Shown here piece after piece: positions 1 through 52,284 of a stretch of DNA of 52,284 nucleotides. Position 1 is the first letter of the stretch. The number at the start of each line of letters is the position of its first letter. Both the position numbers and the translations under genes were made by a program. Origin of the DNA: Bacteroidaceae bacterium (GTDB lineage Bacteria; Bacteroidota; Bacteroidia; Bacteroidales; Bacteroidaceae); NCBI GenBank assembly GCA_017628845.1, contig JAGBYI010000004.1, positions 1 through 52,284 of the forward strand, in the 5' to 3' direction. Below the pieces are notes generated by a model. It had not been told where the DNA came from. It ran no database searches and was given only the letters and a program-made list of their open reading frames with translations.

Positions 1-123
1 AACTTTAGGACTGCTCAAGGCATATTTGCGGCAACATGCTCCTTTGGACATTCCTGAGGAATAATAGTCACGAAGAATTAATAAGCGTTCTTCTTCACTG
101 TAACGTTCGCCTTTCTTTCTCAT
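1..123 (-). CDS. Partial IS3-type transposase, N-terminal end
   Basis: Read on the minus strand from the ATG at 121-123, the frame stays open to the window edge and gives about 41 residues, starting MRKKGERYSEEERLLILRDY. The acidic and basic helix pattern, followed by a Cys-Cys-Arg-Lys-Tyr turn, resembles the helix-turn-helix start of IS3/IS911-type OrfA transposases found in Bacteroidales. Its role would be binding the insertion sequence ends. The rest lies outside the window, so neither intactness nor the IS family can be judged. No inverted terminal repeat could be recognised in 124-270. Confidence 0.6.
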   Translation of the reverse strand, partial: MRKKGERYSEEERLLILRDYYSSGMSKGACCRKYALSSPKV

Positions 124-271
124 ACTGTTTACACATTTTATAATTGTTATCAAATGTGTCTACCTATATCAGTATAAGACATTATTTTGCTTTTCGCTTG
201 GTTAATCGTACAATTGAGGCGATGCCTCTAAGGTACTCATGCTTTGAAAATCAAATTTAAGTGCACTTTAT

Positions 272-302
272 TTTGAATTTCGCTCGCTTAATCGTACCTT
301 TG
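272..302 (+). promoter_or_regulatory. Bacteroidetes-type promoter of proS
   Basis: TTTG at 272-275 is followed, after a 19-base spacer, by TACCTTTG at 295-302. This matches the TTTG / TAnnTTTG consensus of the Bacteroidetes primary sigma factor. It lies 25 bases before the proS ATG. The spacer carries TTTCGCTCGCTTAATCGTAC, almost the same as the spacer in front of tmRNA at the other end of the window. A second partial copy (TTTTCGCTTGGTTAATCGTA) lies near 195-214 without a good -7 box. Confidence 0.85.
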
Positions 303-327
303 CAAGCAAAATAACATTTTATTATAT

Positions 328-1806
328 ATGGCAAAAGAATTGGATTTCCTTACAAAGAGAAGTGAGGACTACTCTAAATGGTATAACGAACTGGTGGTGA
401 AGGCCGACCTGGCCGAACAGAGCGATGTGCGTGGCTGTATGGTGATAAAGCCTTACGGTTATGCTATCTGGGAGAAGATGCAGCGTGTGCTGGACGATAA
501 GTTCAAGGAGACCGGCGTGCAGAATGCGTACTTCCCCTTGCTTATCCCCAAGAGTTTCCTGTCGCGCGAGGCAGAGCACGTGGAGGGCTTCGCCAAGGAG
601 TGCGCCGTGGTGACTCACTATCGTCTGAAGACAAACGAGACTAAGGACGGTGTGGTGGTGGACCCCTCTGCGAAGCTGGAGGAGGAACTTATCATCCGTC
701 CCACTTCTGAGACAATCATCTGGAATACCTTCAAGAACTGGATACAGTCCTACCGCGACCTGCCCCTGCTGGTGAACCAGTGGTGCAACGTGATGCGCTG
801 GGAGATGCGTACACGCCTGTTCCTGCGTACTGCCGAGTTCCTGTGGCAGGAGGGTCATACCGCTCATGCTACACGCGAGGAGGCTGAGGAGCGTGCTCGC
901 CAGATGCTGAAGGTGTATGCCGACTTTGCCGAGAACTACATGGCAGTGCCCGTGGTGCAGGGTGTGAAGAGCGAGACCGAGCGCTTTGCCGGTGCGCTGG
1001 ATACATACACCATAGAGGCTATGATGCAGGACGGCAAGGCTCTGCAGAGCGGTACAAGCCACTTCCTGGGTCAGAACTTCGGCAAGGCTTTCGACGTTCA
1101 GTTCCTGAACAAGGAGAACAAGCCCGAATATGCTTGGGCTACCAGTTGGGGTGTGAGCACACGTCTGATGGGTGCCCTGATCATGACCCACTCGGACGAC
1201 AACGGCCTGGTGCTGCCTCCTGCACTGGCTCCCATACAGGTGGTGATAATCCCCATAGGCAAGCCTGCACAGATGGAGCAGCTGGATGCCAAGGCTACAG
1301 AGATAATGAACAACCTGAAGGCTATGGGCGTGAGCGTGAAGTACGACAATGCCGACAACAAGCGTCCCGGTTTCAAGTTTGCTGACTATGAGCTGAAGGG
1401 TGTGCCCGTGCGTCTGGTACTGGGTGCCCGTGACCTGGAGCAGGGTCTGGTAGAGGTAATGCGCCGCGACACTCTGGAGAAGGAGAACATTGCCGTGGAG
1501 GGCATAGAGCAGTATATCAAGAACCTGCTGGACGAGATTCAGCAGAATATATTCAAGAAGGCCAAGGATGCCCGCGATGCCCGCATCTACGAGTGCGACA
1601 ACTACGAGGAGTTCAAGGAGCGTGTGAAGGATGGCGGCTTCTTCCTGTGCCACTGGGACGGTACTGCCGAGACCGAGGCAAAGATAAAGGAGGAGACACA
1701 GGCTACCATCCGTTGTGTGCCCTTCGGCGTGGAGCAGACACCCGGCGTGGATATGGTAAGCGGCAAGCCTTCTGTGGCTCGCGTGCTGATAGCGAGATCG
1801 TATTAG
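328..1806 (+). CDS. proS: Prolyl-tRNA synthetase
   Basis: A 492-residue class II aminoacyl-tRNA synthetase that charges tRNA-Pro with proline in the cytoplasm. It is the short archaeal/eukaryotic-type form, without the editing insertion of the long bacterial form. Visible landmarks are an RPTSE segment near residues 131-135, the motif 2 region with R-x-F-L-R-T-x-E-F-L-W-Q-E-G near 170-185, and the motif 3 region [15 protein letters not shown] near 280-295. An anticodon-binding domain follows (VVIIPIG..., near residue 307), and the C-terminal part ends in a tyrosine, as is common in this subfamily. The ATG at 328 is 25 bases after a clear promoter. Codon use is strongly biased (CTG, GGT, AAG), like nifJ, as expected of a highly expressed gene. 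The gene stands alone, and a repeat-filled gap follows. Confidence 0.97.
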
Positions 1807-1831
1807 AACGGAAAACGGAAAACTGAGGACT

Positions 1832-1958
1832 ATCCACCCCCTCCGCTTCGCTCGTCCACCCTGTCTCAGGGGGACAGTTAGTTACTACTGCTAACGCTAT
1901 CACCCACTTTCTCCCCCTGAGACAGGGGCGAGTACCCCGCAGGGGGGAGGGGGTGGAT
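1832..1958. repeat. Large palindromic repeat, copy A
   Basis: The left arm starts ATCCACCCCCTCC and runs through CTGTCTCAGGGGGACAG. The right arm runs from CCCCCTGAGACAGGGG to GGAGGGGGTGGAT. The arms are near-complementary and enclose a centre of about 40 bases. The same element, with an 80-base insertion in its centre, is found at 5092-5292. It could fold into a long stem and act as a terminator for proS, or be a non-autonomous mobile element. Which of the two is not shown by the sequence. Confidence 0.85.
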
Positions 1959-2033
1959 AAACCCTCTGCGTACTCTTGTCGTAACGAAGTTTACGACCCT
2001 CCAGCGCCAGCGTGAAATAGGAAAGGCAATAAA

Positions 2034-2119
2034 TCTCTGCGCTCTTTGCGCTCTCTGCGTGCAAAACAAAAGCACTCCTATCTTTTACCTCACGCAAAGG
2101 ACGCAAAGGACGCAGAGGG
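2034..2119. repeat. Palindromic repeat of the CTCTGCGxxCTTTGCG type
   Basis: The left arm contains CTCTGCGCTCTTTGCG, then CTCTCTGCGTGC. The right arm contains CACGCAAAGGACGCAAAGG followed by ACGCAGAGG. The arms are near-complementary around an A/C-rich loop. A related copy lies at about 4913-5000 and a left-arm-only copy at about 5369-5398. No gene is implied. Confidence 0.8.
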
Positions 2120-2133
2120 GGGGGAAAGGTATA

Positions 2134-2181
2134 ATCCACCCCCTCCGTCGCTTCGCTCCTCGTCCCCCTGTCTCAGAGGGA
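2134..2181. repeat. Isolated left arm of the large palindrome
   Basis: ATCCACCCCCTCCGTCGCTT and the following CTCGTCCCCCTGTCTCAG repeat the left arm of the 1832-1958 palindrome, with small insertions. The right arm is absent. AACGGAAAGG follows, echoing the AACGGAAAACGG seen next to the other copies. Confidence 0.75.
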
Positions 2182-2259
2182 CAAAGTGAACGGAAAGGTG
2201 AAAACTCCGAAAACTCTGAAAACCCTAAATAACCATTATACCTTTCACTATAAGGAATA

Positions 2260-3486
2260 ATGAAAAGCAACGAAGGAGGTCTTTGGACCATAACACTATT
2301 TGCCGCCAACGAGATACCATCGGTGGTGGTGACCTTCGTGGCTCTGATAATGTTTTTGCAAATGAGCATGGGGGTGGCTTTGTCCACCCTTTTTGCTGCC
2401 GTGCTGTTGCTGCCTTGGGTGGCACAGCCGTTGATGCGGCGCCTGTTGCCCGGAATGGAGGGGAACAGGTGGTGGCTGAACCTGGTGGAGGTGATGCTTG
2501 CAGGTACATTGGTCTTCTTTGCCCTGACAATGAAGTACGGTATATGGTGGACCGTGGCCATGCTGGCCCTGGCAAGCGTGCTGAGCGCATGGCACGACCT
2601 GTTGGCACGCGCCTACTACAGGCGCAGGACACAGCATGCCGCCGAGCAGTACCATAAGGTGCTGAGGGCTACAGCCTCGCAGATGGCAACGGTGCTGACC
2701 TATGGACTGCTGATAATGGCGGTGGGAGTGCTGCAGATATACTTCAGGCAAAGGTCGCAGACATACTCCTGGGCCTTGGGATGCTACCTGCTGGCAGGAG
2801 CATATATGTTGCTGACACTGGCAAACATGCTTCTGCTGAGAGGTACCGGCAATGAACCGGCTGGAACACGGCAGCAATGGCCGTGGCAACGCTCGGGATG
2901 GGCCAGTCAGGTGGCAATGCTGGTGCTGATGCTGTTGCCCCAGGGCCTGATGTTCTACAGCCGTACCATTTTCCTCATTGCTCGCCCACAGCAGGGCGGG
3001 CTGGGATGCACTTTGCAGGAGGTGGGGTTTGCCCAAGGCACAATAGGCGTGATATCCTTCCTGGCAGGAGTAGCATTTGGACGTGCCATGGAGAACAGGT
3101 GGGGCGACGCCCGCATGCAATGGCCCTTGGCCCTGTGCCTTGGACTCTCGCCGGCAGTGTACCTGGCCATGACGCAGTGGCGCCCGGAAAATGTGTGGAT
3201 GCTGTCGGCATACACCTTTGCCGCACAACTGTTCTTTGGCATGGGACTGAATGCCTGCCGCAGGTACATAGAGAATATTTCAGGTGAACGCTACAGGAAT
3301 GCTGTAAACCCTCTGTATATCCCAATAATCAGCATGTGCATACTGCTGCCTATGGTGCTGAGCGGCTTTATACTGGAATGGCTGACATACGCGCAGTTCT
3401 TCATGCTGGATGCCCTGTGTGCCCTGCCCATGTTGCTGGTTATATTTTACAAAAGGTATCTGCACCCTCTGAGACGCCCAGCATGA
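2260..3486 (+). CDS. MFS membrane transporter, AmpG-like relative
   Basis: A 408-residue integral membrane protein with about 12 hydrophobic segments, a basic stretch at AYYRRRTQ in the middle and no signal peptide. It is a distant relative of the next gene: both share the phrase G-x-A-x-G-T-I-G-V-I before a hydrophobic segment (here near residues 257-266), a similar length and adjacent positions. The next gene is more clearly AmpG-like, so this one is best called an MFS permease of unknown substrate. Cell-wall fragments are a guess from the neighbour. It starts at the first ATG after the repeat gap. A 32-base gap separates it from the next gene, so the two are probably co-transcribed. Confidence 0.75.
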   Translation: MKSNEGGLWTITLFAANEIPSVVVTFVALIMFLQMSMGVALSTLFAAVLLLPWVAQPLMRRLLPGMEGNRWWLNLVEVMLAGTLVFFALTMKYGIWWTVAMLALASVLSAWHDLLARAYYRRRTQHAAEQYHKVLRATASQMATVLTYGLLIMAVGVLQIYFRQRSQTYSWALGCYLLAGAYMLLTLANMLLLRGTGNEPAGTRQQWPWQRSGWASQVAMLVLMLLPQGLMFYSRTIFLIARPQQGGLGCTLQEVGFAQGTIGVISFLAGVAFGRAMENRWGDARMQWPLALCLGLSPAVYLAMTQWRPENVWMLSAYTFAAQLFFGMGLNACRRYIENISGERYRNAVNPLYIPIISMCILLPMVLSGFILEWLTYAQFFMLDALCALPMLLVIFYKRYLHPLRRPA

Positions 3487-3518
3487 CGGGACGCTCATGG
3501 AATGAACGATAAAACAGG

Positions 3519-4772
3519 ATGAAAAAGACTAAGCATATATCTCCCGTCTCGTGGGTTCCCACGCTGTACTTTGCCGAGGCACTGCCATATATGGTGGTGA
3601 TGGCATTGTCCACGATCATGTACACCAACATGGGGCTGAGCAATACGGAACTGGCACTGTACACCTCGTGGCTGTATCTGCCGTGGGTTATAAAACCCTT
3701 GTGGAGTCCGCTGGTGGACAGCCTGCGGACAAAACGCTGGTGGATAATAGCTATGCAGGTGCTGGTGGGCGCTTCGCTGGCAGGAGTGGCATTGACGCTG
3801 CAGACGGAGTGGTGGCTGCAGCTGTCGCTGGCCCTCTTTTGGCTGATGGCATTCAGCAGTGCCACGCATGATATTGCGGCAGACGGTTTTTATATCATAG
3901 GGCTGACGGAAAAGGAACAGGCCTTCTATGTGGGATGGCGCTCAACCTTCTACCGCATAGGCACCATCTTCTGCCAGGGCGGCCTGGTGGTACTGGCAGG
4001 TGTGCTGCAGAAGGGACACAGCATGTCTGCGGCATGGGCAATGACCCTGGTCCTGGCAGGACTGATAATGCTTGCCCTGGCCCTGTGGCACTCTAAGGTC
4101 CTTAAAGTCTCTAAGGTCTCTAAGGACTCTAAAGACTTTAGGGTCTTTAAGGTTCTGGTTCCTTTTATAGACACCCTGCGTGTATTCTTCAGCAAGAAGG
4201 GGGTGCTGCCAGCCTTGCTGTTCATGCTCCTGTTCCGTTTTCCCGAGGCACAGTTGGCAAAGATGGCGCAACCCTTTATGCTCAGGGGACTGGAAGAGGG
4301 CGGACTGGGACTGTCCACAGAAACCGTGGGTCTGGCATACGGCACAATAGGCGTGATAGCCCTGTTGGCAGGCGGAATATTGGGCGGATGGCTTGTGAGC
4401 AGGAACGGTCTGAAACACTGGTGGTGGCCGATGATAGCAGCCATTTCTCTGCCCGATGCAGTATATATCTATCTGGCCATGGCACAGCCCACTTCGTTGT
4501 GGATAATAGAAACGTGTGTGGCGGTAGAACAGTTTGGTTACGGTTTTGGCTTTACGGCATACATGCTCTTCCTGGTGTACTTCTCCAAGGGCGACAGAAG
4601 TACCAGCGTGTTCAGCATCTGTACAGCCCTGCAGGCCCTGGGCATGATGCTGCCCGGAATGATGGCAGGCTATCTGGCAGACCAGTGGGGGTTTGCCACC
4701 TTCTTCTGGTGGGTGATGGGATGCTGCCTGGTAACGGTGGTGGTGAGTGCGATGGTGAAGGTGGAACGATGA
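3519..4772 (+). CDS. AmpG-like MFS permease
   Basis: A 417-residue inner-membrane MFS protein with about 12 hydrophobic segments. The start (SPVSWVPTLYFAEALPYMVV), the WVIKPLWSPLVDSL loop near 56-69 and AFSSATHDIAADGFYI near 111-126 match AmpG-type permeases. Known members import anhydro-muropeptides for cell-wall recycling. The transported compound here is inferred. Oddity: the central cytoplasmic loop (residues 192-212) is a Lys/Ser/Val/Asp-rich stretch, KVLKVSKVSKDSKDF, encoded by a short-period DNA repeat (4091-4153) that resembles intergenic repeats elsewhere in the window. The gene lies 32 bases after another MFS gene and is followed by a long repeat field. Confidence 0.85.
   Translation: MKKTKHISPVSWVPTLYFAEALPYMVVMALSTIMYTNMGLSNTELALYTSWLYLPWVIKPLWSPLVDSLRTKRWWIIAMQVLVGASLAGVALTLQTEWWLQLSLALFWLMAFSSATHDIAADGFYIIGLTEKEQAFYVGWRSTFYRIGTIFCQGGLVVLAGVLQKGHSMSAAWAMTLVLAGLIMLALALWHSKVLKVSKVSKDSKDFRVFKVLVPFIDTLRVFFSKKGVLPALLFMLLFRFPEAQLAKMAQPFMLRGLEEGGLGLSTETVGLAYGTIGVIALLAGGILGGWLVSRNGLKHWWWPMIAAISLPDAVYIYLAMAQPTSLWIIETCVAVEQFGYGFGFTAYMLFLVYFSKGDRSTSVFSICTALQALGMMLPGMMAGYLADQWGFATFFWWVMGCCLVTVVVSAMVKVER
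4091..4153 (+). repeat. Short-period palindromic repeat inside a coding sequence
   Basis: The tract alternates units such as CTCTAAGGTC, CTTAAAGTCT, CTAAGGTCTC and TAAGGACTCT, with a period of about 10 bases and self-complementary units. It keeps the reading frame of the surrounding MFS gene and encodes residues 192-212. Its character matches the intergenic tract at 8221-8284. Confidence 0.8.
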
Positions 4773-4818
4773 ACGTTGAATGTTGAATGTTGAATGTTTA
4801 ACGATTAACGTTGAAGGA
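4771..4818. repeat. Tandem GTTGAAT units and flank
   Basis: GAACGTTGAA is followed by three GTTGAAT-type units and then TTTAACGATTAACGTTGAAG. It begins at the stop codon of the MFS gene. The motif AACGATTAA recurs at 5433-5444, just before coaX. Confidence 0.75.
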
Positions 4819-4828
4819 TGAGAGGAAG

Positions 4829-4888
4829 GTAGGGACGCTGCGTGCAGCGTCCGGGAATAAGTTCCTCGTGGTATATGGGCGTCCCTAC
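4829..4888. repeat. Hairpin with GTAGGGACGC / GCGTCCCTAC arms
   Basis: Perfect 10-base outer arms lie at 4829-4838 and 4879-4888. They enclose an inner palindrome built on GACGCTGCGTGCAGCGTC. It could serve as a terminator-like stem after the MFS genes. A fragment (GGACGCTGCAGCG) recurs near 12023. Confidence 0.75.
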
Positions 4889-5091
4889 AAGCGTGAAAGA
4901 CGAAAGAGAATAAAATCTCTGTGCTCTCTGTGCTCTTTGCGTGCAAAACAAAAACGTCCTTATCTTTTATCTCACGCAAAGACCGCAAAGGACGCAGAGT
5001 TCCAGAGCAAACAGCGCTGTCGCTGGAGTTGTCGCTGGCTACGCGCGACAGGAGAACGCAGAGGAACAATGTGAACGGAAAACGGAAAGCC

Positions 5092-5292
5092 ATCCACCCC
5101 CTCCGCTTCGCTCGTCCACCCTGTCTCAGGGGGACAGTTGGTTACTACTGCTAACACTATCACCCTGCCCAACGTCGCACTGAGGGAGTGCGACCCTCAG
5201 AGGGTACAGAAGCAGATTTACTGCTTCTTCTAAAGACCCTCTTTGCCCCCTGAGACAGGGGCGAGTACCCCGTAAGGGGGGAGGGGGTGGAT
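5092..5292. repeat. Large palindromic repeat, copy B with central insertion
   Basis: The same outer arms as at 1832-1958 are present (ATCCACCCCCTCC to GGAGGGGGTGGAT). The centre has an extra segment of about 80 bases with two small hairpins of its own: GTCGCACTGAGGGAGTGCGA and GAAGCAGATTTACTGCTTC. The flank 5298-5350, with TTGTCGTAACGAAGTTTGCG, matches that of copy A, so the repeated unit is larger than the palindrome. Confidence 0.85.
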
Positions 5293-5447
5293 AAAATCTC
5301 TGCGCACTTTTGTCGTAACGAAGTTTGCGACCCTCCAGCGCAAGCGTGAAAGACGAAAGGGAATAAAATCTCTGCGCCCTTTGCGCTCTTTGCGTGCCAA
5401 ATAAAAACTATCTGCTGGGTGGATAAAACAATGATTAACGATTAAGT

Positions 5448-6140
5448 ATGTATATTATCTTTGATATAGGAAACACACGCATGAAGGTCTGCATGGCAGA
5501 CGCCGAGGGCATACGTCCCATTGAGGACTGGGAGCAGTATCTGCAAGATGCTGAGGCTGTGTTGGTGAGTAATGTGGCTGGCGATCAGGCCATGCCAAAG
5601 GAAGTGCTGGAGCATCCACGATGCATGATGTTGACATGGCAGTCCCCCGAGGCAGGGAAGTGGCTGAAGGGTATCCCTGCTGGACTGGGCTCGGACCGCG
5701 TGGCTGCCGACATCGGGGCAAGGAGCCTGTGCCCCGGGCATACATTACTAATTATAGATGCCGGAACGTGCCTCACCTTTGATGTGATAGGAGCCGATGG
5801 CAAGGTGTTGGGAGGGAGCATTTCGCCCGGAGTGAACCTGAGGCTGAAGGCAATGCACGAGCACACGGCAGCCCTGCCACTGCTTGATGCCAATGGCGAG
5901 CACCCCGTGCTGGGATACGATACCCCCACAGCCATGCGAGGCGGTGCCGTGAACGGAATGAGGTGGGAGATAGAAGGATACATCCGCACCATACGGGCAC
6001 AGTACCCCGACCTGCACGTCTTCATGACTGGAGGCGACAGCATGGACTTCCCACAGGAATTGGCAGGGATTATAACATGCGATTCCCTGTTGGTGCTGAA
6101 GGGTTTGCTGGCAGTGTGGGCAAAGAGACGTGTGCAGTAA
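5448..6140 (+). CDS. coaX: Type III pantothenate kinase
   Basis: A 230-residue cytoplasmic enzyme that phosphorylates pantothenate, the first step of coenzyme A synthesis. The ASKHA-fold signatures are in order: DIGNTRMK at residues 6-13 (phosphate loop and first aspartate), GSDRVAADIGAR near 84-95 (substrate binding), IDAGTCLTFD near 103-112 (second aspartate) and GGSISPGVNLR near 122-132. The C-terminal TGGDS segment is the adenosine-side motif. It is slightly shorter than many CoaX proteins, but no motif is missing. Its TAA overlaps the ATG of mtgA by one base (TAATG), so the two are translationally coupled. Confidence 0.95.
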   Translation: MYIIFDIGNTRMKVCMADAEGIRPIEDWEQYLQDAEAVLVSNVAGDQAMPKEVLEHPRCMMLTWQSPEAGKWLKGIPAGLGSDRVAADIGARSLCPGHTLLIIDAGTCLTFDVIGADGKVLGGSISPGVNLRLKAMHEHTAALPLLDANGEHPVLGYDTPTAMRGGAVNGMRWEIEGYIRTIRAQYPDLHVFMTGGDSMDFPQELAGIITCDSLLVLKGLLAVWAKRRVQ

Positions 6141-6841
6141 TGGATAGGGTAGTTTTTGTTTTGAAAAATATTCGAAGAGCGGTACGCTGGATGCTGATTC
6201 TGTTCTTTGTCACTTCTATATTGGCTGTGTTTGCGTATAAGTGGTTGCCGGTGCAGATAACGCCCTTGATGGTGATACGTTGTTGCCAGCAGATGGGAAG
6301 AGGGGAGAAGATACGCCTGAAACACCATTGGGTGGATATGGACAAGGGTATGGTGGCTGATATGCCATTGGCTGTTGTGGCAAGCGAGGACCAAAGATTT
6401 CTGACCCACAACGGCTTTGACTTTGATGCCATATCCAAGGCATGGGAAGAAAGGCAGAGCGGAAAACGCAAGCGTGGAGCCAGCACTATCAGCCAGCAGA
6501 CGGCAAAGAACGTGTTCCTGTGGCCCGGAGGCGGGTGGTTTCGGAAAGGATTGGAAGCATACTTTACCATGCTGATAGAGCTGATGTGGGACAAGCACAG
6601 GATAATGGAGGTGTACCTGAATGTCATAGAGACTGGTGATGGAATCTATGGCGTGGATGCCGTGGCATGGCAGAATTTCGGTCGTGGAGCAGACAGGCTG
6701 ACAAGGGCAAACTGTGCCCTGATAGCAGCCACACTGCCCAATCCCCTGCGCTATAGTTCCAAGAATCCTTCAAGATACATGCTCAAAAGGCAGACGCAGA
6801 TTATGAGGCAGATGAGGAATTTGGGCAAACTGGAGTGGTAG
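6140..6841 (+). CDS. mtgA: Monofunctional peptidoglycan transglycosylase
   Basis: A 233-residue GT51 enzyme that polymerises lipid II into glycan strands at the inner membrane. An N-terminal membrane anchor lies near residues 17-35. Then come the GT51 motifs: ASEDQRF with the catalytic glutamate, KRGASTISQQTAKNVFL, and the RIMEVYLNVIETGDGIYGV segment with the second glutamate region. There is no transpeptidase domain, hence the monofunctional call. The frame is open further upstream (from 5963), but the ATG at 6140 overlapping the coaX stop gives the normal family length and leaves coaX intact. Confidence 0.94.
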   Translation: MDRVVFVLKNIRRAVRWMLILFFVTSILAVFAYKWLPVQITPLMVIRCCQQMGRGEKIRLKHHWVDMDKGMVADMPLAVVASEDQRFLTHNGFDFDAISKAWEERQSGKRKRGASTISQQTAKNVFLWPGGGWFRKGLEAYFTMLIELMWDKHRIMEVYLNVIETGDGIYGVDAVAWQNFGRGADRLTRANCALIAATLPNPLRYSSKNPSRYMLKRQTQIMRQMRNLGKLEW

Positions 6842-6947
6842 TCTGACCAATGCTCTCAAACATCACGGAGTTTCAGAAGAACATTTGAAACCTTAAGGGA
6901 TTTGTTGCCCTTAGTTTCCGTTGACGGCGCTTTTTTGTCACGTGTAC

Positions 6948-6978
6948 TTTGCAATTTGCCAAAAAAAATGTATCTTTG
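6948..6978 (+). promoter_or_regulatory. Bacteroidetes-type promoter of the ATPase gene
   Basis: TTTG at 6948-6951, a 19-base spacer and TATCTTTG at 6971-6978 match the Bacteroidetes consensus closely. The downstream start codon is at 7024, so the leader is about 40 bases. Confidence 0.8.
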
Positions 6979-7023
6979 CCCACGTAAATATACGTTCAGA
7001 GTACGCAAATACATCTTACAAGT

Positions 7024-8205
7024 ATGTTGGAAACCCTGTTTAGAACGCACCAGTATCTGCTGGAACATTTGGGTGAACCCGTTCACCGCTCGCTGATGGA
7101 CGAGATAAACTGGCGCGACCGCCTGATAGGTATCAAGGGCAGCCGTGGGGTGGGCAAGACCACTTTCCTGCTGCAGTATGCCAAGGAGAACTTCTCGCCA
7201 AAGGACAGAAGGTGCCTGTATGTGAATATGAACAACTTCCTGTTCCAGACATACAGTCTGGTAAGGTTTGCAGGAGAGTTTTATAAGGCAGGCGGCCAGG
7301 TCCTGCTCATAGACCAGATATTCAAGGTTTCGTCGTGGAGCCATGTGCTGCACGAATGCTACGAGAAGTTCCCGATGCTGAAGATAATATTCACGGGAAG
7401 TACCGTGATGAGGCTGAAGGATGAGAACCCGGAACTGAATGGTATATGCCACAGTTACAGCCTGAGAGGGTTTTCATTCAGAGAGTATTTGAACATGATG
7501 GCAGGTACGGACATTCGTCCATATACCTTGCGTGAGCTGGAGAACCGTCATGAACGCATAGCAAAAGAGGTGTGCGAAAAGTGCAATCCTCTGGAGCATT
7601 TCCAGGCTTATTTGCATCATGGCTATTATCCTTTCTTCCTGGAGAAAAAGAACTTCAGCGAAAACCTCCTCAAGACCATGAACATGATGGTGGAGGTGGA
7701 CATTCTGCTGATAAACCAGATGGAACAGAAGAACCTGAACAGAATAAAGAAACTTCTATATCTGCTGGCAACGGGGAGTACGGGAGCACCGAACGTGAGC
7801 CAACTGGCGGCAGAGGTGCAGACTTCAAGGACAACGATAATGAACTACATAAAGTTCTTGAGTGATGCCCGTCTGGTGAATATGATATACAAAAAGGGAG
7901 AGGGCTACCCGAAGAAGCCTGCACGACTGCTGATGCATAATACCAATTTGATGCACGGGTTGACTCCGGGGAAAGTGAACGTTGCAGACATGATGGAGAC
8001 ATTCTTCCAGAATGCCGTGTCCGGCAAGTACAAACTGAATGTCGGAGACAGGTCGTGTAACTTCATCCTGGACGGCAAGTCGCGATTCCGTATACAGGAG
8101 GATGTTCCAAAGCGTAAGGCGACGGACGTGATATACATAAGCAAGGACAAACTGCAGGGAGAGGGACAGGAGATTCCTTTGTGGATGTTTGGTCTGCTGT
8201 ATTAA
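7024..8205 (+). CDS. AAA-type ATPase with DUF4143-like C-terminal part
   Basis: A 393-residue cytoplasmic protein of the COG1373 type. Residues 33-49 contain the Walker A loop (GIKGSRGVGKTTF). Walker B is LLIDQIF at 94-100, followed by sensor-like IIFTGST near 122-128. A helix-turn-helix-like segment (NVSQLAAEVQTSRTTIMNYI) lies around residues 258-277. The end resembles the DUF4143 domain with its restriction-endonuclease-like fold. Known relatives are ATPases of uncertain function, often lone genes. Oddity: the usual Walker B pair Asp-Glu is Asp-Gln here (CAG at 7315-7317), which in many AAA proteins blocks hydrolysis. The gene has its own promoter and no obvious partner. Confidence 0.88.
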   Translation: MLETLFRTHQYLLEHLGEPVHRSLMDEINWRDRLIGIKGSRGVGKTTFLLQYAKENFSPKDRRCLYVNMNNFLFQTYSLVRFAGEFYKAGGQVLLIDQIFKVSSWSHVLHECYEKFPMLKIIFTGSTVMRLKDENPELNGICHSYSLRGFSFREYLNMMAGTDIRPYTLRELENRHERIAKEVCEKCNPLEHFQAYLHHGYYPFFLEKKNFSENLLKTMNMMVEVDILLINQMEQKNLNRIKKLLYLLATGSTGAPNVSQLAAEVQTSRTTIMNYIKFLSDARLVNMIYKKGEGYPKKPARLLMHNTNLMHGLTPGKVNVADMMETFFQNAVSGKYKLNVGDRSCNFILDGKSRFRIQEDVPKRKATDVIYISKDKLQGEGQEIPLWMFGLLY

Positions 8206-8220
8206 AGGGGGATAGGAAGA

Positions 8221-8284
8221 TATAGGAAACCCTAGAAATCCTAGGAGGACCTAGGAAGTCCTAGGAATCTTAGGAAAACCTAAG
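8221..8284. repeat. Short-period CCTAGGA palindromic tract
   Basis: Units such as CCTAGAAAT, CCTAGGAGGA, CCTAGGAAGT, CCTAGGAAT and CTTAGGAAAA follow one another at roughly 10-base spacing, each partly self-complementary. The tract starts about 15 bases after the ATPase stop and could form several alternative stems. Its layout matches the tract embedded in the MFS gene at 4091-4153. Confidence 0.8.
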
Positions 8285-8368
8285 ATGGCTTGAGAGAAAA
8301 ATAAAAGAAAAGAAAATAATCATTAACCGCAATCAGGCCGAGTGCCTGACGATAAAACAACAATAACA

Positions 8369-11300
8369 ATGGCAAAAGAAAAGAAATTTGTGACATGGGA
8401 CGGTAATACCTGTGCCGGACATGTGGCATACATGTTTAGCGAGGTTGCCGCCATCTATCCCATCACTCCTTCGTCTCCAATGGCGGAGCATGTGGACGAA
8501 TGGGCAGCACAGGGCAGAAAGAACCTGTTCGGTGATACTGTCCTGGTTCAGGAAATGCAGTCCGAGGCCGGTGCTGCAGGTGCCGTGCACGGTTCTCTGC
8601 AGGCAGGTGCCCTGACATCTACCTTTACCGCCAGCCAGGGTCTGCTGCTGATGATCCCCAATATGTACAAGATCGCCGGTGAGTTGCTCCCCAGCGTATT
8701 CCACGTGAGCGCACGTACCGTGGCAACACATTCTCTGTGTATCTTCGGTGACCACAGCGACGTGATGGCTTGTCGCCAGACTGGTTTCGCAATGCTGGCA
8801 GAGGGCAGCGTGCAGGAGGTTATGGACCTCAGTGCTGTGGCCCATCTGGCTTCTATAGAATCTCGTGTTCCCTTCATCAACTTCTTTGACGGTTTCCGTA
8901 CCTCTCATGAGTACCAGAAGGTGGAGCTCATTGAGGAAGATGATGTTCGCGACCTGGTGGACATGAAGGCTGTGAGCGAGTTCCGTTCTCGTGCACTGAC
9001 ACCCGAACGCCCCATGGCAAAGGGTATGGCAGAGAACCCCGAGACATTCTTCGCTCACCGCGAGAGCTGCAACCGCTACTACGACGCTGTTCCTGCCATC
9101 GTGGAGAAGTACATGGCTGCAATCAGCGAGCGCACAGGCCGCAAGTATGACCTGTTTACATACTATGGTGCTGAGGATGCAGAGAACATCATCATCCTGA
9201 TGGGTTCTGCTACCGAGGCTGCACGCGAGGCTATAGACCACGCAAATGCTAACGGCAAGAAGTATGGTATGGTGAGCGTTCACCTGTATCGTCCCTTCTC
9301 TGTGAAGCATCTGCTGAAGGCTGTGCCCGAAAGCTGCAAGCGCATTGCAGTTCTGGACCGTACCAAGGAGCCTGGTAGCAATGGAGAACCTCTGTTGCTG
9401 GACGTGAAGGATGCTTTCTACGGCGTAGAGAATGCTCCTCTTATCGTAGGCGGCCGCTATGGTCTGGGCAGTGCCGACGTTACTCCCACCATGATTCTGG
9501 GTGTATTCGAGAACCTGGAACTGGCTATGCCCAAGGATCACTTCACCGTAGGTATCGTGGACGACCTTACCTTCACCTCTCTGCCCAAGAAGGAAGAGAT
9601 GGCTCTGGGTGGCAAGGGTATCTTCGAGGCTAAGTTCTTCGGTCTGGGTGCCGATGGTACCGTGGGTGCCAACAAGAACTCTGTGAAGATTATCGGTGAC
9701 AATACCAACAAGTACTGTCAGGCATACTTCTCCTATGACTCAAAGAAGAGCGGTGGCTTTACCTGTTCTCACCTGCGTTTCGGTGACACTCCCATCCGCA
9801 GCACATACCAGATCAAGACTCCCAACTTCGTAGCATGCCACGTTCAGGCTTATATGCGCATGTACGATGTTATCCGTGGTCTGCAGCCCGGTGGCCAGTT
9901 CCTGCTGAACACTATCTTCGAGGGTGAGGAACTGGTTAACTTCATCCCCAACAACCTGAAGAAGTACTTCGCCGAGAAGAACATCACCGTATATTATATA
10001 AACGCAACAAAGATTGCTCAGGAGATTGGTCTGGGCAACCGTACAAATACCATCCTGCAGTCTGCATTCTTCCGCATCACTGAGGTTATCCCCGTGGAGA
10101 TGGCTGTAGAACAGATGAAGAAGGCTATCGTGAAGTCCTATGGCAAGAAGGGTGAGGACGTGGTGAACATGAACTTTGCCGCTGTGGACCGTGGTGGTGA
10201 GTACAAGGTGCTGCCCGTGGATCCTGCATGGGCCAACCTTCCTGCAGATGAGGCTCCAAAGTATGACGAGCCCGAGTACATCACCAGTCTGGTACGTCCC
10301 ATCAACGCCCAGAACGGTGACCTGTTGCCAGTGAGTGCATACAAGGGTATCGAAGACGGTGCATGGGAACAGGGCACTTCTGCTTTCGAGAAGCGTGGTG
10401 TGGCTGGTTTCGTGCCTGTATGGAACAGCGAGAACTGTATACAGTGCAACAAGTGTGCATTTGTTTGTCCTCATGCAGCAATCCGTCCCATTGTGATGAC
10501 CGACGAGGAGTTGGCTGGTTACGAGGGCGAGAGCATCGAGATGAAGGCTCCTGCTACAATGAAGGGCATGCACTTCGTTATCGCAGTGGACGACAAGGAC
10601 TGTCTGGGTTGCGGTAACTGTGCTGATGTATGTCCTGGCAATCCCAAGAAGGGTGTGGCTCTGACCATGAAGGCATACGACGACTCTTCAGAGGAGGCAC
10701 AGAAGAATGCAGCCGACTGGAAGTACTTCATGCAGAAGGTGACAAGCAAGCAGCACCTGGTGGACATCAAGCAGAGTCCCAAGAACAGCCAGTTCGCACA
10801 GCCCTTGTTTGAGTTCAGCGGTGCTTGTGCCGGTTGTGGCGAGACTCCATATGTGAAGCTCATCAGCCAGTTGTTCGGCGACCGCCAGATGGTGGCTAAC
10901 GCTACTGGTTGCTCTTCTATCTACTCTGGTTCTATCCCCTCTACTCCCTATACAAAGAATGCCGAGGGTCAGGGTCCCGCATGGGCAAACTCTCTGTTCG
11001 AGGACTTCTGCGAGTTCGGTCTGGGTATGGTACTGGCCAACAAGAAGATGAAGGCACGTATCAATGACCTGCTGAAGGAGGCTATGGCTTCTGAAGAGAC
11101 TCCTGCCGAATTCAAGGAGGCTGCACAGCAGTGGATAGACGGCCAGAATGATACCGACGCTTCAAAGGCTGCAGCTGCTGCCTTGAAGCCCATGATTGCC
11201 GCAGGTGTTGAGGCCGGTTGCCCTGTTTGCCTGCAGCTGAAGGAACTGGAGCACTATCTGGTTAAGCGTAGCCAGTGGATTATCGGTGGTGACGGTGCTT

Positions 11301-11935
11301 CATACGATATCGGTTATGGTGGTCTGGACCACGTTATCGGTTCTGGCGAGGACGTGAACGTATTCGTTCTTGATACTGAGGTTTACTCAAATACCGGTGG
11401 TCAGGCTTCAAAGGCTACTCCTATCGGTGCCATTGCACAGTTTGCCGCCAACGGTAAGCGTGTGGGCAAGAAGGATTTGGGTCTGATGCAGGCTACATAC
11501 GGCAATGTCTACGTGTCCCAGGTGGCTATGGGTGCCGACCAGGCTCAGTGCCTGAAGGCTATCAAGGAGGCTGAGGCATGGAACGGTCCTTCACTGGTAA
11601 TCGCTTATGCTCCCTGTATCAACCATGGTCTGAAGGCCAAGGGTGGTATGGGTAAGAGCCAGGCTGAGGAGGCTAAGGCTGTAGAGTGCGGTTACTGGCA
11701 CCTGTGGCGTTACAACCCCGCTTTGGGCGAAGAGGGCAAGAACCCCTTCCAGCTGGACAGCAAGGAGCCTGCATGGGATAAGTTCCAGGACTTCCTCGAG
11801 GGTGAGGTTCGCTTCCTCTCTCTGAAGAAGGCTGCTCCACAGGAGGCTCAAGAACTGTTTGACGCATGTAAGGAGGCTGCACAGCGCCGTTACAAGTCTT
11901 ACATCCGCAAGACTCAGGAGGACTGGTCTCTGTAA
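8369..11935 (+). CDS. nifJ: Pyruvate:ferredoxin (flavodoxin) oxidoreductase
   Basis: A 1188-residue single-chain enzyme that converts pyruvate and CoA to acetyl-CoA and CO2 while reducing ferredoxin, central to anaerobic energy metabolism. All domains are present in one chain. The N-terminal pyruvate-binding part has YPITPSSPMAEHVDEWA near residues 28-44. A gamma-type domain follows. Two 4Fe-4S ferredoxin motifs are seen (CIQCNKCAFVCPHA and CLGCGNCADVCPGNP, near residues 690-765). The thiamine-diphosphate domain has CAGCGETPY and, later, GDGASYDIGYGGLDHVI. I chose the ATG at 8369 because MAKEKKFVTWDGN is the family start; a start at 8342 would add nine unlikely residues. Codon use is highly biased, suggesting strong expression. 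Confidence 0.97.
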   Translation: MAKEKKFVTWDGNTCAGHVAYMFSEVAAIYPITPSSPMAEHVDEWAAQGRKNLFGDTVLVQEMQSEAGAAGAVHGSLQAGALTSTFTASQGLLLMIPNMYKIAGELLPSVFHVSARTVATHSLCIFGDHSDVMACRQTGFAMLAEGSVQEVMDLSAVAHLASIESRVPFINFFDGFRTSHEYQKVELIEEDDVRDLVDMKAVSEFRSRALTPERPMAKGMAENPETFFAHRESCNRYYDAVPAIVEKYMAAISERTGRKYDLFTYYGAEDAENIIILMGSATEAAREAIDHANANGKKYGMVSVHLYRPFSVKHLLKAVPESCKRIAVLDRTKEPGSNGEPLLLDVKDAFYGVENAPLIVGGRYGLGSADVTPTMILGVFENLELAMPKDHFTVGIVDDLTFTSLPKKEEMALGGKGIFEAKFFGLGADGTVGANKNSVKIIGDNTNKYCQAYFSYDSKKSGGFTCSHLRFGDTPIRSTYQIKTPNFVACHVQAYMRMYDVIRGLQPGGQFLLNTIFEGEELVNFIPNNLKKYFAEKNITVYYINATKIAQEIGLGNRTNTILQSAFFRITEVIPVEMAVEQMKKAIVKSYGKKGEDVVNMNFAAVDRGGEYKVLPVDPAWANLPADEAPKYDEPEYITSLVRPINAQNGDLLPVSAYKGIEDGAWEQGTSAFEKRGVAGFVPVWNSENCIQCNKCAFVCPHAAIRPIVMTDEELAGYEGESIEMKAPATMKGMHFVIAVDDKDCLGCGNCADVCPGNPKKGVALTMKAYDDSSEEAQKNAADWKYFMQKVTSKQHLVDIKQSPKNSQFAQPLFEFSGACAGCGETPYVKLISQLFGDRQMVANATGCSSIYSGSIPSTPYTKNAEGQGPAWANSLFEDFCEFGLGMVLANKKMKARINDLLKEAMASEETPAEFKEAAQQWIDGQNDTDASKAAAAALKPMIAAGVEAGCPVCLQLKELEHYLVKRSQWIIGGDGASYDIGYGGLDHVIGSGEDVNVFVLDTEVYSNTGGQASKATPIGAIAQFAANGKRVGKKDLGLMQATYGNVYVSQVAMGADQAQCLKAIKEAEAWNGPSLVIAYAPCINHGLKAKGGMGKSQAEEAKAVECGYWHLWRYNPALGEEGKNPFQLDSKEPAWDKFQDFLEGEVRFLSLKKAAPQEAQELFDACKEAAQRRYKSYIRKTQEDWSL

Positions 11936-11965
11936 GAAACGACAAACGTAATTAATGATATATGA

Positions 11966-12002
11966 CAGACACCTCTTCGCCTAAACAACGGAGGGGTGTC
12001 TG
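11966..12002 (+). terminator. Probable terminator hairpin after nifJ
   Basis: CAGACACC at 11966-11973 pairs with GGTGTCTG at 11995-12002. CTC and GAG can extend the stem with a small bulge. There is no run of T afterwards, so this is either a weak terminator or an mRNA 3'-end stabiliser. Confidence 0.6.
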
Positions 12003-12099
12003 TGTGAAAACGGAAAACTATGCGGACGCTGCAGCGCCCCCGTAATGTGTGCCATAAACAAACTTTCCGTCGTTTAGGACAATATTAAAAAGAAAGAAA

Positions 12100-12927
12100 A
12101 TGAATGAGTTAGGTAATAGCGAATACATAAAGGATTTGATAGATAAGGGCATTGACCTTGGAGTGGAGGCCGGAAAGAGCATTCTCATTGCCATAATCAT
12201 ATATTTTGTGGGTAAGGCATTGATATCGCTGGTAAACCGTATGCTTCGTGGGGTTATGGATCGTAGGAAGGTAGATTCTGCTATCCAGAGTTTCTTGGGA
12301 AGTCTGGTGAACATACTGCTGATGATACTCCTGGCCATAAGCGTAGTCAGCGCTTTGGGAGTGAATACCACAAGTTTTGCCGCATTATTGGCTTCTGCTG
12401 GTGTTGCCGTAGGTATGGCATTGTCTGGCAATCTGCAGAATTTGGCTGGCGGTATAGTAATATTGTTGTTCCGTCCCTTCAAGGTGGGAGACTATATAGA
12501 GGCTCAGGGAACAGGCGGTACGGTGTCGGAGATACAGATATTCCACACTATCCTGACCACTCCTGATAACAAGAAGATTTATCTTCCAAACGGCGCATTG
12601 TCCAGTGGAAATATAACCAACTACAGCAAGGAACCCCTTCGTCGTGTAGATTTTACTGTTGCAGTAGAGTATGGTGAGGATATTGATAAGGTGCGCAAGG
12701 CACTGAAGGATATTCTGGACAAGGATGCAAGGGTGCTTCAGGAACCTGCGCCGGTGATTGTGCTGGGTGCCCTGGCGGACAGCAGTGTGAATATGACAGT
12801 GCGTGTGTGGGTTAAGAGTGAGGATTACTGGAGTGTATTCTTCGAAACCAATGAGACTATATACAACGAGTTCAACCGACTGGGCATCAACTTCCCATAC
12901 CCGCAGTTGACTATTCATCAGGGATGA
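12100..12927 (+). CDS. MscS-family mechanosensitive ion channel
   Basis: A 275-residue inner-membrane channel that opens on membrane tension to release solutes during hypo-osmotic shock. Three hydrophobic segments are seen near 27-47, 66-88 and 92-124. The third is the Gly/Ala-rich pore helix (ASAGVAVGMALSGNLQNLAGG). FRPFKVGDYIEAQGTGGTVS opens the beta domain, and KKIYLPNG with TNYS follows, as is typical of the family. The C-terminal alpha/beta domain runs to the end. It is the short, minimal form of about E. coli MscS length. It stands between nifJ and the glycosyltransferases with no evident operon partner. Confidence 0.94.
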   Translation: MNELGNSEYIKDLIDKGIDLGVEAGKSILIAIIIYFVGKALISLVNRMLRGVMDRRKVDSAIQSFLGSLVNILLMILLAISVVSALGVNTTSFAALLASAGVAVGMALSGNLQNLAGGIVILLFRPFKVGDYIEAQGTGGTVSEIQIFHTILTTPDNKKIYLPNGALSSGNITNYSKEPLRRVDFTVAVEYGEDIDKVRKALKDILDKDARVLQEPAPVIVLGALADSSVNMTVRVWVKSEDYWSVFFETNETIYNEFNRLGINFPYPQLTIHQG

Positions 12928-12974
12928 AGCAAGGACTTTAGTTTTTTCAGGTTTACTGATAGTTTGCCAAGAAA

Positions 12975-13907
12975 ATGCTGCTATCTTTTGTTATTCCTGC
13001 ATATAATGCAGCACCCTATATCAAGTCTTGTATCAAGAGCATTTTTGCTCTTGATATGAGAGGATATGCCTTTGAAGTTATCGTTGTTGATGATGGGTCG
13101 ACCGACGATACGGCATTTGTATTGCAGCAATGTATGAAGGAATATCCTTTGAATGTTATAAGCCAGGAGAACGGTGGGCTGAGTGTGGCGAGAAACGTGG
13201 GAATGTCGCATGCTGCCGGCAAGTATATTGCTTTTGTTGATGCCGACGACGAACTGATAGGAACATCGGACTTGTCGGTATTGTTGTCGTTGATGGAGCG
13301 GGGGACTGTTGACATAATAGGTGTAAATGTCATACAGCGTGATTTCTTGCAAATAGAAAAGCCATATCGGCGTTATGTGCCGTCATATGGTAGAGTTTAT
13401 TCTCCTGCTTATACATTCATGACGGGAAGGAATATTTTTCCGTGCGTACCAGCTTATATGTTCAGAAGAGATTTCCTTGATAAGGAGAGACTTGGATTTT
13501 GTCCGCAACTGATTCATGAAGACGAGGAGTTTACACCAAAGGCATTTGCGTTGGCACAGAGTTTTGTGGCGGTAGACGTAAAATGGTACCTTAGAATACT
13601 TCGTGAAGGGAGTATTACGACAACAATAGACAGGGAAAAACAGAAGCAGGGAATTAGGGACATGGTGCAGGTAGTTAGGAAGCTAACCGAGTTTAGTATG
13701 GATGCATCACACATTGGAAATAGCATTTCCTGCAAACTGGATTATCTTGTTGTTGACATTTTGTTGTTGCTGCACAGACAAGGACATGACAGTGATTTTA
13801 AGAGGGATATTTTGAACGAACTGAGGAAAATGAATCGTTTCCCTTTGCGTTGGAGATGCGAATTAAAGTATATGATGTTTAGTGTATGGACAAGAATATT
13901 TCTGTGA
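12975..13907 (+). CDS. Family 2 glycosyltransferase
   Basis: A 310-residue GT-A enzyme, probably cytoplasmic and acting on a lipid-linked glycan. SFVIPAYNA lies at 4-12, VVDDGSTDD at 37-45, the NGGLSVARNVG segment near 67-77 and the metal-binding FVDADDE near 87-93. These are the GT2 nucleotide-sugar motifs. The sugar and acceptor cannot be read from sequence. The end overlaps the start of the next GT2 gene by 22 bases, so the two are co-translated. Base composition is lower in GC than nifJ and the genes before it, fitting a polysaccharide locus. Confidence 0.9.
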   Translation: MLLSFVIPAYNAAPYIKSCIKSIFALDMRGYAFEVIVVDDGSTDDTAFVLQQCMKEYPLNVISQENGGLSVARNVGMSHAAGKYIAFVDADDELIGTSDLSVLLSLMERGTVDIIGVNVIQRDFLQIEKPYRRYVPSYGRVYSPAYTFMTGRNIFPCVPAYMFRRDFLDKERLGFCPQLIHEDEEFTPKAFALAQSFVAVDVKWYLRILREGSITTTIDREKQKQGIRDMVQVVRKLTEFSMDASHIGNSISCKLDYLVVDILLLLHRQGHDSDFKRDILNELRKMNRFPLRWRCELKYMMFSVWTRIFL

Positions 13908-14749
13908 TGTTGTCTGTTGTGGTCCCTGTCTATAATGTGGAGAAGACCTTGGACCGTTGCGTAAATAGTATACTGAAGCAAGGTGTTGACAATATGGAAA
14001 TTATTCTTGTGGATGACGGTTCTCTTGACGGAAGTCCTGCTTTATGCGATGCCTGGAGCAAACGTAATGAGAGAATAAAAGTGATACATAAGAGCAATGG
14101 AGGGTTAAGTGATGCGCGCAATGCCGGAATAGAACAGGCAAGAGGAGGGTATGTCACATTTGTTGACAGTGATGATTATTTAGAGGAGGGGACATATAAG
14201 GGGCTGCTGGATTGGTTGAGGAAGAATGAAGCATGCGATATTCTTGAATACCCACTCAAGCATATAGGAACTGATAAAAGAATAACATCCAGATGTACCG
14301 ATATGCAGTTTGCTTCTGCGAGGCATTATTGGTTTGCTACAGAGGCTTGGGAACATGCCTATGCCGTGAATAAAATATACAGAAGGACGTTGTTTGAGTA
14401 TGTGCGTTTTCCTGTAGAAAGAGTATTTGAAGATATATATACGTTGCCGCAGTTGTTGTGCAAAAATCCGCATGTAGCGACATCGTCGCATGGTGCATAT
14501 TGTTATGTGTGGAACGAAGGTGGAATATCAGCGTTGTCTTCAAAAAACGTAGTAAGCACTAAGCAACACCTTGAGGCATTGATGCTTGCTGCCAAAACAA
14601 TGGAGACACGGTTGTGGTCGTCAAATGGTTACAAGATTTATCTGTCGATGCTATACAGACAGTTAGACATATACGGTATGAGCGGTGAAATAGTGCTAAA
14701 GTGGCCTTTGATACGTCTTGTATGTTGGCTTCACAACAAGCTGAGGTAG
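13886..14749 (+). CDS. Family 2 glycosyltransferase
   Basis: A 287-residue GT-A enzyme with VVVPVYNVEKTLDRCVNSIL near 11-30, LVDDGSLDGSPALCD at 41-55, NGGLSDARNAGIE near 71-83 and a metal site FVDSDDYLE near 92-100. This is the WcaA/EpsJ-like form seen in exopolysaccharide loci. It overlaps the preceding GT2 gene by 22 bases. It also overlaps tail to tail, by 19 bases, with a glycosyltransferase on the other strand. The sugar is unknown. Confidence 0.9.
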   Translation: MDKNISVMLSVVVPVYNVEKTLDRCVNSILKQGVDNMEIILVDDGSLDGSPALCDAWSKRNERIKVIHKSNGGLSDARNAGIEQARGGYVTFVDSDDYLEEGTYKGLLDWLRKNEACDILEYPLKHIGTDKRITSRCTDMQFASARHYWFATEAWEHAYAVNKIYRRTLFEYVRFPVERVFEDIYTLPQLLCKNPHVATSSHGAYCYVWNEGGISALSSKNVVSTKQHLEALMLAAKTMETRLWSSNGYKIYLSMLYRQLDIYGMSGEIVLKWPLIRLVCWLHNKLR

Positions 14750-15834
14750 AGTTGTTCGTATTGCTTGGCTACCTTGATGTAATCGTGATGGCGGTGTATG
14801 TATTCAACACTCTGCCTTTTTAGTTCAGCAAGTTTTTCCGGATGCAGTACAATGTGTTCCAGTTCAGTATAGCAGCTTTCGTATGTGGGAAGCACATTGA
14901 TGATTGGACGAAGTTCTGTTTCGTGGATAATCTGATAATTTTCTTCTTCTCCTCCTCCTACATTTACAATACCTTTGCTCATTGCCATGAGTGCATTCAT
15001 GGCAGGAGTATATGAGTAGAGTTGGTCGAGTATGAGGTCGCTGCTTTCAACCATCTTATGGTATTTCTCGTATGGTACTCCGCTGGCAACAATAAGTTCT
15101 GCTTTCTCAGGGTATTTGGCGACGATGTCTTCGGCTGCCTTGAGCATTATATCGGTACCTTTGTACACAGAACGAGATTTGCTTATACCGATGAAGATGC
15201 GTATTTTATTGTTAGCAGTTTTATCTTTAACCGGGTCTTTTGCCATTTCTATAGGGAAAGGTATGAATGACATTTTCTTTCTAAGGTCGACCACCTCATT
15301 GTATGTGGCCCAGTACTCTTGTAGTCCTGCTACAATCCAGTCAGATGTACCGGCTATGTGTTTGCAGAGTGTTTCTTTTGGCGTATTAAGCCAGTCATAC
15401 CGTATGCATTCTGCTATTTCATCTGTTCGTATGGAGTCACCGATGTTGAAGTCGCTGTATCTCAGAGGCCTGATATCGGTATTTACCTTGACCCAATAGT
15501 AGTCTATGCCGAATGCACCAAGAACAATGCGTTTGTTGTGCCTTTTAAGATAGTTATATATATATATAAGGTGTTCGGCTTTGAGTTCAAGAAATATTGG
15601 GTTGATGAGTTGGACAATATCATATCCACGCATTTGTGGCAGATGGCGAAGCAGCTTGGTCAGGAACTCCAATGTGCCCAATGCTCCATGTTTGCGCTCG
15701 AGGTCAATGTCGCGTCCATACTGTTTCCAGAAGTCTCCGTTGCTGGCAACGATACATTCGTGTCCAAGGCATCTGAGTCCTTTGGCAAGTGTGGCATGGA
15801 CATTGGAGTATTCTCCGAGAAGCAGTATTTTCAT
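14731..15834 (-). CDS. GT-B glycosyltransferase
   Basis: A 367-residue protein starting MKILLLGEYSNVHATLAKGL, the first Rossmann unit of a GT-B enzyme. RIFIGISKSRSVYKGTDIML near residues 212-231 is the link to the second Rossmann unit. The usual Glu-x7-Glu nucleotide-sugar motif of GT4 is not plain: the matching region reads SYTPAMNALMAMSKG. The family number is therefore uncertain. It is the last gene of the long minus-strand run that starts at 21408 and follows wzx by 43 bases. Its 3' end overlaps the convergent GT2 gene by 19 bases. Confidence 0.8.
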   Translation of the reverse strand: MKILLLGEYSNVHATLAKGLRCLGHECIVASNGDFWKQYGRDIDLERKHGALGTLEFLTKLLRHLPQMRGYDIVQLINPIFLELKAEHLIYIYNYLKRHNKRIVLGAFGIDYYWVKVNTDIRPLRYSDFNIGDSIRTDEIAECIRYDWLNTPKETLCKHIAGTSDWIVAGLQEYWATYNEVVDLRKKMSFIPFPIEMAKDPVKDKTANNKIRIFIGISKSRSVYKGTDIMLKAAEDIVAKYPEKAELIVASGVPYEKYHKMVESSDLILDQLYSYTPAMNALMAMSKGIVNVGGGEEENYQIIHETELRPIINVLPTYESCYTELEHIVLHPEKLAELKRQSVEYIHRHHDYIKVAKQYEQLYLSLL

Positions 15835-15876
15835 AAGTAGATATAACTCAACGTGGTTGCGTGCATTTAGACTTTG

Positions 15877-17325
15877 TTACTCATTACTTATTTCTCGGCG
15901 AATTGAGAACAGGCTATATGCCGCTGTTGCAATAACCAGGGGAATGCCTAAGGCAAAACGCAAAGTTATGTTTGGCTGTAAGCACAATGCTATGGTTATG
16001 CCGACAAGTGTTGTGCAGAGCATGATGTTCAGTATGTTGGGTAATGATACTGAAACATTGTAGCAGTATTTATTTACGAAATAGAGTATAGTGGAATTTG
16101 TTAAACCTACGACAGATAAGGCTATGCCTGTTCCAGGCAGTCCATAACTGTGGTAGAAGATGTATATGAAGAATATGACAAGCAGATTGTATATGCTTTC
16201 GAGGATAAGGAACATCCATGATTGCCCGTGTGCCAAAGATACATATTCGAGTGGATGTGCCACCGAACGATGTACAAGAAAAAGACCTGCCCAAATACAC
16301 ATGTTCGTTATCGGCATGAAATCAGGAGTCAAAAGTATTATTACAATTAGAGGCATAGCAAGGAGAAATACCATAGTAAGGGGTGTGGTAATGTGGAGAC
16401 CTGCCATGATTTGCTTGTTAATGGCTTTGTTCTTCTGCTTTGTGTCGTGGCAAATGCTGGTTAATCGAGGGAAATAGTCGGTGGCATTTGAACTGAGCAC
16501 TATGCCGGTAAAGTACATGATGAATACAAAGCCTGTCTTGTATAACCCTATCTCTTCTGTGGTGGAAATAAACTTATATGTAATAGTTGTAGTAATTGCG
16601 GTTAGGAGTGATGTAATGAAGTACGGTATTCCGAATTTTAGTAGTGGAAGACCTCTTTTCCAAGTATCGGTGGAGAAGGGGCTAATGCGATATGGGTATA
16701 TGCTGTAGCAAAAGAGTATGTGCAGAATGGCTTCTATGGCAATGCAAAGATTGATTACAAGCACAATGCCTTTTAATTTCAGTATGGAGTATATGGCAAT
16801 TGTGCAGATAGCAGTGCAGACTGTTACAAGAAGTTCTACCGTGGCAACGCGCTTTAGTTTGTGTGTCCCCTTGAGAATGGCGCATTCTCCAATGGCAATG
16901 GGTGCGAAGAAGGCTGCTGGAAGTAATAGTATAAGGTCAAAAGATTGATCAGGTGTTAGATCGAAAAGTGTGGTGCCTAATGAAAAAGCAAAAAGCAGAC
17001 ATACAGGGATGCTGAGAAGGGCTGTGCCAAAAGACCAGGTCCTGATTACTTTTGCCACATGGAGGATTTGCTCCTTCTCTTTATTGGTGTCTATTTCGCT
17101 TAGACGCTGAATGCCGGCTGTCTCCAGTCCGATATTGGTGCATGAACGTATATTGTCCAGTATATTTATATATATGGCTATTATACCGGCACCTATTGGA
17201 CCAAGTAGGAAGGCGGTTGTTTTTCCTTTAACAAGATTGGCAAGTATCTTTAGCATCTCTACGCTGCCAAAGACGCCTATATATTTCAGTATGTGCTGGG
17301 TTGATGTATATTCCTTATTTTTCAT
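15877..17325 (-). CDS. Wzx-type oligosaccharide-lipid flippase
   Basis: A 482-residue membrane protein with about 12-14 hydrophobic segments. It belongs to the O-antigen translocase branch of the MOP superfamily. The start (YTSTQHILKYIGVFGSVEMLKILANLVKGKTTAFLLGP, read in parts) matches the conserved opening of Wzx proteins in this phylum. Its role would be moving undecaprenyl-linked repeat units across the inner membrane. It is one of two flippases in the window; the other is at 42494. It lies between a T9SS plug protein (36-base gap) and a glycosyltransferase (43-base gap) on the same strand. Confidence 0.88.
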   Translation of the reverse strand: MKNKEYTSTQHILKYIGVFGSVEMLKILANLVKGKTTAFLLGPIGAGIIAIYINILDNIRSCTNIGLETAGIQRLSEIDTNKEKEQILHVAKVIRTWSFGTALLSIPVCLLFAFSLGTTLFDLTPDQSFDLILLLPAAFFAPIAIGECAILKGTHKLKRVATVELLVTVCTAICTIAIYSILKLKGIVLVINLCIAIEAILHILFCYSIYPYRISPFSTDTWKRGLPLLKFGIPYFITSLLTAITTTITYKFISTTEEIGLYKTGFVFIMYFTGIVLSSNATDYFPRLTSICHDTKQKNKAINKQIMAGLHITTPLTMVFLLAMPLIVIILLTPDFMPITNMCIWAGLFLVHRSVAHPLEYVSLAHGQSWMFLILESIYNLLVIFFIYIFYHSYGLPGTGIALSVVGLTNSTILYFVNKYCYNVSVSLPNILNIMLCTTLVGITIALCLQPNITLRFALGIPLVIATAAYSLFSIRREISNE

Positions 17326-17360
17326 TGTTTGGATGAGTGCGGATGCCTATGAGCGCAAGC

Positions 17361-18587
17361 TCAAAACCTTGTGTTAACACGGGTATATCCCACTATTCTG
17401 TCGTATCGTCCTCCCAGTTCCTTATAGTATATGAATGTCTGGTATTCGTTTTCCGTCTGCCAGAAGTCGCCCATCGTCTCGATGGTGGCTCCATCGGATG
17501 TGATGTACTGATAGTCGTAGTATCCCTGTTTCAGCAGGATGGAGGCTTCGTAGCATCCGTATTCTTCGTTATACTGCATAAGGCATTCTTCGGCAAACTC
17601 GCCGTTGCTCCATTCGCCGTTGACATACATTTGTTGTTGCAGACGAGGCGATTGCAGGGCAAAGTGCACAATCACGTATTCCGATTGGGTGTCGTTGTCC
17701 TCCTGATCGTCTGTTCTGGGATAGAAGGCTCCGTTACGGTCTTCGGAGGTGAGGTAATTACGTGGTACTTCATCCATCCACAGTGTGGCATGATAGAAAG
17801 GTTCAAACCATCTCATGTAATCTACGTTCATGCCCGATTGGTTTACGTCAAGAATCTCAAACTTGTGGTACTCGTTTCCGGCAGGGAAGATAAGTTCCTC
17901 GCAATGCCTCCATTCCAGACCGTTTGCCTTGTTTATGTCCGGCCGCACCCCAGCAACAGTTCGGGAGGACCTCCGGTTCTGCATCACCACAGCATGTATC
18001 TGTTTGTACGGGTCGGTTACTCTGGTGTTCCCGTAGTTCAGTGCCAATGCCACCTGCTGGTGTCTGTCGTTTACATCTATGTCAGTGTTGTGTGCCACCT
18101 GCATGGTCACTCCCATTTCTGTCTCCACCACATGGAAACGCACCTCTATTGAGGGTGGGGCGTCCGTTTTCCCGTCTTCATATATCAAAAGTTTATAGTT
18201 CCCGCTCAGCAGTACAGAAGCGTTGCGGTTGGGGAACGTAAGAGAATAGTGAGTATATATCTGTGTGGTATTGAAACTTGTCTCGTAGTTTTCTACCGGC
18301 AAATCGTTAGTGCCATGCAGATAGTCGCTTTCGAAGAGGCCTTCGGTTGGTTCCCAATCGCGTGTGCAATGCTGTATGCGGTAGGTATACCGATGATAGT
18401 CGTGTGACATCTCGTCCCATGAAATCTTCAGATACGAGGAATATCCCAACTTCAGTACCGGTGGCAGTAGGGGATTGCCGTTCGGGGTGACCTGTAATGT
18501 ACGCACATTCTTGTCATAAACAATGTGCTGACCATGCAACAGTATGGTCAGAATCGTTGCCGTTATGGTCAGGATTATGCGCTTCAT
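17361..18587 (-). CDS. T9SS plug protein (DUF5103 family)
   Basis: A 408-residue exported protein. The N-terminus MKRIILTITATILTILLHGQ is a signal peptide with a Gly-Gln cleavage site typical of the phylum. The body has KISWDEMSHDYHRYTYRIQHC near residues 53-73 and YDYQYITSDG near 366-375, as in the DUF5103 family. A family member in Flavobacterium closes the outer-membrane end of the SprA translocon of the type IX secretion system. That function is from family knowledge. It sits between a TRIC-type channel gene (11-base gap) and wzx, so the T9SS protein and the flippase are probably on one transcript. Confidence 0.85.
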   Translation of the reverse strand: MKRIILTITATILTILLHGQHIVYDKNVRTLQVTPNGNPLLPPVLKLGYSSYLKISWDEMSHDYHRYTYRIQHCTRDWEPTEGLFESDYLHGTNDLPVENYETSFNTTQIYTHYSLTFPNRNASVLLSGNYKLLIYEDGKTDAPPSIEVRFHVVETEMGVTMQVAHNTDIDVNDRHQQVALALNYGNTRVTDPYKQIHAVVMQNRRSSRTVAGVRPDINKANGLEWRHCEELIFPAGNEYHKFEILDVNQSGMNVDYMRWFEPFYHATLWMDEVPRNYLTSEDRNGAFYPRTDDQEDNDTQSEYVIVHFALQSPRLQQQMYVNGEWSNGEFAEECLMQYNEEYGCYEASILLKQGYYDYQYITSDGATIETMGDFWQTENEYQTFIYYKELGGRYDRIVGYTRVNTRF

Positions 18588-18598
18588 CCGTGTTACAG

Positions 18599-19267
18599 TT
18601 ACTCCCCTTTTACAATAGGCAGATGCCAGTGGAACTTAACAGAAAAGCATCTTACAGCTATCACTACAATGCTGGAGAACAATGCGCTTATATTGGGGTT
18701 GAAATCCATGGTGTGCAGTATGGAATATACGATGCCACCAGCCACACAGGCAAGGGCATATATATCCTTGCGGAAGATCAGAGGCACCTCGTTGATGAGG
18801 ACATCGCGGATGACACCACCTGCGGCACCAGTTACAGAGCCCATGGTGATGGCGGTCCACAACGGGAACCCCATTTGCAGGGTTTTTTCTATGCCGACTA
18901 CATTGAAGAGCGCCAGTCCAATGGTGTCAAAGATAAACCATGTGTTCTTCTGCTTAACCAGATATTTTGCGAAAATATGTACGAATAGAACAGCCAAGGC
19001 ACACCAGATGAAATAAATCTCGTTTGTCATCCAGAAAGGATTGACACCCAACATGACATCGCGGAATGTTCCGCCTCCGATGGCTGTGGCCATACCCACA
19101 ATCCATGCTCCGAAGACGTCAAACTGCTTGGCACTGGCCAGACGTATGCCTGACAGAGCAAAGGCGAATGTTCCTATGAATTCAATCAGCAGGAATGATG
19201 TCGGTATGCGCAACGTTTGTGCCAGCAGGTTGATCCATTCTGCCGCATCTTGCATTATTTGTTCCAT
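18599..19267 (-). CDS. Trimeric intracellular cation channel family membrane protein
   Basis: A 222-residue inner-membrane protein with about seven hydrophobic segments in two similar halves. Each half has the Gly-rich motif of the UPF0126/TRIC family: AIGGGTFRDVMLG near residues 61-73 and GAAGGVIRDVLIN near 147-159. Bacterial relatives form cation channels. The physiological role is not known. An alternative start is the ATG four codons later. The spacing to the T9SS plug gene is 11 bases and to the PqqD-like gene 37 bases, which suggests one transcript. Confidence 0.88.
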   Translation of the reverse strand: MEQIMQDAAEWINLLAQTLRIPTSFLLIEFIGTFAFALSGIRLASAKQFDVFGAWIVGMATAIGGGTFRDVMLGVNPFWMTNEIYFIWCALAVLFVHIFAKYLVKQKNTWFIFDTIGLALFNVVGIEKTLQMGFPLWTAITMGSVTGAAGGVIRDVLINEVPLIFRKDIYALACVAGGIVYSILHTMDFNPNISALFSSIVVIAVRCFSVKFHWHLPIVKGE

Positions 19268-19304
19268 TTCTAAGATTTATTTTTTATTGTTATATCGGGG
19301 TGTG

Positions 19305-19571
19305 TTATTCAATAAGTCCTATTTCCTTCCACTCGTGTACTGCTCGTGTCACATCTTCCCTCACTTTGTCTTCCTCCGCGTCATAGACATCCAGAAGTGC
19401 TGTTACCAGTTCTTCTGTGCAGAAATCCTTTCCTACGACCGCATTCCACATAACGGTGGCCGATTCATTAAGACTTATTACCTTTGAAAAGTCTATATTC
19501 TTGTCCCCATGGGCCATTACTATGTGTTCTCCGCATACTTCGCGTAGTTCAAATCCTTCTTTTATTCTCAT
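19305..19571 (-). CDS. PqqD-like peptide-binding protein
   Basis: An 88-residue protein with the PqqD/RRE winged-helix pattern: a short basic N-terminal strand region (KEGFELREVCGE), a beta turn, then VISLNESATVMWNAV near residues 31-45, the family core. The last segment is acidic and helical (DVTRAVHEWKEIGLIE). Known relatives bind leader peptides of ribosomally made, modified peptides and present them to tailoring enzymes. It follows an S24/S26-like peptidase by 11 bases, and an HprK-like kinase lies just before that. No radical SAM gene and no obvious precursor gene lies nearby. Confidence 0.82.
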   Translation of the reverse strand: MRIKEGFELREVCGEHIVMAHGDKNIDFSKVISLNESATVMWNAVVGKDFCTEELVTALLDVYDAEEDKVREDVTRAVHEWKEIGLIE

Positions 19572-19582
19572 TTGTCTGTGTG

Positions 19583-20068
19583 TTATATTATTGCTTTGTA
19601 TATTATCAGCAGGAATCTTCTTATGGGGCGCAACCTAATCCATAGTCTGATGTCTTTCATTAGTTCCCTGGAATCTGCCTTGATGGTCCTGTTTGGACGG
19701 ATATAGTGTGTCACCGTTCCGCAGATGTCCTTGCGCAAGCATAGTTCTGTGCCCCGTATGTTTCCGTCACCCATTAGGGTTATTTCGTCGCAGGCATGGT
19801 CTTCTTTATTCTGCTTTATGCCTATTATCCTGTGCAGAACAAATTTTCCAGGTGCTATCTCTGCCAACACAGCATCGTGCAGTTTCGCATCTGCCGGAGA
19901 ATCCAAAACCACCTTATCTCTCTGGTGTTCCAGGAACGGGCGCATGCTCCATCCCCTAACCAGAATAGTGGCAGTGTGTCCTTCCTTTATAGCATCTCTG
20001 ACAGCTCCGAGCAGTATATGGTTTGGCACTTCCATGCTTGGCTCAGTGTTTGTGGTGCCATTTTTCAT
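19583..20068 (-). CDS. S24/S26-type serine peptidase-like protein
   Basis: A protein of 161 residues if started at 20068. An in-frame ATG at 20143 would give 186 residues and overlap the upstream gene. VRGWSMRPFLEH contains the Ser-Met signature of the signal peptidase/LexA fold. FVLHRIIG sits where the general base lies, with His in place of Lys, as in archaeal and Sec11-type signal peptidases. TLMGDGN follows, as in the S26 family. No N-terminal membrane anchor is seen, though a basic, hydrophobic C-terminal segment (RRFLLIIYKAII) may touch the membrane. Function inferred: cleavage of a small substrate together with the neighbouring PqqD-like and kinase-like proteins. Confidence 0.75.
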   Translation of the reverse strand: MKNGTTNTEPSMEVPNHILLGAVRDAIKEGHTATILVRGWSMRPFLEHQRDKVVLDSPADAKLHDAVLAEIAPGKFVLHRIIGIKQNKEDHACDEITLMGDGNIRGTELCLRKDICGTVTHYIRPNRTIKADSRELMKDIRLWIRLRPIRRFLLIIYKAII

Positions 20069-20114
20069 GGCATAAAACCGGTGACATGGATATAACAGGA
20101 CCTTCAGTATGTGC

Positions 20115-20993
20115 TTAATCGCTTTCTTTGCAGATTGTGTCATGGCACAGGATGGCGGCTTCTGTATTTGGCAGGCACCCAAGTTCCCAGATGCTGCAGG
20201 TTTGTATGAATTTAGTTATGCTGTCGCATACTCCTTTGTACACTCTTGCATCCCACTTCATGTTGCTGCATGCTGGCAACAACATCGTGAACGCCTCTAT
20301 TGTTCCCAGGCGTCGGATGGCGTTTTCTGGTTGCTGCTTTATGCGGACAATTCCTCCTATGGGTGCCTGTATGTTTCTGTAGCATGGGGTCTTGCCACTC
20401 CACGGGGAACCATATACGATTGCCTTGTTGTCCAGTATCCTTATGATGGGATTGTCGTCGTTCATCAAGTCGCATCCGGGTATGGCGGTGTGCCACATAT
20501 ACGTGTGAGTGCTTTTACCGGTTCCGCTTGGTGCGGTCATCAGGTAACCCTTGCCATTGCATCTTATCACGCTGGAGTGGATAAGAATCGTATCCATCGT
20601 GGCAGTAGCAAAAGCATATGCCATCATTAGGCAGTTGTTCAGACCGTAGTTGCGTTGCAAATGGGTGCCAGGATAGAGGGTTGCATGACAATTGCCGAAA
20701 TCGGGACTTGCCTGCATGCGACAACAAAGGTGCCCTTTTGTATCATAGATATTGAACAGGTAACCTCCATCGGATGTGCGGAACACTTCGTGGTTACTGC
20801 CGCCAACATCGAAACAGCCGATTTCTGTCAGTCCCTCATCCCATTGAATGTCGTCTGCTACTATAACAGTGAGAACCGCCTCTTCACCGCCATTATATTC
20901 AAATGGGGTAAAGTTGGGCAGCAGTTCTTCTATTGTGCCGGAACAGTTGAGGGCTATAGATACAATATGTCCGCCTATCCTATAATCTTTCAT
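20115..20993 (-). CDS. HPr kinase-like ATP-binding protein
   Basis: A 292-residue protein of the HprK/PEP-carboxykinase fold. LIHSSVIRCNGKGYLMTAP leads into the P-loop APSGTGKST at residues 154-162. LMNDDNPIIR at 177-185 is the acidic metal-binding segment, and YGSPWSGKTPCYRNIQAPIG near 194-213 is the conserved later motif. True HprK proteins phosphorylate HPr. Related proteins in lasso-peptide clusters phosphorylate the precursor peptide. The N-terminal 130 residues do not match the HprK N-domain. I start at 20993 (MKDYRIGGHIVS) since the longer frame overlaps the upstream gene by more. That upstream gene still overlaps by 14 bases. Confidence 0.82.
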   Translation of the reverse strand: MKDYRIGGHIVSIALNCSGTIEELLPNFTPFEYNGGEEAVLTVIVADDIQWDEGLTEIGCFDVGGSNHEVFRTSDGGYLFNIYDTKGHLCCRMQASPDFGNCHATLYPGTHLQRNYGLNNCLMMAYAFATATMDTILIHSSVIRCNGKGYLMTAPSGTGKSTHTYMWHTAIPGCDLMNDDNPIIRILDNKAIVYGSPWSGKTPCYRNIQAPIGGIVRIKQQPENAIRRLGTIEAFTMLLPACSNMKWDARVYKGVCDSITKFIQTCSIWELGCLPNTEAAILCHDTICKESD

Positions 20994-21408
20994 GTTCGGA
21001 CCACTCTTGGGGTATGAACTTGAATTTGCCAGTGTCAATGGTTTTAAGTACGGTAGAGTCGTCCTTTCTTATCTTGTCGCGGACCTTGACGTATTTGCTT
21101 TCCAATTTACTCTTGTTCTTGCTGAAAAATATGGTGCATGTGGTGTTGGGCTGCTTCATGTTGTATTCTATCCATATCTGCAGTTGCTGGGAATAGATGC
21201 TGCGGTCATACAGGAATCCCGTCTTTGTATCAATGTATGCAGGGTCTATGGTCTGCACATCTGTAATGTATGTCACCGAGTCGGTGAAGTTGATACTTAC
21301 ACCGAATACGTAGACTTTTGCCTGTTTAGGTTTTGCCACGGCATCCGTAGTGCATAGGGCGAGCAGTGCAATAAGAATGAGGCAGAATATTTTACTTCCG
21401 TTTTTCAT
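20980..21408 (-). CDS. Secreted protein of unknown function
   Basis: A 142-residue protein with a signal peptide (MKNGSKIFCLILIALLALCT, cleavage likely after AVA near residue 25). The mature part is Lys/Thr/Asp-rich, begins KPKQAKVYVFGVSINFTDSV and has no motif I recognise. It leads the minus-strand run and overlaps the HprK-like gene by 14 bases. A -7 promoter box lies 27 bases upstream. It may be a conserved Bacteroidales protein of the outer envelope. It is probably not a peptide precursor, since it is long and has a Sec signal. Confidence 0.75.
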   Translation of the reverse strand: MKNGSKIFCLILIALLALCTTDAVAKPKQAKVYVFGVSINFTDSVTYITDVQTIDPAYIDTKTGFLYDRSIYSQQLQIWIEYNMKQPNTTCTIFFSKNKSKLESKYVKVRDKIRKDDSTVLKTIDTGKFKFIPQEWSEHERL

Positions 21409-21434
21409 AATTGATAGTTGTGTTTATCCGTGCG

Positions 21435-21442
21435 CAAAGATA
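21435..21442 (-). promoter_or_regulatory. -7 box (TATCTTTG) of the 21408-14731 run
   Basis: Read on the minus strand this is TATCTTTG preceded by ATTTCG and followed by CGC. It fits TAnnTTTG and the TTCGTA spacer end seen at other promoters of the window. No good TTTG was found about 20 bases further upstream. Confidence 0.6.
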
Positions 21443-21516
21443 CGAAATAATGTGGAGAAAAGACATCGGGCGGAAAAAAAAAGCGAGGCAATGCCGTTAA
21501 TGTGCACATGAGGGAG

Positions 21517-21550
21517 AAAAAATGCCCTGCCTGGTATCCCGGCAGGGCAT
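21517..21550 (-). terminator. Intrinsic terminator of htrA
   Basis: On the minus strand, ATGCCCTGCC and GGCAGGGCAT form a perfect 10-base stem with a 9-base loop. A run of six T follows. It lies about 24 bases after the htrA stop codon. Confidence 0.9.
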
Positions 21551-21573
21551 GAAGTAAGTCCTGTGATATGCGA

Positions 21574-23043
21574 TTATTTCCCGTTCAGTTCTATTACAAA
21601 ACTCTGTTTGCGACCACTTGGTGCGATTGCTTTTATCCATAGAGTCCTGTCTGCACTCTGGTTGGCTTCCTTGATGGCCTTTTCCCAGTCTTCAGCGCTT
21701 TCCATTCTTGTATCGTTTACTGCAAGGATAATAGTTCCCTTTGAAGCTCCTGCTTTCTGCATTTTACCTCCGTTGCGTATGGCCTTGACCTGCAATCCGT
21801 AGGGTATGCCCAGACGTGCTTTCTCTTCTTGTGACAGGGCTTCCAGGGCAACTCCCATCTCGTCAACGTCCACTTCCTGCAGCATCTTGGTAGAACCCTG
21901 TGTGTTCTTCAGAGTTACGGTTTCGGTGTGTTTCTTCTTGTCTCTAAGCCATGTTATGCTCACCTTGTCTCCAGGACGATGCTGTGCTATGGCTTCCTGC
22001 ATTTCCGACATCTTGTGCACTTCCTTGCCGTTGAACTGTATTATGGCGTCACCTTTCTGCAATCCGGCTTCTGCCGCGGCAGAACCTTCCGTTACACTGT
22101 TTACCCATATGCCGGTAAGAGTACCAAGGTCGGGGGTGTTTCCTTTAGCCTTTTCACTGTCTATATAGTTGGTTACGTCGCCACCCGTCACACCCAGTAC
22201 GGCACGCTGCACAGTACCGTAGGCCTTGAGGTCGGCTACCACTTTGTTCATTATGGATGTCGGTATTGCAAATCCATAACCGCTGTAACTGCCTGTCTGG
22301 GAATAGAGCATGGCATTGATGCCAACAAGTTCGCCCTTGGCATTGACCAAGGCACCGCCCGAGTTACCCTGATTGATAGCAGCATCCGTTTGGATGAAAC
22401 TCTCTATGCCGTTTGCTCCCAGACTTCTGGCTTTGGCGGAAACTATACCGGCAGTGACGGTGCTTGTAAGGTTGAAAGGGTTGCCAACAGCCAGTACCCA
22501 CTCGCCTATTTTTAGGTTGTCACTATTGCCAATGGGCAGGGTTGGCAAGTCTTTGCCGTCTATCTTTATAAGTGCCAGGTCTGTGTTGGCATCCAGGCCT
22601 ACTATACGTCCGGAGAACTCGCGGTTGTCGTTCAGTTTTACGAGAATCTCGTCGGCACCTGCCACAACGTGATTGTTGGTTACGATGTATCCGTCGGCTG
22701 AGATTATCACGCCAGAACCAGAACCTCTGCGGTCCGGTTCCTTGTACTCGCGTTGCTGGGGTGTTCTGTTGCCCTGCCCGAAGAAATCCCCGAAGAAATC
22801 TTCAAAAGGATGTCGGTACGTCACCTTGTGCGTCTTGCCTGTTTGGGTCACCTTTATGTAAACTACGGCATTTACGCTATGTTCTGCAGCGTGTGTCAGG
22901 TCTATGTAACCGCCTTGGATGACTGGTACAGGTGTGCTTTTCTCTTCTATCTTCTGTTCCTGTGCAGTTGAGATTGTGGTCTCTGCATTGCCGGAGCAGG
23001 CAATCAGTGTTGAACCGATAATGATGAATAATGCTTTCTTCAT
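21574..23043 (-). CDS. HtrA/DegP-family periplasmic serine protease
   Basis: A 489-residue protease/chaperone for envelope quality control. The catalytic triad is visible: His in VTNNHVVAGAD, Asp in DANTDLALIKI and Ser in QGNSGGALVN. Two PDZ domains follow: the first includes GIWVNSVTEGSAAAEAGLQ, the second begins after EEKARLGIPYGLQVKAI. I start at 23043 (MKKALFIIIGSTLIAC); the longer frame to 23133 would run through the promoter. Oddity: the signal peptide ends LIAC-SG, which fits a lipobox, so this HtrA may be a lipoprotein rather than soluble. The loop FFGDFFGQGNRTPQQ is normal for the family in this phylum. It is a single-gene unit with its own promoter and terminator. Confidence 0.94.
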   Translation of the reverse strand: MKKALFIIIGSTLIACSGNAETTISTAQEQKIEEKSTPVPVIQGGYIDLTHAAEHSVNAVVYIKVTQTGKTHKVTYRHPFEDFFGDFFGQGNRTPQQREYKEPDRRGSGSGVIISADGYIVTNNHVVAGADEILVKLNDNREFSGRIVGLDANTDLALIKIDGKDLPTLPIGNSDNLKIGEWVLAVGNPFNLTSTVTAGIVSAKARSLGANGIESFIQTDAAINQGNSGGALVNAKGELVGINAMLYSQTGSYSGYGFAIPTSIMNKVVADLKAYGTVQRAVLGVTGGDVTNYIDSEKAKGNTPDLGTLTGIWVNSVTEGSAAAEAGLQKGDAIIQFNGKEVHKMSEMQEAIAQHRPGDKVSITWLRDKKKHTETVTLKNTQGSTKMLQEVDVDEMGVALEALSQEEKARLGIPYGLQVKAIRNGGKMQKAGASKGTIILAVNDTRMESAEDWEKAIKEANQSADRTLWIKAIAPSGRKQSFVIELNGK

Positions 23044-23101
23044 AATATATATTTTATGGTTTGAATAATTCACGTGCAGTTGTCCTTGCGTTTTCCTGTT
23101 G

Positions 23102-23109
23102 CAAAAGTA
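23102..23109 (-). promoter_or_regulatory. -7 box (TACTTTTG) of htrA
   Basis: On the minus strand TACTTTTG, followed by C and preceded by CTACG, lies about 59 bases before the htrA ATG. It fits TAnnTTTG, but no clear -33 TTTG is present. Confidence 0.6.
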
Positions 23110-23170
23110 CGTAGAAAAGAAGTCCGTTGTCATTTTCCTTGTCTTATTTTAACCTTTTAGTTGTTGTGCT

Positions 23171-23201
23171 TTTGTCATTTTAAGGAATATTCGTAAATTT
23201 G
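23171..23201 (+). promoter_or_regulatory. Bacteroidetes-type promoter of RNase P RNA
   Basis: TTTG at 23171-23174, a 19-base spacer and TAAATTTG at 23194-23201 match the consensus. The RNA begins about 9 bases later. The spacer ends ATTCG, as in the tmRNA promoter. Confidence 0.85.
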
Positions 23202-23209
23202 CACACAAA

Positions 23210-23611
23210 GAAACAGTGGTCCGGTCTGTCGCTGGTCTTTCTCCTGCGGGAGGAGGCGAGAGGAAAGTCCGGGCAACGCAGGACAATCCGCTACCTAACG
23301 GGTAGGAGTCAGTGATGGCTGGTCTGTGCAGAAGAAAAATACCGCCTGCAATGCAGGTAAGGGTGAGAAGGCGGGGTAAGAGCCCACCAGGCGTGTGGTG
23401 ACATACGTGCTGTGCACACCGGATGTTGAAAGTTCGCGTATACCGGCAATGCTCCAATCTTGAATGGTGGGGTGAGAGGGCTGTCCGTCCGAGCCGGAGG
23501 GTAGAACGATAGATGCCGGTGGTGACACCGGTACTGGATAAATGACAGACACTGGTGTACAGGTTATGCACCTGTTACTGGTACAGAACCCGGCTTACAG
23601 GACCTCTGTTT
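23210..23611 (+). ncRNA. rnpB: RNase P RNA, bacterial type A
   Basis: The catalytic RNA that trims 5' leaders of pre-tRNAs. GAGGAAAGTCCGGGC near 23270 is the conserved P4-side element (CRI). AGAGCCCACC near 23388, GAAAGTTCGCG near 23429 and ACAGAACCCGGCTTACAGG (23583-23601) are the other universal blocks. The ends pair to form P1: AAACAG-T-GGTCC at 23211-23222 against GGACCTCTGTTT at 23600-23611. The ends are set by this helix. A T-rich tail at 23609-23620 should terminate transcription. The 602-base gap between htrA and the next gene is occupied by this RNA and the two divergent promoters. Confidence 0.96.
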
Positions 23612-23645
23612 TTCTTTTTTGTAATAACATCGCGAGAAGGCATAT

Positions 23646-24935
23646 ATGACGTTTGAAGAAAGGATGGAATCTTGGTGGAACATGGACGAGCGTGATTGCA
23701 AGTGCTTCCAGCGCTGGTCCCTGCTCCTGTTTAAGCGTGTCTACATTACAGTGGACCATTTCATCCACAACAATCTGGGTTCCTATGCATCAGCCTTGAC
23801 CTACAATACCACATTGGCTGTAGTACCTGTACTTGCCATTATATTTGCCATAGCACGAGGATTTGGTTTTGATAATATAATAGAATCCCGTATACGAATA
23901 GCTTTGGATTCGTTCAATCCTGAAATAACCGCAACGGTACTTAACTTTGTAGACAGTTATCTGCAACATACCAAAAGCGGAGTGTTTTTGGGTGTAGGTA
24001 TTCTCTTATTGTTCTACACGTTGGTGAACCTGACCATGAATATAGAGACTGCATTCAATACGGTATGGCAGGTGACCAATACACGCAATATATACAGGCG
24101 CATTACTGATTATATTTCGGTATTCCTGCTCTTGCCCATCCTCATGATTCTGACCAATGGTGTCAATGTGGTGTTGCTCACACTAGAGTCATGGTTGGAG
24201 GTTTCTTTCTCTATGGGAAGCACTTTCCATATTATAGTGGTGATGCTGCCATTCTTTATCAGCAGTCTGGTTTTTGTACTACTTTACAAGCTCATGCCTA
24301 ACACTCATGTCCGATGGAGTGCGTGTATAGGTCCTGGTATCATTGCTGGTCTGCTGTTCCAGGGTCTGGAATTCTTCTATATCCACTACCAGATAAAATT
24401 GTCATCATACAATGCTATCTACGGTTCTTTTGCTGCTATTCCGCTGTTGCTTATATTTCTGCAGTTCACGTGGTATATATGCCTGATAGGTTGTCAGTTG
24501 AGCTATGCCAATCAGATGGTGCAGGAGTATGCTTTTGAACGATCTACCAGAGAAATGAGCCGTCGTTTTCGCGATACGCTTTCCTTGCTGCTTGTAAGCC
24601 ATGTAGCCAAAGAGTTTGTCGCTGGCAATAGGCCTTTGTCGCAGCACAAACTGTCCCGTTCGGTACGTTTGCCTGAGACTCTGGTGAAGGTGCTTCTGGA
24701 AGAATTGGTCAGCGTGGGTGTGCTTGCCATTACCCACAACAATTCTGGTACGGAAATGCTTTATATCCCGGCCATAGATATTCACAGGCTGACGGTTCGT
24801 ATGGTTATAGATCGTCTTGATGCACGCGGAACGGAAAACTTTTCACCAGCATGGATGTTGCATAATCCAGAGTGGAAGCGTCTGCGACAGTACAGGTATT
24901 ACAGTGCAGAGGATGCTTTGATTATGGATTTGTAG
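23646..24935 (+). CDS. YihY/BrkB-family inner-membrane protein
   Basis: A 429-residue protein with about six hydrophobic segments in the first 300 residues. Family landmarks are GSYASALTYNTTLAVVPVLA near 45-64, ETAFNTVWQV near 136-145, and SSYNAIYGSFAAIPLLLIFL near 257-276, the best-conserved phrase. The final 130 residues are soluble and basic, with a winged-helix-like feel (HKLSRSVRLPETLVKVLLEEL), as often found in Bacteroidetes members. The function is unsettled; the old ribonuclease BN label is considered wrong. It follows RNase P RNA by 35 bases and may rely on read-through from it. Confidence 0.9.
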   Translation: MTFEERMESWWNMDERDCKCFQRWSLLLFKRVYITVDHFIHNNLGSYASALTYNTTLAVVPVLAIIFAIARGFGFDNIIESRIRIALDSFNPEITATVLNFVDSYLQHTKSGVFLGVGILLLFYTLVNLTMNIETAFNTVWQVTNTRNIYRRITDYISVFLLLPILMILTNGVNVVLLTLESWLEVSFSMGSTFHIIVVMLPFFISSLVFVLLYKLMPNTHVRWSACIGPGIIAGLLFQGLEFFYIHYQIKLSSYNAIYGSFAAIPLLLIFLQFTWYICLIGCQLSYANQMVQEYAFERSTREMSRRFRDTLSLLLVSHVAKEFVAGNRPLSQHKLSRSVRLPETLVKVLLEELVSVGVLAITHNNSGTEMLYIPAIDIHRLTVRMVIDRLDARGTENFSPAWMLHNPEWKRLRQYRYYSAEDALIMDL

Positions 24936-24982
24936 TCTGCTTGGATGAGGATAGGGTCTCCGCCGATTTCATGACCTTAACC

Positions 24983-25894
24983 TTAGAACTCGTGAAATAT
25001 CTCTCCGTCAAAATCATTCTCAAACGTGACGCCTCCTGACTCAGAACTATAAGGAAAGAATTTTCCGCTGTAGTTGGTAGAGTAGTTTATCTTCATTGGA
25101 ACGCCTGTGAAAGTCTTGCTTTCCATAATCATGCCCTCTTGGTCCAATACATTCACGGTTATGTCAACTCCAGTGCTATCCTGAGGTAGGAAACAGTAAC
25201 TTGTTATAGTTATAGGTGATTTCAGTTTTTCGTTGACGTGCAGTGTGCGTTGGTACTCGCAGATGTGATTGCAGTGTCTTGTTTCGCTGTTCAACGTGTT
25301 TCCCGATTTGGAGAAACTGACGCAGAAACTACCTATTCCCTCGGGGATGTACTCATCTTTCAATGTGAGTTTGAATTTAGCAACACATCTTTTCAGCGAC
25401 AGGGTTCTTGTGTCTGAGTAGTTTTCGCTTACAATAATGTTCTGCAAGCACAGGAAAGTGTTGGGGACCCATTTCTCGCTGAAAGTAATGCTATCCAGTT
25501 GGTGTACCTGGCACTTTTGTGTTCCGTTCCAACCCAGAGCAAGAATCTTGTATTTCCCATATCTGAGAGTTCGTGAGAAGGTACCATATATTATAGTCGT
25601 GTCGTCCTTGTGCTGGTATGTTATGCTGTCTACAATGTTCCCGTCCATGTCGTAGATACCCATAAGCAGATTGTCCGAAACATCCTTTTCTCCGCTTGCT
25701 GCTTTTGTTCCGCTTTCTGCGGATGTAATTTCGCTGATATCGTCCATATTGATGCCGGTCATTCGGAAATACATGGTCTTTACTCCTGTGGTGGCTTCTG
25801 GATTTTTGTCAACATCATCTTCAAATAGCATGGTCTGACATGCAGAGAACAGCACGGAGAAGGTAAGGAGAGTGTAGAAAGTGTGTTTTTTCAT
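24983..25894 (-). CDS. FimB/Mfa2-like surface lipoprotein
   Basis: A 303-residue protein with a lipoprotein signal: MKKHTFYTLLTFSVLFSAC, cysteine at 19. The mature chain starts QTMLFEDDVDKNPEATT. LKRCVAKFKLTLKD near residues 170-183 and the late NYSTNYSGKFFP segment resemble the FimB/Mfa2 group, which anchor and regulate fimbriae or act as surface adhesins. No major fimbrillin gene is next to it, so the role is open. A terminator hairpin lies between it and the wza-like gene upstream. Confidence 0.65.
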   Translation of the reverse strand: MKKHTFYTLLTFSVLFSACQTMLFEDDVDKNPEATTGVKTMYFRMTGINMDDISEITSAESGTKAASGEKDVSDNLLMGIYDMDGNIVDSITYQHKDDTTIIYGTFSRTLRYGKYKILALGWNGTQKCQVHQLDSITFSEKWVPNTFLCLQNIIVSENYSDTRTLSLKRCVAKFKLTLKDEYIPEGIGSFCVSFSKSGNTLNSETRHCNHICEYQRTLHVNEKLKSPITITSYCFLPQDSTGVDITVNVLDQEGMIMESKTFTGVPMKINYSTNYSGKFFPYSSESGGVTFENDFDGEIFHEF

Positions 25895-25938
25895 AGGTTT
25901 GGAAATCGTTTACTTTTGTTTGAATAGGTAAAAAGAAA

Positions 25939-25970
25939 CCTGCGAGATAGGTCAGTGGTAATCTCGCAGG
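25939..25970 (-). terminator. Intrinsic terminator after the wza-like gene
   Basis: CCTGCGAGAT and ATCTCGCAGG form a perfect 10-base stem around a 12-base loop. Read on the minus strand it is followed by TTTCTTTTT. It lies about 35 bases after the wza-like stop and should separate the FimB-like gene. Confidence 0.88.
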
Positions 25971-26005
25971 CATATCTATTTATGGTGATTTCGTTTTAGT
26001 GTGTA

Positions 26006-26842
26006 TTACTTTGCAGCTTCGTCCTTAATGGCAAATACCAGTGCTACTATGCTTGAAGCGAGTCCGAGTATGCTGGCACCAGCCGTGAGGAATGTGTAGA
26101 AAGCGCTGCTCTTGACACCAAGGCTTCTGTTGGGCTCAATGTAGATCATGTCGTTCTGCTGTACATAAAAAGCAGGACTATTGAAGATGTTAACATCGGT
26201 CAGGTCTAAGGTATACATCTGTCTTTCCCCATTGGTTTCCCTGAAGAGTTTCACGTTTTCTCTCATAGAGGTGACGTCAAGGTCGCCGCATTGTGCCAAA
26301 ATGTCTATTATGGTGTTTCGTTCACTCGTAAGGTTTACGCTGCGTGGGTTTTTAGCCGCACCTACAATGGTAACGCGTGCGTTTAGCAAGCGGACGGTGA
26401 CTTCAGGGATGCTTATAAGTTTCTTTTCAATTACTTCTTCCTCTATGGCACGTGCCGCTTCTTCACATGTCATATTGTTGACATATACGCGTCCTACTGC
26501 CGGGAGAATGACATAACCGCTATTGTTGACGGTATATCCGTAAGCATTGGAAAGAGTGCCTCCTTGATTTGATATTTGTGTTGTACCTAAAGTTCCCATT
26601 GTTACGTCCCGTGCAAAAACCTGCAACAGTTCGGGTGCTGGACCGGCGGTGGTTATCTTTACCATTATCTGGTCTGCAGGCTTCAGTCTCATTTCATATT
26701 GCTGTGGTATTTTTTGCGCTTGAGCGTACAAGGTGTCCGCACCCTGGAAGTATACCAGTTTCTTCTTGCTGACACAACTTGTGGACATGATGCCTGCCAT
26801 AAGGATAAGTATGCAACTGGCAAATAGGTTTCTCTTTTTCAT
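26006..26842 (-). CDS. Wza-type polysaccharide export lipoprotein
   Basis: A 278-residue outer-membrane lipoprotein, with a signal peptide ending SC at about residue 23 (LMAGIMSTSCVSKK). RLKPADQIMVKITTAGP starts the poly-export domain. An SLBB domain follows around VTIVGAAKNPRSVNLTSERN. A hydrophobic C-terminal segment (FLTAGASILGLASSIVALVFAI) fits a membrane-spanning end. Wza proteins form the outer-membrane channel for capsule or exopolysaccharide. The start chosen is 26842 (MKKRNLFASCILILMAG); the frame opens eight codons earlier. It lies 62 bases after the HAD gene. Confidence 0.9.
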   Translation of the reverse strand: MKKRNLFASCILILMAGIMSTSCVSKKKLVYFQGADTLYAQAQKIPQQYEMRLKPADQIMVKITTAGPAPELLQVFARDVTMGTLGTTQISNQGGTLSNAYGYTVNNSGYVILPAVGRVYVNNMTCEEAARAIEEEVIEKKLISIPEVTVRLLNARVTIVGAAKNPRSVNLTSERNTIIDILAQCGDLDVTSMRENVKLFRETNGERQMYTLDLTDVNIFNSPAFYVQQNDMIYIEPNRSLGVKSSAFYTFLTAGASILGLASSIVALVFAIKDEAAK

Positions 26843-26904
26843 ATCAGTGATTTTTGTTTTTGGCAATGAATTGAAAACGTGTGTATGATTGGCGATTTAC
26901 TGTA

Positions 26905-27330
26905 TTAGAACGGCCACCAAAAGGTTTTGCGCTTTTTGTCTTCCCGGATAGGTATTCCGCATTCCATCATGATTTCCTCATATGTTTTCTTTTCGGAAAT
27001 GATCTGGTAGATAGTTCCCCAGTCTGGCAGTCCGCCCACGTTGCGATCGTCAATCCAAATGTCTGCCTTTATCTTGCGCGAGTACTTGATGTTCTTGCTT
27101 ATTTCCTCTTCGGGATAGTCCTTGTTTACGGCATAGAACTCCAGACCGCGTTCGCTACACCACTTGACGGCATCCTCCAGCAATGAACCTTCGCGGACGC
27201 TCCATAGAATTAGATTGTGGCCTTCGGCGGCCAGCATCTTAAGAGTTTGTACAGCAAAGGGTATTTCCTTGCCTATGTTGGGGTATTCGTGGGTGACGAT
27301 AGTTCCGTCAAAGTCTACGGCAATGGTCAT
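26905..27330 (-). CDS. HAD-superfamily phosphatase-like protein (BT0820-like)
   Basis: A 141-residue protein starting TIAVDFDGTIV, the HAD motif I with both aspartates. ILWSVREGSLLEDAV near residues 41-55 is the motif II region with a serine, and IWIDDRNVGGLPDW near 91-104 is the motif IV region. It is a small capless form known from Bacteroides. The substrate is unknown. Its ATG follows the RNase Y stop after one base, so the pair is translationally coupled. Confidence 0.85.
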   Translation of the reverse strand: MTIAVDFDGTIVTHEYPNIGKEIPFAVQTLKMLAAEGHNLILWSVREGSLLEDAVKWCSERGLEFYAVNKDYPEEEISKNIKYSRKIKADIWIDDRNVGGLPDWGTIYQIISEKKTYEEIMMECGIPIREDKKRKTFWWPF

Positions 27331-27331
27331 C

Positions 27332-28879
27332 TTACTTGGCGTATGCTACGGAGCGTGTTTCACGTATAACGGTTATCTTGACCTGTCCAGGATAGGTCAT
27401 CTCGTTTTGGATGCGGAGTGCGATTTCACCAGACAGTTTCTCGGTCTGCTTGTCGTCTATCTTGTCTGCACCGACAATCACTCGTAGTTCGCGACCAGCC
27501 TGTATGGCGTATGTCTTGTTGACACCAGGATAGGACATGGCAATGTCTTCCAGGTCTTTCAACCTCTTTATATATGCTTCTACAATTTCCCTGCGTGCTC
27601 CGGGGCGTGCTCCACTGATGGCATCGCAAACCTGTACGATGGGAGCTATGAGCGAGGTCATCTCCATTTCTTCGTGGTGTGCTCCGATGGCATTGCAAAT
27701 GTCAGGTTTTTCCTTATATTTTTCTGCAAGTTTGGCACCATAAAGTGCATGTGGCATCTCTGGTTCCTCGTCGGGTACCTTTCCTATATCATGAAGCAGT
27801 CCGGCACGCTTTGCCTTTTTGGGATTCAGTCCAAGTTCGCTGGCCATCACGGCACAGAGGTTGGCTGTTTCTCTGGCATGCTGGAGAAGGTTCTGACCAT
27901 AGGAACTGCGGTATTTCATTTTGCCTATGATACGCACCAACTCTGGATGCAGACCATGTATGCCAAGGTCTATTGTGGTACGTTTGCCGGTTTCCATTAT
28001 TTCTTCTTCCACTTGTTTTTTTACTTTGGCAACAACCTCCTCGATGCGTGCAGGGTGTATTCTGCCGTCGGAAACAAGTTGGTGCAGGGCCAAGCGGCAT
28101 ATCTCGCGACGCACTGGGTCAAAGGCACTGATTACGATTGCCTCAGGTGTGTCGTCAACTACGATTTCCACACCGGTGGCATTTTCCAAAGCACGAATGT
28201 TTCGGCCTTCACGTCCGATGACTCTGCCCTTTACTTCGTCGTTTTCTATGTGGAAGACGGTAACGCTGTTTTCAACGGCGGTTTCCGTTGCAACTCGCTG
28301 AATGCTTTGAATGATGATTCGTTTTGCTTCCTTGTTGGCATTTATCTTTGCCTCGTCCATTATCTCGTTGATGTAGGCCTGGGCATCGGTTCTGGCCTCG
28401 TCTTTAAGGGAGTCTATGAGTTGCTGCTTGGCTTCTTCGGAAGACAAACCAGATAACTCCTCAAGTTTTGTACGCTCCTTGTTGATAAGATCGGATTGGC
28501 GTATGTCCAGTTCTTCCTCCTTTTTCTCAAGCAGCAGTTGCTGGTTTTCAAGACGGTTACGCAAAGATTCCGTTTCCTGCTTACGTCGGTTCAATTCGTC
28601 CTGACGCTGGTTCAAAGTCATTTCGCGTTGCTTGTTACGGTTTTCCGCTTGCTGGATCTGCTGGTTGCGTTGGTGTATCTCCTTGTCTAATTCGTTCTTC
28701 TTTGAAAGGAACTTTTCCTTTATTTCAAGGAGTTTCTTCTGTTTCTCAATTTCTGCTTCTTTGATGGCTTCGGCTTCCATCTTCTTCTGCTTTTGGGGCA
28801 CTACTACAAAGTACCAGATGCACCACCATATAAGTACGGTGGATAATCCGCATACTATTCCAATAATTATCTCGGTCAT
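27332..28879 (-). CDS. rny: Ribonuclease Y
   Basis: A 515-residue membrane-anchored endoribonuclease that starts mRNA decay. Residues 3-25 are the membrane anchor. A long coiled coil of Glu/Lys/Gln-rich heptads follows to about 190. The KH domain carries [16 protein letters not shown] near 205-220. The HD domain has LLHDIGK (metal-binding His-Asp) and GAHHEE, near 345-390. Length and order are standard. It lies after zapA (45-base gap) and is coupled to the HAD gene downstream. Confidence 0.96.
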
Positions 28880-28924
28880 TGTAATTTAATGTTTGGTTGT
28901 TTTGGGTTTATATTATGTATTAAG

Positions 28925-29215
28925 TTATCTATTCTCTAATAGTTTTTCCACTTCGTCGGCTAACGGAACTAACTTTTCAAACAGTTCGGCGTTTCCAGCT
29001 CTCTCTTTGGTATGCTCCAGCCTGACGGCGATGTCAAGCATACACATAATCATATAGCGTTCTGTGGCAAGACCTTTATAGTTGCGGGTATAGAAGGCAT
29101 ATCTTTCTTTCATCAGCGCTTCTGCGTTTCTGTAGATATGTTCGTCTTTACGCAATACGGTCATTGGCAAATCCCATGAACCGAAACGTATGTTTATTTT
29201 TTGTTTGTCTTCCAT
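28925..29215 (-). CDS. zapA: Cell division protein ZapA
   Basis: A 96-residue protein starting MEDKQKINIRFGSWDLPMTV with an N-terminal beta hairpin, then RNAEALMKERYAFYTRNYK and an acidic C-terminal coil, as in ZapA. ZapA bundles FtsZ filaments at the division site. It follows the coiled-coil gene after three bases and precedes rny, an arrangement common in the phylum. Confidence 0.87.
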   Translation of the reverse strand: MEDKQKINIRFGSWDLPMTVLRKDEHIYRNAEALMKERYAFYTRNYKGLATERYMIMCMLDIAVRLEHTKERAGNAELFEKLVPLADEVEKLLENR

Positions 29216-29218
29216 AGA

Positions 29219-29518
29219 TTATTGTATTTTCAAAGTTGCCAAACACTTGTCAACGGATGCTATCATCTTGTTGATGCGTTTTCGGCTGTTCCTTAAGTCG
29301 TCGTCATCGGCCATGTCCATCAGTCGTGCCATTTTCAACCTGGCATACTTTTCTTGAAGAGCAGCATTTTCCTCTTTAAGTATAGTACAATGCTGTTTTT
29401 GCTCCACAAGTTTCTGCTCGGTATTTGCCAATTGTTGCTTTAATTCGCTATATTGTAGCATCAGTTGGCGTGTACGTGTTTCAAGCCGTGTGACTATGGA
29501 AATGGCGTCGTGCTCCAT
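29219..29518 (-). CDS. Coiled-coil protein upstream of ZapA
   Basis: A 99-residue protein that is almost entirely a predicted coiled coil (LETRTRQLMLQYSELKQQLA and on to about residue 60). A short basic tail ends VDKCLATLKIQ. There is no signal peptide. Its place directly before zapA suggests a division-associated, ZapB-like partner. That is inferred from position and shape, not homology. Confidence 0.75.
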   Translation of the reverse strand: MEHDAISIVTRLETRTRQLMLQYSELKQQLANTEQKLVEQKQHCTILKEENAALQEKYARLKMARLMDMADDDDLRNSRKRINKMIASVDKCLATLKIQ

Positions 29519-29523
29519 GTTTG

Positions 29524-30138
29524 TTACTTGTTTTTAGGAGTTTTTTCTTTTTTAGCAAGCATGATATAGTTGTAAGCGAATTCAGTCATCCATGTTTCGC
29601 TATAGGATAATGATGCCTGGTATTTGCGTACATTTGCACATGTCCGTCTAACGGCATCGTCTTTCCAGTCGTTGCGTGTCATTATTTCGTGAATCTGCTT
29701 CTCTACCATTGCGTGCATTGCCTTGCTGAATAACAGGGGGAGACGGAACTTCCATTGCATGAGGTTGCCCATCAGCATCAGAAGTTCCTGGTTGAATCCT
29801 TGGAACTTAAGTAGATAGTTTTGGGCATCTTGGTGTGTACGGCATTTCTTTTTTATGCTGTTGTCAATTTCACTGAAGAAATTGTCGCTGATGCGGTATA
29901 TGCCTTGAAGAATCTTTTTGCAATGTTTCTTTTCAGCAAGACCTAATTTGTTGTTAAGTGTTGCAACGTGATAGGTTTGCTTGAAGATTCTCAGGTCGGG
30001 CAGTGACATTATGTTGTTTATCCCGATTTGGGCAGCAATAGATGCCTGAAAATAGACTCTTATAAGAAGCATGAAGTCTTCAATGCCTCCGACATTGTCC
30101 TGTTGCTTCTTGCTAAAAAGCTTACTTAGTATATTCAT
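29524..30138 (-). CDS. Hypothetical protein, helical
   Basis: A 204-residue protein with no signal peptide or recognised motif. It reads as all-helical, with a long central stretch (ILQGIYRISDNFFSEIDNS) and a Lys-rich end (KKEKTPKNK). Its start overlaps the upstream membrane-protein gene by 17 bases, and it lies five bases before the coiled-coil gene, so it belongs to the zapA-rny cluster. Confidence 0.7.
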   Translation of the reverse strand: MNILSKLFSKKQQDNVGGIEDFMLLIRVYFQASIAAQIGINNIMSLPDLRIFKQTYHVATLNNKLGLAEKKHCKKILQGIYRISDNFFSEIDNSIKKKCRTHQDAQNYLLKFQGFNQELLMLMGNLMQWKFRLPLLFSKAMHAMVEKQIHEIMTRNDWKDDAVRRTCANVRKYQASLSYSETWMTEFAYNYIMLAKKEKTPKNK

Positions 30139-30781
30139 CGTATTCTTGTTGGTTGTCGAAAAGTGTTGGTTCCTCTTTTGTTAGATTTCCGTTGTCTGCT
30201 ATAGGGCATTTGTCTTGGGATATAAATTCGTCCGTGGTTGTTTGTTTGGGTGTGTATGTTTCTTCATATTGAGCAACTTGTTCTTCTGCACTATTGTTGA
30301 TATCCGGTAACTTGATGGAGTAGATGTCCCACATGGATATTGTTCCGAAAAGAATATTAAAGGCTATTGGAGTATAGTTAATGATGGTGTTGCCTTTGAT
30401 AATTTGCGGTGTGATGAAGGCCGCAGTGAAAGAAGGGCCGTTTGTAACCTGTATATCGCGAAAAGCGATAGTTGCATCTGGCCTGTACTTTTTAGAACAA
30501 AGGTGATAGATGGTGTGTATAAAAAGGATAAGTGGGAATAATGTCAGCAGGAAGGCAAGCGAACATACGATGTCTGCTAATCTTTTGAGTGTCCGGTTTA
30601 GAGGACTTGCCAGCCAGTTTGTTTCCATAATGCGGTAAATCCACTGTCTTAACGCAATTACGGCAATATTGTTAAACGCCAACAATCCCCACAGCCAGTC
30701 CATTTCCAGAAGAAACGCATAGGCAATGGTGATGCAGCACGCATTCAAAATGATTATATCTATAAAATAAATCAAATACAT
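30122..30781 (-). CDS. Degenerate sugar-transferase-like membrane protein
   Basis: A 219-residue protein if started at the ATG at 30781 (a TTG at 30787 is possible). It has two N-terminal hydrophobic segments (YLIYFIDIIILNACCI and the following LLAFNNIAVIAL), then PLNRTLKRLADIVCSLAFLL and a third hydrophobic segment. This copies the layout of polyprenyl-phosphate sugar transferases, whose usual phrase is K-R-x-x-D-I-x-x-S. The later segment FNILFGTISMWDI resembles the family phrase F-x-N-V-L-x-G-D-M-S. The catalytic middle (the KFRSM segment and the Asp-Glu pair) is missing. It has a tail rich in Glu, Gln and Thr. It likely is not an active transferase. It overlaps the next gene by 17 bases. 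Confidence 0.6.
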   Translation of the reverse strand: MYLIYFIDIIILNACCITIAYAFLLEMDWLWGLLAFNNIAVIALRQWIYRIMETNWLASPLNRTLKRLADIVCSLAFLLTLFPLILFIHTIYHLCSKKYRPDATIAFRDIQVTNGPSFTAAFITPQIIKGNTIINYTPIAFNILFGTISMWDIYSIKLPDINNSAEEQVAQYEETYTPKQTTTDEFISQDKCPIADNGNLTKEEPTLFDNQQEYDEYTK

Positions 30782-30825
30782 AGTCAAGTATGTCCGTTTT
30801 GTCTCGGTGCATAATTTGTCTTCGG

Positions 30826-30833
30826 CAAAGATA
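30826..30833 (-). promoter_or_regulatory. -7 box (TATCTTTG) of the 30781-26006 run
   Basis: TATCTTTG on the minus strand, followed by CC, lies about 45 bases before the start codon. No clear -33 TTTG was seen at the right spacing. Confidence 0.6.
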
Positions 30834-30927
30834 CATATTTATTTTAATAATGAGAGGTAAGTACGCTATTTTTGTTGGCGAGTGTAAGTTTTTTGTGTTT
30901 GTGTATGGGATTTAGAGGGAAATAATG

Positions 30928-30935
30928 TATTTTTG
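30928..30935 (+). promoter_or_regulatory. -7 box (TATTTTTG) of the wzc operon
   Basis: TATTTTTG followed by C lies 51 bases before the wzc ATG and fits TAnnTTTG. An upstream TTTG is present, but at a poor spacing (about 26 bases). It is divergent to the box at 30826-30833. Confidence 0.55.
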
Positions 30936-30986
30936 CTACCTAAATTCATGACGTGCAATATAATTTATACAAATAAATAAGGTTTT

Positions 30987-33461
30987 ATGGCAGACTTCAA
31001 CGAAAAGGATTACCTTCAGAAAGAAGAAGAGGGTAACGGACTTTTTAGTCTTAAATCAATCTGGACTTTGTTCTATCAGAATTGGTATTGGGTATTGTTG
31101 TCAGTTATTATCTGTCTTAGCTTTGCTGTGGTCTACCTCAGGTACAAAGCTCCTGTCTATTCTGTATCCATGAAGGTGCTGATAAAGGATTCGGAGCAAA
31201 ATAATCGTTCCTTCTCCGGTATGGGACTGGATGAGATGGGGTTGCTTTCAAGTTCGAACGGATTTGATAATGAACTTGAAATCCTTACCAGTACGACTGT
31301 AGCAACAAGGGTTGTAAAAAGGCTTAAGTTGTATGTTGCATACTCATTGGAGGGGAGTGTTGTAGATACAGAACTTTACAAGAACAGCCCTGTGGCAGTT
31401 GACCTTGAGGAAAGTTGTTTGGAAAATATAAAGAAGCCGGTTCCGTTGATTCTGACAAAGAGCAAGGAAGGGGTGAAGGTGGAAGGGTGCTTTGATCCGG
31501 AAGACCCCGAATTGGTGACCTATACCCGGGTCGTGACGCAATTGCCAGCCAATCTCGAGTCTCCTGCCGGCATGCTTTTGCTCCAGTCTAATATACTGTT
31601 GAAACAGGATACCGTTAAAGCCGATCCGGTGAGCGAAGCATGGAATGACGGCCATAAACTGATGGTGACCATATATCCTCCCAAGATGGTTGGGCGTATG
31701 TACTCTAAGGGTAGGCTGAATGCGGCCTCCACGTCAAAGACCACTACGGTGGCCAATGTCAGTCTGGTTGATACAAAAAGAGACAGAGCATTGGATTATC
31801 TGAACGAACTGTTGGACTGCTACAACGAAGATGCCAACGAGGATAAGAATGAAGTGGCACGCAAAACAGAAGAATTCATCTCCGAACGCCTGAACAGTAT
31901 CCGTGAGGAACTGGATGAAACGGAGGGAAGCATGGAGACCTACAAGAAGACCAACGAACTGATAAACCTGTCGAACGACGCAACGACGGCATTGCAGAAG
32001 ACAACAGATTACAGAAAGGAACTGGTAAGTCTGCAGACGCAACTGTCATTGTTGAAGTCATTGATGGATTATATGGATTCTCCAGACAATTACCTTCAGA
32101 TAATACCTGTAAATCTTGGTTTGGGCAACACGGCAATGATAACACCTTTGGTTACTACTATAACCAAGTTTAACGAGATGGTGCTGAACCGCAACCGTTT
32201 CCTTAAGGGAAGCGGAGAGGATAATCCAATGGTGATACAGATGACTCAGCAATTGTCTGACATGTGGCCCACAATACGTCAGAATATGAAGAACATCTAT
32301 GACAACATGGAGACTCAGAAAAACAGTATTGCACAGCAATATGAGTTATATTCTGGACGTATTTTAAAGACTCCTACTCAGGAACGTGTCTTGACAAACA
32401 TCACACGGCGTCAGTCCTTGCAATCGGAACTTTACTTGACCCTATTGCAAAAACGAGAGGAAAACTATATTCAACTCTATAGCACGGCAGCCAAGGCGCG
32501 CATTATTGAAGAACCGTATGTGTTAGGAAAGATAAGTCCGAAGAACAACATGGTATTAGGCGGTGCCTTTTTGCTTGGTGTATGTATTCCCATGGGGCTT
32601 CTGCTTGGTCTCAGTTTGTTGCGGACAAAGATTACTTCTCGTGAGGAAGTGGAACAACTGACCAAATTGCCCATATTGGCAGACATCCCCTTTGCTAAAA
32701 ATATGGTTGAGAACGACCGTTCCATCGTAGTACGTGCAAACAGGAATAATATGATGGAGGAAGCCTTTCGCGGTCTAAGAACCAATATGAATTTTGTGTT
32801 GAAACCAGGCGAGCGAGTTGTAATGCTTACATCATGTGTGCCAGGAGAGGGTAAGACATTTGTGGCTTCAAATCTGGCGATGTCGCTCGCATTGATGGGC
32901 AAGAAAGTGATTATTGTTGGTTTGGATGTACGCAAACCACGCTTGATAAACCTGTTTAAATTGAAACCTAGTAAGCAGGGAATTGTTAATTTCCTATGTG
33001 GCAATGATGCAGACTATACTTTATTGGAGGAGCAGATAATATCCTCAGGAATAAATGACAATATGGACGTATTGCCTGCGGGTGTCATTCCACCCAATCC
33101 GGCAGAGTTGCTTAGCGGAACTTTGTTGAAGTCTGCCATTGATTATCTTGCTGCCAAATATGATTACGTGATATTGGATACGCCTCCTGTAGGACTTGTT
33201 GCCGATACTTTGGCTATCGGACACTTGGCAAATGTTACTATATTTGTTGCTCGTGCCAATTATTCTCCTAAGTCAACATTTGAATTGATAAACGATATAC
33301 ACGCAAATCAGAAATTGCCTAATTGTAACGTTGTTGTCAATTCTGTTGATTTTGAAAAACGTCAATATGGTTATGCTCCTGGCTACAAGAAATATGGATA
33401 TTATGGAATGTATGGAACGTATGGGCAGAGTGATGGAGAACATTACCGCGTTGAGGATTAA
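30987..33461 (+). CDS. Wzc-type polysaccharide copolymerase and tyrosine autokinase
   Basis: An 824-residue inner-membrane protein that controls polysaccharide length and drives export through phosphorylation cycles. A Wzz domain comes first: hydrophobic segment near residues 29-52, a large periplasmic coiled-coil part, and a second hydrophobic segment near 515-540. Then comes the BY-kinase domain: Walker A in CVPGEGKTFVASN near 615-627, Walker A' in VIIVGLDVRKPR near 640-651 and Walker B in YVILDTPPVG near 725-734. The C-terminal tail (from about 790) has nine tyrosines in about 30 residues (RQYGYAPGYKKYGYYGMYG and on), the autophosphorylation cluster. It heads an operon with the porZ-like, wzi-like and lipocalin-like genes. 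Confidence 0.95.
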   Translation: MADFNEKDYLQKEEEGNGLFSLKSIWTLFYQNWYWVLLSVIICLSFAVVYLRYKAPVYSVSMKVLIKDSEQNNRSFSGMGLDEMGLLSSSNGFDNELEILTSTTVATRVVKRLKLYVAYSLEGSVVDTELYKNSPVAVDLEESCLENIKKPVPLILTKSKEGVKVEGCFDPEDPELVTYTRVVTQLPANLESPAGMLLLQSNILLKQDTVKADPVSEAWNDGHKLMVTIYPPKMVGRMYSKGRLNAASTSKTTTVANVSLVDTKRDRALDYLNELLDCYNEDANEDKNEVARKTEEFISERLNSIREELDETEGSMETYKKTNELINLSNDATTALQKTTDYRKELVSLQTQLSLLKSLMDYMDSPDNYLQIIPVNLGLGNTAMITPLVTTITKFNEMVLNRNRFLKGSGEDNPMVIQMTQQLSDMWPTIRQNMKNIYDNMETQKNSIAQQYELYSGRILKTPTQERVLTNITRRQSLQSELYLTLLQKREENYIQLYSTAAKARIIEEPYVLGKISPKNNMVLGGAFLLGVCIPMGLLLGLSLLRTKITSREEVEQLTKLPILADIPFAKNMVENDRSIVVRANRNNMMEEAFRGLRTNMNFVLKPGERVVMLTSCVPGEGKTFVASNLAMSLALMGKKVIIVGLDVRKPRLINLFKLKPSKQGIVNFLCGNDADYTLLEEQIISSGINDNMDVLPAGVIPPNPAELLSGTLLKSAIDYLAAKYDYVILDTPPVGLVADTLAIGHLANVTIFVARANYSPKSTFELINDIHANQKLPNCNVVVNSVDFEKRQYGYAPGYKKYGYYGMYGTYGQSDGEHYRVED

Positions 33462-33462
33462 T

Positions 33463-35826
33463 ATGAGACTCAGGGCAATACTTTCTATTCTATTCATGTG
33501 CACCTGCCTCTTCTCGTATGCACAAAACGAGGGGTGGCAGGTGTACCCCGCTTATACAGAGGCGGTGCAAGTTGAGGCAGCAGGTAACTACTTGTATTGT
33601 GTAATGAAGGGTAGTGGGAAGGTTGGTTCCAAAACAGGCAATCTCGTGCGTTATGATACTGAGGACGGTAGCGTAAAGACTTATGATTGCTTGCATGAAT
33701 TGAGTGACAAGGAGGTTTTGCACATTTCTTACAATAAATTTACTAAGCGTTTGCTTGTAGTATATGAAAATGGCAATATAGATATAGTTGATGCGGATGA
33801 CCAAATCATCAATCAACCCGCTCTTAAGGAAAAATCAATTCCAGGAGGTAGTATCAATAACATAAATCATGTCGATGAAGTTGCTTATATTTGCACATCC
33901 GATTTAATAATCAAATTAGATGTAAATGAAGGAACGGTTCTTGATACATATAAGGTGGGACAAAATGTATATGGACTTTTCTTCATTGGTGGCAAATTGT
34001 ATGTTGCATTGGATGACGGTATCTATGCTGTAGATGAAGAAAGACTGTTGTCTAATCCGCATTCGTGGACGCATGTATGTGAAGTGGCTATTAGTAGGAT
34101 AGTGGAGTTTTCCAGCATATTATATGTGATAACACCAGCATCGCAGTTGTATTATGTTTTGTTTGAGAATGATTCTTTTCATCTTGTAGAAACTGGTTAT
34201 TCGTTCTCCCATATCTTTACATCTGAACATTATCTTCTTTGTTTTAATTATGGTGATTGGTTTGGCCTGTATGACGAAGCTCATCCCACTTCGCCTTCAG
34301 TTTTTATGCAAGATCATGATTGGGTAGATGTTGGAATTATACATGATGTATTATATGTAGTAGACATGTCGTGTAGATTGTTGGAGTATAGGTACGATAA
34401 GGAAAAAAAAGGATTCACATCTCAGACAGATGAAACTATTTTGAATATTAATTCGCCCAAGCGTGATTATTTTTATAACATGCACTATGTAGGTTCCCGA
34501 TTGTTGGTTGCTGGTGGAGTTAATCCGGTAGAACCTGCATACCATCCTGTTACATTTATGTATATGGAACCAGACGGCAGATGGGTTAACTTTGACGAGA
34601 CCCAGGTCTTGGCAGAATATCCTCAGATGAATAACCTTAATGCTCTCAATTTAGTTCAGGATCCAATTGATGACAGACATTTTTACGGTGCGGTGTGGCG
34701 CAATGGTTTGCATGAATATTATATGAATAATGACGGTTATCTGGAACTTATAAATTTCTTCAATTATTACAATTCTCCAATAAAGAATATAGATGTTCCT
34801 GTTTCTAATCCATGGAATTATACTACATGCACAGCTCTTCAGTATGATTTGAAGGGCAATCTTTGGATGGCAAATCAGCATACAGACACAATAGTGCGTA
34901 TTGTGCGCCCTAATGGCAAGTGGATGTCATTATATTATCCAGAAATAGTTAGGTCGGAGTATGTTTTCCAATATTTGTTCAGTTCTTATGGGATTAACTT
35001 CATTGTTGCATACGGAGGAGATAAACGTGGATTCTTTGGGTTTGACACTGGAGGGACATTGAATTTGCAGGACGATGATAGACATCTTTTAAGAAAGACA
35101 ATAACCAACCAAGATGGAGTCACGGTCACCCCCAATCTGTTTTTTTGTATGTCGGAAGACCACGATAATCAGATTTGGTGCGGAACCAACGAAGGACTTT
35201 TCGTCATTACGCGTCCGCAGGATTGGTTTGATTCCGATTTTCGATTCCATCAGATTAAACGCAACCGTAATGATGGAAGTGGTTTCGCAGATTATTTGTT
35301 GTCTGGCGTTAACATTACCTGTATTGAAGTCGATCCTTCAAACCGAAAATGGATAGGTACACAAAGCGATGGTGTATACTTGGTGAGTCATGATGGACAG
35401 GAGACGATACACCACTTCACAAAGGCAAATTCCCCATTGTTGTCAGATTATATATATAGTATTGCGGTACATCCGCATGATGGTCGTGTGATGTTTGGTA
35501 CAGATGCCGGACTTTGTAGTTATGAAGAAAATGTTACGGTGCCTGCAGAAGAATTAACAGAGGAATCGGTTCTTGTCTATCCTAATCCGGTACGTCCTAA
35601 TACAGATGCCATTGTGACTATTTGTGGTCTGACGGATGGAAGTGAGGTGAAAATATTAAGTTCATCTGGACAAGTTGTCTGGGGAACAAAAAGCATAGGT
35701 GGTAGTGTACGTTGGAATTGTTGCAATATGCTTGGAGAACGTGTTGCCAGTGGTGTTTACCATATTGTCTGTAACACTGGTGATGCAAAGCAGACAGTTG
35801 TAAAACGTGTTGTTGTTCTGAAATAG
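33463..35826 (+). CDS. PorZ-like T9SS beta-propeller protein
   Basis: A 787-residue exported protein starting MRLRAILSILFMCTCLFSYA, a signal peptide with cleavage before Q. The body has many repeated beta-propeller strand motifs (such as NRKWIGTQSDGVYL, the two-component-regulator propeller type). The end (from about residue 702) is a T9SS C-terminal sorting domain: VYPNPVRPN, then GSEVKILSSSGQVVWG, RVASGVYHIV and KRVVVLK. The order and length fit PorZ, a T9SS attachment-complex protein that binds anionic LPS in Porphyromonas. Assignment is from architecture, so moderate. The ATG starts one base after the wzc stop and the frame is open upstream inside wzc; I set the start at 33463. Odd: the sorting domain contains WNCCN and IVCNT cysteines. 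Confidence 0.75.
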   Translation: MRLRAILSILFMCTCLFSYAQNEGWQVYPAYTEAVQVEAAGNYLYCVMKGSGKVGSKTGNLVRYDTEDGSVKTYDCLHELSDKEVLHISYNKFTKRLLVVYENGNIDIVDADDQIINQPALKEKSIPGGSINNINHVDEVAYICTSDLIIKLDVNEGTVLDTYKVGQNVYGLFFIGGKLYVALDDGIYAVDEERLLSNPHSWTHVCEVAISRIVEFSSILYVITPASQLYYVLFENDSFHLVETGYSFSHIFTSEHYLLCFNYGDWFGLYDEAHPTSPSVFMQDHDWVDVGIIHDVLYVVDMSCRLLEYRYDKEKKGFTSQTDETILNINSPKRDYFYNMHYVGSRLLVAGGVNPVEPAYHPVTFMYMEPDGRWVNFDETQVLAEYPQMNNLNALNLVQDPIDDRHFYGAVWRNGLHEYYMNNDGYLELINFFNYYNSPIKNIDVPVSNPWNYTTCTALQYDLKGNLWMANQHTDTIVRIVRPNGKWMSLYYPEIVRSEYVFQYLFSSYGINFIVAYGGDKRGFFGFDTGGTLNLQDDDRHLLRKTITNQDGVTVTPNLFFCMSEDHDNQIWCGTNEGLFVITRPQDWFDSDFRFHQIKRNRNDGSGFADYLLSGVNITCIEVDPSNRKWIGTQSDGVYLVSHDGQETIHHFTKANSPLLSDYIYSIAVHPHDGRVMFGTDAGLCSYEENVTVPAEELTEESVLVYPNPVRPNTDAIVTICGLTDGSEVKILSSSGQVVWGTKSIGGSVRWNCCNMLGERVASGVYHIVCNTGDAKQTVVKRVVVLK

Positions 35827-35834
35827 TTTTTGTC

Positions 35835-37343
35835 ATGAGGAGATACATTATATATATATTATTGTCTGTTGTTTTTGCTTGTGCTAAGGCCCAGATATCG
35901 CGTTTAGGCGAGAATGTTCAGTACTCATTTACTGCCCAAGGAACCGCTGGTGGAGGTGATAATGCCCCATTTTGGTTTACGAACAATCGTTACGGATTAG
36001 GTACAACAGAAAACTTCAGTGGATTGGCACGTGTGGCGTTATGGCGTACGGTTGAAACAGATTCAATTTGGTTCTGGCGTATGGGATATGGTGTGGACTT
36101 AGCATCGCCTATAAACGGAGAAAATGGTTATTTCTGTATCCAACAGGCCTATGCCGACATTGAATGGAAGATGTTGCGTCTAAGTCTTGGTCAGAAAGAG
36201 CGTCCGTCTGAACTTAAGAATCCTTATTTGTCAACAGGTGGCTTGACTCTTGGTATGAATGCTCGTCCATTGCCTCAAGTAAGGTTTGAACTGCCAGATT
36301 TCTGGGCAATTCCAGGGACAAGGGGGATATTTTCCTTCAAGGGACACATTGCATATGGTTGGTATACCGATGGTGCATGGCAACGCAAGTTCAATGCGGG
36401 AACATCTAATATCTATACTTCTGGCAGCATGTTTCATTCCAAAGCACTTTTAATAAGGCTTGGCAACAGAGAACTGTTTCCACTGGAAGTTGCCGGTGGT
36501 CTTGAGATGGCATGCCAATTTGGTGGAACAGGATGGAATATTCTACCCTATGTGGGCACAACCTTGCTTCAAGACGTGGCCTTAGGTGGAAACATTTTGA
36601 CCGCATTTGTTCCAGGGGGAGGCGATGTCAATGACGAAAACTTCACCAATGCCGCTGGCAATCATATAGGTTCATGGCATCTGCGTATGGATTGGAAGGA
36701 AGAAAAATGGAATATCGGGATATATATGGAGCATTTGTTTGAGGACCATAGTCAGATGTTTATGCAATATGGTTTCTGGAAGGATATGCTCCTTGGTGTA
36801 GAGGCCAATTTGCCCAAAAATCCGTTCCTGTCCACAATCGTATACGAATATAATCACACAATGGACCAGTCTGGTACCATTTACCATGATGCGACTGCGG
36901 AAATTCCTGTTCAAGTAAGTGCACGTGATGACTATTACAACAATCACATTTATGGCGCATGGCAGATGGGCGGATTTGTTATGGGCAATCCTCTTATCCT
37001 ATCTCCTGTCTACAATCCCTATTTTAATAAACGAGGTTCTCTTACAATTCAGCACAACCGTCTGGCGGTTCATCATATCGGTTTGGCTGGAAATCCTTCT
37101 GACGAGTGGGCATGGCGCACCTTGTATACCCATCAGGTTAGTTATGGCAGTTATAATATGCCACTTCTAAATCCGCAAAGTTCTAATTATCTGTTGTTGG
37201 AGGCGACCTATAGTCCTCGTTGGTGCCGAGGATTGTCTTTCTCATCGTCATATGGTCACAATATAGGCGATTTGATAGGAAACTCTTATGGAGCGATGCT
37301 GAGTGTGAGATTTGACGGATGGTTGAACAGAACCCAGTGGTAG
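35835..37343 (+). CDS. Wzi-like outer-membrane beta-barrel protein
   Basis: A 502-residue protein with a signal peptide (YIIYILLSVVFACAKAQ). The early phrase GTAGGGDNAPFWFTNNRYGL and the repeated amphipathic beta strands, ending in an aromatic-rich strand (MLSVRFDGWLNRTQW), fit the capsule assembly Wzi family. Family members fix capsule on the cell surface. It lies eight bases after the porZ-like gene and 34 bases before the lipocalin-like gene, so all are likely co-transcribed with wzc. Confidence 0.85.
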   Translation: MRRYIIYILLSVVFACAKAQISRLGENVQYSFTAQGTAGGGDNAPFWFTNNRYGLGTTENFSGLARVALWRTVETDSIWFWRMGYGVDLASPINGENGYFCIQQAYADIEWKMLRLSLGQKERPSELKNPYLSTGGLTLGMNARPLPQVRFELPDFWAIPGTRGIFSFKGHIAYGWYTDGAWQRKFNAGTSNIYTSGSMFHSKALLIRLGNRELFPLEVAGGLEMACQFGGTGWNILPYVGTTLLQDVALGGNILTAFVPGGGDVNDENFTNAAGNHIGSWHLRMDWKEEKWNIGIYMEHLFEDHSQMFMQYGFWKDMLLGVEANLPKNPFLSTIVYEYNHTMDQSGTIYHDATAEIPVQVSARDDYYNNHIYGAWQMGGFVMGNPLILSPVYNPYFNKRGSLTIQHNRLAVHHIGLAGNPSDEWAWRTLYTHQVSYGSYNMPLLNPQSSNYLLLEATYSPRWCRGLSFSSSYGHNIGDLIGNSYGAMLSVRFDGWLNRTQW

Positions 37344-37377
37344 CCACTGGATTTATAAAACTACAAAATCAATTGTC

Positions 37378-37812
37378 ATGAGGAATATTTATATAAAGTT
37401 AATATCACTGTGTGTGTGTTGCCTGATGTTTGTATCTTGCGATAAAATTGATGACTTGGGTGGTTTGGAAGGCCAATGGCAAATGACGGAATGGGTAGAT
37501 GCAACAGGACAACTTTATGCCACTCAGGAGATACAAATATATTATCGTTTCCAGTTGGGGCTGATGGCCTTTCATAAGGTGTCCCAGCCAGATGGTTTTA
37601 TTCATGCGTGCTTTGAGAATAAGGATGGCATAATTTGCATACATTCTCCATTTGAGTATGCAGGTTCCGGACATAGCAATATCCTGCCCATGAATACACT
37701 GCAAAAGTATGGCGTCCCACAGGATGGAAAGATGAAAATAGAGGAACTGACATCAAGCAAACTTGTTCTGAGTAGCCCAGATGTCGGAACCCTATCGTTT
37801 AGGAAATATTAG
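37378..37812 (+). CDS. Lipocalin-like lipoprotein
   Basis: A 144-residue protein with a lipoprotein signal: MRNIYIKLISLCVCCLMFVSC, cysteine at 21. The mature part starts DKIDDLGGLEGQWQMTEWVD; Gly-x-W near the start is the lipocalin-like mark. It ends SFRKY. The ligand is unknown. It is last in the wzc-porZ-wzi operon and stops six bases before the convergent acyltransferase gene ends. Confidence 0.7.
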   Translation: MRNIYIKLISLCVCCLMFVSCDKIDDLGGLEGQWQMTEWVDATGQLYATQEIQIYYRFQLGLMAFHKVSQPDGFIHACFENKDGIICIHSPFEYAGSGHSNILPMNTLQKYGVPQDGKMKIEELTSSKLVLSSPDVGTLSFRKY

Positions 37813-37855
37813 CAGATGTTATTGCGCCCGTTTCTTGATAAACGGGCGTTCTGCT
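37811..37855. terminator. Two-way hairpin between convergent genes
   Basis: CGCCCGTTT (37825-37833) pairs with AAACGGGCG (37840-37848) around a 6-base loop. An outer AGCAGA/TCTGCT stem (37811-37816, 37850-37855) adds length. It lies mostly inside the 3' coding end of the acyltransferase gene (37819 onward). A typical T run is lacking on either side. Confidence 0.7.
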
Positions 37856-38829
37856 ATGTACCACATCAGGTATGCTATGACAATCGTAGATAGCATGCTT
37901 AGAAAAAGTGTCCCTATAGGATAATCTTTATGGAGTCCAAAATGAATAAAAGTTTGGATTATAGGGAAGTGTACGAGATACATGCTATAGGAGATATTGG
38001 GAAGTCTGCCCACCCAATAAAGATACTTGAATTTGATGGCAAAGGTGATTACAATCAATGCCATGCATGCGGGAGCAGCCAACTCCAGCAAAGCGTATCT
38101 GCTGTGTAGGATATATATCATGATTGCAAATGGTATGATGATTCTTGTTCGCGACATGATGTACTCTCGGTATATATAGGTTGCTGCTCCAGAGTAGAAA
38201 TAGATCAATTGTCCACCCATTTGCCTGTACATGATGTTGTATATCTCGTCCCCAGTGCTGTTGTAAAGACAGTTCATTGATATGCGGTAGAGAGTGGATA
38301 TTAGGAAAATCAATATCAGAGTTTTGGCTCTTCCGATTTTTTCCATTGTTTTATATGCAATAGGTACAGTGATTAAGAGCATCAGTTCCACTTTCATTGT
38401 CCATAAAGCCCCATTGACGGCTGTCATAGGGTTGCTTTCAAATACTCCGGGTAGACTTGGATGAAGGAAATTGGCAAATGCAAGATTGGAGATTAAATAT
38501 GAATATGTTTGGTCGTTTACCCAAAATTCACTTAGACCCATGTTGCTGGAAAAGGATAGTAGTACAACGGAGAGTATTATGGTTAACCAATAAGCAGGGA
38601 TAAGACGTTTGATACGTTTAATGGCAAAGTGCTTTGGTTCAGGTATACGCTGGTACATCATAAAGGAAAAAAAACCGCTAATGATGAAGAATATACTTAC
38701 TCTGTTGCTGATTACATCAAAGTTGTTCAGTAGATGTGTTCCCGACAATACAGAATAGTGCGCTGTTGTAATAAGCAGTGCCAAAATGTATCTGGTTGCA
38801 TCAAAGCAATTGCAGTTCTTGTCAAACAT
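37819..38829 (-). CDS. Acyltransferase family 3 membrane protein
   Basis: A 336-residue membrane protein with about ten hydrophobic segments. The start MFDKNCNCFDATRYILALLI and the following His-containing segment (TTAHYSVLSGTHLLN) match the AT3/OafA family, where the N-terminal histidine is catalytic. Members O-acetylate or O-acylate surface polysaccharides. The frame is open to 38901, but MFDKN is the better start. It is convergent with the lipocalin-like gene, and the two stop codons are six bases apart. Confidence 0.85.
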   Translation of the reverse strand: MFDKNCNCFDATRYILALLITTAHYSVLSGTHLLNNFDVISNRVSIFFIISGFFSFMMYQRIPEPKHFAIKRIKRLIPAYWLTIILSVVLLSFSSNMGLSEFWVNDQTYSYLISNLAFANFLHPSLPGVFESNPMTAVNGALWTMKVELMLLITVPIAYKTMEKIGRAKTLILIFLISTLYRISMNCLYNSTGDEIYNIMYRQMGGQLIYFYSGAATYIYREYIMSRTRIIIPFAIMIYILHSRYALLELAAPACMALIVITFAIKFKYLYWVGRLPNISYSMYLVHFPIIQTFIHFGLHKDYPIGTLFLSMLSTIVIAYLMWYIAERPFIKKRAQ

Positions 38830-38985
38830 AGACTGTTCCTTCGCGATAAAAGATTTACAAATATAGTGAATAATACAGAATCTTCCTGTGATATTAACCA
38901 TAAACTATATTTAATTTGATAAAATGCATAGTATACGGACAATATTACATTATACCGACACGTTATTTATAATATAGTAGTGGGT

Positions 38986-41220
38986 ATGACAATTTCCTTG
39001 CTTATGAAAGAGTTTTTCTATCTCATATTTGCATTTCTTAGTTCGGCGGCAGTTGTGTATATGTTGTTGACTTGGTTACAAGAGTTACCCAAGTCCACAT
39101 CTCGTCGCAGGTACATACATTTTAACGAGGAGATGCTTTCCGGATTGCCTGGTATGGTTATTTTTCCGGCTTCTCTTATTGGTGGCTGCTTGGCTGTAGC
39201 TGTATTGTTGGAGAACAACATCGCAGATTTTGTTGTTAAATTATCTATGCAACTAATAGGTGCCGGAGCTATACTGATATACTTGTTCGGATTATTAGAT
39301 GACTTGATAGGTTTAAGACACAGGGTCCGGTACATGCTACAGTTTGTTGTCGCTTTGTCTTTTCCCTGTTGCAACTTGTATATAAATAACTTGTGTGGGT
39401 TCTGTGGTATTGGCGAACTCTCGTTTTTCTGTGGCGGCCTTATAACAGTGTTGCTTGTGATGATGATTTTCAGTGCATTATTTGTACTTGAAAGGTCAAG
39501 CGCATTTTGCATCTCCTTCCCCATAATAGTTCTTTTGGCATATTGTGGTGTGTTCTTTTTATGGGAGCTACCCCTATTCTATATTACTTGTATGGCCGTA
39601 GTAGGGGCGTTGGTGTCATTCCTGTTGTTCCGAAAGATCAATTTAGTGTCAGAAGGCAAATCGTTCCATATAGGCAGCAGCGGCAGTTTATTTGTTGCAA
39701 CAATAATTTCTTATTTTGCATTAAAATCTTCTATGATAAATGAGCATGTCATTTTATCCAATAAGGAAGGTTTTGCCATAACGGTGGCGTTGTTGTTTTT
39801 GCCATGTGCAGATTTATTGCGTGTTCTTTTATGTAGATTGCTGCAAAAGAAGAATACAAAACAAAACCAAAGGATTTTTTTGTATGACAAGTTAAAGGCT
39901 ATGCACATATCAGGTAATATGGCATCAACGTTACAGTTGGCGTTGTATGTTGTATTTCTTATGGTAGATGCGATTTTCATTGCTTGGGAAATCAATGTGA
40001 CATGGATGGTAATAACGAACATCATGCTCTTCAGTCTTGTCAATATATGGATCCCTAATCCCGATGTTGCGGATGAGAGTCATGAGCGTAAACGTATATT
40101 GTTTTGTGACAACACACTTTGGGGACTAGTAAATTTCAGAGGCGATGTAATACGCTATTTTGTTAACCACGGTTATGATGTATATGTCGTTGCCCCCGAA
40201 AAGGAGGATGAGCAGATGAGGATAGATATACCAGAGAAGGTTGCGTTTATCCCAATCGTTATGGGCAGAACCAGTACCTCCCCATTGAATGACTTGCGTT
40301 ATTTCATTTCCTTGTGGAAGATATATGGTCGGGTACAGCCAGACTATTGCTTCCATTATACAATAAAGCCCAATATTTATGGAAGTATTGTGGCATCATT
40401 GCGTGGAGTGCCAACCACAACGGCTATGGTTGCAGGTTTGGGCTATGTGTTTAATAGTAGAAATTTGTCTGCCTTTATTGCAAGAATATTATACAAGATT
40501 GGATTAAAGTTTACAGACTATCTTTTTGTCTTGAACGAAGGCAATAGGTTGCTTATATTGGAAAAAGGGTTATGTACGGAGAAAAAGACCATACTGTTGC
40601 GTGGAGGTGAGGGCATAGATATTCACAAATTTCCCGTCTTCCCTAATTCGCCAACCATGCCGGTCGTTTTTACGTTTGTCGGGAGAGTCCTTTATGACAA
40701 GGGATATGCAGAGTTTATAGAGGCAGCAGAAATAGTCAAGGCGCAATATCCGGAGACTAAATTCGAAATATGGGGTTCGCTGGATCCTCAATTCCCCAAT
40801 GCTGTACCTTTGCACACACTTCAGTACGATGTTGGCAGAAATCTTGTTGCCTATAAGGGTTTTACACAGAATATTTCAGATGTATATAATCGTAGCGGTA
40901 TCGTAGTGGTAATCCCCTCGTATCACGAAGGAATGAACAGGGCGTTGATGGAGGCATGTTCAGTTGGAAAACCTATAATCTGCTCACGAATCCATGGATG
41001 TATGGAGATGGTCCTGGAAGGACAGAATGGGTATACCGTTCCTACCCGTGATGGACAGGCATTGGCAGATGCCATGTTGCGCTATATTCGCCTATCCGAG
41101 GATGCCAAGTTAAGAATGGGTGAAATGTCACGTTCTTTGGCAGAGAACAGGTTCTCTATAGAATCTGTTATAGAGGAATATAAGGAAATTGTCAATCAAA
41201 GCAGTATTAACTTTGCCTAA
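38986..41220 (+). CDS. Fused pseudo-WecA domain and GT4 glycosyltransferase
   Basis: A 744-residue two-part protein. Residues 1 to about 345 have about ten hydrophobic segments and follow the WecA/MraY phosphosugar-transferase fold in order: FGLLDDLIGLRHRVRYMLQ with the Asp pair at 105-106, FCGIGELSFFCGGLITVLLV, and the SSGSLF segment. The later catalytic marks are gone: the N-x-x-x-x-D-G-x-D-G-L stretch reads SALFVLERSSAFCISFP (163-179), the G-D-S-G-S loop reads GSSGS (230-234), and the His motif reads IFLYDKL. Residues from about 365 are a GT4 enzyme with HEGMNRALMEACSVG (Glu-x7-Glu). A GTG at 38980 is also possible as the start. Function of the dead half is inferred as anchoring or binding lipid carrier. 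Confidence 0.82.
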   Translation: MTISLLMKEFFYLIFAFLSSAAVVYMLLTWLQELPKSTSRRRYIHFNEEMLSGLPGMVIFPASLIGGCLAVAVLLENNIADFVVKLSMQLIGAGAILIYLFGLLDDLIGLRHRVRYMLQFVVALSFPCCNLYINNLCGFCGIGELSFFCGGLITVLLVMMIFSALFVLERSSAFCISFPIIVLLAYCGVFFLWELPLFYITCMAVVGALVSFLLFRKINLVSEGKSFHIGSSGSLFVATIISYFALKSSMINEHVILSNKEGFAITVALLFLPCADLLRVLLCRLLQKKNTKQNQRIFLYDKLKAMHISGNMASTLQLALYVVFLMVDAIFIAWEINVTWMVITNIMLFSLVNIWIPNPDVADESHERKRILFCDNTLWGLVNFRGDVIRYFVNHGYDVYVVAPEKEDEQMRIDIPEKVAFIPIVMGRTSTSPLNDLRYFISLWKIYGRVQPDYCFHYTIKPNIYGSIVASLRGVPTTTAMVAGLGYVFNSRNLSAFIARILYKIGLKFTDYLFVLNEGNRLLILEKGLCTEKKTILLRGGEGIDIHKFPVFPNSPTMPVVFTFVGRVLYDKGYAEFIEAAEIVKAQYPETKFEIWGSLDPQFPNAVPLHTLQYDVGRNLVAYKGFTQNISDVYNRSGIVVVIPSYHEGMNRALMEACSVGKPIICSRIHGCMEMVLEGQNGYTVPTRDGQALADAMLRYIRLSEDAKLRMGEMSRSLAENRFSIESVIEEYKEIVNQSSINFA

Positions 41221-41284
41221 GGTAAATCATCATCATTGTAGACAAAAAAACTCGTGTAAACTAGTGATGTTCGAAATATTTTAC

Positions 41285-41292
41285 TAACTTTG
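41285..41292 (+). promoter_or_regulatory. -7 box (TAACTTTG) before the GT32 gene
   Basis: TAACTTTG followed by TATACG lies 48 bases before the GT32 ATG and fits TAnnTTTG. No TTTG lies 19-21 bases upstream. Confidence 0.5.
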
Positions 41293-41340
41293 TATACGTT
41301 TGAATATAGTTACATTGACTAATTAATTCTAAACGCATAT

Positions 41341-42096
41341 ATGATACCTAAGATTATACATTATTGCTGGTTGAGCAACGACCCGTTGCCAAAAGATATT
41401 CAAGAATATATCAACTCCTGGAAGGAAAAACTTCCAGAGTATCAGATAATGAAGTGGGATTTCTCCATATTTGACAAATCAAGCAGTAAATGGGTCGAAC
41501 AGGCATTTGACCAGAAGAAATATGCTTTTGCATCAGATTTCATAAGACTGTATGCTGTATACAATTACGGAGGAATCTATCTTGATTCGGATGTGCAGGT
41601 CTTGAAAACTTTTGAACCTTTCTTGTGTTTGAAGACAATGATAGGATGGCAATGCAATAAGAATGGATTGGAGATAGCATGTTTCGGTGCCGAGAAAGGG
41701 ACGGAGTGGGTAAGGAAATGTCTGGATTACTATGATGGCAGGGAATTCATTAACCCCAATGGTTCCTTAAACACAAAGACACTGCCTCTGATTATAGAAG
41801 AGACGCTAAAGGCCAATGGCTACAAGTTGGTAGATGTAGACAATGTTACTGATGCCGTAAAGATTACAGGTAATAATGAGATACCAGTCTTCGCACAGGA
41901 TTTCTTTAGTCCCAAGGACTTCAATGGCAGACTGACTATAACAGAGCGAACAGTATCCATTCATCATTTTGTGGCTTCGTGGGTATCTCCAGCACATAGG
42001 ATAATACGTAAAATGGTTTTGCTCCTGGGAGGACCTAAATTGAGAACATGTGTTGCAAAATTGTATGCCAGGTTAAATGCCTTTTTAAAAGACTAA
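41341..42096 (+). CDS. GT32 DXD glycosyltransferase
   Basis: A 251-residue GT-A enzyme of the capsular polysaccharide GT32 group. MIPKIIHYCWLSNDPLP opens the protein, FASDFIRLYAVYNYGGIYL follows near residues 63-81 and the DXD metal site is DSD at 82-84. The donor sugar is unknown. A paralogue lies on the other strand at 45066-45809. The gene has its own -7 box. Confidence 0.9.
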   Translation: MIPKIIHYCWLSNDPLPKDIQEYINSWKEKLPEYQIMKWDFSIFDKSSSKWVEQAFDQKKYAFASDFIRLYAVYNYGGIYLDSDVQVLKTFEPFLCLKTMIGWQCNKNGLEIACFGAEKGTEWVRKCLDYYDGREFINPNGSLNTKTLPLIIEETLKANGYKLVDVDNVTDAVKITGNNEIPVFAQDFFSPKDFNGRLTITERTVSIHHFVASWVSPAHRIIRKMVLLLGGPKLRTCVAKLYARLNAFLKD

Positions 42097-42493
42097 CGTA
42101 GGTACTTTCTCCTTATTCATGAAATAATAGTTCTCGGGGAAATGCCGTCTTTGGGGAAAGCGTATAGAGTGACGTTATCTATAGATAACTATATGATGAA
42201 AAGGAATATCTATTTATATCTGTGCTTGTTAATTGTCAAGACATCCTTTTCACGTAATAGTCTCAATGAAGTTTTATCCCCCAAAGTATCAAGAATTGCT
42301 TCTGATGTATTGTCAATACGTATACCAATACAGTAATGTGTTCCTATGGTACAAAAAGAAGGAAATGTCACGTTTGCTGGCGGAGATAGAAATGTCTTTG
42401 GAGTGAGTAATAGAGTAATACAATACGATAGTAGGATTGCATATTCAAATTTAAGTTTAGAGATTCATCAAAAACAGCCTATTGAGCAAGTAT
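42097..42493. other. Gene-poor gap with short open frames
   Basis: This 397-base AT-rich stretch has no convincing gene. A 55-codon frame (42346-42513, starting MVQKEGNVTFAGGDRNVFGV) overlaps the start of the flippase. On the other strand a frame of similar size ends near 42208 (IRIDNTSEAILDTLGDKTS). Both have protein-like composition, and either could be the remnant of a broken gene. I cannot assign a family to either. Confidence 0.5.
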
Positions 42494-43933
42494 ATGTCAA
42501 GCATCAAAAGTAACCTCTTGTATAATTCTTCATTGACAATTCTAAATTACATTGTTCCTTTAATTACGTTTCCTTACATCACACGTATGTTAGGCGTAGA
42601 TAAAATAGGAATGTGCGATTTTGTTGATAGTATAATAAACTATTTTTGTTTATTGTCGGTGATGGGAATTAGCACAATAGGTGTTAGAGAGATAGCAAGA
42701 TGTAAAAGTGATAAAAGGCAATTAAGCAATGTATTTTCTTCATTAGTAACGATAGTTCTGGTATCGACAATAATTATATCAGTTGTATTGGTAGTAAGTA
42801 TTTTTACGATTGAAGAATTTTATGCAAATCGTCAATTGCTATATGTAGGCGCTTTGAAGTTAGTATTTAATTCACTACTTGTTGAATGGTTTTTTGCGGG
42901 AACAGAGAATTTTAAATACATTACGATAAGAAGTACTATAATCAGAATAATATACGTATTGTTAGTCTTCCTATTTGTTAATGAATCAGAAGACTATTAT
43001 ATTTACTATTGTTTAACAGTAGGTACTATTGTTTTAAACGCAGTTGTAAACTTTGTATATTCATGCAGTTATGTACGATTTTCTATAAGAGGGATTTCAT
43101 GTAAGGAATATATAAAACCCTTTTTAATATTCGGCATATATGGTGTTTTCACCTCCTTGTATACTACGTTTAATGTAATATATTTAGGTTTGGTGTCCAG
43201 TGATTCTGAAGTGGGATTTTATTCTACCGCAACCAAATTAGATCGTATAATCTTAGCGTTGTTTACTGCATTTACAGGTGTCATGATGCCGCGAATGGCA
43301 TCTCTTGCCAGTTCAGGAAATCGTGAAGACTTTAATGCATTGTATGTAAAATCCATTCAGATGCTATTTTCCTATTCATTCCCTTTAATTTGCTTCTGTT
43401 CCATTTTTGCTGACCAAATCGTAAACGTGATAGCAGGACCAGGATATGAACAGTCTGTGGTTTGTCTAAGAATAGCATTACCATTGATATTTATTATTGG
43501 GTTTGAGCAGGTGCAAATCTTTCAGATACTGATTCCTTTAAAAAAGGATAATGCAGTTTTGCTTAATTCTATGATAGGCGGTCTGGTGGGACTTCTTCTT
43601 AACTTTATCATAGTTCCTCATTATCAAAGTGCTGGTTCATCCATTGTGTGGCTTGTTTCTGAAATTTCTGTGTTATTGCTTTCGCAACATGTTGTGTATA
43701 AATCTTGTAAATTTGCTTTCCCATATAGGATGTTGGGAAAATATGTTGCCATTTCACTTCCGGTTCTGATGTTGTTGTTTCTTCTCCATAAGTATCAAGT
43801 ATTTGCTGGTTTTACAATGTATTTCTCATTGTTGCTGCTACTCCCTTATTATATATTTGTAGAAATTAGATATATGCGCAATCAGATAATTATAGATGTG
43901 TTGGGCAAGATATGTAGTAAAATTAAGATGTAA
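42494..43933 (+). CDS. Wzx-type flippase, second copy
   Basis: A 479-residue membrane protein with about 12-14 hydrophobic segments. MSSIKSNLLYNSSLTILNYI, then VPLITFPYITRMLGVDKIGM, is the classic opening of the RfbX/MATE-like polysaccharide flippase branch. It differs from the Wzx at 15877, which is of the O-antigen translocase branch. The first ATG is at 42494; the frame opens at a TTG four codons earlier. It is markedly AT-rich, along with the next gene, compared with nifJ and proS. Confidence 0.9.
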   Translation: MSSIKSNLLYNSSLTILNYIVPLITFPYITRMLGVDKIGMCDFVDSIINYFCLLSVMGISTIGVREIARCKSDKRQLSNVFSSLVTIVLVSTIIISVVLVVSIFTIEEFYANRQLLYVGALKLVFNSLLVEWFFAGTENFKYITIRSTIIRIIYVLLVFLFVNESEDYYIYYCLTVGTIVLNAVVNFVYSCSYVRFSIRGISCKEYIKPFLIFGIYGVFTSLYTTFNVIYLGLVSSDSEVGFYSTATKLDRIILALFTAFTGVMMPRMASLASSGNREDFNALYVKSIQMLFSYSFPLICFCSIFADQIVNVIAGPGYEQSVVCLRIALPLIFIIGFEQVQIFQILIPLKKDNAVLLNSMIGGLVGLLLNFIIVPHYQSAGSSIVWLVSEISVLLLSQHVVYKSCKFAFPYRMLGKYVAISLPVLMLLFLLHKYQVFAGFTMYFSLLLLLPYYIFVEIRYMRNQIIIDVLGKICSKIKM

Positions 43934-44019
43934 GTCAATACTCGTTAGTTGGAAAGAATGCTATTTCTTTCTTTGATATTAGGTGTAAGAATTCTGATAT
44001 ACATTATCTTTAAAATACA

Positions 44020-44952
44020 ATGTTTATGATATCACTTGCAATGCCCACATATAACGGAGAAAGGTTCTTAAGAGAGCAGTTAGACAGTATATATAATCAA
44101 ACAATCGTACCAGACGAGGTTATTGTCGTAGACGATTGTTCAACAGATGGAACCATTTCCATTTTAGAAGAGTACAAGAAAAAATACGGGTTGAAGTATT
44201 GGGTTAACGAAAAAAATCTTGGATACAATAAAAACTTTGAAAAAGCTATCTCATTGTGTACAGGGGATTATATCGCTTTATCTGACCAAGACGATGTTTG
44301 GTTTCCTCAGAAGATAGAGGAAAGTTATAATCGTATAATAGAATATCCCAGCGATGAACCATCTTTGGTCTCGTCTCACTCAATAGCAGTAGACGAAAAC
44401 CTAACCCCGTTGCCTATTGTGGCAAGTGATATTCAAGGAGGAGATTGGAGATTGAATTTGACTAGATATTATTCTCAAGGCTGCACCCTCATGATGAATC
44501 GGGCTCTACTTAAGTATATATTGCCCTTTCCGGATGAGATGATCTATGATGCTTATATAGGTTTGACAGCATCGTTAATCGGTAATCGTTTATATATCCC
44601 CAAGAATTTGATGTTCTATAGATTTCATGGCGCCAATTCTTATGCAGGTGAAGTCTCTAAAAGTCCTTTTTTCATCTTCACGCGCTTATGCGAACTACAT
44701 GCGTACGTGCCATTTTGGTATAAAAAAGATGATCAATATCGCTTTCTGTTGTTTATGAAAAACAAATTGAAGGGTAAGATAAGTCCTGAACGTGAATTGG
44801 TTATGGATAAGGTCATAAGAATTTTTGAAGTAGGAAAGATAAGACGAATGTTTCTTTTCTTGTCTTTAAAAGGTCCCAGCACTTATCAAAAAATTAAAAT
44901 AAGTATTGCTCTAATCTTAAAGACGTTGTTTTTTATAGAAGATAAATATTAG
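44020..44952 (+). CDS. Family 2 glycosyltransferase
   Basis: A 310-residue GT-A enzyme. ISLAMPTYNGERFLREQLDS lies at 4-23, VIVVDDCSTDGT near 34-45 and the metal-binding ALSDQDDVWFP near 86-96. This is the rhamnosyltransferase-like GT2 type seen in O-antigen loci. The actual sugar is not known. A second ATG two codons later is possible as the start. A terminator hairpin follows, shared with the convergent GT32 gene. Confidence 0.9.
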   Translation: MFMISLAMPTYNGERFLREQLDSIYNQTIVPDEVIVVDDCSTDGTISILEEYKKKYGLKYWVNEKNLGYNKNFEKAISLCTGDYIALSDQDDVWFPQKIEESYNRIIEYPSDEPSLVSSHSIAVDENLTPLPIVASDIQGGDWRLNLTRYYSQGCTLMMNRALLKYILPFPDEMIYDAYIGLTASLIGNRLYIPKNLMFYRFHGANSYAGEVSKSPFFIFTRLCELHAYVPFWYKKDDQYRFLLFMKNKLKGKISPERELVMDKVIRIFEVGKIRRMFLFLSLKGPSTYQKIKISIALILKTLFFIEDKY

Positions 44953-44967
44953 TAAATATTAGGAAAG

Positions 44968-45013
44968 ACTATTGCCGGAATTAGTGTAGCACTAAATTCT
45001 GCCAATAGTTTTT
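44968..45013. terminator. Hairpin terminator between convergent genes
   Basis: The left arm ACTATTGCCGGAATTAGTG pairs with the right arm CACTAAATTCTGCCAATAGT with small mismatches. T residues follow at 45009-45013 on the plus strand. It lies about 15 bases after the GT2 stop and serves that gene; on the minus strand it lies beyond the GT32 end as well. Confidence 0.85.
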
Positions 45014-45065
45014 CTGTTGCAACAGTTAGACCTTTCCTTCCCCTCCAATATGGTATATGGACGTA

Positions 45066-45809
45066 TTATTGCTTTTTGCCAAGTGGGTGTAGTATATGCC
45101 CAATAAATTCCTTACCCTTTACGCCAATAACCTTCAAGGTTAATTCTCGGATTTTGTTGTAAAGGGGATTTCGCCATGAAGATGCATAATGGTGTATGGA
45201 ATATGTGTGTTCCGTTATTGTAATAACATCGTTTCGCTTTGGACAGAAGTATTCTTTGGGATATATCCATATTCCTGCAACATGTTGTATGCCATTGCCT
45301 GTAGTTAATCCGTTTTCTGCCAGAAGATTGGTGGTGTGGAAAACGATTGTGGTATCGTTGATTTTACCATTTGGCAGGATGAAAAGCGTATTCTCGTAGT
45401 AGTTGATGAGTTTCTGGTATATAGGCATGCCAACTTCCGCAGCAAGTCCCAGACCTGGCGCAATGGCTGGATGCACACCGTTTATGATACAGTCGCTTTC
45501 TGCTCCCATAAAAGGGCCTTTGGATATGATATCATCAAGTGGTTTCAGAAGTTCTACATCCGTATCGAAATATACTCCGCCATGATGGTATAAAATCCAA
45601 AATCTGGCAAAGTCGCTGACGAAAGCGAATTTCTTCGCCTCATAAGCTTCTTTGGTATATGGGATCATGTTAACGTCGAAATTGTCTTCGTTCCACTCCT
45701 TTATTTCATAGTCGGGCATGTGCTTTTTCCACGATTCGATGCACTTAATTCCCAACTCAGGGATGGGACCACGTCCGAACCAGCAATAGTGTATTACTTT
45801 GGGGATCAT
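45066..45809 (-). CDS. GT32 DXD glycosyltransferase, second copy
   Basis: A 247-residue GT-A enzyme. MIPKVIHYCWFGRGPIP opens it, FAFVSDFARFWILYHHGGVY follows at 61-80 and the metal site is DTD at 82-84, all at the same positions as in the paralogue at 41341. TYSIHHYASSWRNP near the end matches as well. It starts with an ATG overlapping the stop of the GT4 gene by four bases (ATGA), so the two are translationally coupled. Confidence 0.9.
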   Translation of the reverse strand: MIPKVIHYCWFGRGPIPELGIKCIESWKKHMPDYEIKEWNEDNFDVNMIPYTKEAYEAKKFAFVSDFARFWILYHHGGVYFDTDVELLKPLDDIISKGPFMGAESDCIINGVHPAIAPGLGLAAEVGMPIYQKLINYYENTLFILPNGKINDTTIVFHTTNLLAENGLTTGNGIQHVAGIWIYPKEYFCPKRNDVITITEHTYSIHHYASSWRNPLYNKIRELTLKVIGVKGKEFIGHILHPLGKKQ

Positions 45810-46903
45810 TTTTTATAGGAGGTATATATTGTTTGTAAACTATCTATAATTCCGTTGATGGAATATCCCTGAGAAATGATTTCTTCTGCTCCATGGTGCC
45901 TGTTTGTAACGATACCAACAGTACATATTTCTTGTGCCCAAAGTTTTGCTGGAGTTGTTAAGGAGAAGAATTTGGTAGAAGGTAAAAGAGCGGAACTTTT
46001 GCTGACGTTGTTAGAGACATAGCAAGGGAGTCCTGCGCATTGTGCCTCGACAAGTACAAACGGTAGCCCCTCAAATGTTGAGGGCATCACGAAGCAATCC
46101 ATTACTTGCATTAATCTGTTCACATCTTGTCTCAATCCCATGAAAAGTACATTTGTCGAAAGTTCAAGTGTATTAACCTTGTTCTTGATTTCTTCTTGTA
46201 GTTCTCCAATCCCAACAAGCAATAGAATAGCCTTGTTGTTGGTTTTATGTATTTCTTGGAAAACATCAATCAGGAACGTGTGGTTTTTTTCGGAACAGAA
46301 TCTGCCTACATGTCCAATGACAAAGGCATCCTGGTTTATGCCCAGCGTTTTTCGCATTTCATTACGGACATTCTCGTTGTATCGGAATGATTCCACGTCA
46401 ATGCCGTTGTTTACGATTTTTGAAGGTCCCTTGTCGAAAAACCATTTTGCAGCCAAATCCGAGCATGCCAGATGGTGTGTTGCTATTTTATAAATCCCCA
46501 GGCGGTTGATGCAATGTAATATTTTGTTGTGCAAGCCATGTGCATAGGAATTATGTGAATGTGCTATGCGAACAGGTATTTTATATTTCCAGGCAAAGTA
46601 GAGTGGGGCTATTGAGGTGAGTGAACCTCCGCAAAAATGTACCGCCTGATATTCGTCCTTGTGTTTATAGAAGAAGTGATTCAGTTCTTGGTAATATTTT
46701 AGGGGTGTTTCTTTGCGGTTGGGCAGTATGTGAATTTTGCCTCCATTATCTCTCACTTCTTGTGTATATATGGTTTCCTCCTCTGTGAAAATCAGGAAAT
46801 CTATACTGAACTGTGTCTTGTCAATGTTATGGAACACGTTCATCATGAATTTTTCTGTACCATTTTGTCGTAGGTATTGTGTGATGAATAGGATATTTGT
46901 CAT
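45806..46903 (-). CDS. GT4 glycosyltransferase
   Basis: A 365-residue GT-B enzyme. ILFITQYLRQNGTEKFMMNV is the Gly-containing N-terminal loop region. IGHVGRFCSEKNHTFLIDVF near residues 195-214 is the second Rossmann start, and FEGLPFVLVEAQCAGLPCY near 277-295 holds the Glu-x7-Glu motif. This is the EpsF-like GT4 type. It lies 12 bases after the polymerase gene and overlaps the GT32 gene by four bases. Confidence 0.92.
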   Translation of the reverse strand: MTNILFITQYLRQNGTEKFMMNVFHNIDKTQFSIDFLIFTEEETIYTQEVRDNGGKIHILPNRKETPLKYYQELNHFFYKHKDEYQAVHFCGGSLTSIAPLYFAWKYKIPVRIAHSHNSYAHGLHNKILHCINRLGIYKIATHHLACSDLAAKWFFDKGPSKIVNNGIDVESFRYNENVRNEMRKTLGINQDAFVIGHVGRFCSEKNHTFLIDVFQEIHKTNNKAILLLVGIGELQEEIKNKVNTLELSTNVLFMGLRQDVNRLMQVMDCFVMPSTFEGLPFVLVEAQCAGLPCYVSNNVSKSSALLPSTKFFSLTTPAKLWAQEICTVGIVTNRHHGAEEIISQGYSINGIIDSLQTIYTSYKK

Positions 46904-46915
46904 AGATGCGTTGTG

Positions 46916-48130
46916 TTATCGTATATCTCTGGTACCTTCGTCACTGACTGTTTGTTCAACAGATTCTTTGTGAACTTCTTCTCTGAACCATACGTCCTTG
47001 TTCTCGTTTATGATGCAACGATATGGGGTATATCTTTGGAAGAAGTACACCTCATTTTTTGGATAATAAGTAAAATGCAATTGCCATAACAGCATGAATA
47101 TCGTTGCGACAAGTGTTCCTGTCCTTAGCAAAAAATGTTCTTTCTTTCTGAAAAGAGTGAAAATAAAATCACTGAGCATAATCAGGTAATATATTTCCAT
47201 GTAGTTCCTGAATCTGGAAAATCCGGCAAGCGAACAGGCACATACAGCCAGTACCAAATAGAAAGATATCAATTTTTGTTTTTTCCTTTTTATATCTTCG
47301 TCTTCTTCCCAGAGAAACGAATAGTACATCACAATAAAAGGCAGAATCAGGAATCTCAACACATTTCCAATAAAACCATTCAAATTGTTTGCTTGGGTTG
47401 AATATTTTATAATTTTGGTCGCAAACGCTCCTGTGCCTCCCAATACAGAATTGACAATTTTGCCCATGGCAATATCGCTGAGTGTCCAAAAGACAAGTGA
47501 TATGAGTATTGTAAATGCTAGCGTTTTGAATGTGATTTTTAATCTGAGAAGAGGGAAAACAATAACGACTGCTGCCGAAACATGGAACAATATTGCCAAT
47601 ATGTAGCAAAGGTAGAAGTTTCTTTTATTTCCATTCATATACGCTTCCATACCGACCATACAGATTGCTATGGCAATACCTTCGCGCATAATTTCTGTAT
47701 TGAAGATAAAATATGTGAGAGTTAGGAAGTATACTATTATAAAGCAAAAGTTGCGATGGGTATACTTTGATGCTATGTAAAAAAAAGTCAGGTTGGTAAT
47801 TACTGCTTGTATTATTTGTACAGCATAAAATGAGTCAAAACATTTCTTCGCAAATATGGTTAGCAGTGTCCACAATGGCATATTGCCTTGAATAACCATG
47901 GCAAGTGAAGCATATTCCAATGCGGGAATATCAGTAGGGATTGCTTCAAATTGTCTCATGTAGACAAATTTGTCTCCGCCCAATCCGTAACTGAACCCAG
48001 TGATTAGAATGAGCAGTACGCATAGCATCCAGTACCGATGTTTTTTGAATGCATTATCTTCTTCTACACCATCCCATCTGATGGAATAGTAAACACTTAA
48101 TGCGATGACTATGATGTAAATAAGACTCAT
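46916..48130 (-). CDS. EpsG-family polysaccharide polymerase (Wzy-type)
   Basis: A 404-residue membrane protein with about 11-12 hydrophobic segments. GFSYGLGGDKFVYMRQFEAI near residues 45-64 and FNTEIMREGIAIAICMVGME near 142-161 are the EpsG/EpsK-like marks. The role would be joining lipid-linked repeat units into polymer on the periplasmic side. It lies downstream of the Wzz-type gene and 12 bases before the GT4 gene, so the operon pairs polymerase, length control and transferases. Confidence 0.85.
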   Translation of the reverse strand: MSLIYIIVIALSVYYSIRWDGVEEDNAFKKHRYWMLCVLLILITGFSYGLGGDKFVYMRQFEAIPTDIPALEYASLAMVIQGNMPLWTLLTIFAKKCFDSFYAVQIIQAVITNLTFFYIASKYTHRNFCFIIVYFLTLTYFIFNTEIMREGIAIAICMVGMEAYMNGNKRNFYLCYILAILFHVSAAVVIVFPLLRLKITFKTLAFTILISLVFWTLSDIAMGKIVNSVLGGTGAFATKIIKYSTQANNLNGFIGNVLRFLILPFIVMYYSFLWEEDEDIKRKKQKLISFYLVLAVCACSLAGFSRFRNYMEIYYLIMLSDFIFTLFRKKEHFLLRTGTLVATIFMLLWQLHFTYYPKNEVYFFQRYTPYRCIINENKDVWFREEVHKESVEQTVSDEGTRDIR

Positions 48131-48247
48131 TAGTTAAGTTGCCTGTTTCCTAATGTTCAGAAACGCCTCTTTGTGGAATTGCCGGTATTTATGCTGATAC
48201 AGTTAATGCCAATCCTTGATGCATTTTTGTGCTGTTCAATTTCATAT

Positions 48248-49306
48248 TCAAAACCATTCTGCGATCTCCTTGCGTAGTATCCAGCCTGTTGCTGCAATTG
48301 TAGATAGGAATAGCATGGCAATGACGAACATCAGACGCTTAGGGCCTGCTGGTTTTACAGGTACTGTGGCGCATTTCAGTGTGGTGAATGCAGGAGTGTT
48401 TTCCTGTATCTTGGCTTGTGCCTCCTCCATTCGCGTTGTCATGATGTTGTACAATTGTTGCTTTACGGTCATTTCGCTCTCCAATGCCATTTGTTCGGTT
48501 TGGTAGCTTGAACGGTGGGCATTGCTGTGCTTGTCAACAAATGTGCTGTACTCTATTCTGGCACTGTCGTATTCGCGTTTTGCTTTTTCTGTCAGGTCTT
48601 TGTAGTACTCGTAGTCGTTTTTGGCTTTTTTGGTCCTGTAATTGATGATGAAATCTTGCAGGTGCATCATGGCGCTGTCTGCCAATAGTGCGCAGACCAG
48701 TGGGTCTTGGGCCGTCACTGTTATAGTAACAACATCAGTGGCTTTGCTGTATGTACACTTTATAGCATCGCTTACCATTGTCTTTACTTCGTCTGTTATC
48801 GCATTCAGACGGAAATAGTCAAACCGTTTTCCGTTTTTGCCGGGTACAACAAGTGTATCTTTCTTTTGGATTAATGAACTTATCTTATCCTTGGTCCATA
48901 GAAGGGGGAGCAGATAAGGATTAGCCTTTTGGTATTTTGTCAGGTATGTGAAGTAGTCGGTAGTGATGGATTGGTCCTTTGTCGTGACTTGAATGTCAAA
49001 CATATCTACAACGAAATCTGTAGACTCAAAGATGTCTGGATATAATTGTGGGTAAATGGCGTCACTTGACGACATGCTGCCGACATTCAGTCCAAAACTG
49101 GCGGCTAACGAGGCAAGTCCGCCACCGCTTTTGCCATCGGTAGACTCCGGTGCCAGAGATACGGAGCAAGTGTAGTATCTTGGTTGGGGAAAGATCCATG
49201 CACATGCAAGGATGAATACAACAATCCATACCTTTATATATAATCCCTTTTTCTTCCAAACCTTCTTGGCTAAGGAGGGAATGTCAAGTCTGTTGTCTGT
49301 AATCAT
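48248..49306 (-). CDS. Wzz-type chain-length determinant
   Basis: A 352-residue inner-membrane protein with two hydrophobic segments (near residues 23-40 and 325-345) and a large periplasmic domain with a coiled coil at about 215-310. The first loop carries GGGLASLAASFGLNVGSMSS, a Gly/Ser-rich phrase usual in the family. There is no kinase domain, unlike the Wzc at 30987. It would set polymer length for the Wzy next to it. It lies 24 bases after the SLBB exporter gene, and 117 bases separate it from the polymerase gene. Confidence 0.88.
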   Translation of the reverse strand: MITDNRLDIPSLAKKVWKKKGLYIKVWIVVFILACAWIFPQPRYYTCSVSLAPESTDGKSGGGLASLAASFGLNVGSMSSSDAIYPQLYPDIFESTDFVVDMFDIQVTTKDQSITTDYFTYLTKYQKANPYLLPLLWTKDKISSLIQKKDTLVVPGKNGKRFDYFRLNAITDEVKTMVSDAIKCTYSKATDVVTITVTAQDPLVCALLADSAMMHLQDFIINYRTKKAKNDYEYYKDLTEKAKREYDSARIEYSTFVDKHSNAHRSSYQTEQMALESEMTVKQQLYNIMTTRMEEAQAKIQENTPAFTTLKCATVPVKPAGPKRLMFVIAMLFLSTIAATGWILRKEIAEWF

Positions 49307-49330
49307 TATGTGAGAAAATCAGAAAGTCCG

Positions 49331-51820
49331 TTATTTAATAGCATTCAACAAGGCTACGATTACGCTGGCCAGGGCGGCAATACCGGAGCCGATGCCTATG
49401 ATTTCTGTTGTGGATAGTTTCTTCTTGTTGTTCTTCTGTGGTACGACAATTTCCATGCCCGGTTCAATATCCTTAACTGAGTTGCTTCCCAATTTAACAA
49501 TCGAACCATTGGCATTTATGCCATATACCTTTCTCTTAGAGGCATTGCTGCTGTAGCCGCCGGCATGGTGGATGTAGTATGCAAGGTTGCGTCCCTTCTC
49601 AAAACCCATGCTCACGGGATACATCACCTCGCCGCTGATTTTAATAATGTTGGTGTATTGGGGAACAGAGAGAACGTCTCCTTCGCGAAGCGGGATGTCG
49701 TCATCGGAACCAGGGTTGGCCATGGCTTTTTCCAGATTGATGGCAACGGGGAATGTGTTTGAGGTGTTGATCTTTAGGGATAGAAGAGAGTCAGCAATCT
49801 GCATGTTCATATCCTTGCCTTCCTTGAGGCCGTTCTCGTAGAGCTTTATCTGTGCCTTCAGGTTGGCTTGGTCGCGTTGCTCCATTTCTTCCTGAGTCAT
49901 GAGGCGTAGCAGTTTGGCTCCACGGCTATACGCTTCGTCTGTGAGACCTCCGCAGGCCTTTATCAGGTCGGAGAGTCTGAAGTTTTTGTTGGTCAGAGAG
50001 TATTGTCCTTCAAAGTTGACTTCGCCTTCAACCGTTATGACGCGCTGCTCTTCGTATGACGGGCTTTTGCGAACCACCACGATGTCGTATGGCTCCAGGA
50101 AAAAGGTGGTGTCCTCTTGTATGGAGAAGTTTTCGTCCAGTGAGAAGCTGAAGTTGATGGCACTGTTGGCACCTGCCAGGGAAGATTTGTTGTCGCGTAT
50201 GCGGCGGAATACGTCTACTCTTGCCAGCGAGCCTGCTTCGGTGAGGCCGCCTGTTTGCAGGATAATGTCCTGGATGGTGGTGTTGTCGGCAAAGGGGTAC
50301 TGACCGGGGTATGTAACTTCTCCCTTAACGTCAATTACTCTCTCGCCCAGCATTTCGGATTTGCTGGGGATGAAGAGCACGTCGTTCTTTTTGAGGGGAA
50401 TGTCGCTGGTGGTGCCGGCTATGATGCCGTGTATGTCAACGTTGATCATGCGTAGTGTCAGGTCGTCGTTCTCTCGGTGCATGATGGCCCTGCCTTCGTA
50501 GGCATCCTCGCTCAGTCCTTCTGCCGCCAGGAGCAGGTCGCGCACGCTCTGTATTTTGCCTCCGAGTTCAAAGAGGCCGGGGTGCTTGGCGGCACCTCTT
50601 ACCTCCACCTTGTTGCTGAAACGTGCTCTGATGCTGTCCACCTCTATCATGTCCTCGTCGGCCATGGCAAAGCTGCCCATCTGGAATTCGTCGATGGTGT
50701 GTATGCTGTACTCTTCTCCCGACTTGCGTGTAAGGCGGACGTTCTTGGTGTAGGCATTGCCGGTGAAGGAACCGGCATAGTTAAGCAGGTCCTTGACGGT
50801 TTCCGATTTCTTCATTTCATACCACATGGGGCGCTTCACGTTGCCCTTGATCTGTACCAGACAGTCGTATGCTCCCACGACGATGACGTCGTTGTCCTCC
50901 AGGCGGATGTCGCCACGGCTGTTGCCGTTCAGTATGTAGTCATAGACGTCTATCGTGCTGATGTTCTTTCCTCCACGGTACACTTTGATGTCGCGCAGGG
51001 TACCAATCTTGCTGATGCCGCCTGCCATGTACAGGGCGTTGAAGGCGGTGGAGAGACTGCTCAGGGTATATGTGCCTGGCACTTTCACTTCGCCCATGAC
51101 CTGTACCTGAATGCTTCGGGTTTCGGTGAGCGAAAGGTCAATGCTACAATCGCTGTAGTACTGACCCAATTTGTTGCTGAGCATGCTTTTGGCACGCTCA
51201 ACGCTCAGTCCCGCCAATTTGATGGGGCCAATGCTTTCCACCACGATGTATCCGTCGGAGGAAACTTCTCCCTCGATGGTTTGCTGGCTGGCTCCCCAAA
51301 TGTTTATGGTGACCATGTCGCCGGGACCTATGGTATAGTTGGCAGGAGTTGCCAGGTTTGCCGATGGTTGGAAGGTGAGGTTCTTGGCATTGAAGATGTT
51401 CCTGCCGAAAACCTGGCGCTGGTCTTCCTCGGTAATGCCCAGGATGCCGTCACTGCTTTCGCCAACGAATTCTTCGTCGCTCGTGTTCAGGCCCAGTTCC
51501 TCGGCACGGCTCTGTGATGCATCCATGCCCAGTTCTTCATCTTCCGCTCCCTTATTGTTCTTCTTGCCCTTTTTGTCTTCTTTTTTGCCGCTTTCATTGG
51601 CTTCGTCGCGAAGTTTCTCTGCTTTTTTGCGTACTCGCTGCAACTGGGTGGTTGTAACGCCCTTCTTCAGCAGTTCGGTGGCCATCTTCTGTTGGGATGT
51701 ACCCTTCTGGGTTTCTGTAGCCAGATACTTCAGCACCTGGTCGTCTGTCATTGATGATTGTGCCATCGCACTCATGCTGATGAGCAGGATGGTGGCAAAG
51801 GCAATGAGTTTGTTTTTCAT
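49331..51820 (-). CDS. SLBB-domain polysaccharide exporter
   Basis: An 829-residue exported protein. MKNKLIAFATILLISMSAMA is a signal peptide with no lipobox. A Lys/Glu-rich stretch (KKEDKKGKKNNKG) follows. The poly-export domain begins GPGDMVTINIWGASQQTIEG. Six SLBB-type repeats follow, each with a V-x-G-x-V-x-x-P-G-x-Y pattern (for example VQVMGEVKVPGTYTLSSLS). A hydrophobic C-terminal helix (IGIGSGIAALASVIVALLNAI) ends it. Family members form the outer-membrane exit channel. I start at 51820; the frame runs on to 51970 but would pass through the promoter. This is a second Wza-like protein in the window. Confidence 0.9.
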   Translation of the reverse strand: MKNKLIAFATILLISMSAMAQSSMTDDQVLKYLATETQKGTSQQKMATELLKKGVTTTQLQRVRKKAEKLRDEANESGKKEDKKGKKNNKGAEDEELGMDASQSRAEELGLNTSDEEFVGESSDGILGITEEDQRQVFGRNIFNAKNLTFQPSANLATPANYTIGPGDMVTINIWGASQQTIEGEVSSDGYIVVESIGPIKLAGLSVERAKSMLSNKLGQYYSDCSIDLSLTETRSIQVQVMGEVKVPGTYTLSSLSTAFNALYMAGGISKIGTLRDIKVYRGGKNISTIDVYDYILNGNSRGDIRLEDNDVIVVGAYDCLVQIKGNVKRPMWYEMKKSETVKDLLNYAGSFTGNAYTKNVRLTRKSGEEYSIHTIDEFQMGSFAMADEDMIEVDSIRARFSNKVEVRGAAKHPGLFELGGKIQSVRDLLLAAEGLSEDAYEGRAIMHRENDDLTLRMINVDIHGIIAGTTSDIPLKKNDVLFIPSKSEMLGERVIDVKGEVTYPGQYPFADNTTIQDIILQTGGLTEAGSLARVDVFRRIRDNKSSLAGANSAINFSFSLDENFSIQEDTTFFLEPYDIVVVRKSPSYEEQRVITVEGEVNFEGQYSLTNKNFRLSDLIKACGGLTDEAYSRGAKLLRLMTQEEMEQRDQANLKAQIKLYENGLKEGKDMNMQIADSLLSLKINTSNTFPVAINLEKAMANPGSDDDIPLREGDVLSVPQYTNIIKISGEVMYPVSMGFEKGRNLAYYIHHAGGYSSNASKRKVYGINANGSIVKLGSNSVKDIEPGMEIVVPQKNNKKKLSTTEIIGIGSGIAALASVIVALLNAIK

Positions 51821-51926
51821 ATCTGTGTTTTGTTCTTGTTTCCTTGGTTGGGGTAGAGTGTAGTGTTCTCTTGGTATAGAACGTTGGATGTTCCTTATAT
51901 ATTGCCCTTTAGGGACAATATCATGG

Positions 51927-51934
51927 CAAAGATA
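51927..51934 (-). promoter_or_regulatory. -7 box (TATCTTTG) of the SLBB exporter operon
   Basis: TATCTTTG on the minus strand, followed by CCATG, lies 106 bases before the start codon, so the leader would be about 100 bases. No good -33 TTTG was seen. Confidence 0.6.
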
Positions 51935-52016
51935 GGAAAAATGTGTTGAATTGCCATAGTGTGTTGGCATTTTCTATGCCTCTATGTGTGGTGGGGTGGT
52001 GATTTCTTTGTATAAA

Positions 52017-52048
52017 TTTGTTTTTTCGCTCACTTATTCGTACCTTTG
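52017..52048 (+). promoter_or_regulatory. Bacteroidetes-type promoter of tmRNA
   Basis: TTTG at 52017-52020, a 20-base spacer and TACCTTTG at 52041-52048 match the consensus. The spacer contains TTTCGCTCACTTATTCG, close to that of the proS promoter. The RNA starts about 16 bases later. Confidence 0.85.
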
Positions 52049-52064
52049 CGCACATATTGACATT

Positions 52065-52284
52065 GGGGCTGACATGGATTTGACAGCAGGATGAGATGTC
52101 ATGTAAGCACGCAGAGAGTTGTTGGCCGCTCTCTATAATATCTGACCTTCAAGAATTTATCTGGCGAAAACACTTACGCTCTCGCTGCCTAATCGAAGTA
52201 CAGTAGATTACCGGCTTAATTTCGGCACCAGGTGCTGAAACGGGATGTCACTCTGAGGTTCACGCCCTGAAACTCTCAGGCTCA
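52065..52284 (+). ncRNA. ssrA: tmRNA, 5' part, cut by window end
   Basis: The RNA that rescues stalled ribosomes by adding a degradation tag. GGGGCTGACATGGATTTGACA is its 5' end, with the tRNA-like acceptor start. The tag frame is at 52163-52192 and reads GENTYALAA then stop, a normal Bacteroidales tag. The 3' half, with the rest of the tRNA-like domain, lies beyond the window. The 5' block reads ATTTGAC where many tmRNAs have TTCGAC. Confidence 0.95.

Follow-up and report, generated by a model that had tools for sequence, protein, structure and literature searches.

The stretch of DNA analysed here, hereafter the window, spans 52,284 nucleotides of the draft genome of a Bacteroidaceae bacterium and carries what looks, from its gene content, like a complete Wzx/Wzy-type capsule locus. 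On the forward strand, a Wzc-like chain-length/tyrosine kinase gene (30987..33461; Pfam, synteny) is followed by a PorZ-like beta-propeller gene (33331..35826; PF21544, with synteny in L093 and L094), a Wzi-like capsule assembly gene that marks the slot surveyed below (35835..37343; PF14052, genus survey) and a lipocalin-like gene upstream of the slot for WecA or WecA-glycosyltransferase (GT) genes (37378..37812; PF16585, synteny). An acyltransferase gene on the reverse strand (37819..38901; PF01757) separates the lipocalin gene from the fusion gene described here. Downstream of the latter, Pfam matches identified forward-strand genes for a GT32-like protein, a Wzx-like flippase and a GT2 (41341..44952), and reverse-strand genes for a GT32-like protein, a GT4, an EpsG-like protein (probable polymerase), Wzz and Wza (45066..51970). 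A search of the draft genome returned no other PF00953 or PF02397 match on the window's contig, so the first sugar is probably attached by an enzyme from another part of the genome.

PorZ, which the gene between Wzc and Wzi resembles, belongs to the type 9 secretion system. At least two relatives also have a PorZ-like gene next to Wzi (L094, 10237-12699; L093, 10232-12634), and none was present between Wzc and Wzi in L091. This position hints at a possible link of the polysaccharide with the anchoring of type 9 cargo. No relatives of the fusion were found in viral contigs, and no phage or plasmid record matched 80% of the query at a single place, the top-ranking rows covering one half only.

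The fusion gene (38986..41220, forward strand) encodes 744 residues in a single open frame without internal stop, comprising a WecA-fold domain, apparently a pseudoenzyme, and a GT4 domain (PF00953, PF13477 and PF00534). Its coding sequence starts at ATG 38986, with GTG at 38980 as an alternative start, and ends at 41220, in agreement with the frame and coordinates given in a preliminary description made from the sequence. The same description had recognised the N-terminal half as a WecA homologue, and both profile methods bear this out: PF00953 matched residues 91-248 (31.3 bits against a cut-off of 27), and residues 4-349 were colinear with WecA-type polytopic phosphoglycosyl transferases in hhalign (probability 100, E 9e-46, 28% identity over 344 columns without rearrangement), using a profile of 30 relatives that retain the motifs. 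In the domain (residues 1-349; 38986..40032, forward strand), a simple hydropathy window counts nine hydrophobic segments. Searched alone against solved structures, it gave chance antibody matches only; a WecA family profile matched MraY structures, e.g. 5jnq and 4j72. The C-terminal part matched PF00534 with 84.9 bits.

An alignment of 82 homologues, from which near-duplicates had been removed (three rows are fragments, and the MraY-like L068 is badly aligned), placed four losses in the WecA half, all in the forward strand. The roles of the lost motifs are those generally ascribed to them in the family, the columns themselves being taken from alignments. Three of the losses had already been noted, and they fall at the aligned columns: the site of N-x-x-N-x-x-D-G-x-D-G-L now reads FSALFVLERSSAF (residues 162-174; 39469..39507), GDSGS has become GSSGS (residues 230-234; 39673..39687) by replacement of an Asp, which we take to be the metal-binding residue, with Ser, and HxHH has become FLYD (residues 298-301; 39877..39888). 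The fourth, absent from the preliminary description, is the former substrate loop PN.RKxH..xPRxGG after the first membrane segment, now RRRYIHFNEEMLSGLPG (39103..39153). The Asp pair reported as surviving is indeed present as D105-D106, within LDDL at residues 104-107 of the retained motif FGLLDDLIGLRHR (39286..39324), and P273, D276, R279, V280 and R284 are also kept. DGVNGL is found in the own-genome WecAs L002 and L066 and DGIDAY in L028, so intact enzymes differ at the end of the N-x-x-N-x-x-D-G-x-D-G-L motif. Catalytic residues elsewhere in the chain, which had been named as a possible refutation, were not found in the colinear profile alignment. The WecA half would no longer be able to bind nucleotide sugar or metal, nor to transfer sugar phosphate. 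The surviving Asp pair could point to some residual chemistry.

A hidden frameshift was ruled out as the source of the loss, since translation of the other two forward frames does not yield the missing motif. A sequencing or binning artefact might be suspected in a draft genome that is 84.6% complete and split into 223 contigs, but it is barely credible given the single open frame, that same absence of the motif from the other forward frames, a gene order shared with relatives and the occurrence of another degenerate copy, L099, in genome G335.

The extent of the loss was estimated from columns with at least 85% conservation across 37 relatives (the window and L099 excluded; the three outgroups and three eroded-loop rows included), split into active-site segments, which we took to be delimited by the family motifs, and the rest. 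The window retains 8/30 active-site columns versus 23/34 others (Fisher P 0.0013), two of the latter 34 being gaps in the window that border the lost loop. Outgroup WecAs L002, L066 and L028, with motifs kept, retain 22-25/30 and 21-22/34 respectively, so the window's scaffold is about equally well kept. L081 scored 25/30 active-site columns, a value lowered by its incomplete sequence stretch. Neutral decay to the same identity was simulated under a uniform base-change model (300 runs, 100 for each of three starting genes). It left a mean of ~ 9/32 scaffold columns (maximum 17) versus 23 in the window, and a mean of 1.3-1.5 hydrophobic segments (maximum 5) versus nine, the 38 other aligned rows having 7-11. 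The binomial chance of keeping 23/32 scaffold columns at the active-site retention rate was 1e-7. Active-site columns, by comparison, fell to a mean of ~ 7.4/30 in the simulation, and the window has eight. With active-site retention close to neutral and scaffold retention far above it, the active site looks unconstrained and the membrane scaffold constrained.

The window's WecA half thus looks like a maintained pseudoenzyme scaffold. A pseudoenzyme is expected to have lost catalytic residues, as seen in the 8/30 active-site columns kept, and to maintain its fold, which in the sequence of this one genome is suggested by scaffold columns and hydrophobic segments in excess of the neutral simulation. 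According to an alternative reading, the N domain is a decaying passenger, left functionless after another WecA took over and persisting as read-through to the GT4. The presence of another WecA in the genome, the long branch of the window's N domain and the fast change of the WecA half in an eroding clade of fusions (see below) are all in its favour; however, 23 of 32-34 scaffold columns and nine segments, against some nine columns and one to two segments under neutral decay, make it unlikely. It is very improbable that the retained Asp pair serves a changed chemistry, acting on polyprenyl phosphate in some other reaction: D105-D106, D276 and R279 are retained, but nothing is left of the nucleotide-sugar motif, the His motif or the metal Asp, and the 22/30 active-site columns replaced come near the simulated neutral expectation.

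Orthologues with an intact site had been foreseen as possible evidence that the window copy is a recent mutant. Fused relatives with intact sites do exist, but this explanation was ruled out, because the copy shares 25-33% identity with relatives and its scaffold columns are preserved. Searches of the family, the genus and the g15 set, one of which scored at most three first-look candidates per relative and another two, recovered no copy with the window's losses, and the exact protein in one genome only. The end branch of the window's WecA domain measures 2.95, and the tree does not place the domain.

The GT4 domain (residues 366-744; 40081..41217, forward strand) is PglA-like and, as had been proposed, looks intact and active: 40/44 columns conserved in 25 relatives are kept, including E-x7-E. 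Its best solved matches were 8dqd (E 6e-25), 8dvw and 8dvz, annotated as the transferase responsible for adding GalNAc to an undecaprenyl-diphosphate sugar; we take the 8dqd transferase to be PglA. The nearest sequences are standalone genes, with 50-53% identity versus 26% to the GT4 of L077, a fusion from another genus, which means that the window's fusion may be independent, or its GT4 swapped. These standalone relatives are ~ 370-400 residues long, so a GT4 of this type can manage without an N domain; this also speaks against the survival of the window's N domain as a functionless passenger. WecA genes were present on the examined stretch of relatives L005, L006, L072, L078, L085 and L090, and none for L086-L089. 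The homology to 8dqd and the WecA genes near some relatives suggest that the acceptor may be an undecaprenyl-diphosphate sugar.

At least 20 genomes of a single bacterial family carried fusions of PF00953 to glycosyltransferases. Among the 23 compared, 20 had one class of GT4 and three a GT2 domain, the window's GT4 falling in neither cluster, and all motifs were intact in 16/20 WecA-GT4 fusions (15 of them in the window's genus) and in 3/3 WecA-GT2 fusions. L175 of G301 is one further intact-motif fusion. L077 of G439, outside the window's genus, is an intact WecA fused to a GT4, with 26-27% identity to the window protein across the whole length; Wzi and lipocalin genes lie downstream of L077, whereas in the window they are upstream. 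The WecA-GT2 fusions L041, L057 and L062 follow wzi and lipocalin genes and have intact motifs (Pfam for L041 only), and the wzi-lipocalin neighbourhood is common to the window and most genus copies with flanks examined. Intact fusions such as L040, L077 and L041 therefore share the architecture of the window protein but keep the motifs that it has lost; the L040-type GT4 has no close relation to that of the window. An active WecA fused to a GT, with steps one and two on one chain, is likely to be the ancestral type of arrangement.

Sixty stretches following Wzi matches, among 127 genomes with such a match, were surveyed for the content of this slot. A WecA homologue was found on 38 of them and none on 22, in some cases since the contig ends. 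This survey recovered L099 of G335, which had fallen below the threshold of one of the searches above (E 1e-30 or better). The WecA half of L099 reads LKD, DGIEGL and GSSGS: the catalytic Asp is lost by the same change from GDSGS to GSSGS as in the window, and the Asp pair is altered too. L099 differs from the window in its other class of GT4, a milder loss (20/30 active-site columns kept) and a separate branch. The preliminary description had asked whether orthologues show the same losses; GSSGS recurs in L099, but no other of the 82 aligned homologues shares the loss of this Asp.

Lesser erosion was seen in L046, L058, L059, L060 and L063, where the substrate loop is lost, HxHH is altered in four and the other motifs are kept (L058 and L060 are near-identical). 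Between L099 and L046, the GT4 halves are 83% identical versus 58% for the WecA halves. Across 19 fusions, the ratio of WecA-half to GT4-half change had a median of 2.67 in L099, L046, L060, L059 and L063 (10 pairs, range 1.69-3.11) compared with 1.52 in each of two intact-motif clades (28 and 15 pairs, ranges 1.06-2.5 and 1.3-1.83), the pairs not being independent and the eroding and intact ranges overlapping. In the Wzi tree, the window grouped with G259, G341, G302, G180, G333, G335 and G337 (SH-aLRT 99), and six of these seven closest hosts carry WecA-GT4 fusions with eroded or dead WecA halves; in G302 and G180 the fusion and Wzi are on different contigs, and the G337 contig ends just past the lipocalin gene. 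An eroding-type fusion interrupted by a contig end was also present in G414.

Shared ancestry of the window's loss with that of the L099 clade was not supported, at 25-26% identity and with a long unplaced branch; the tree neither shows nor excludes a common origin of the two domains. As the window's N domain does not group with the eroding clade, its loss and that of L099 appear to be separate events.

Other features of this clade were recorded. The WecA-GT4 fusion L159 (G259:C20:81755-84046) has one TAA stop in its GT4 part and is split into two open frames, and its close relative in G341 is a single frame. UDP-GlcNAc 2-epimerase genes follow three eroding-clade fusions, on L190, L187 and L185, as assigned by Pfam for L190 and by likeness of the first residues for L187 and L185. 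L190 also has a UDP-sugar dehydrogenase gene (genes at L190, 11544-12701 and 8064-9266; L187, 5718-6872; L185, 6959-8113), and no UDP-GlcNAc 2-epimerase gene adjoins the dead copy of G335. This suggests that the GT4 of the three epimerase-flanked fusions may use ManNAc or ManNAcA.

Apart from the fusion, the window's own genome encodes two WecA proteins with intact motifs, one MraY-like protein and one PF02397 protein. The two WecA genes are on contigs C140 and C151, not on the window's contig, and the former lies near a WecG/TagA-family glycosyltransferase gene (L193 958-1698 and 3052-4326, G000:C140). Homologues of the C140 WecA with at least 60% identity were present in 8/139 genomes (the own genome, G259, G302, G312, G333, G335, G341 and G180), and one C140-type gene read from each of the seven others had intact motifs in all cases. 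Six hosts of eroded fusions thus resemble the window's host in holding another WecA with intact motifs, and no genus genome with an intact-motif fusion had a C140 homologue at or above 60% identity (139 genomes). G312, with three C140-type homologues, showed no Wzi match and no L099-type fusion. The C140 WecA had no match in the incomplete genomes G337 and G414. Counter-examples are provided by G010, G318, G331 and G360, whose intact fusions coexist with C140 homologues of 41-54% identity and largely intact motifs. PF02397 genes showed no link with motif loss: among close hosts there were none in G259, G333 and G337, a weak match in G335, one gene in G341, two in G302 and four in G180. The pattern, drawn from one clade and with counter-examples, is suggestive: redundancy with another WecA may have freed the fused copy to lose step one.

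The two intact WecA genes also bear on a rather improbable alternative, in which the dead domain is an inactive partner subunit that would pair with an intact WecA coded elsewhere and so place the GT4 where its acceptor is made. Self-pairing is known for MraY, and a scaffold kept while the active site is lost would fit such a role. Poly-PGTs are listed as dimers in PMC10942596. However, both WecA genes are on other contigs, one of them near the WecG/TagA-family gene. A speculative and likewise improbable elaboration is that a WecA-fold pseudo-subunit pairs with the active WecA and passes the freshly made undecaprenyl-diphosphate sugar directly to the fused GT4; if so, the repeated death of the fused domain would record a shift from a bifunctional chain to an assembled two-enzyme unit.

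We favour, with a probability of roughly 0.6, the reading that the dead WecA-family half is a scaffold kept by selection that anchors or docks the fused PglA-like GT4. Under this explanation, step one died in the window's fusion, possibly permitted by redundancy with another WecA gene, and the WecA half would have been kept by selection as a membrane scaffold that does not transfer sugar phosphate. Another, intact initiating enzyme would make the undecaprenyl-diphosphate-linked sugar, to which the fused GT4 would add the next sugar, as its homology to 8dqd suggests. The dead half would tether the GT4 to the membrane, perhaps close to its lipid acceptor or next to a working WecA. We infer the lost activity, the docking, the acceptor and the order of events from sequence comparisons.

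A WecA domain normally starts bacterial surface-sugar chains, and here catalytic Asp has disappeared from two fused copies whose partner transferase remains conserved. The natural series from intact to dead fusions could reveal what a membrane scaffold by itself contributes to a peripheral GT, and whether surface-sugar assembly physically couples its first two steps. In full-text literature, mostly non-subscription, no description of a dead WecA-GT fusion was recognised among the matches listed.

Compared with the PF00953 enzymes WecA, TagO and MraY, the window protein shares homology over the whole membrane domain, the Asp-Asp motif and the hydrophobic segments; it differs in having no nucleotide-sugar, metal or His motifs and in being fused to a GT4, whereas poly-PGTs are given as 'PGT only', with fused bifunctional forms assigned to the monotopic superfamily, in Table 1 of PMC10942596. 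The whole GT4 domain aligns with the PglA-type GT4 of 8dqd with E-x7-E kept, although the 8dqd chain has 377 residues and the window fusion 744. PglA itself is a protein of its own, with no WecA domain attached. Finally, PMC4973528 describes PF00953-type enzymes complexed with the next transferase, as in Alg7-Alg13-Alg14 and MraY-MurG, which makes docking plausible; the window protein resembles these complexes in holding the two together, but in them the association is non-covalent and the first enzyme active, whereas in the window it is covalent and the first domain has lost most of its active-site columns.
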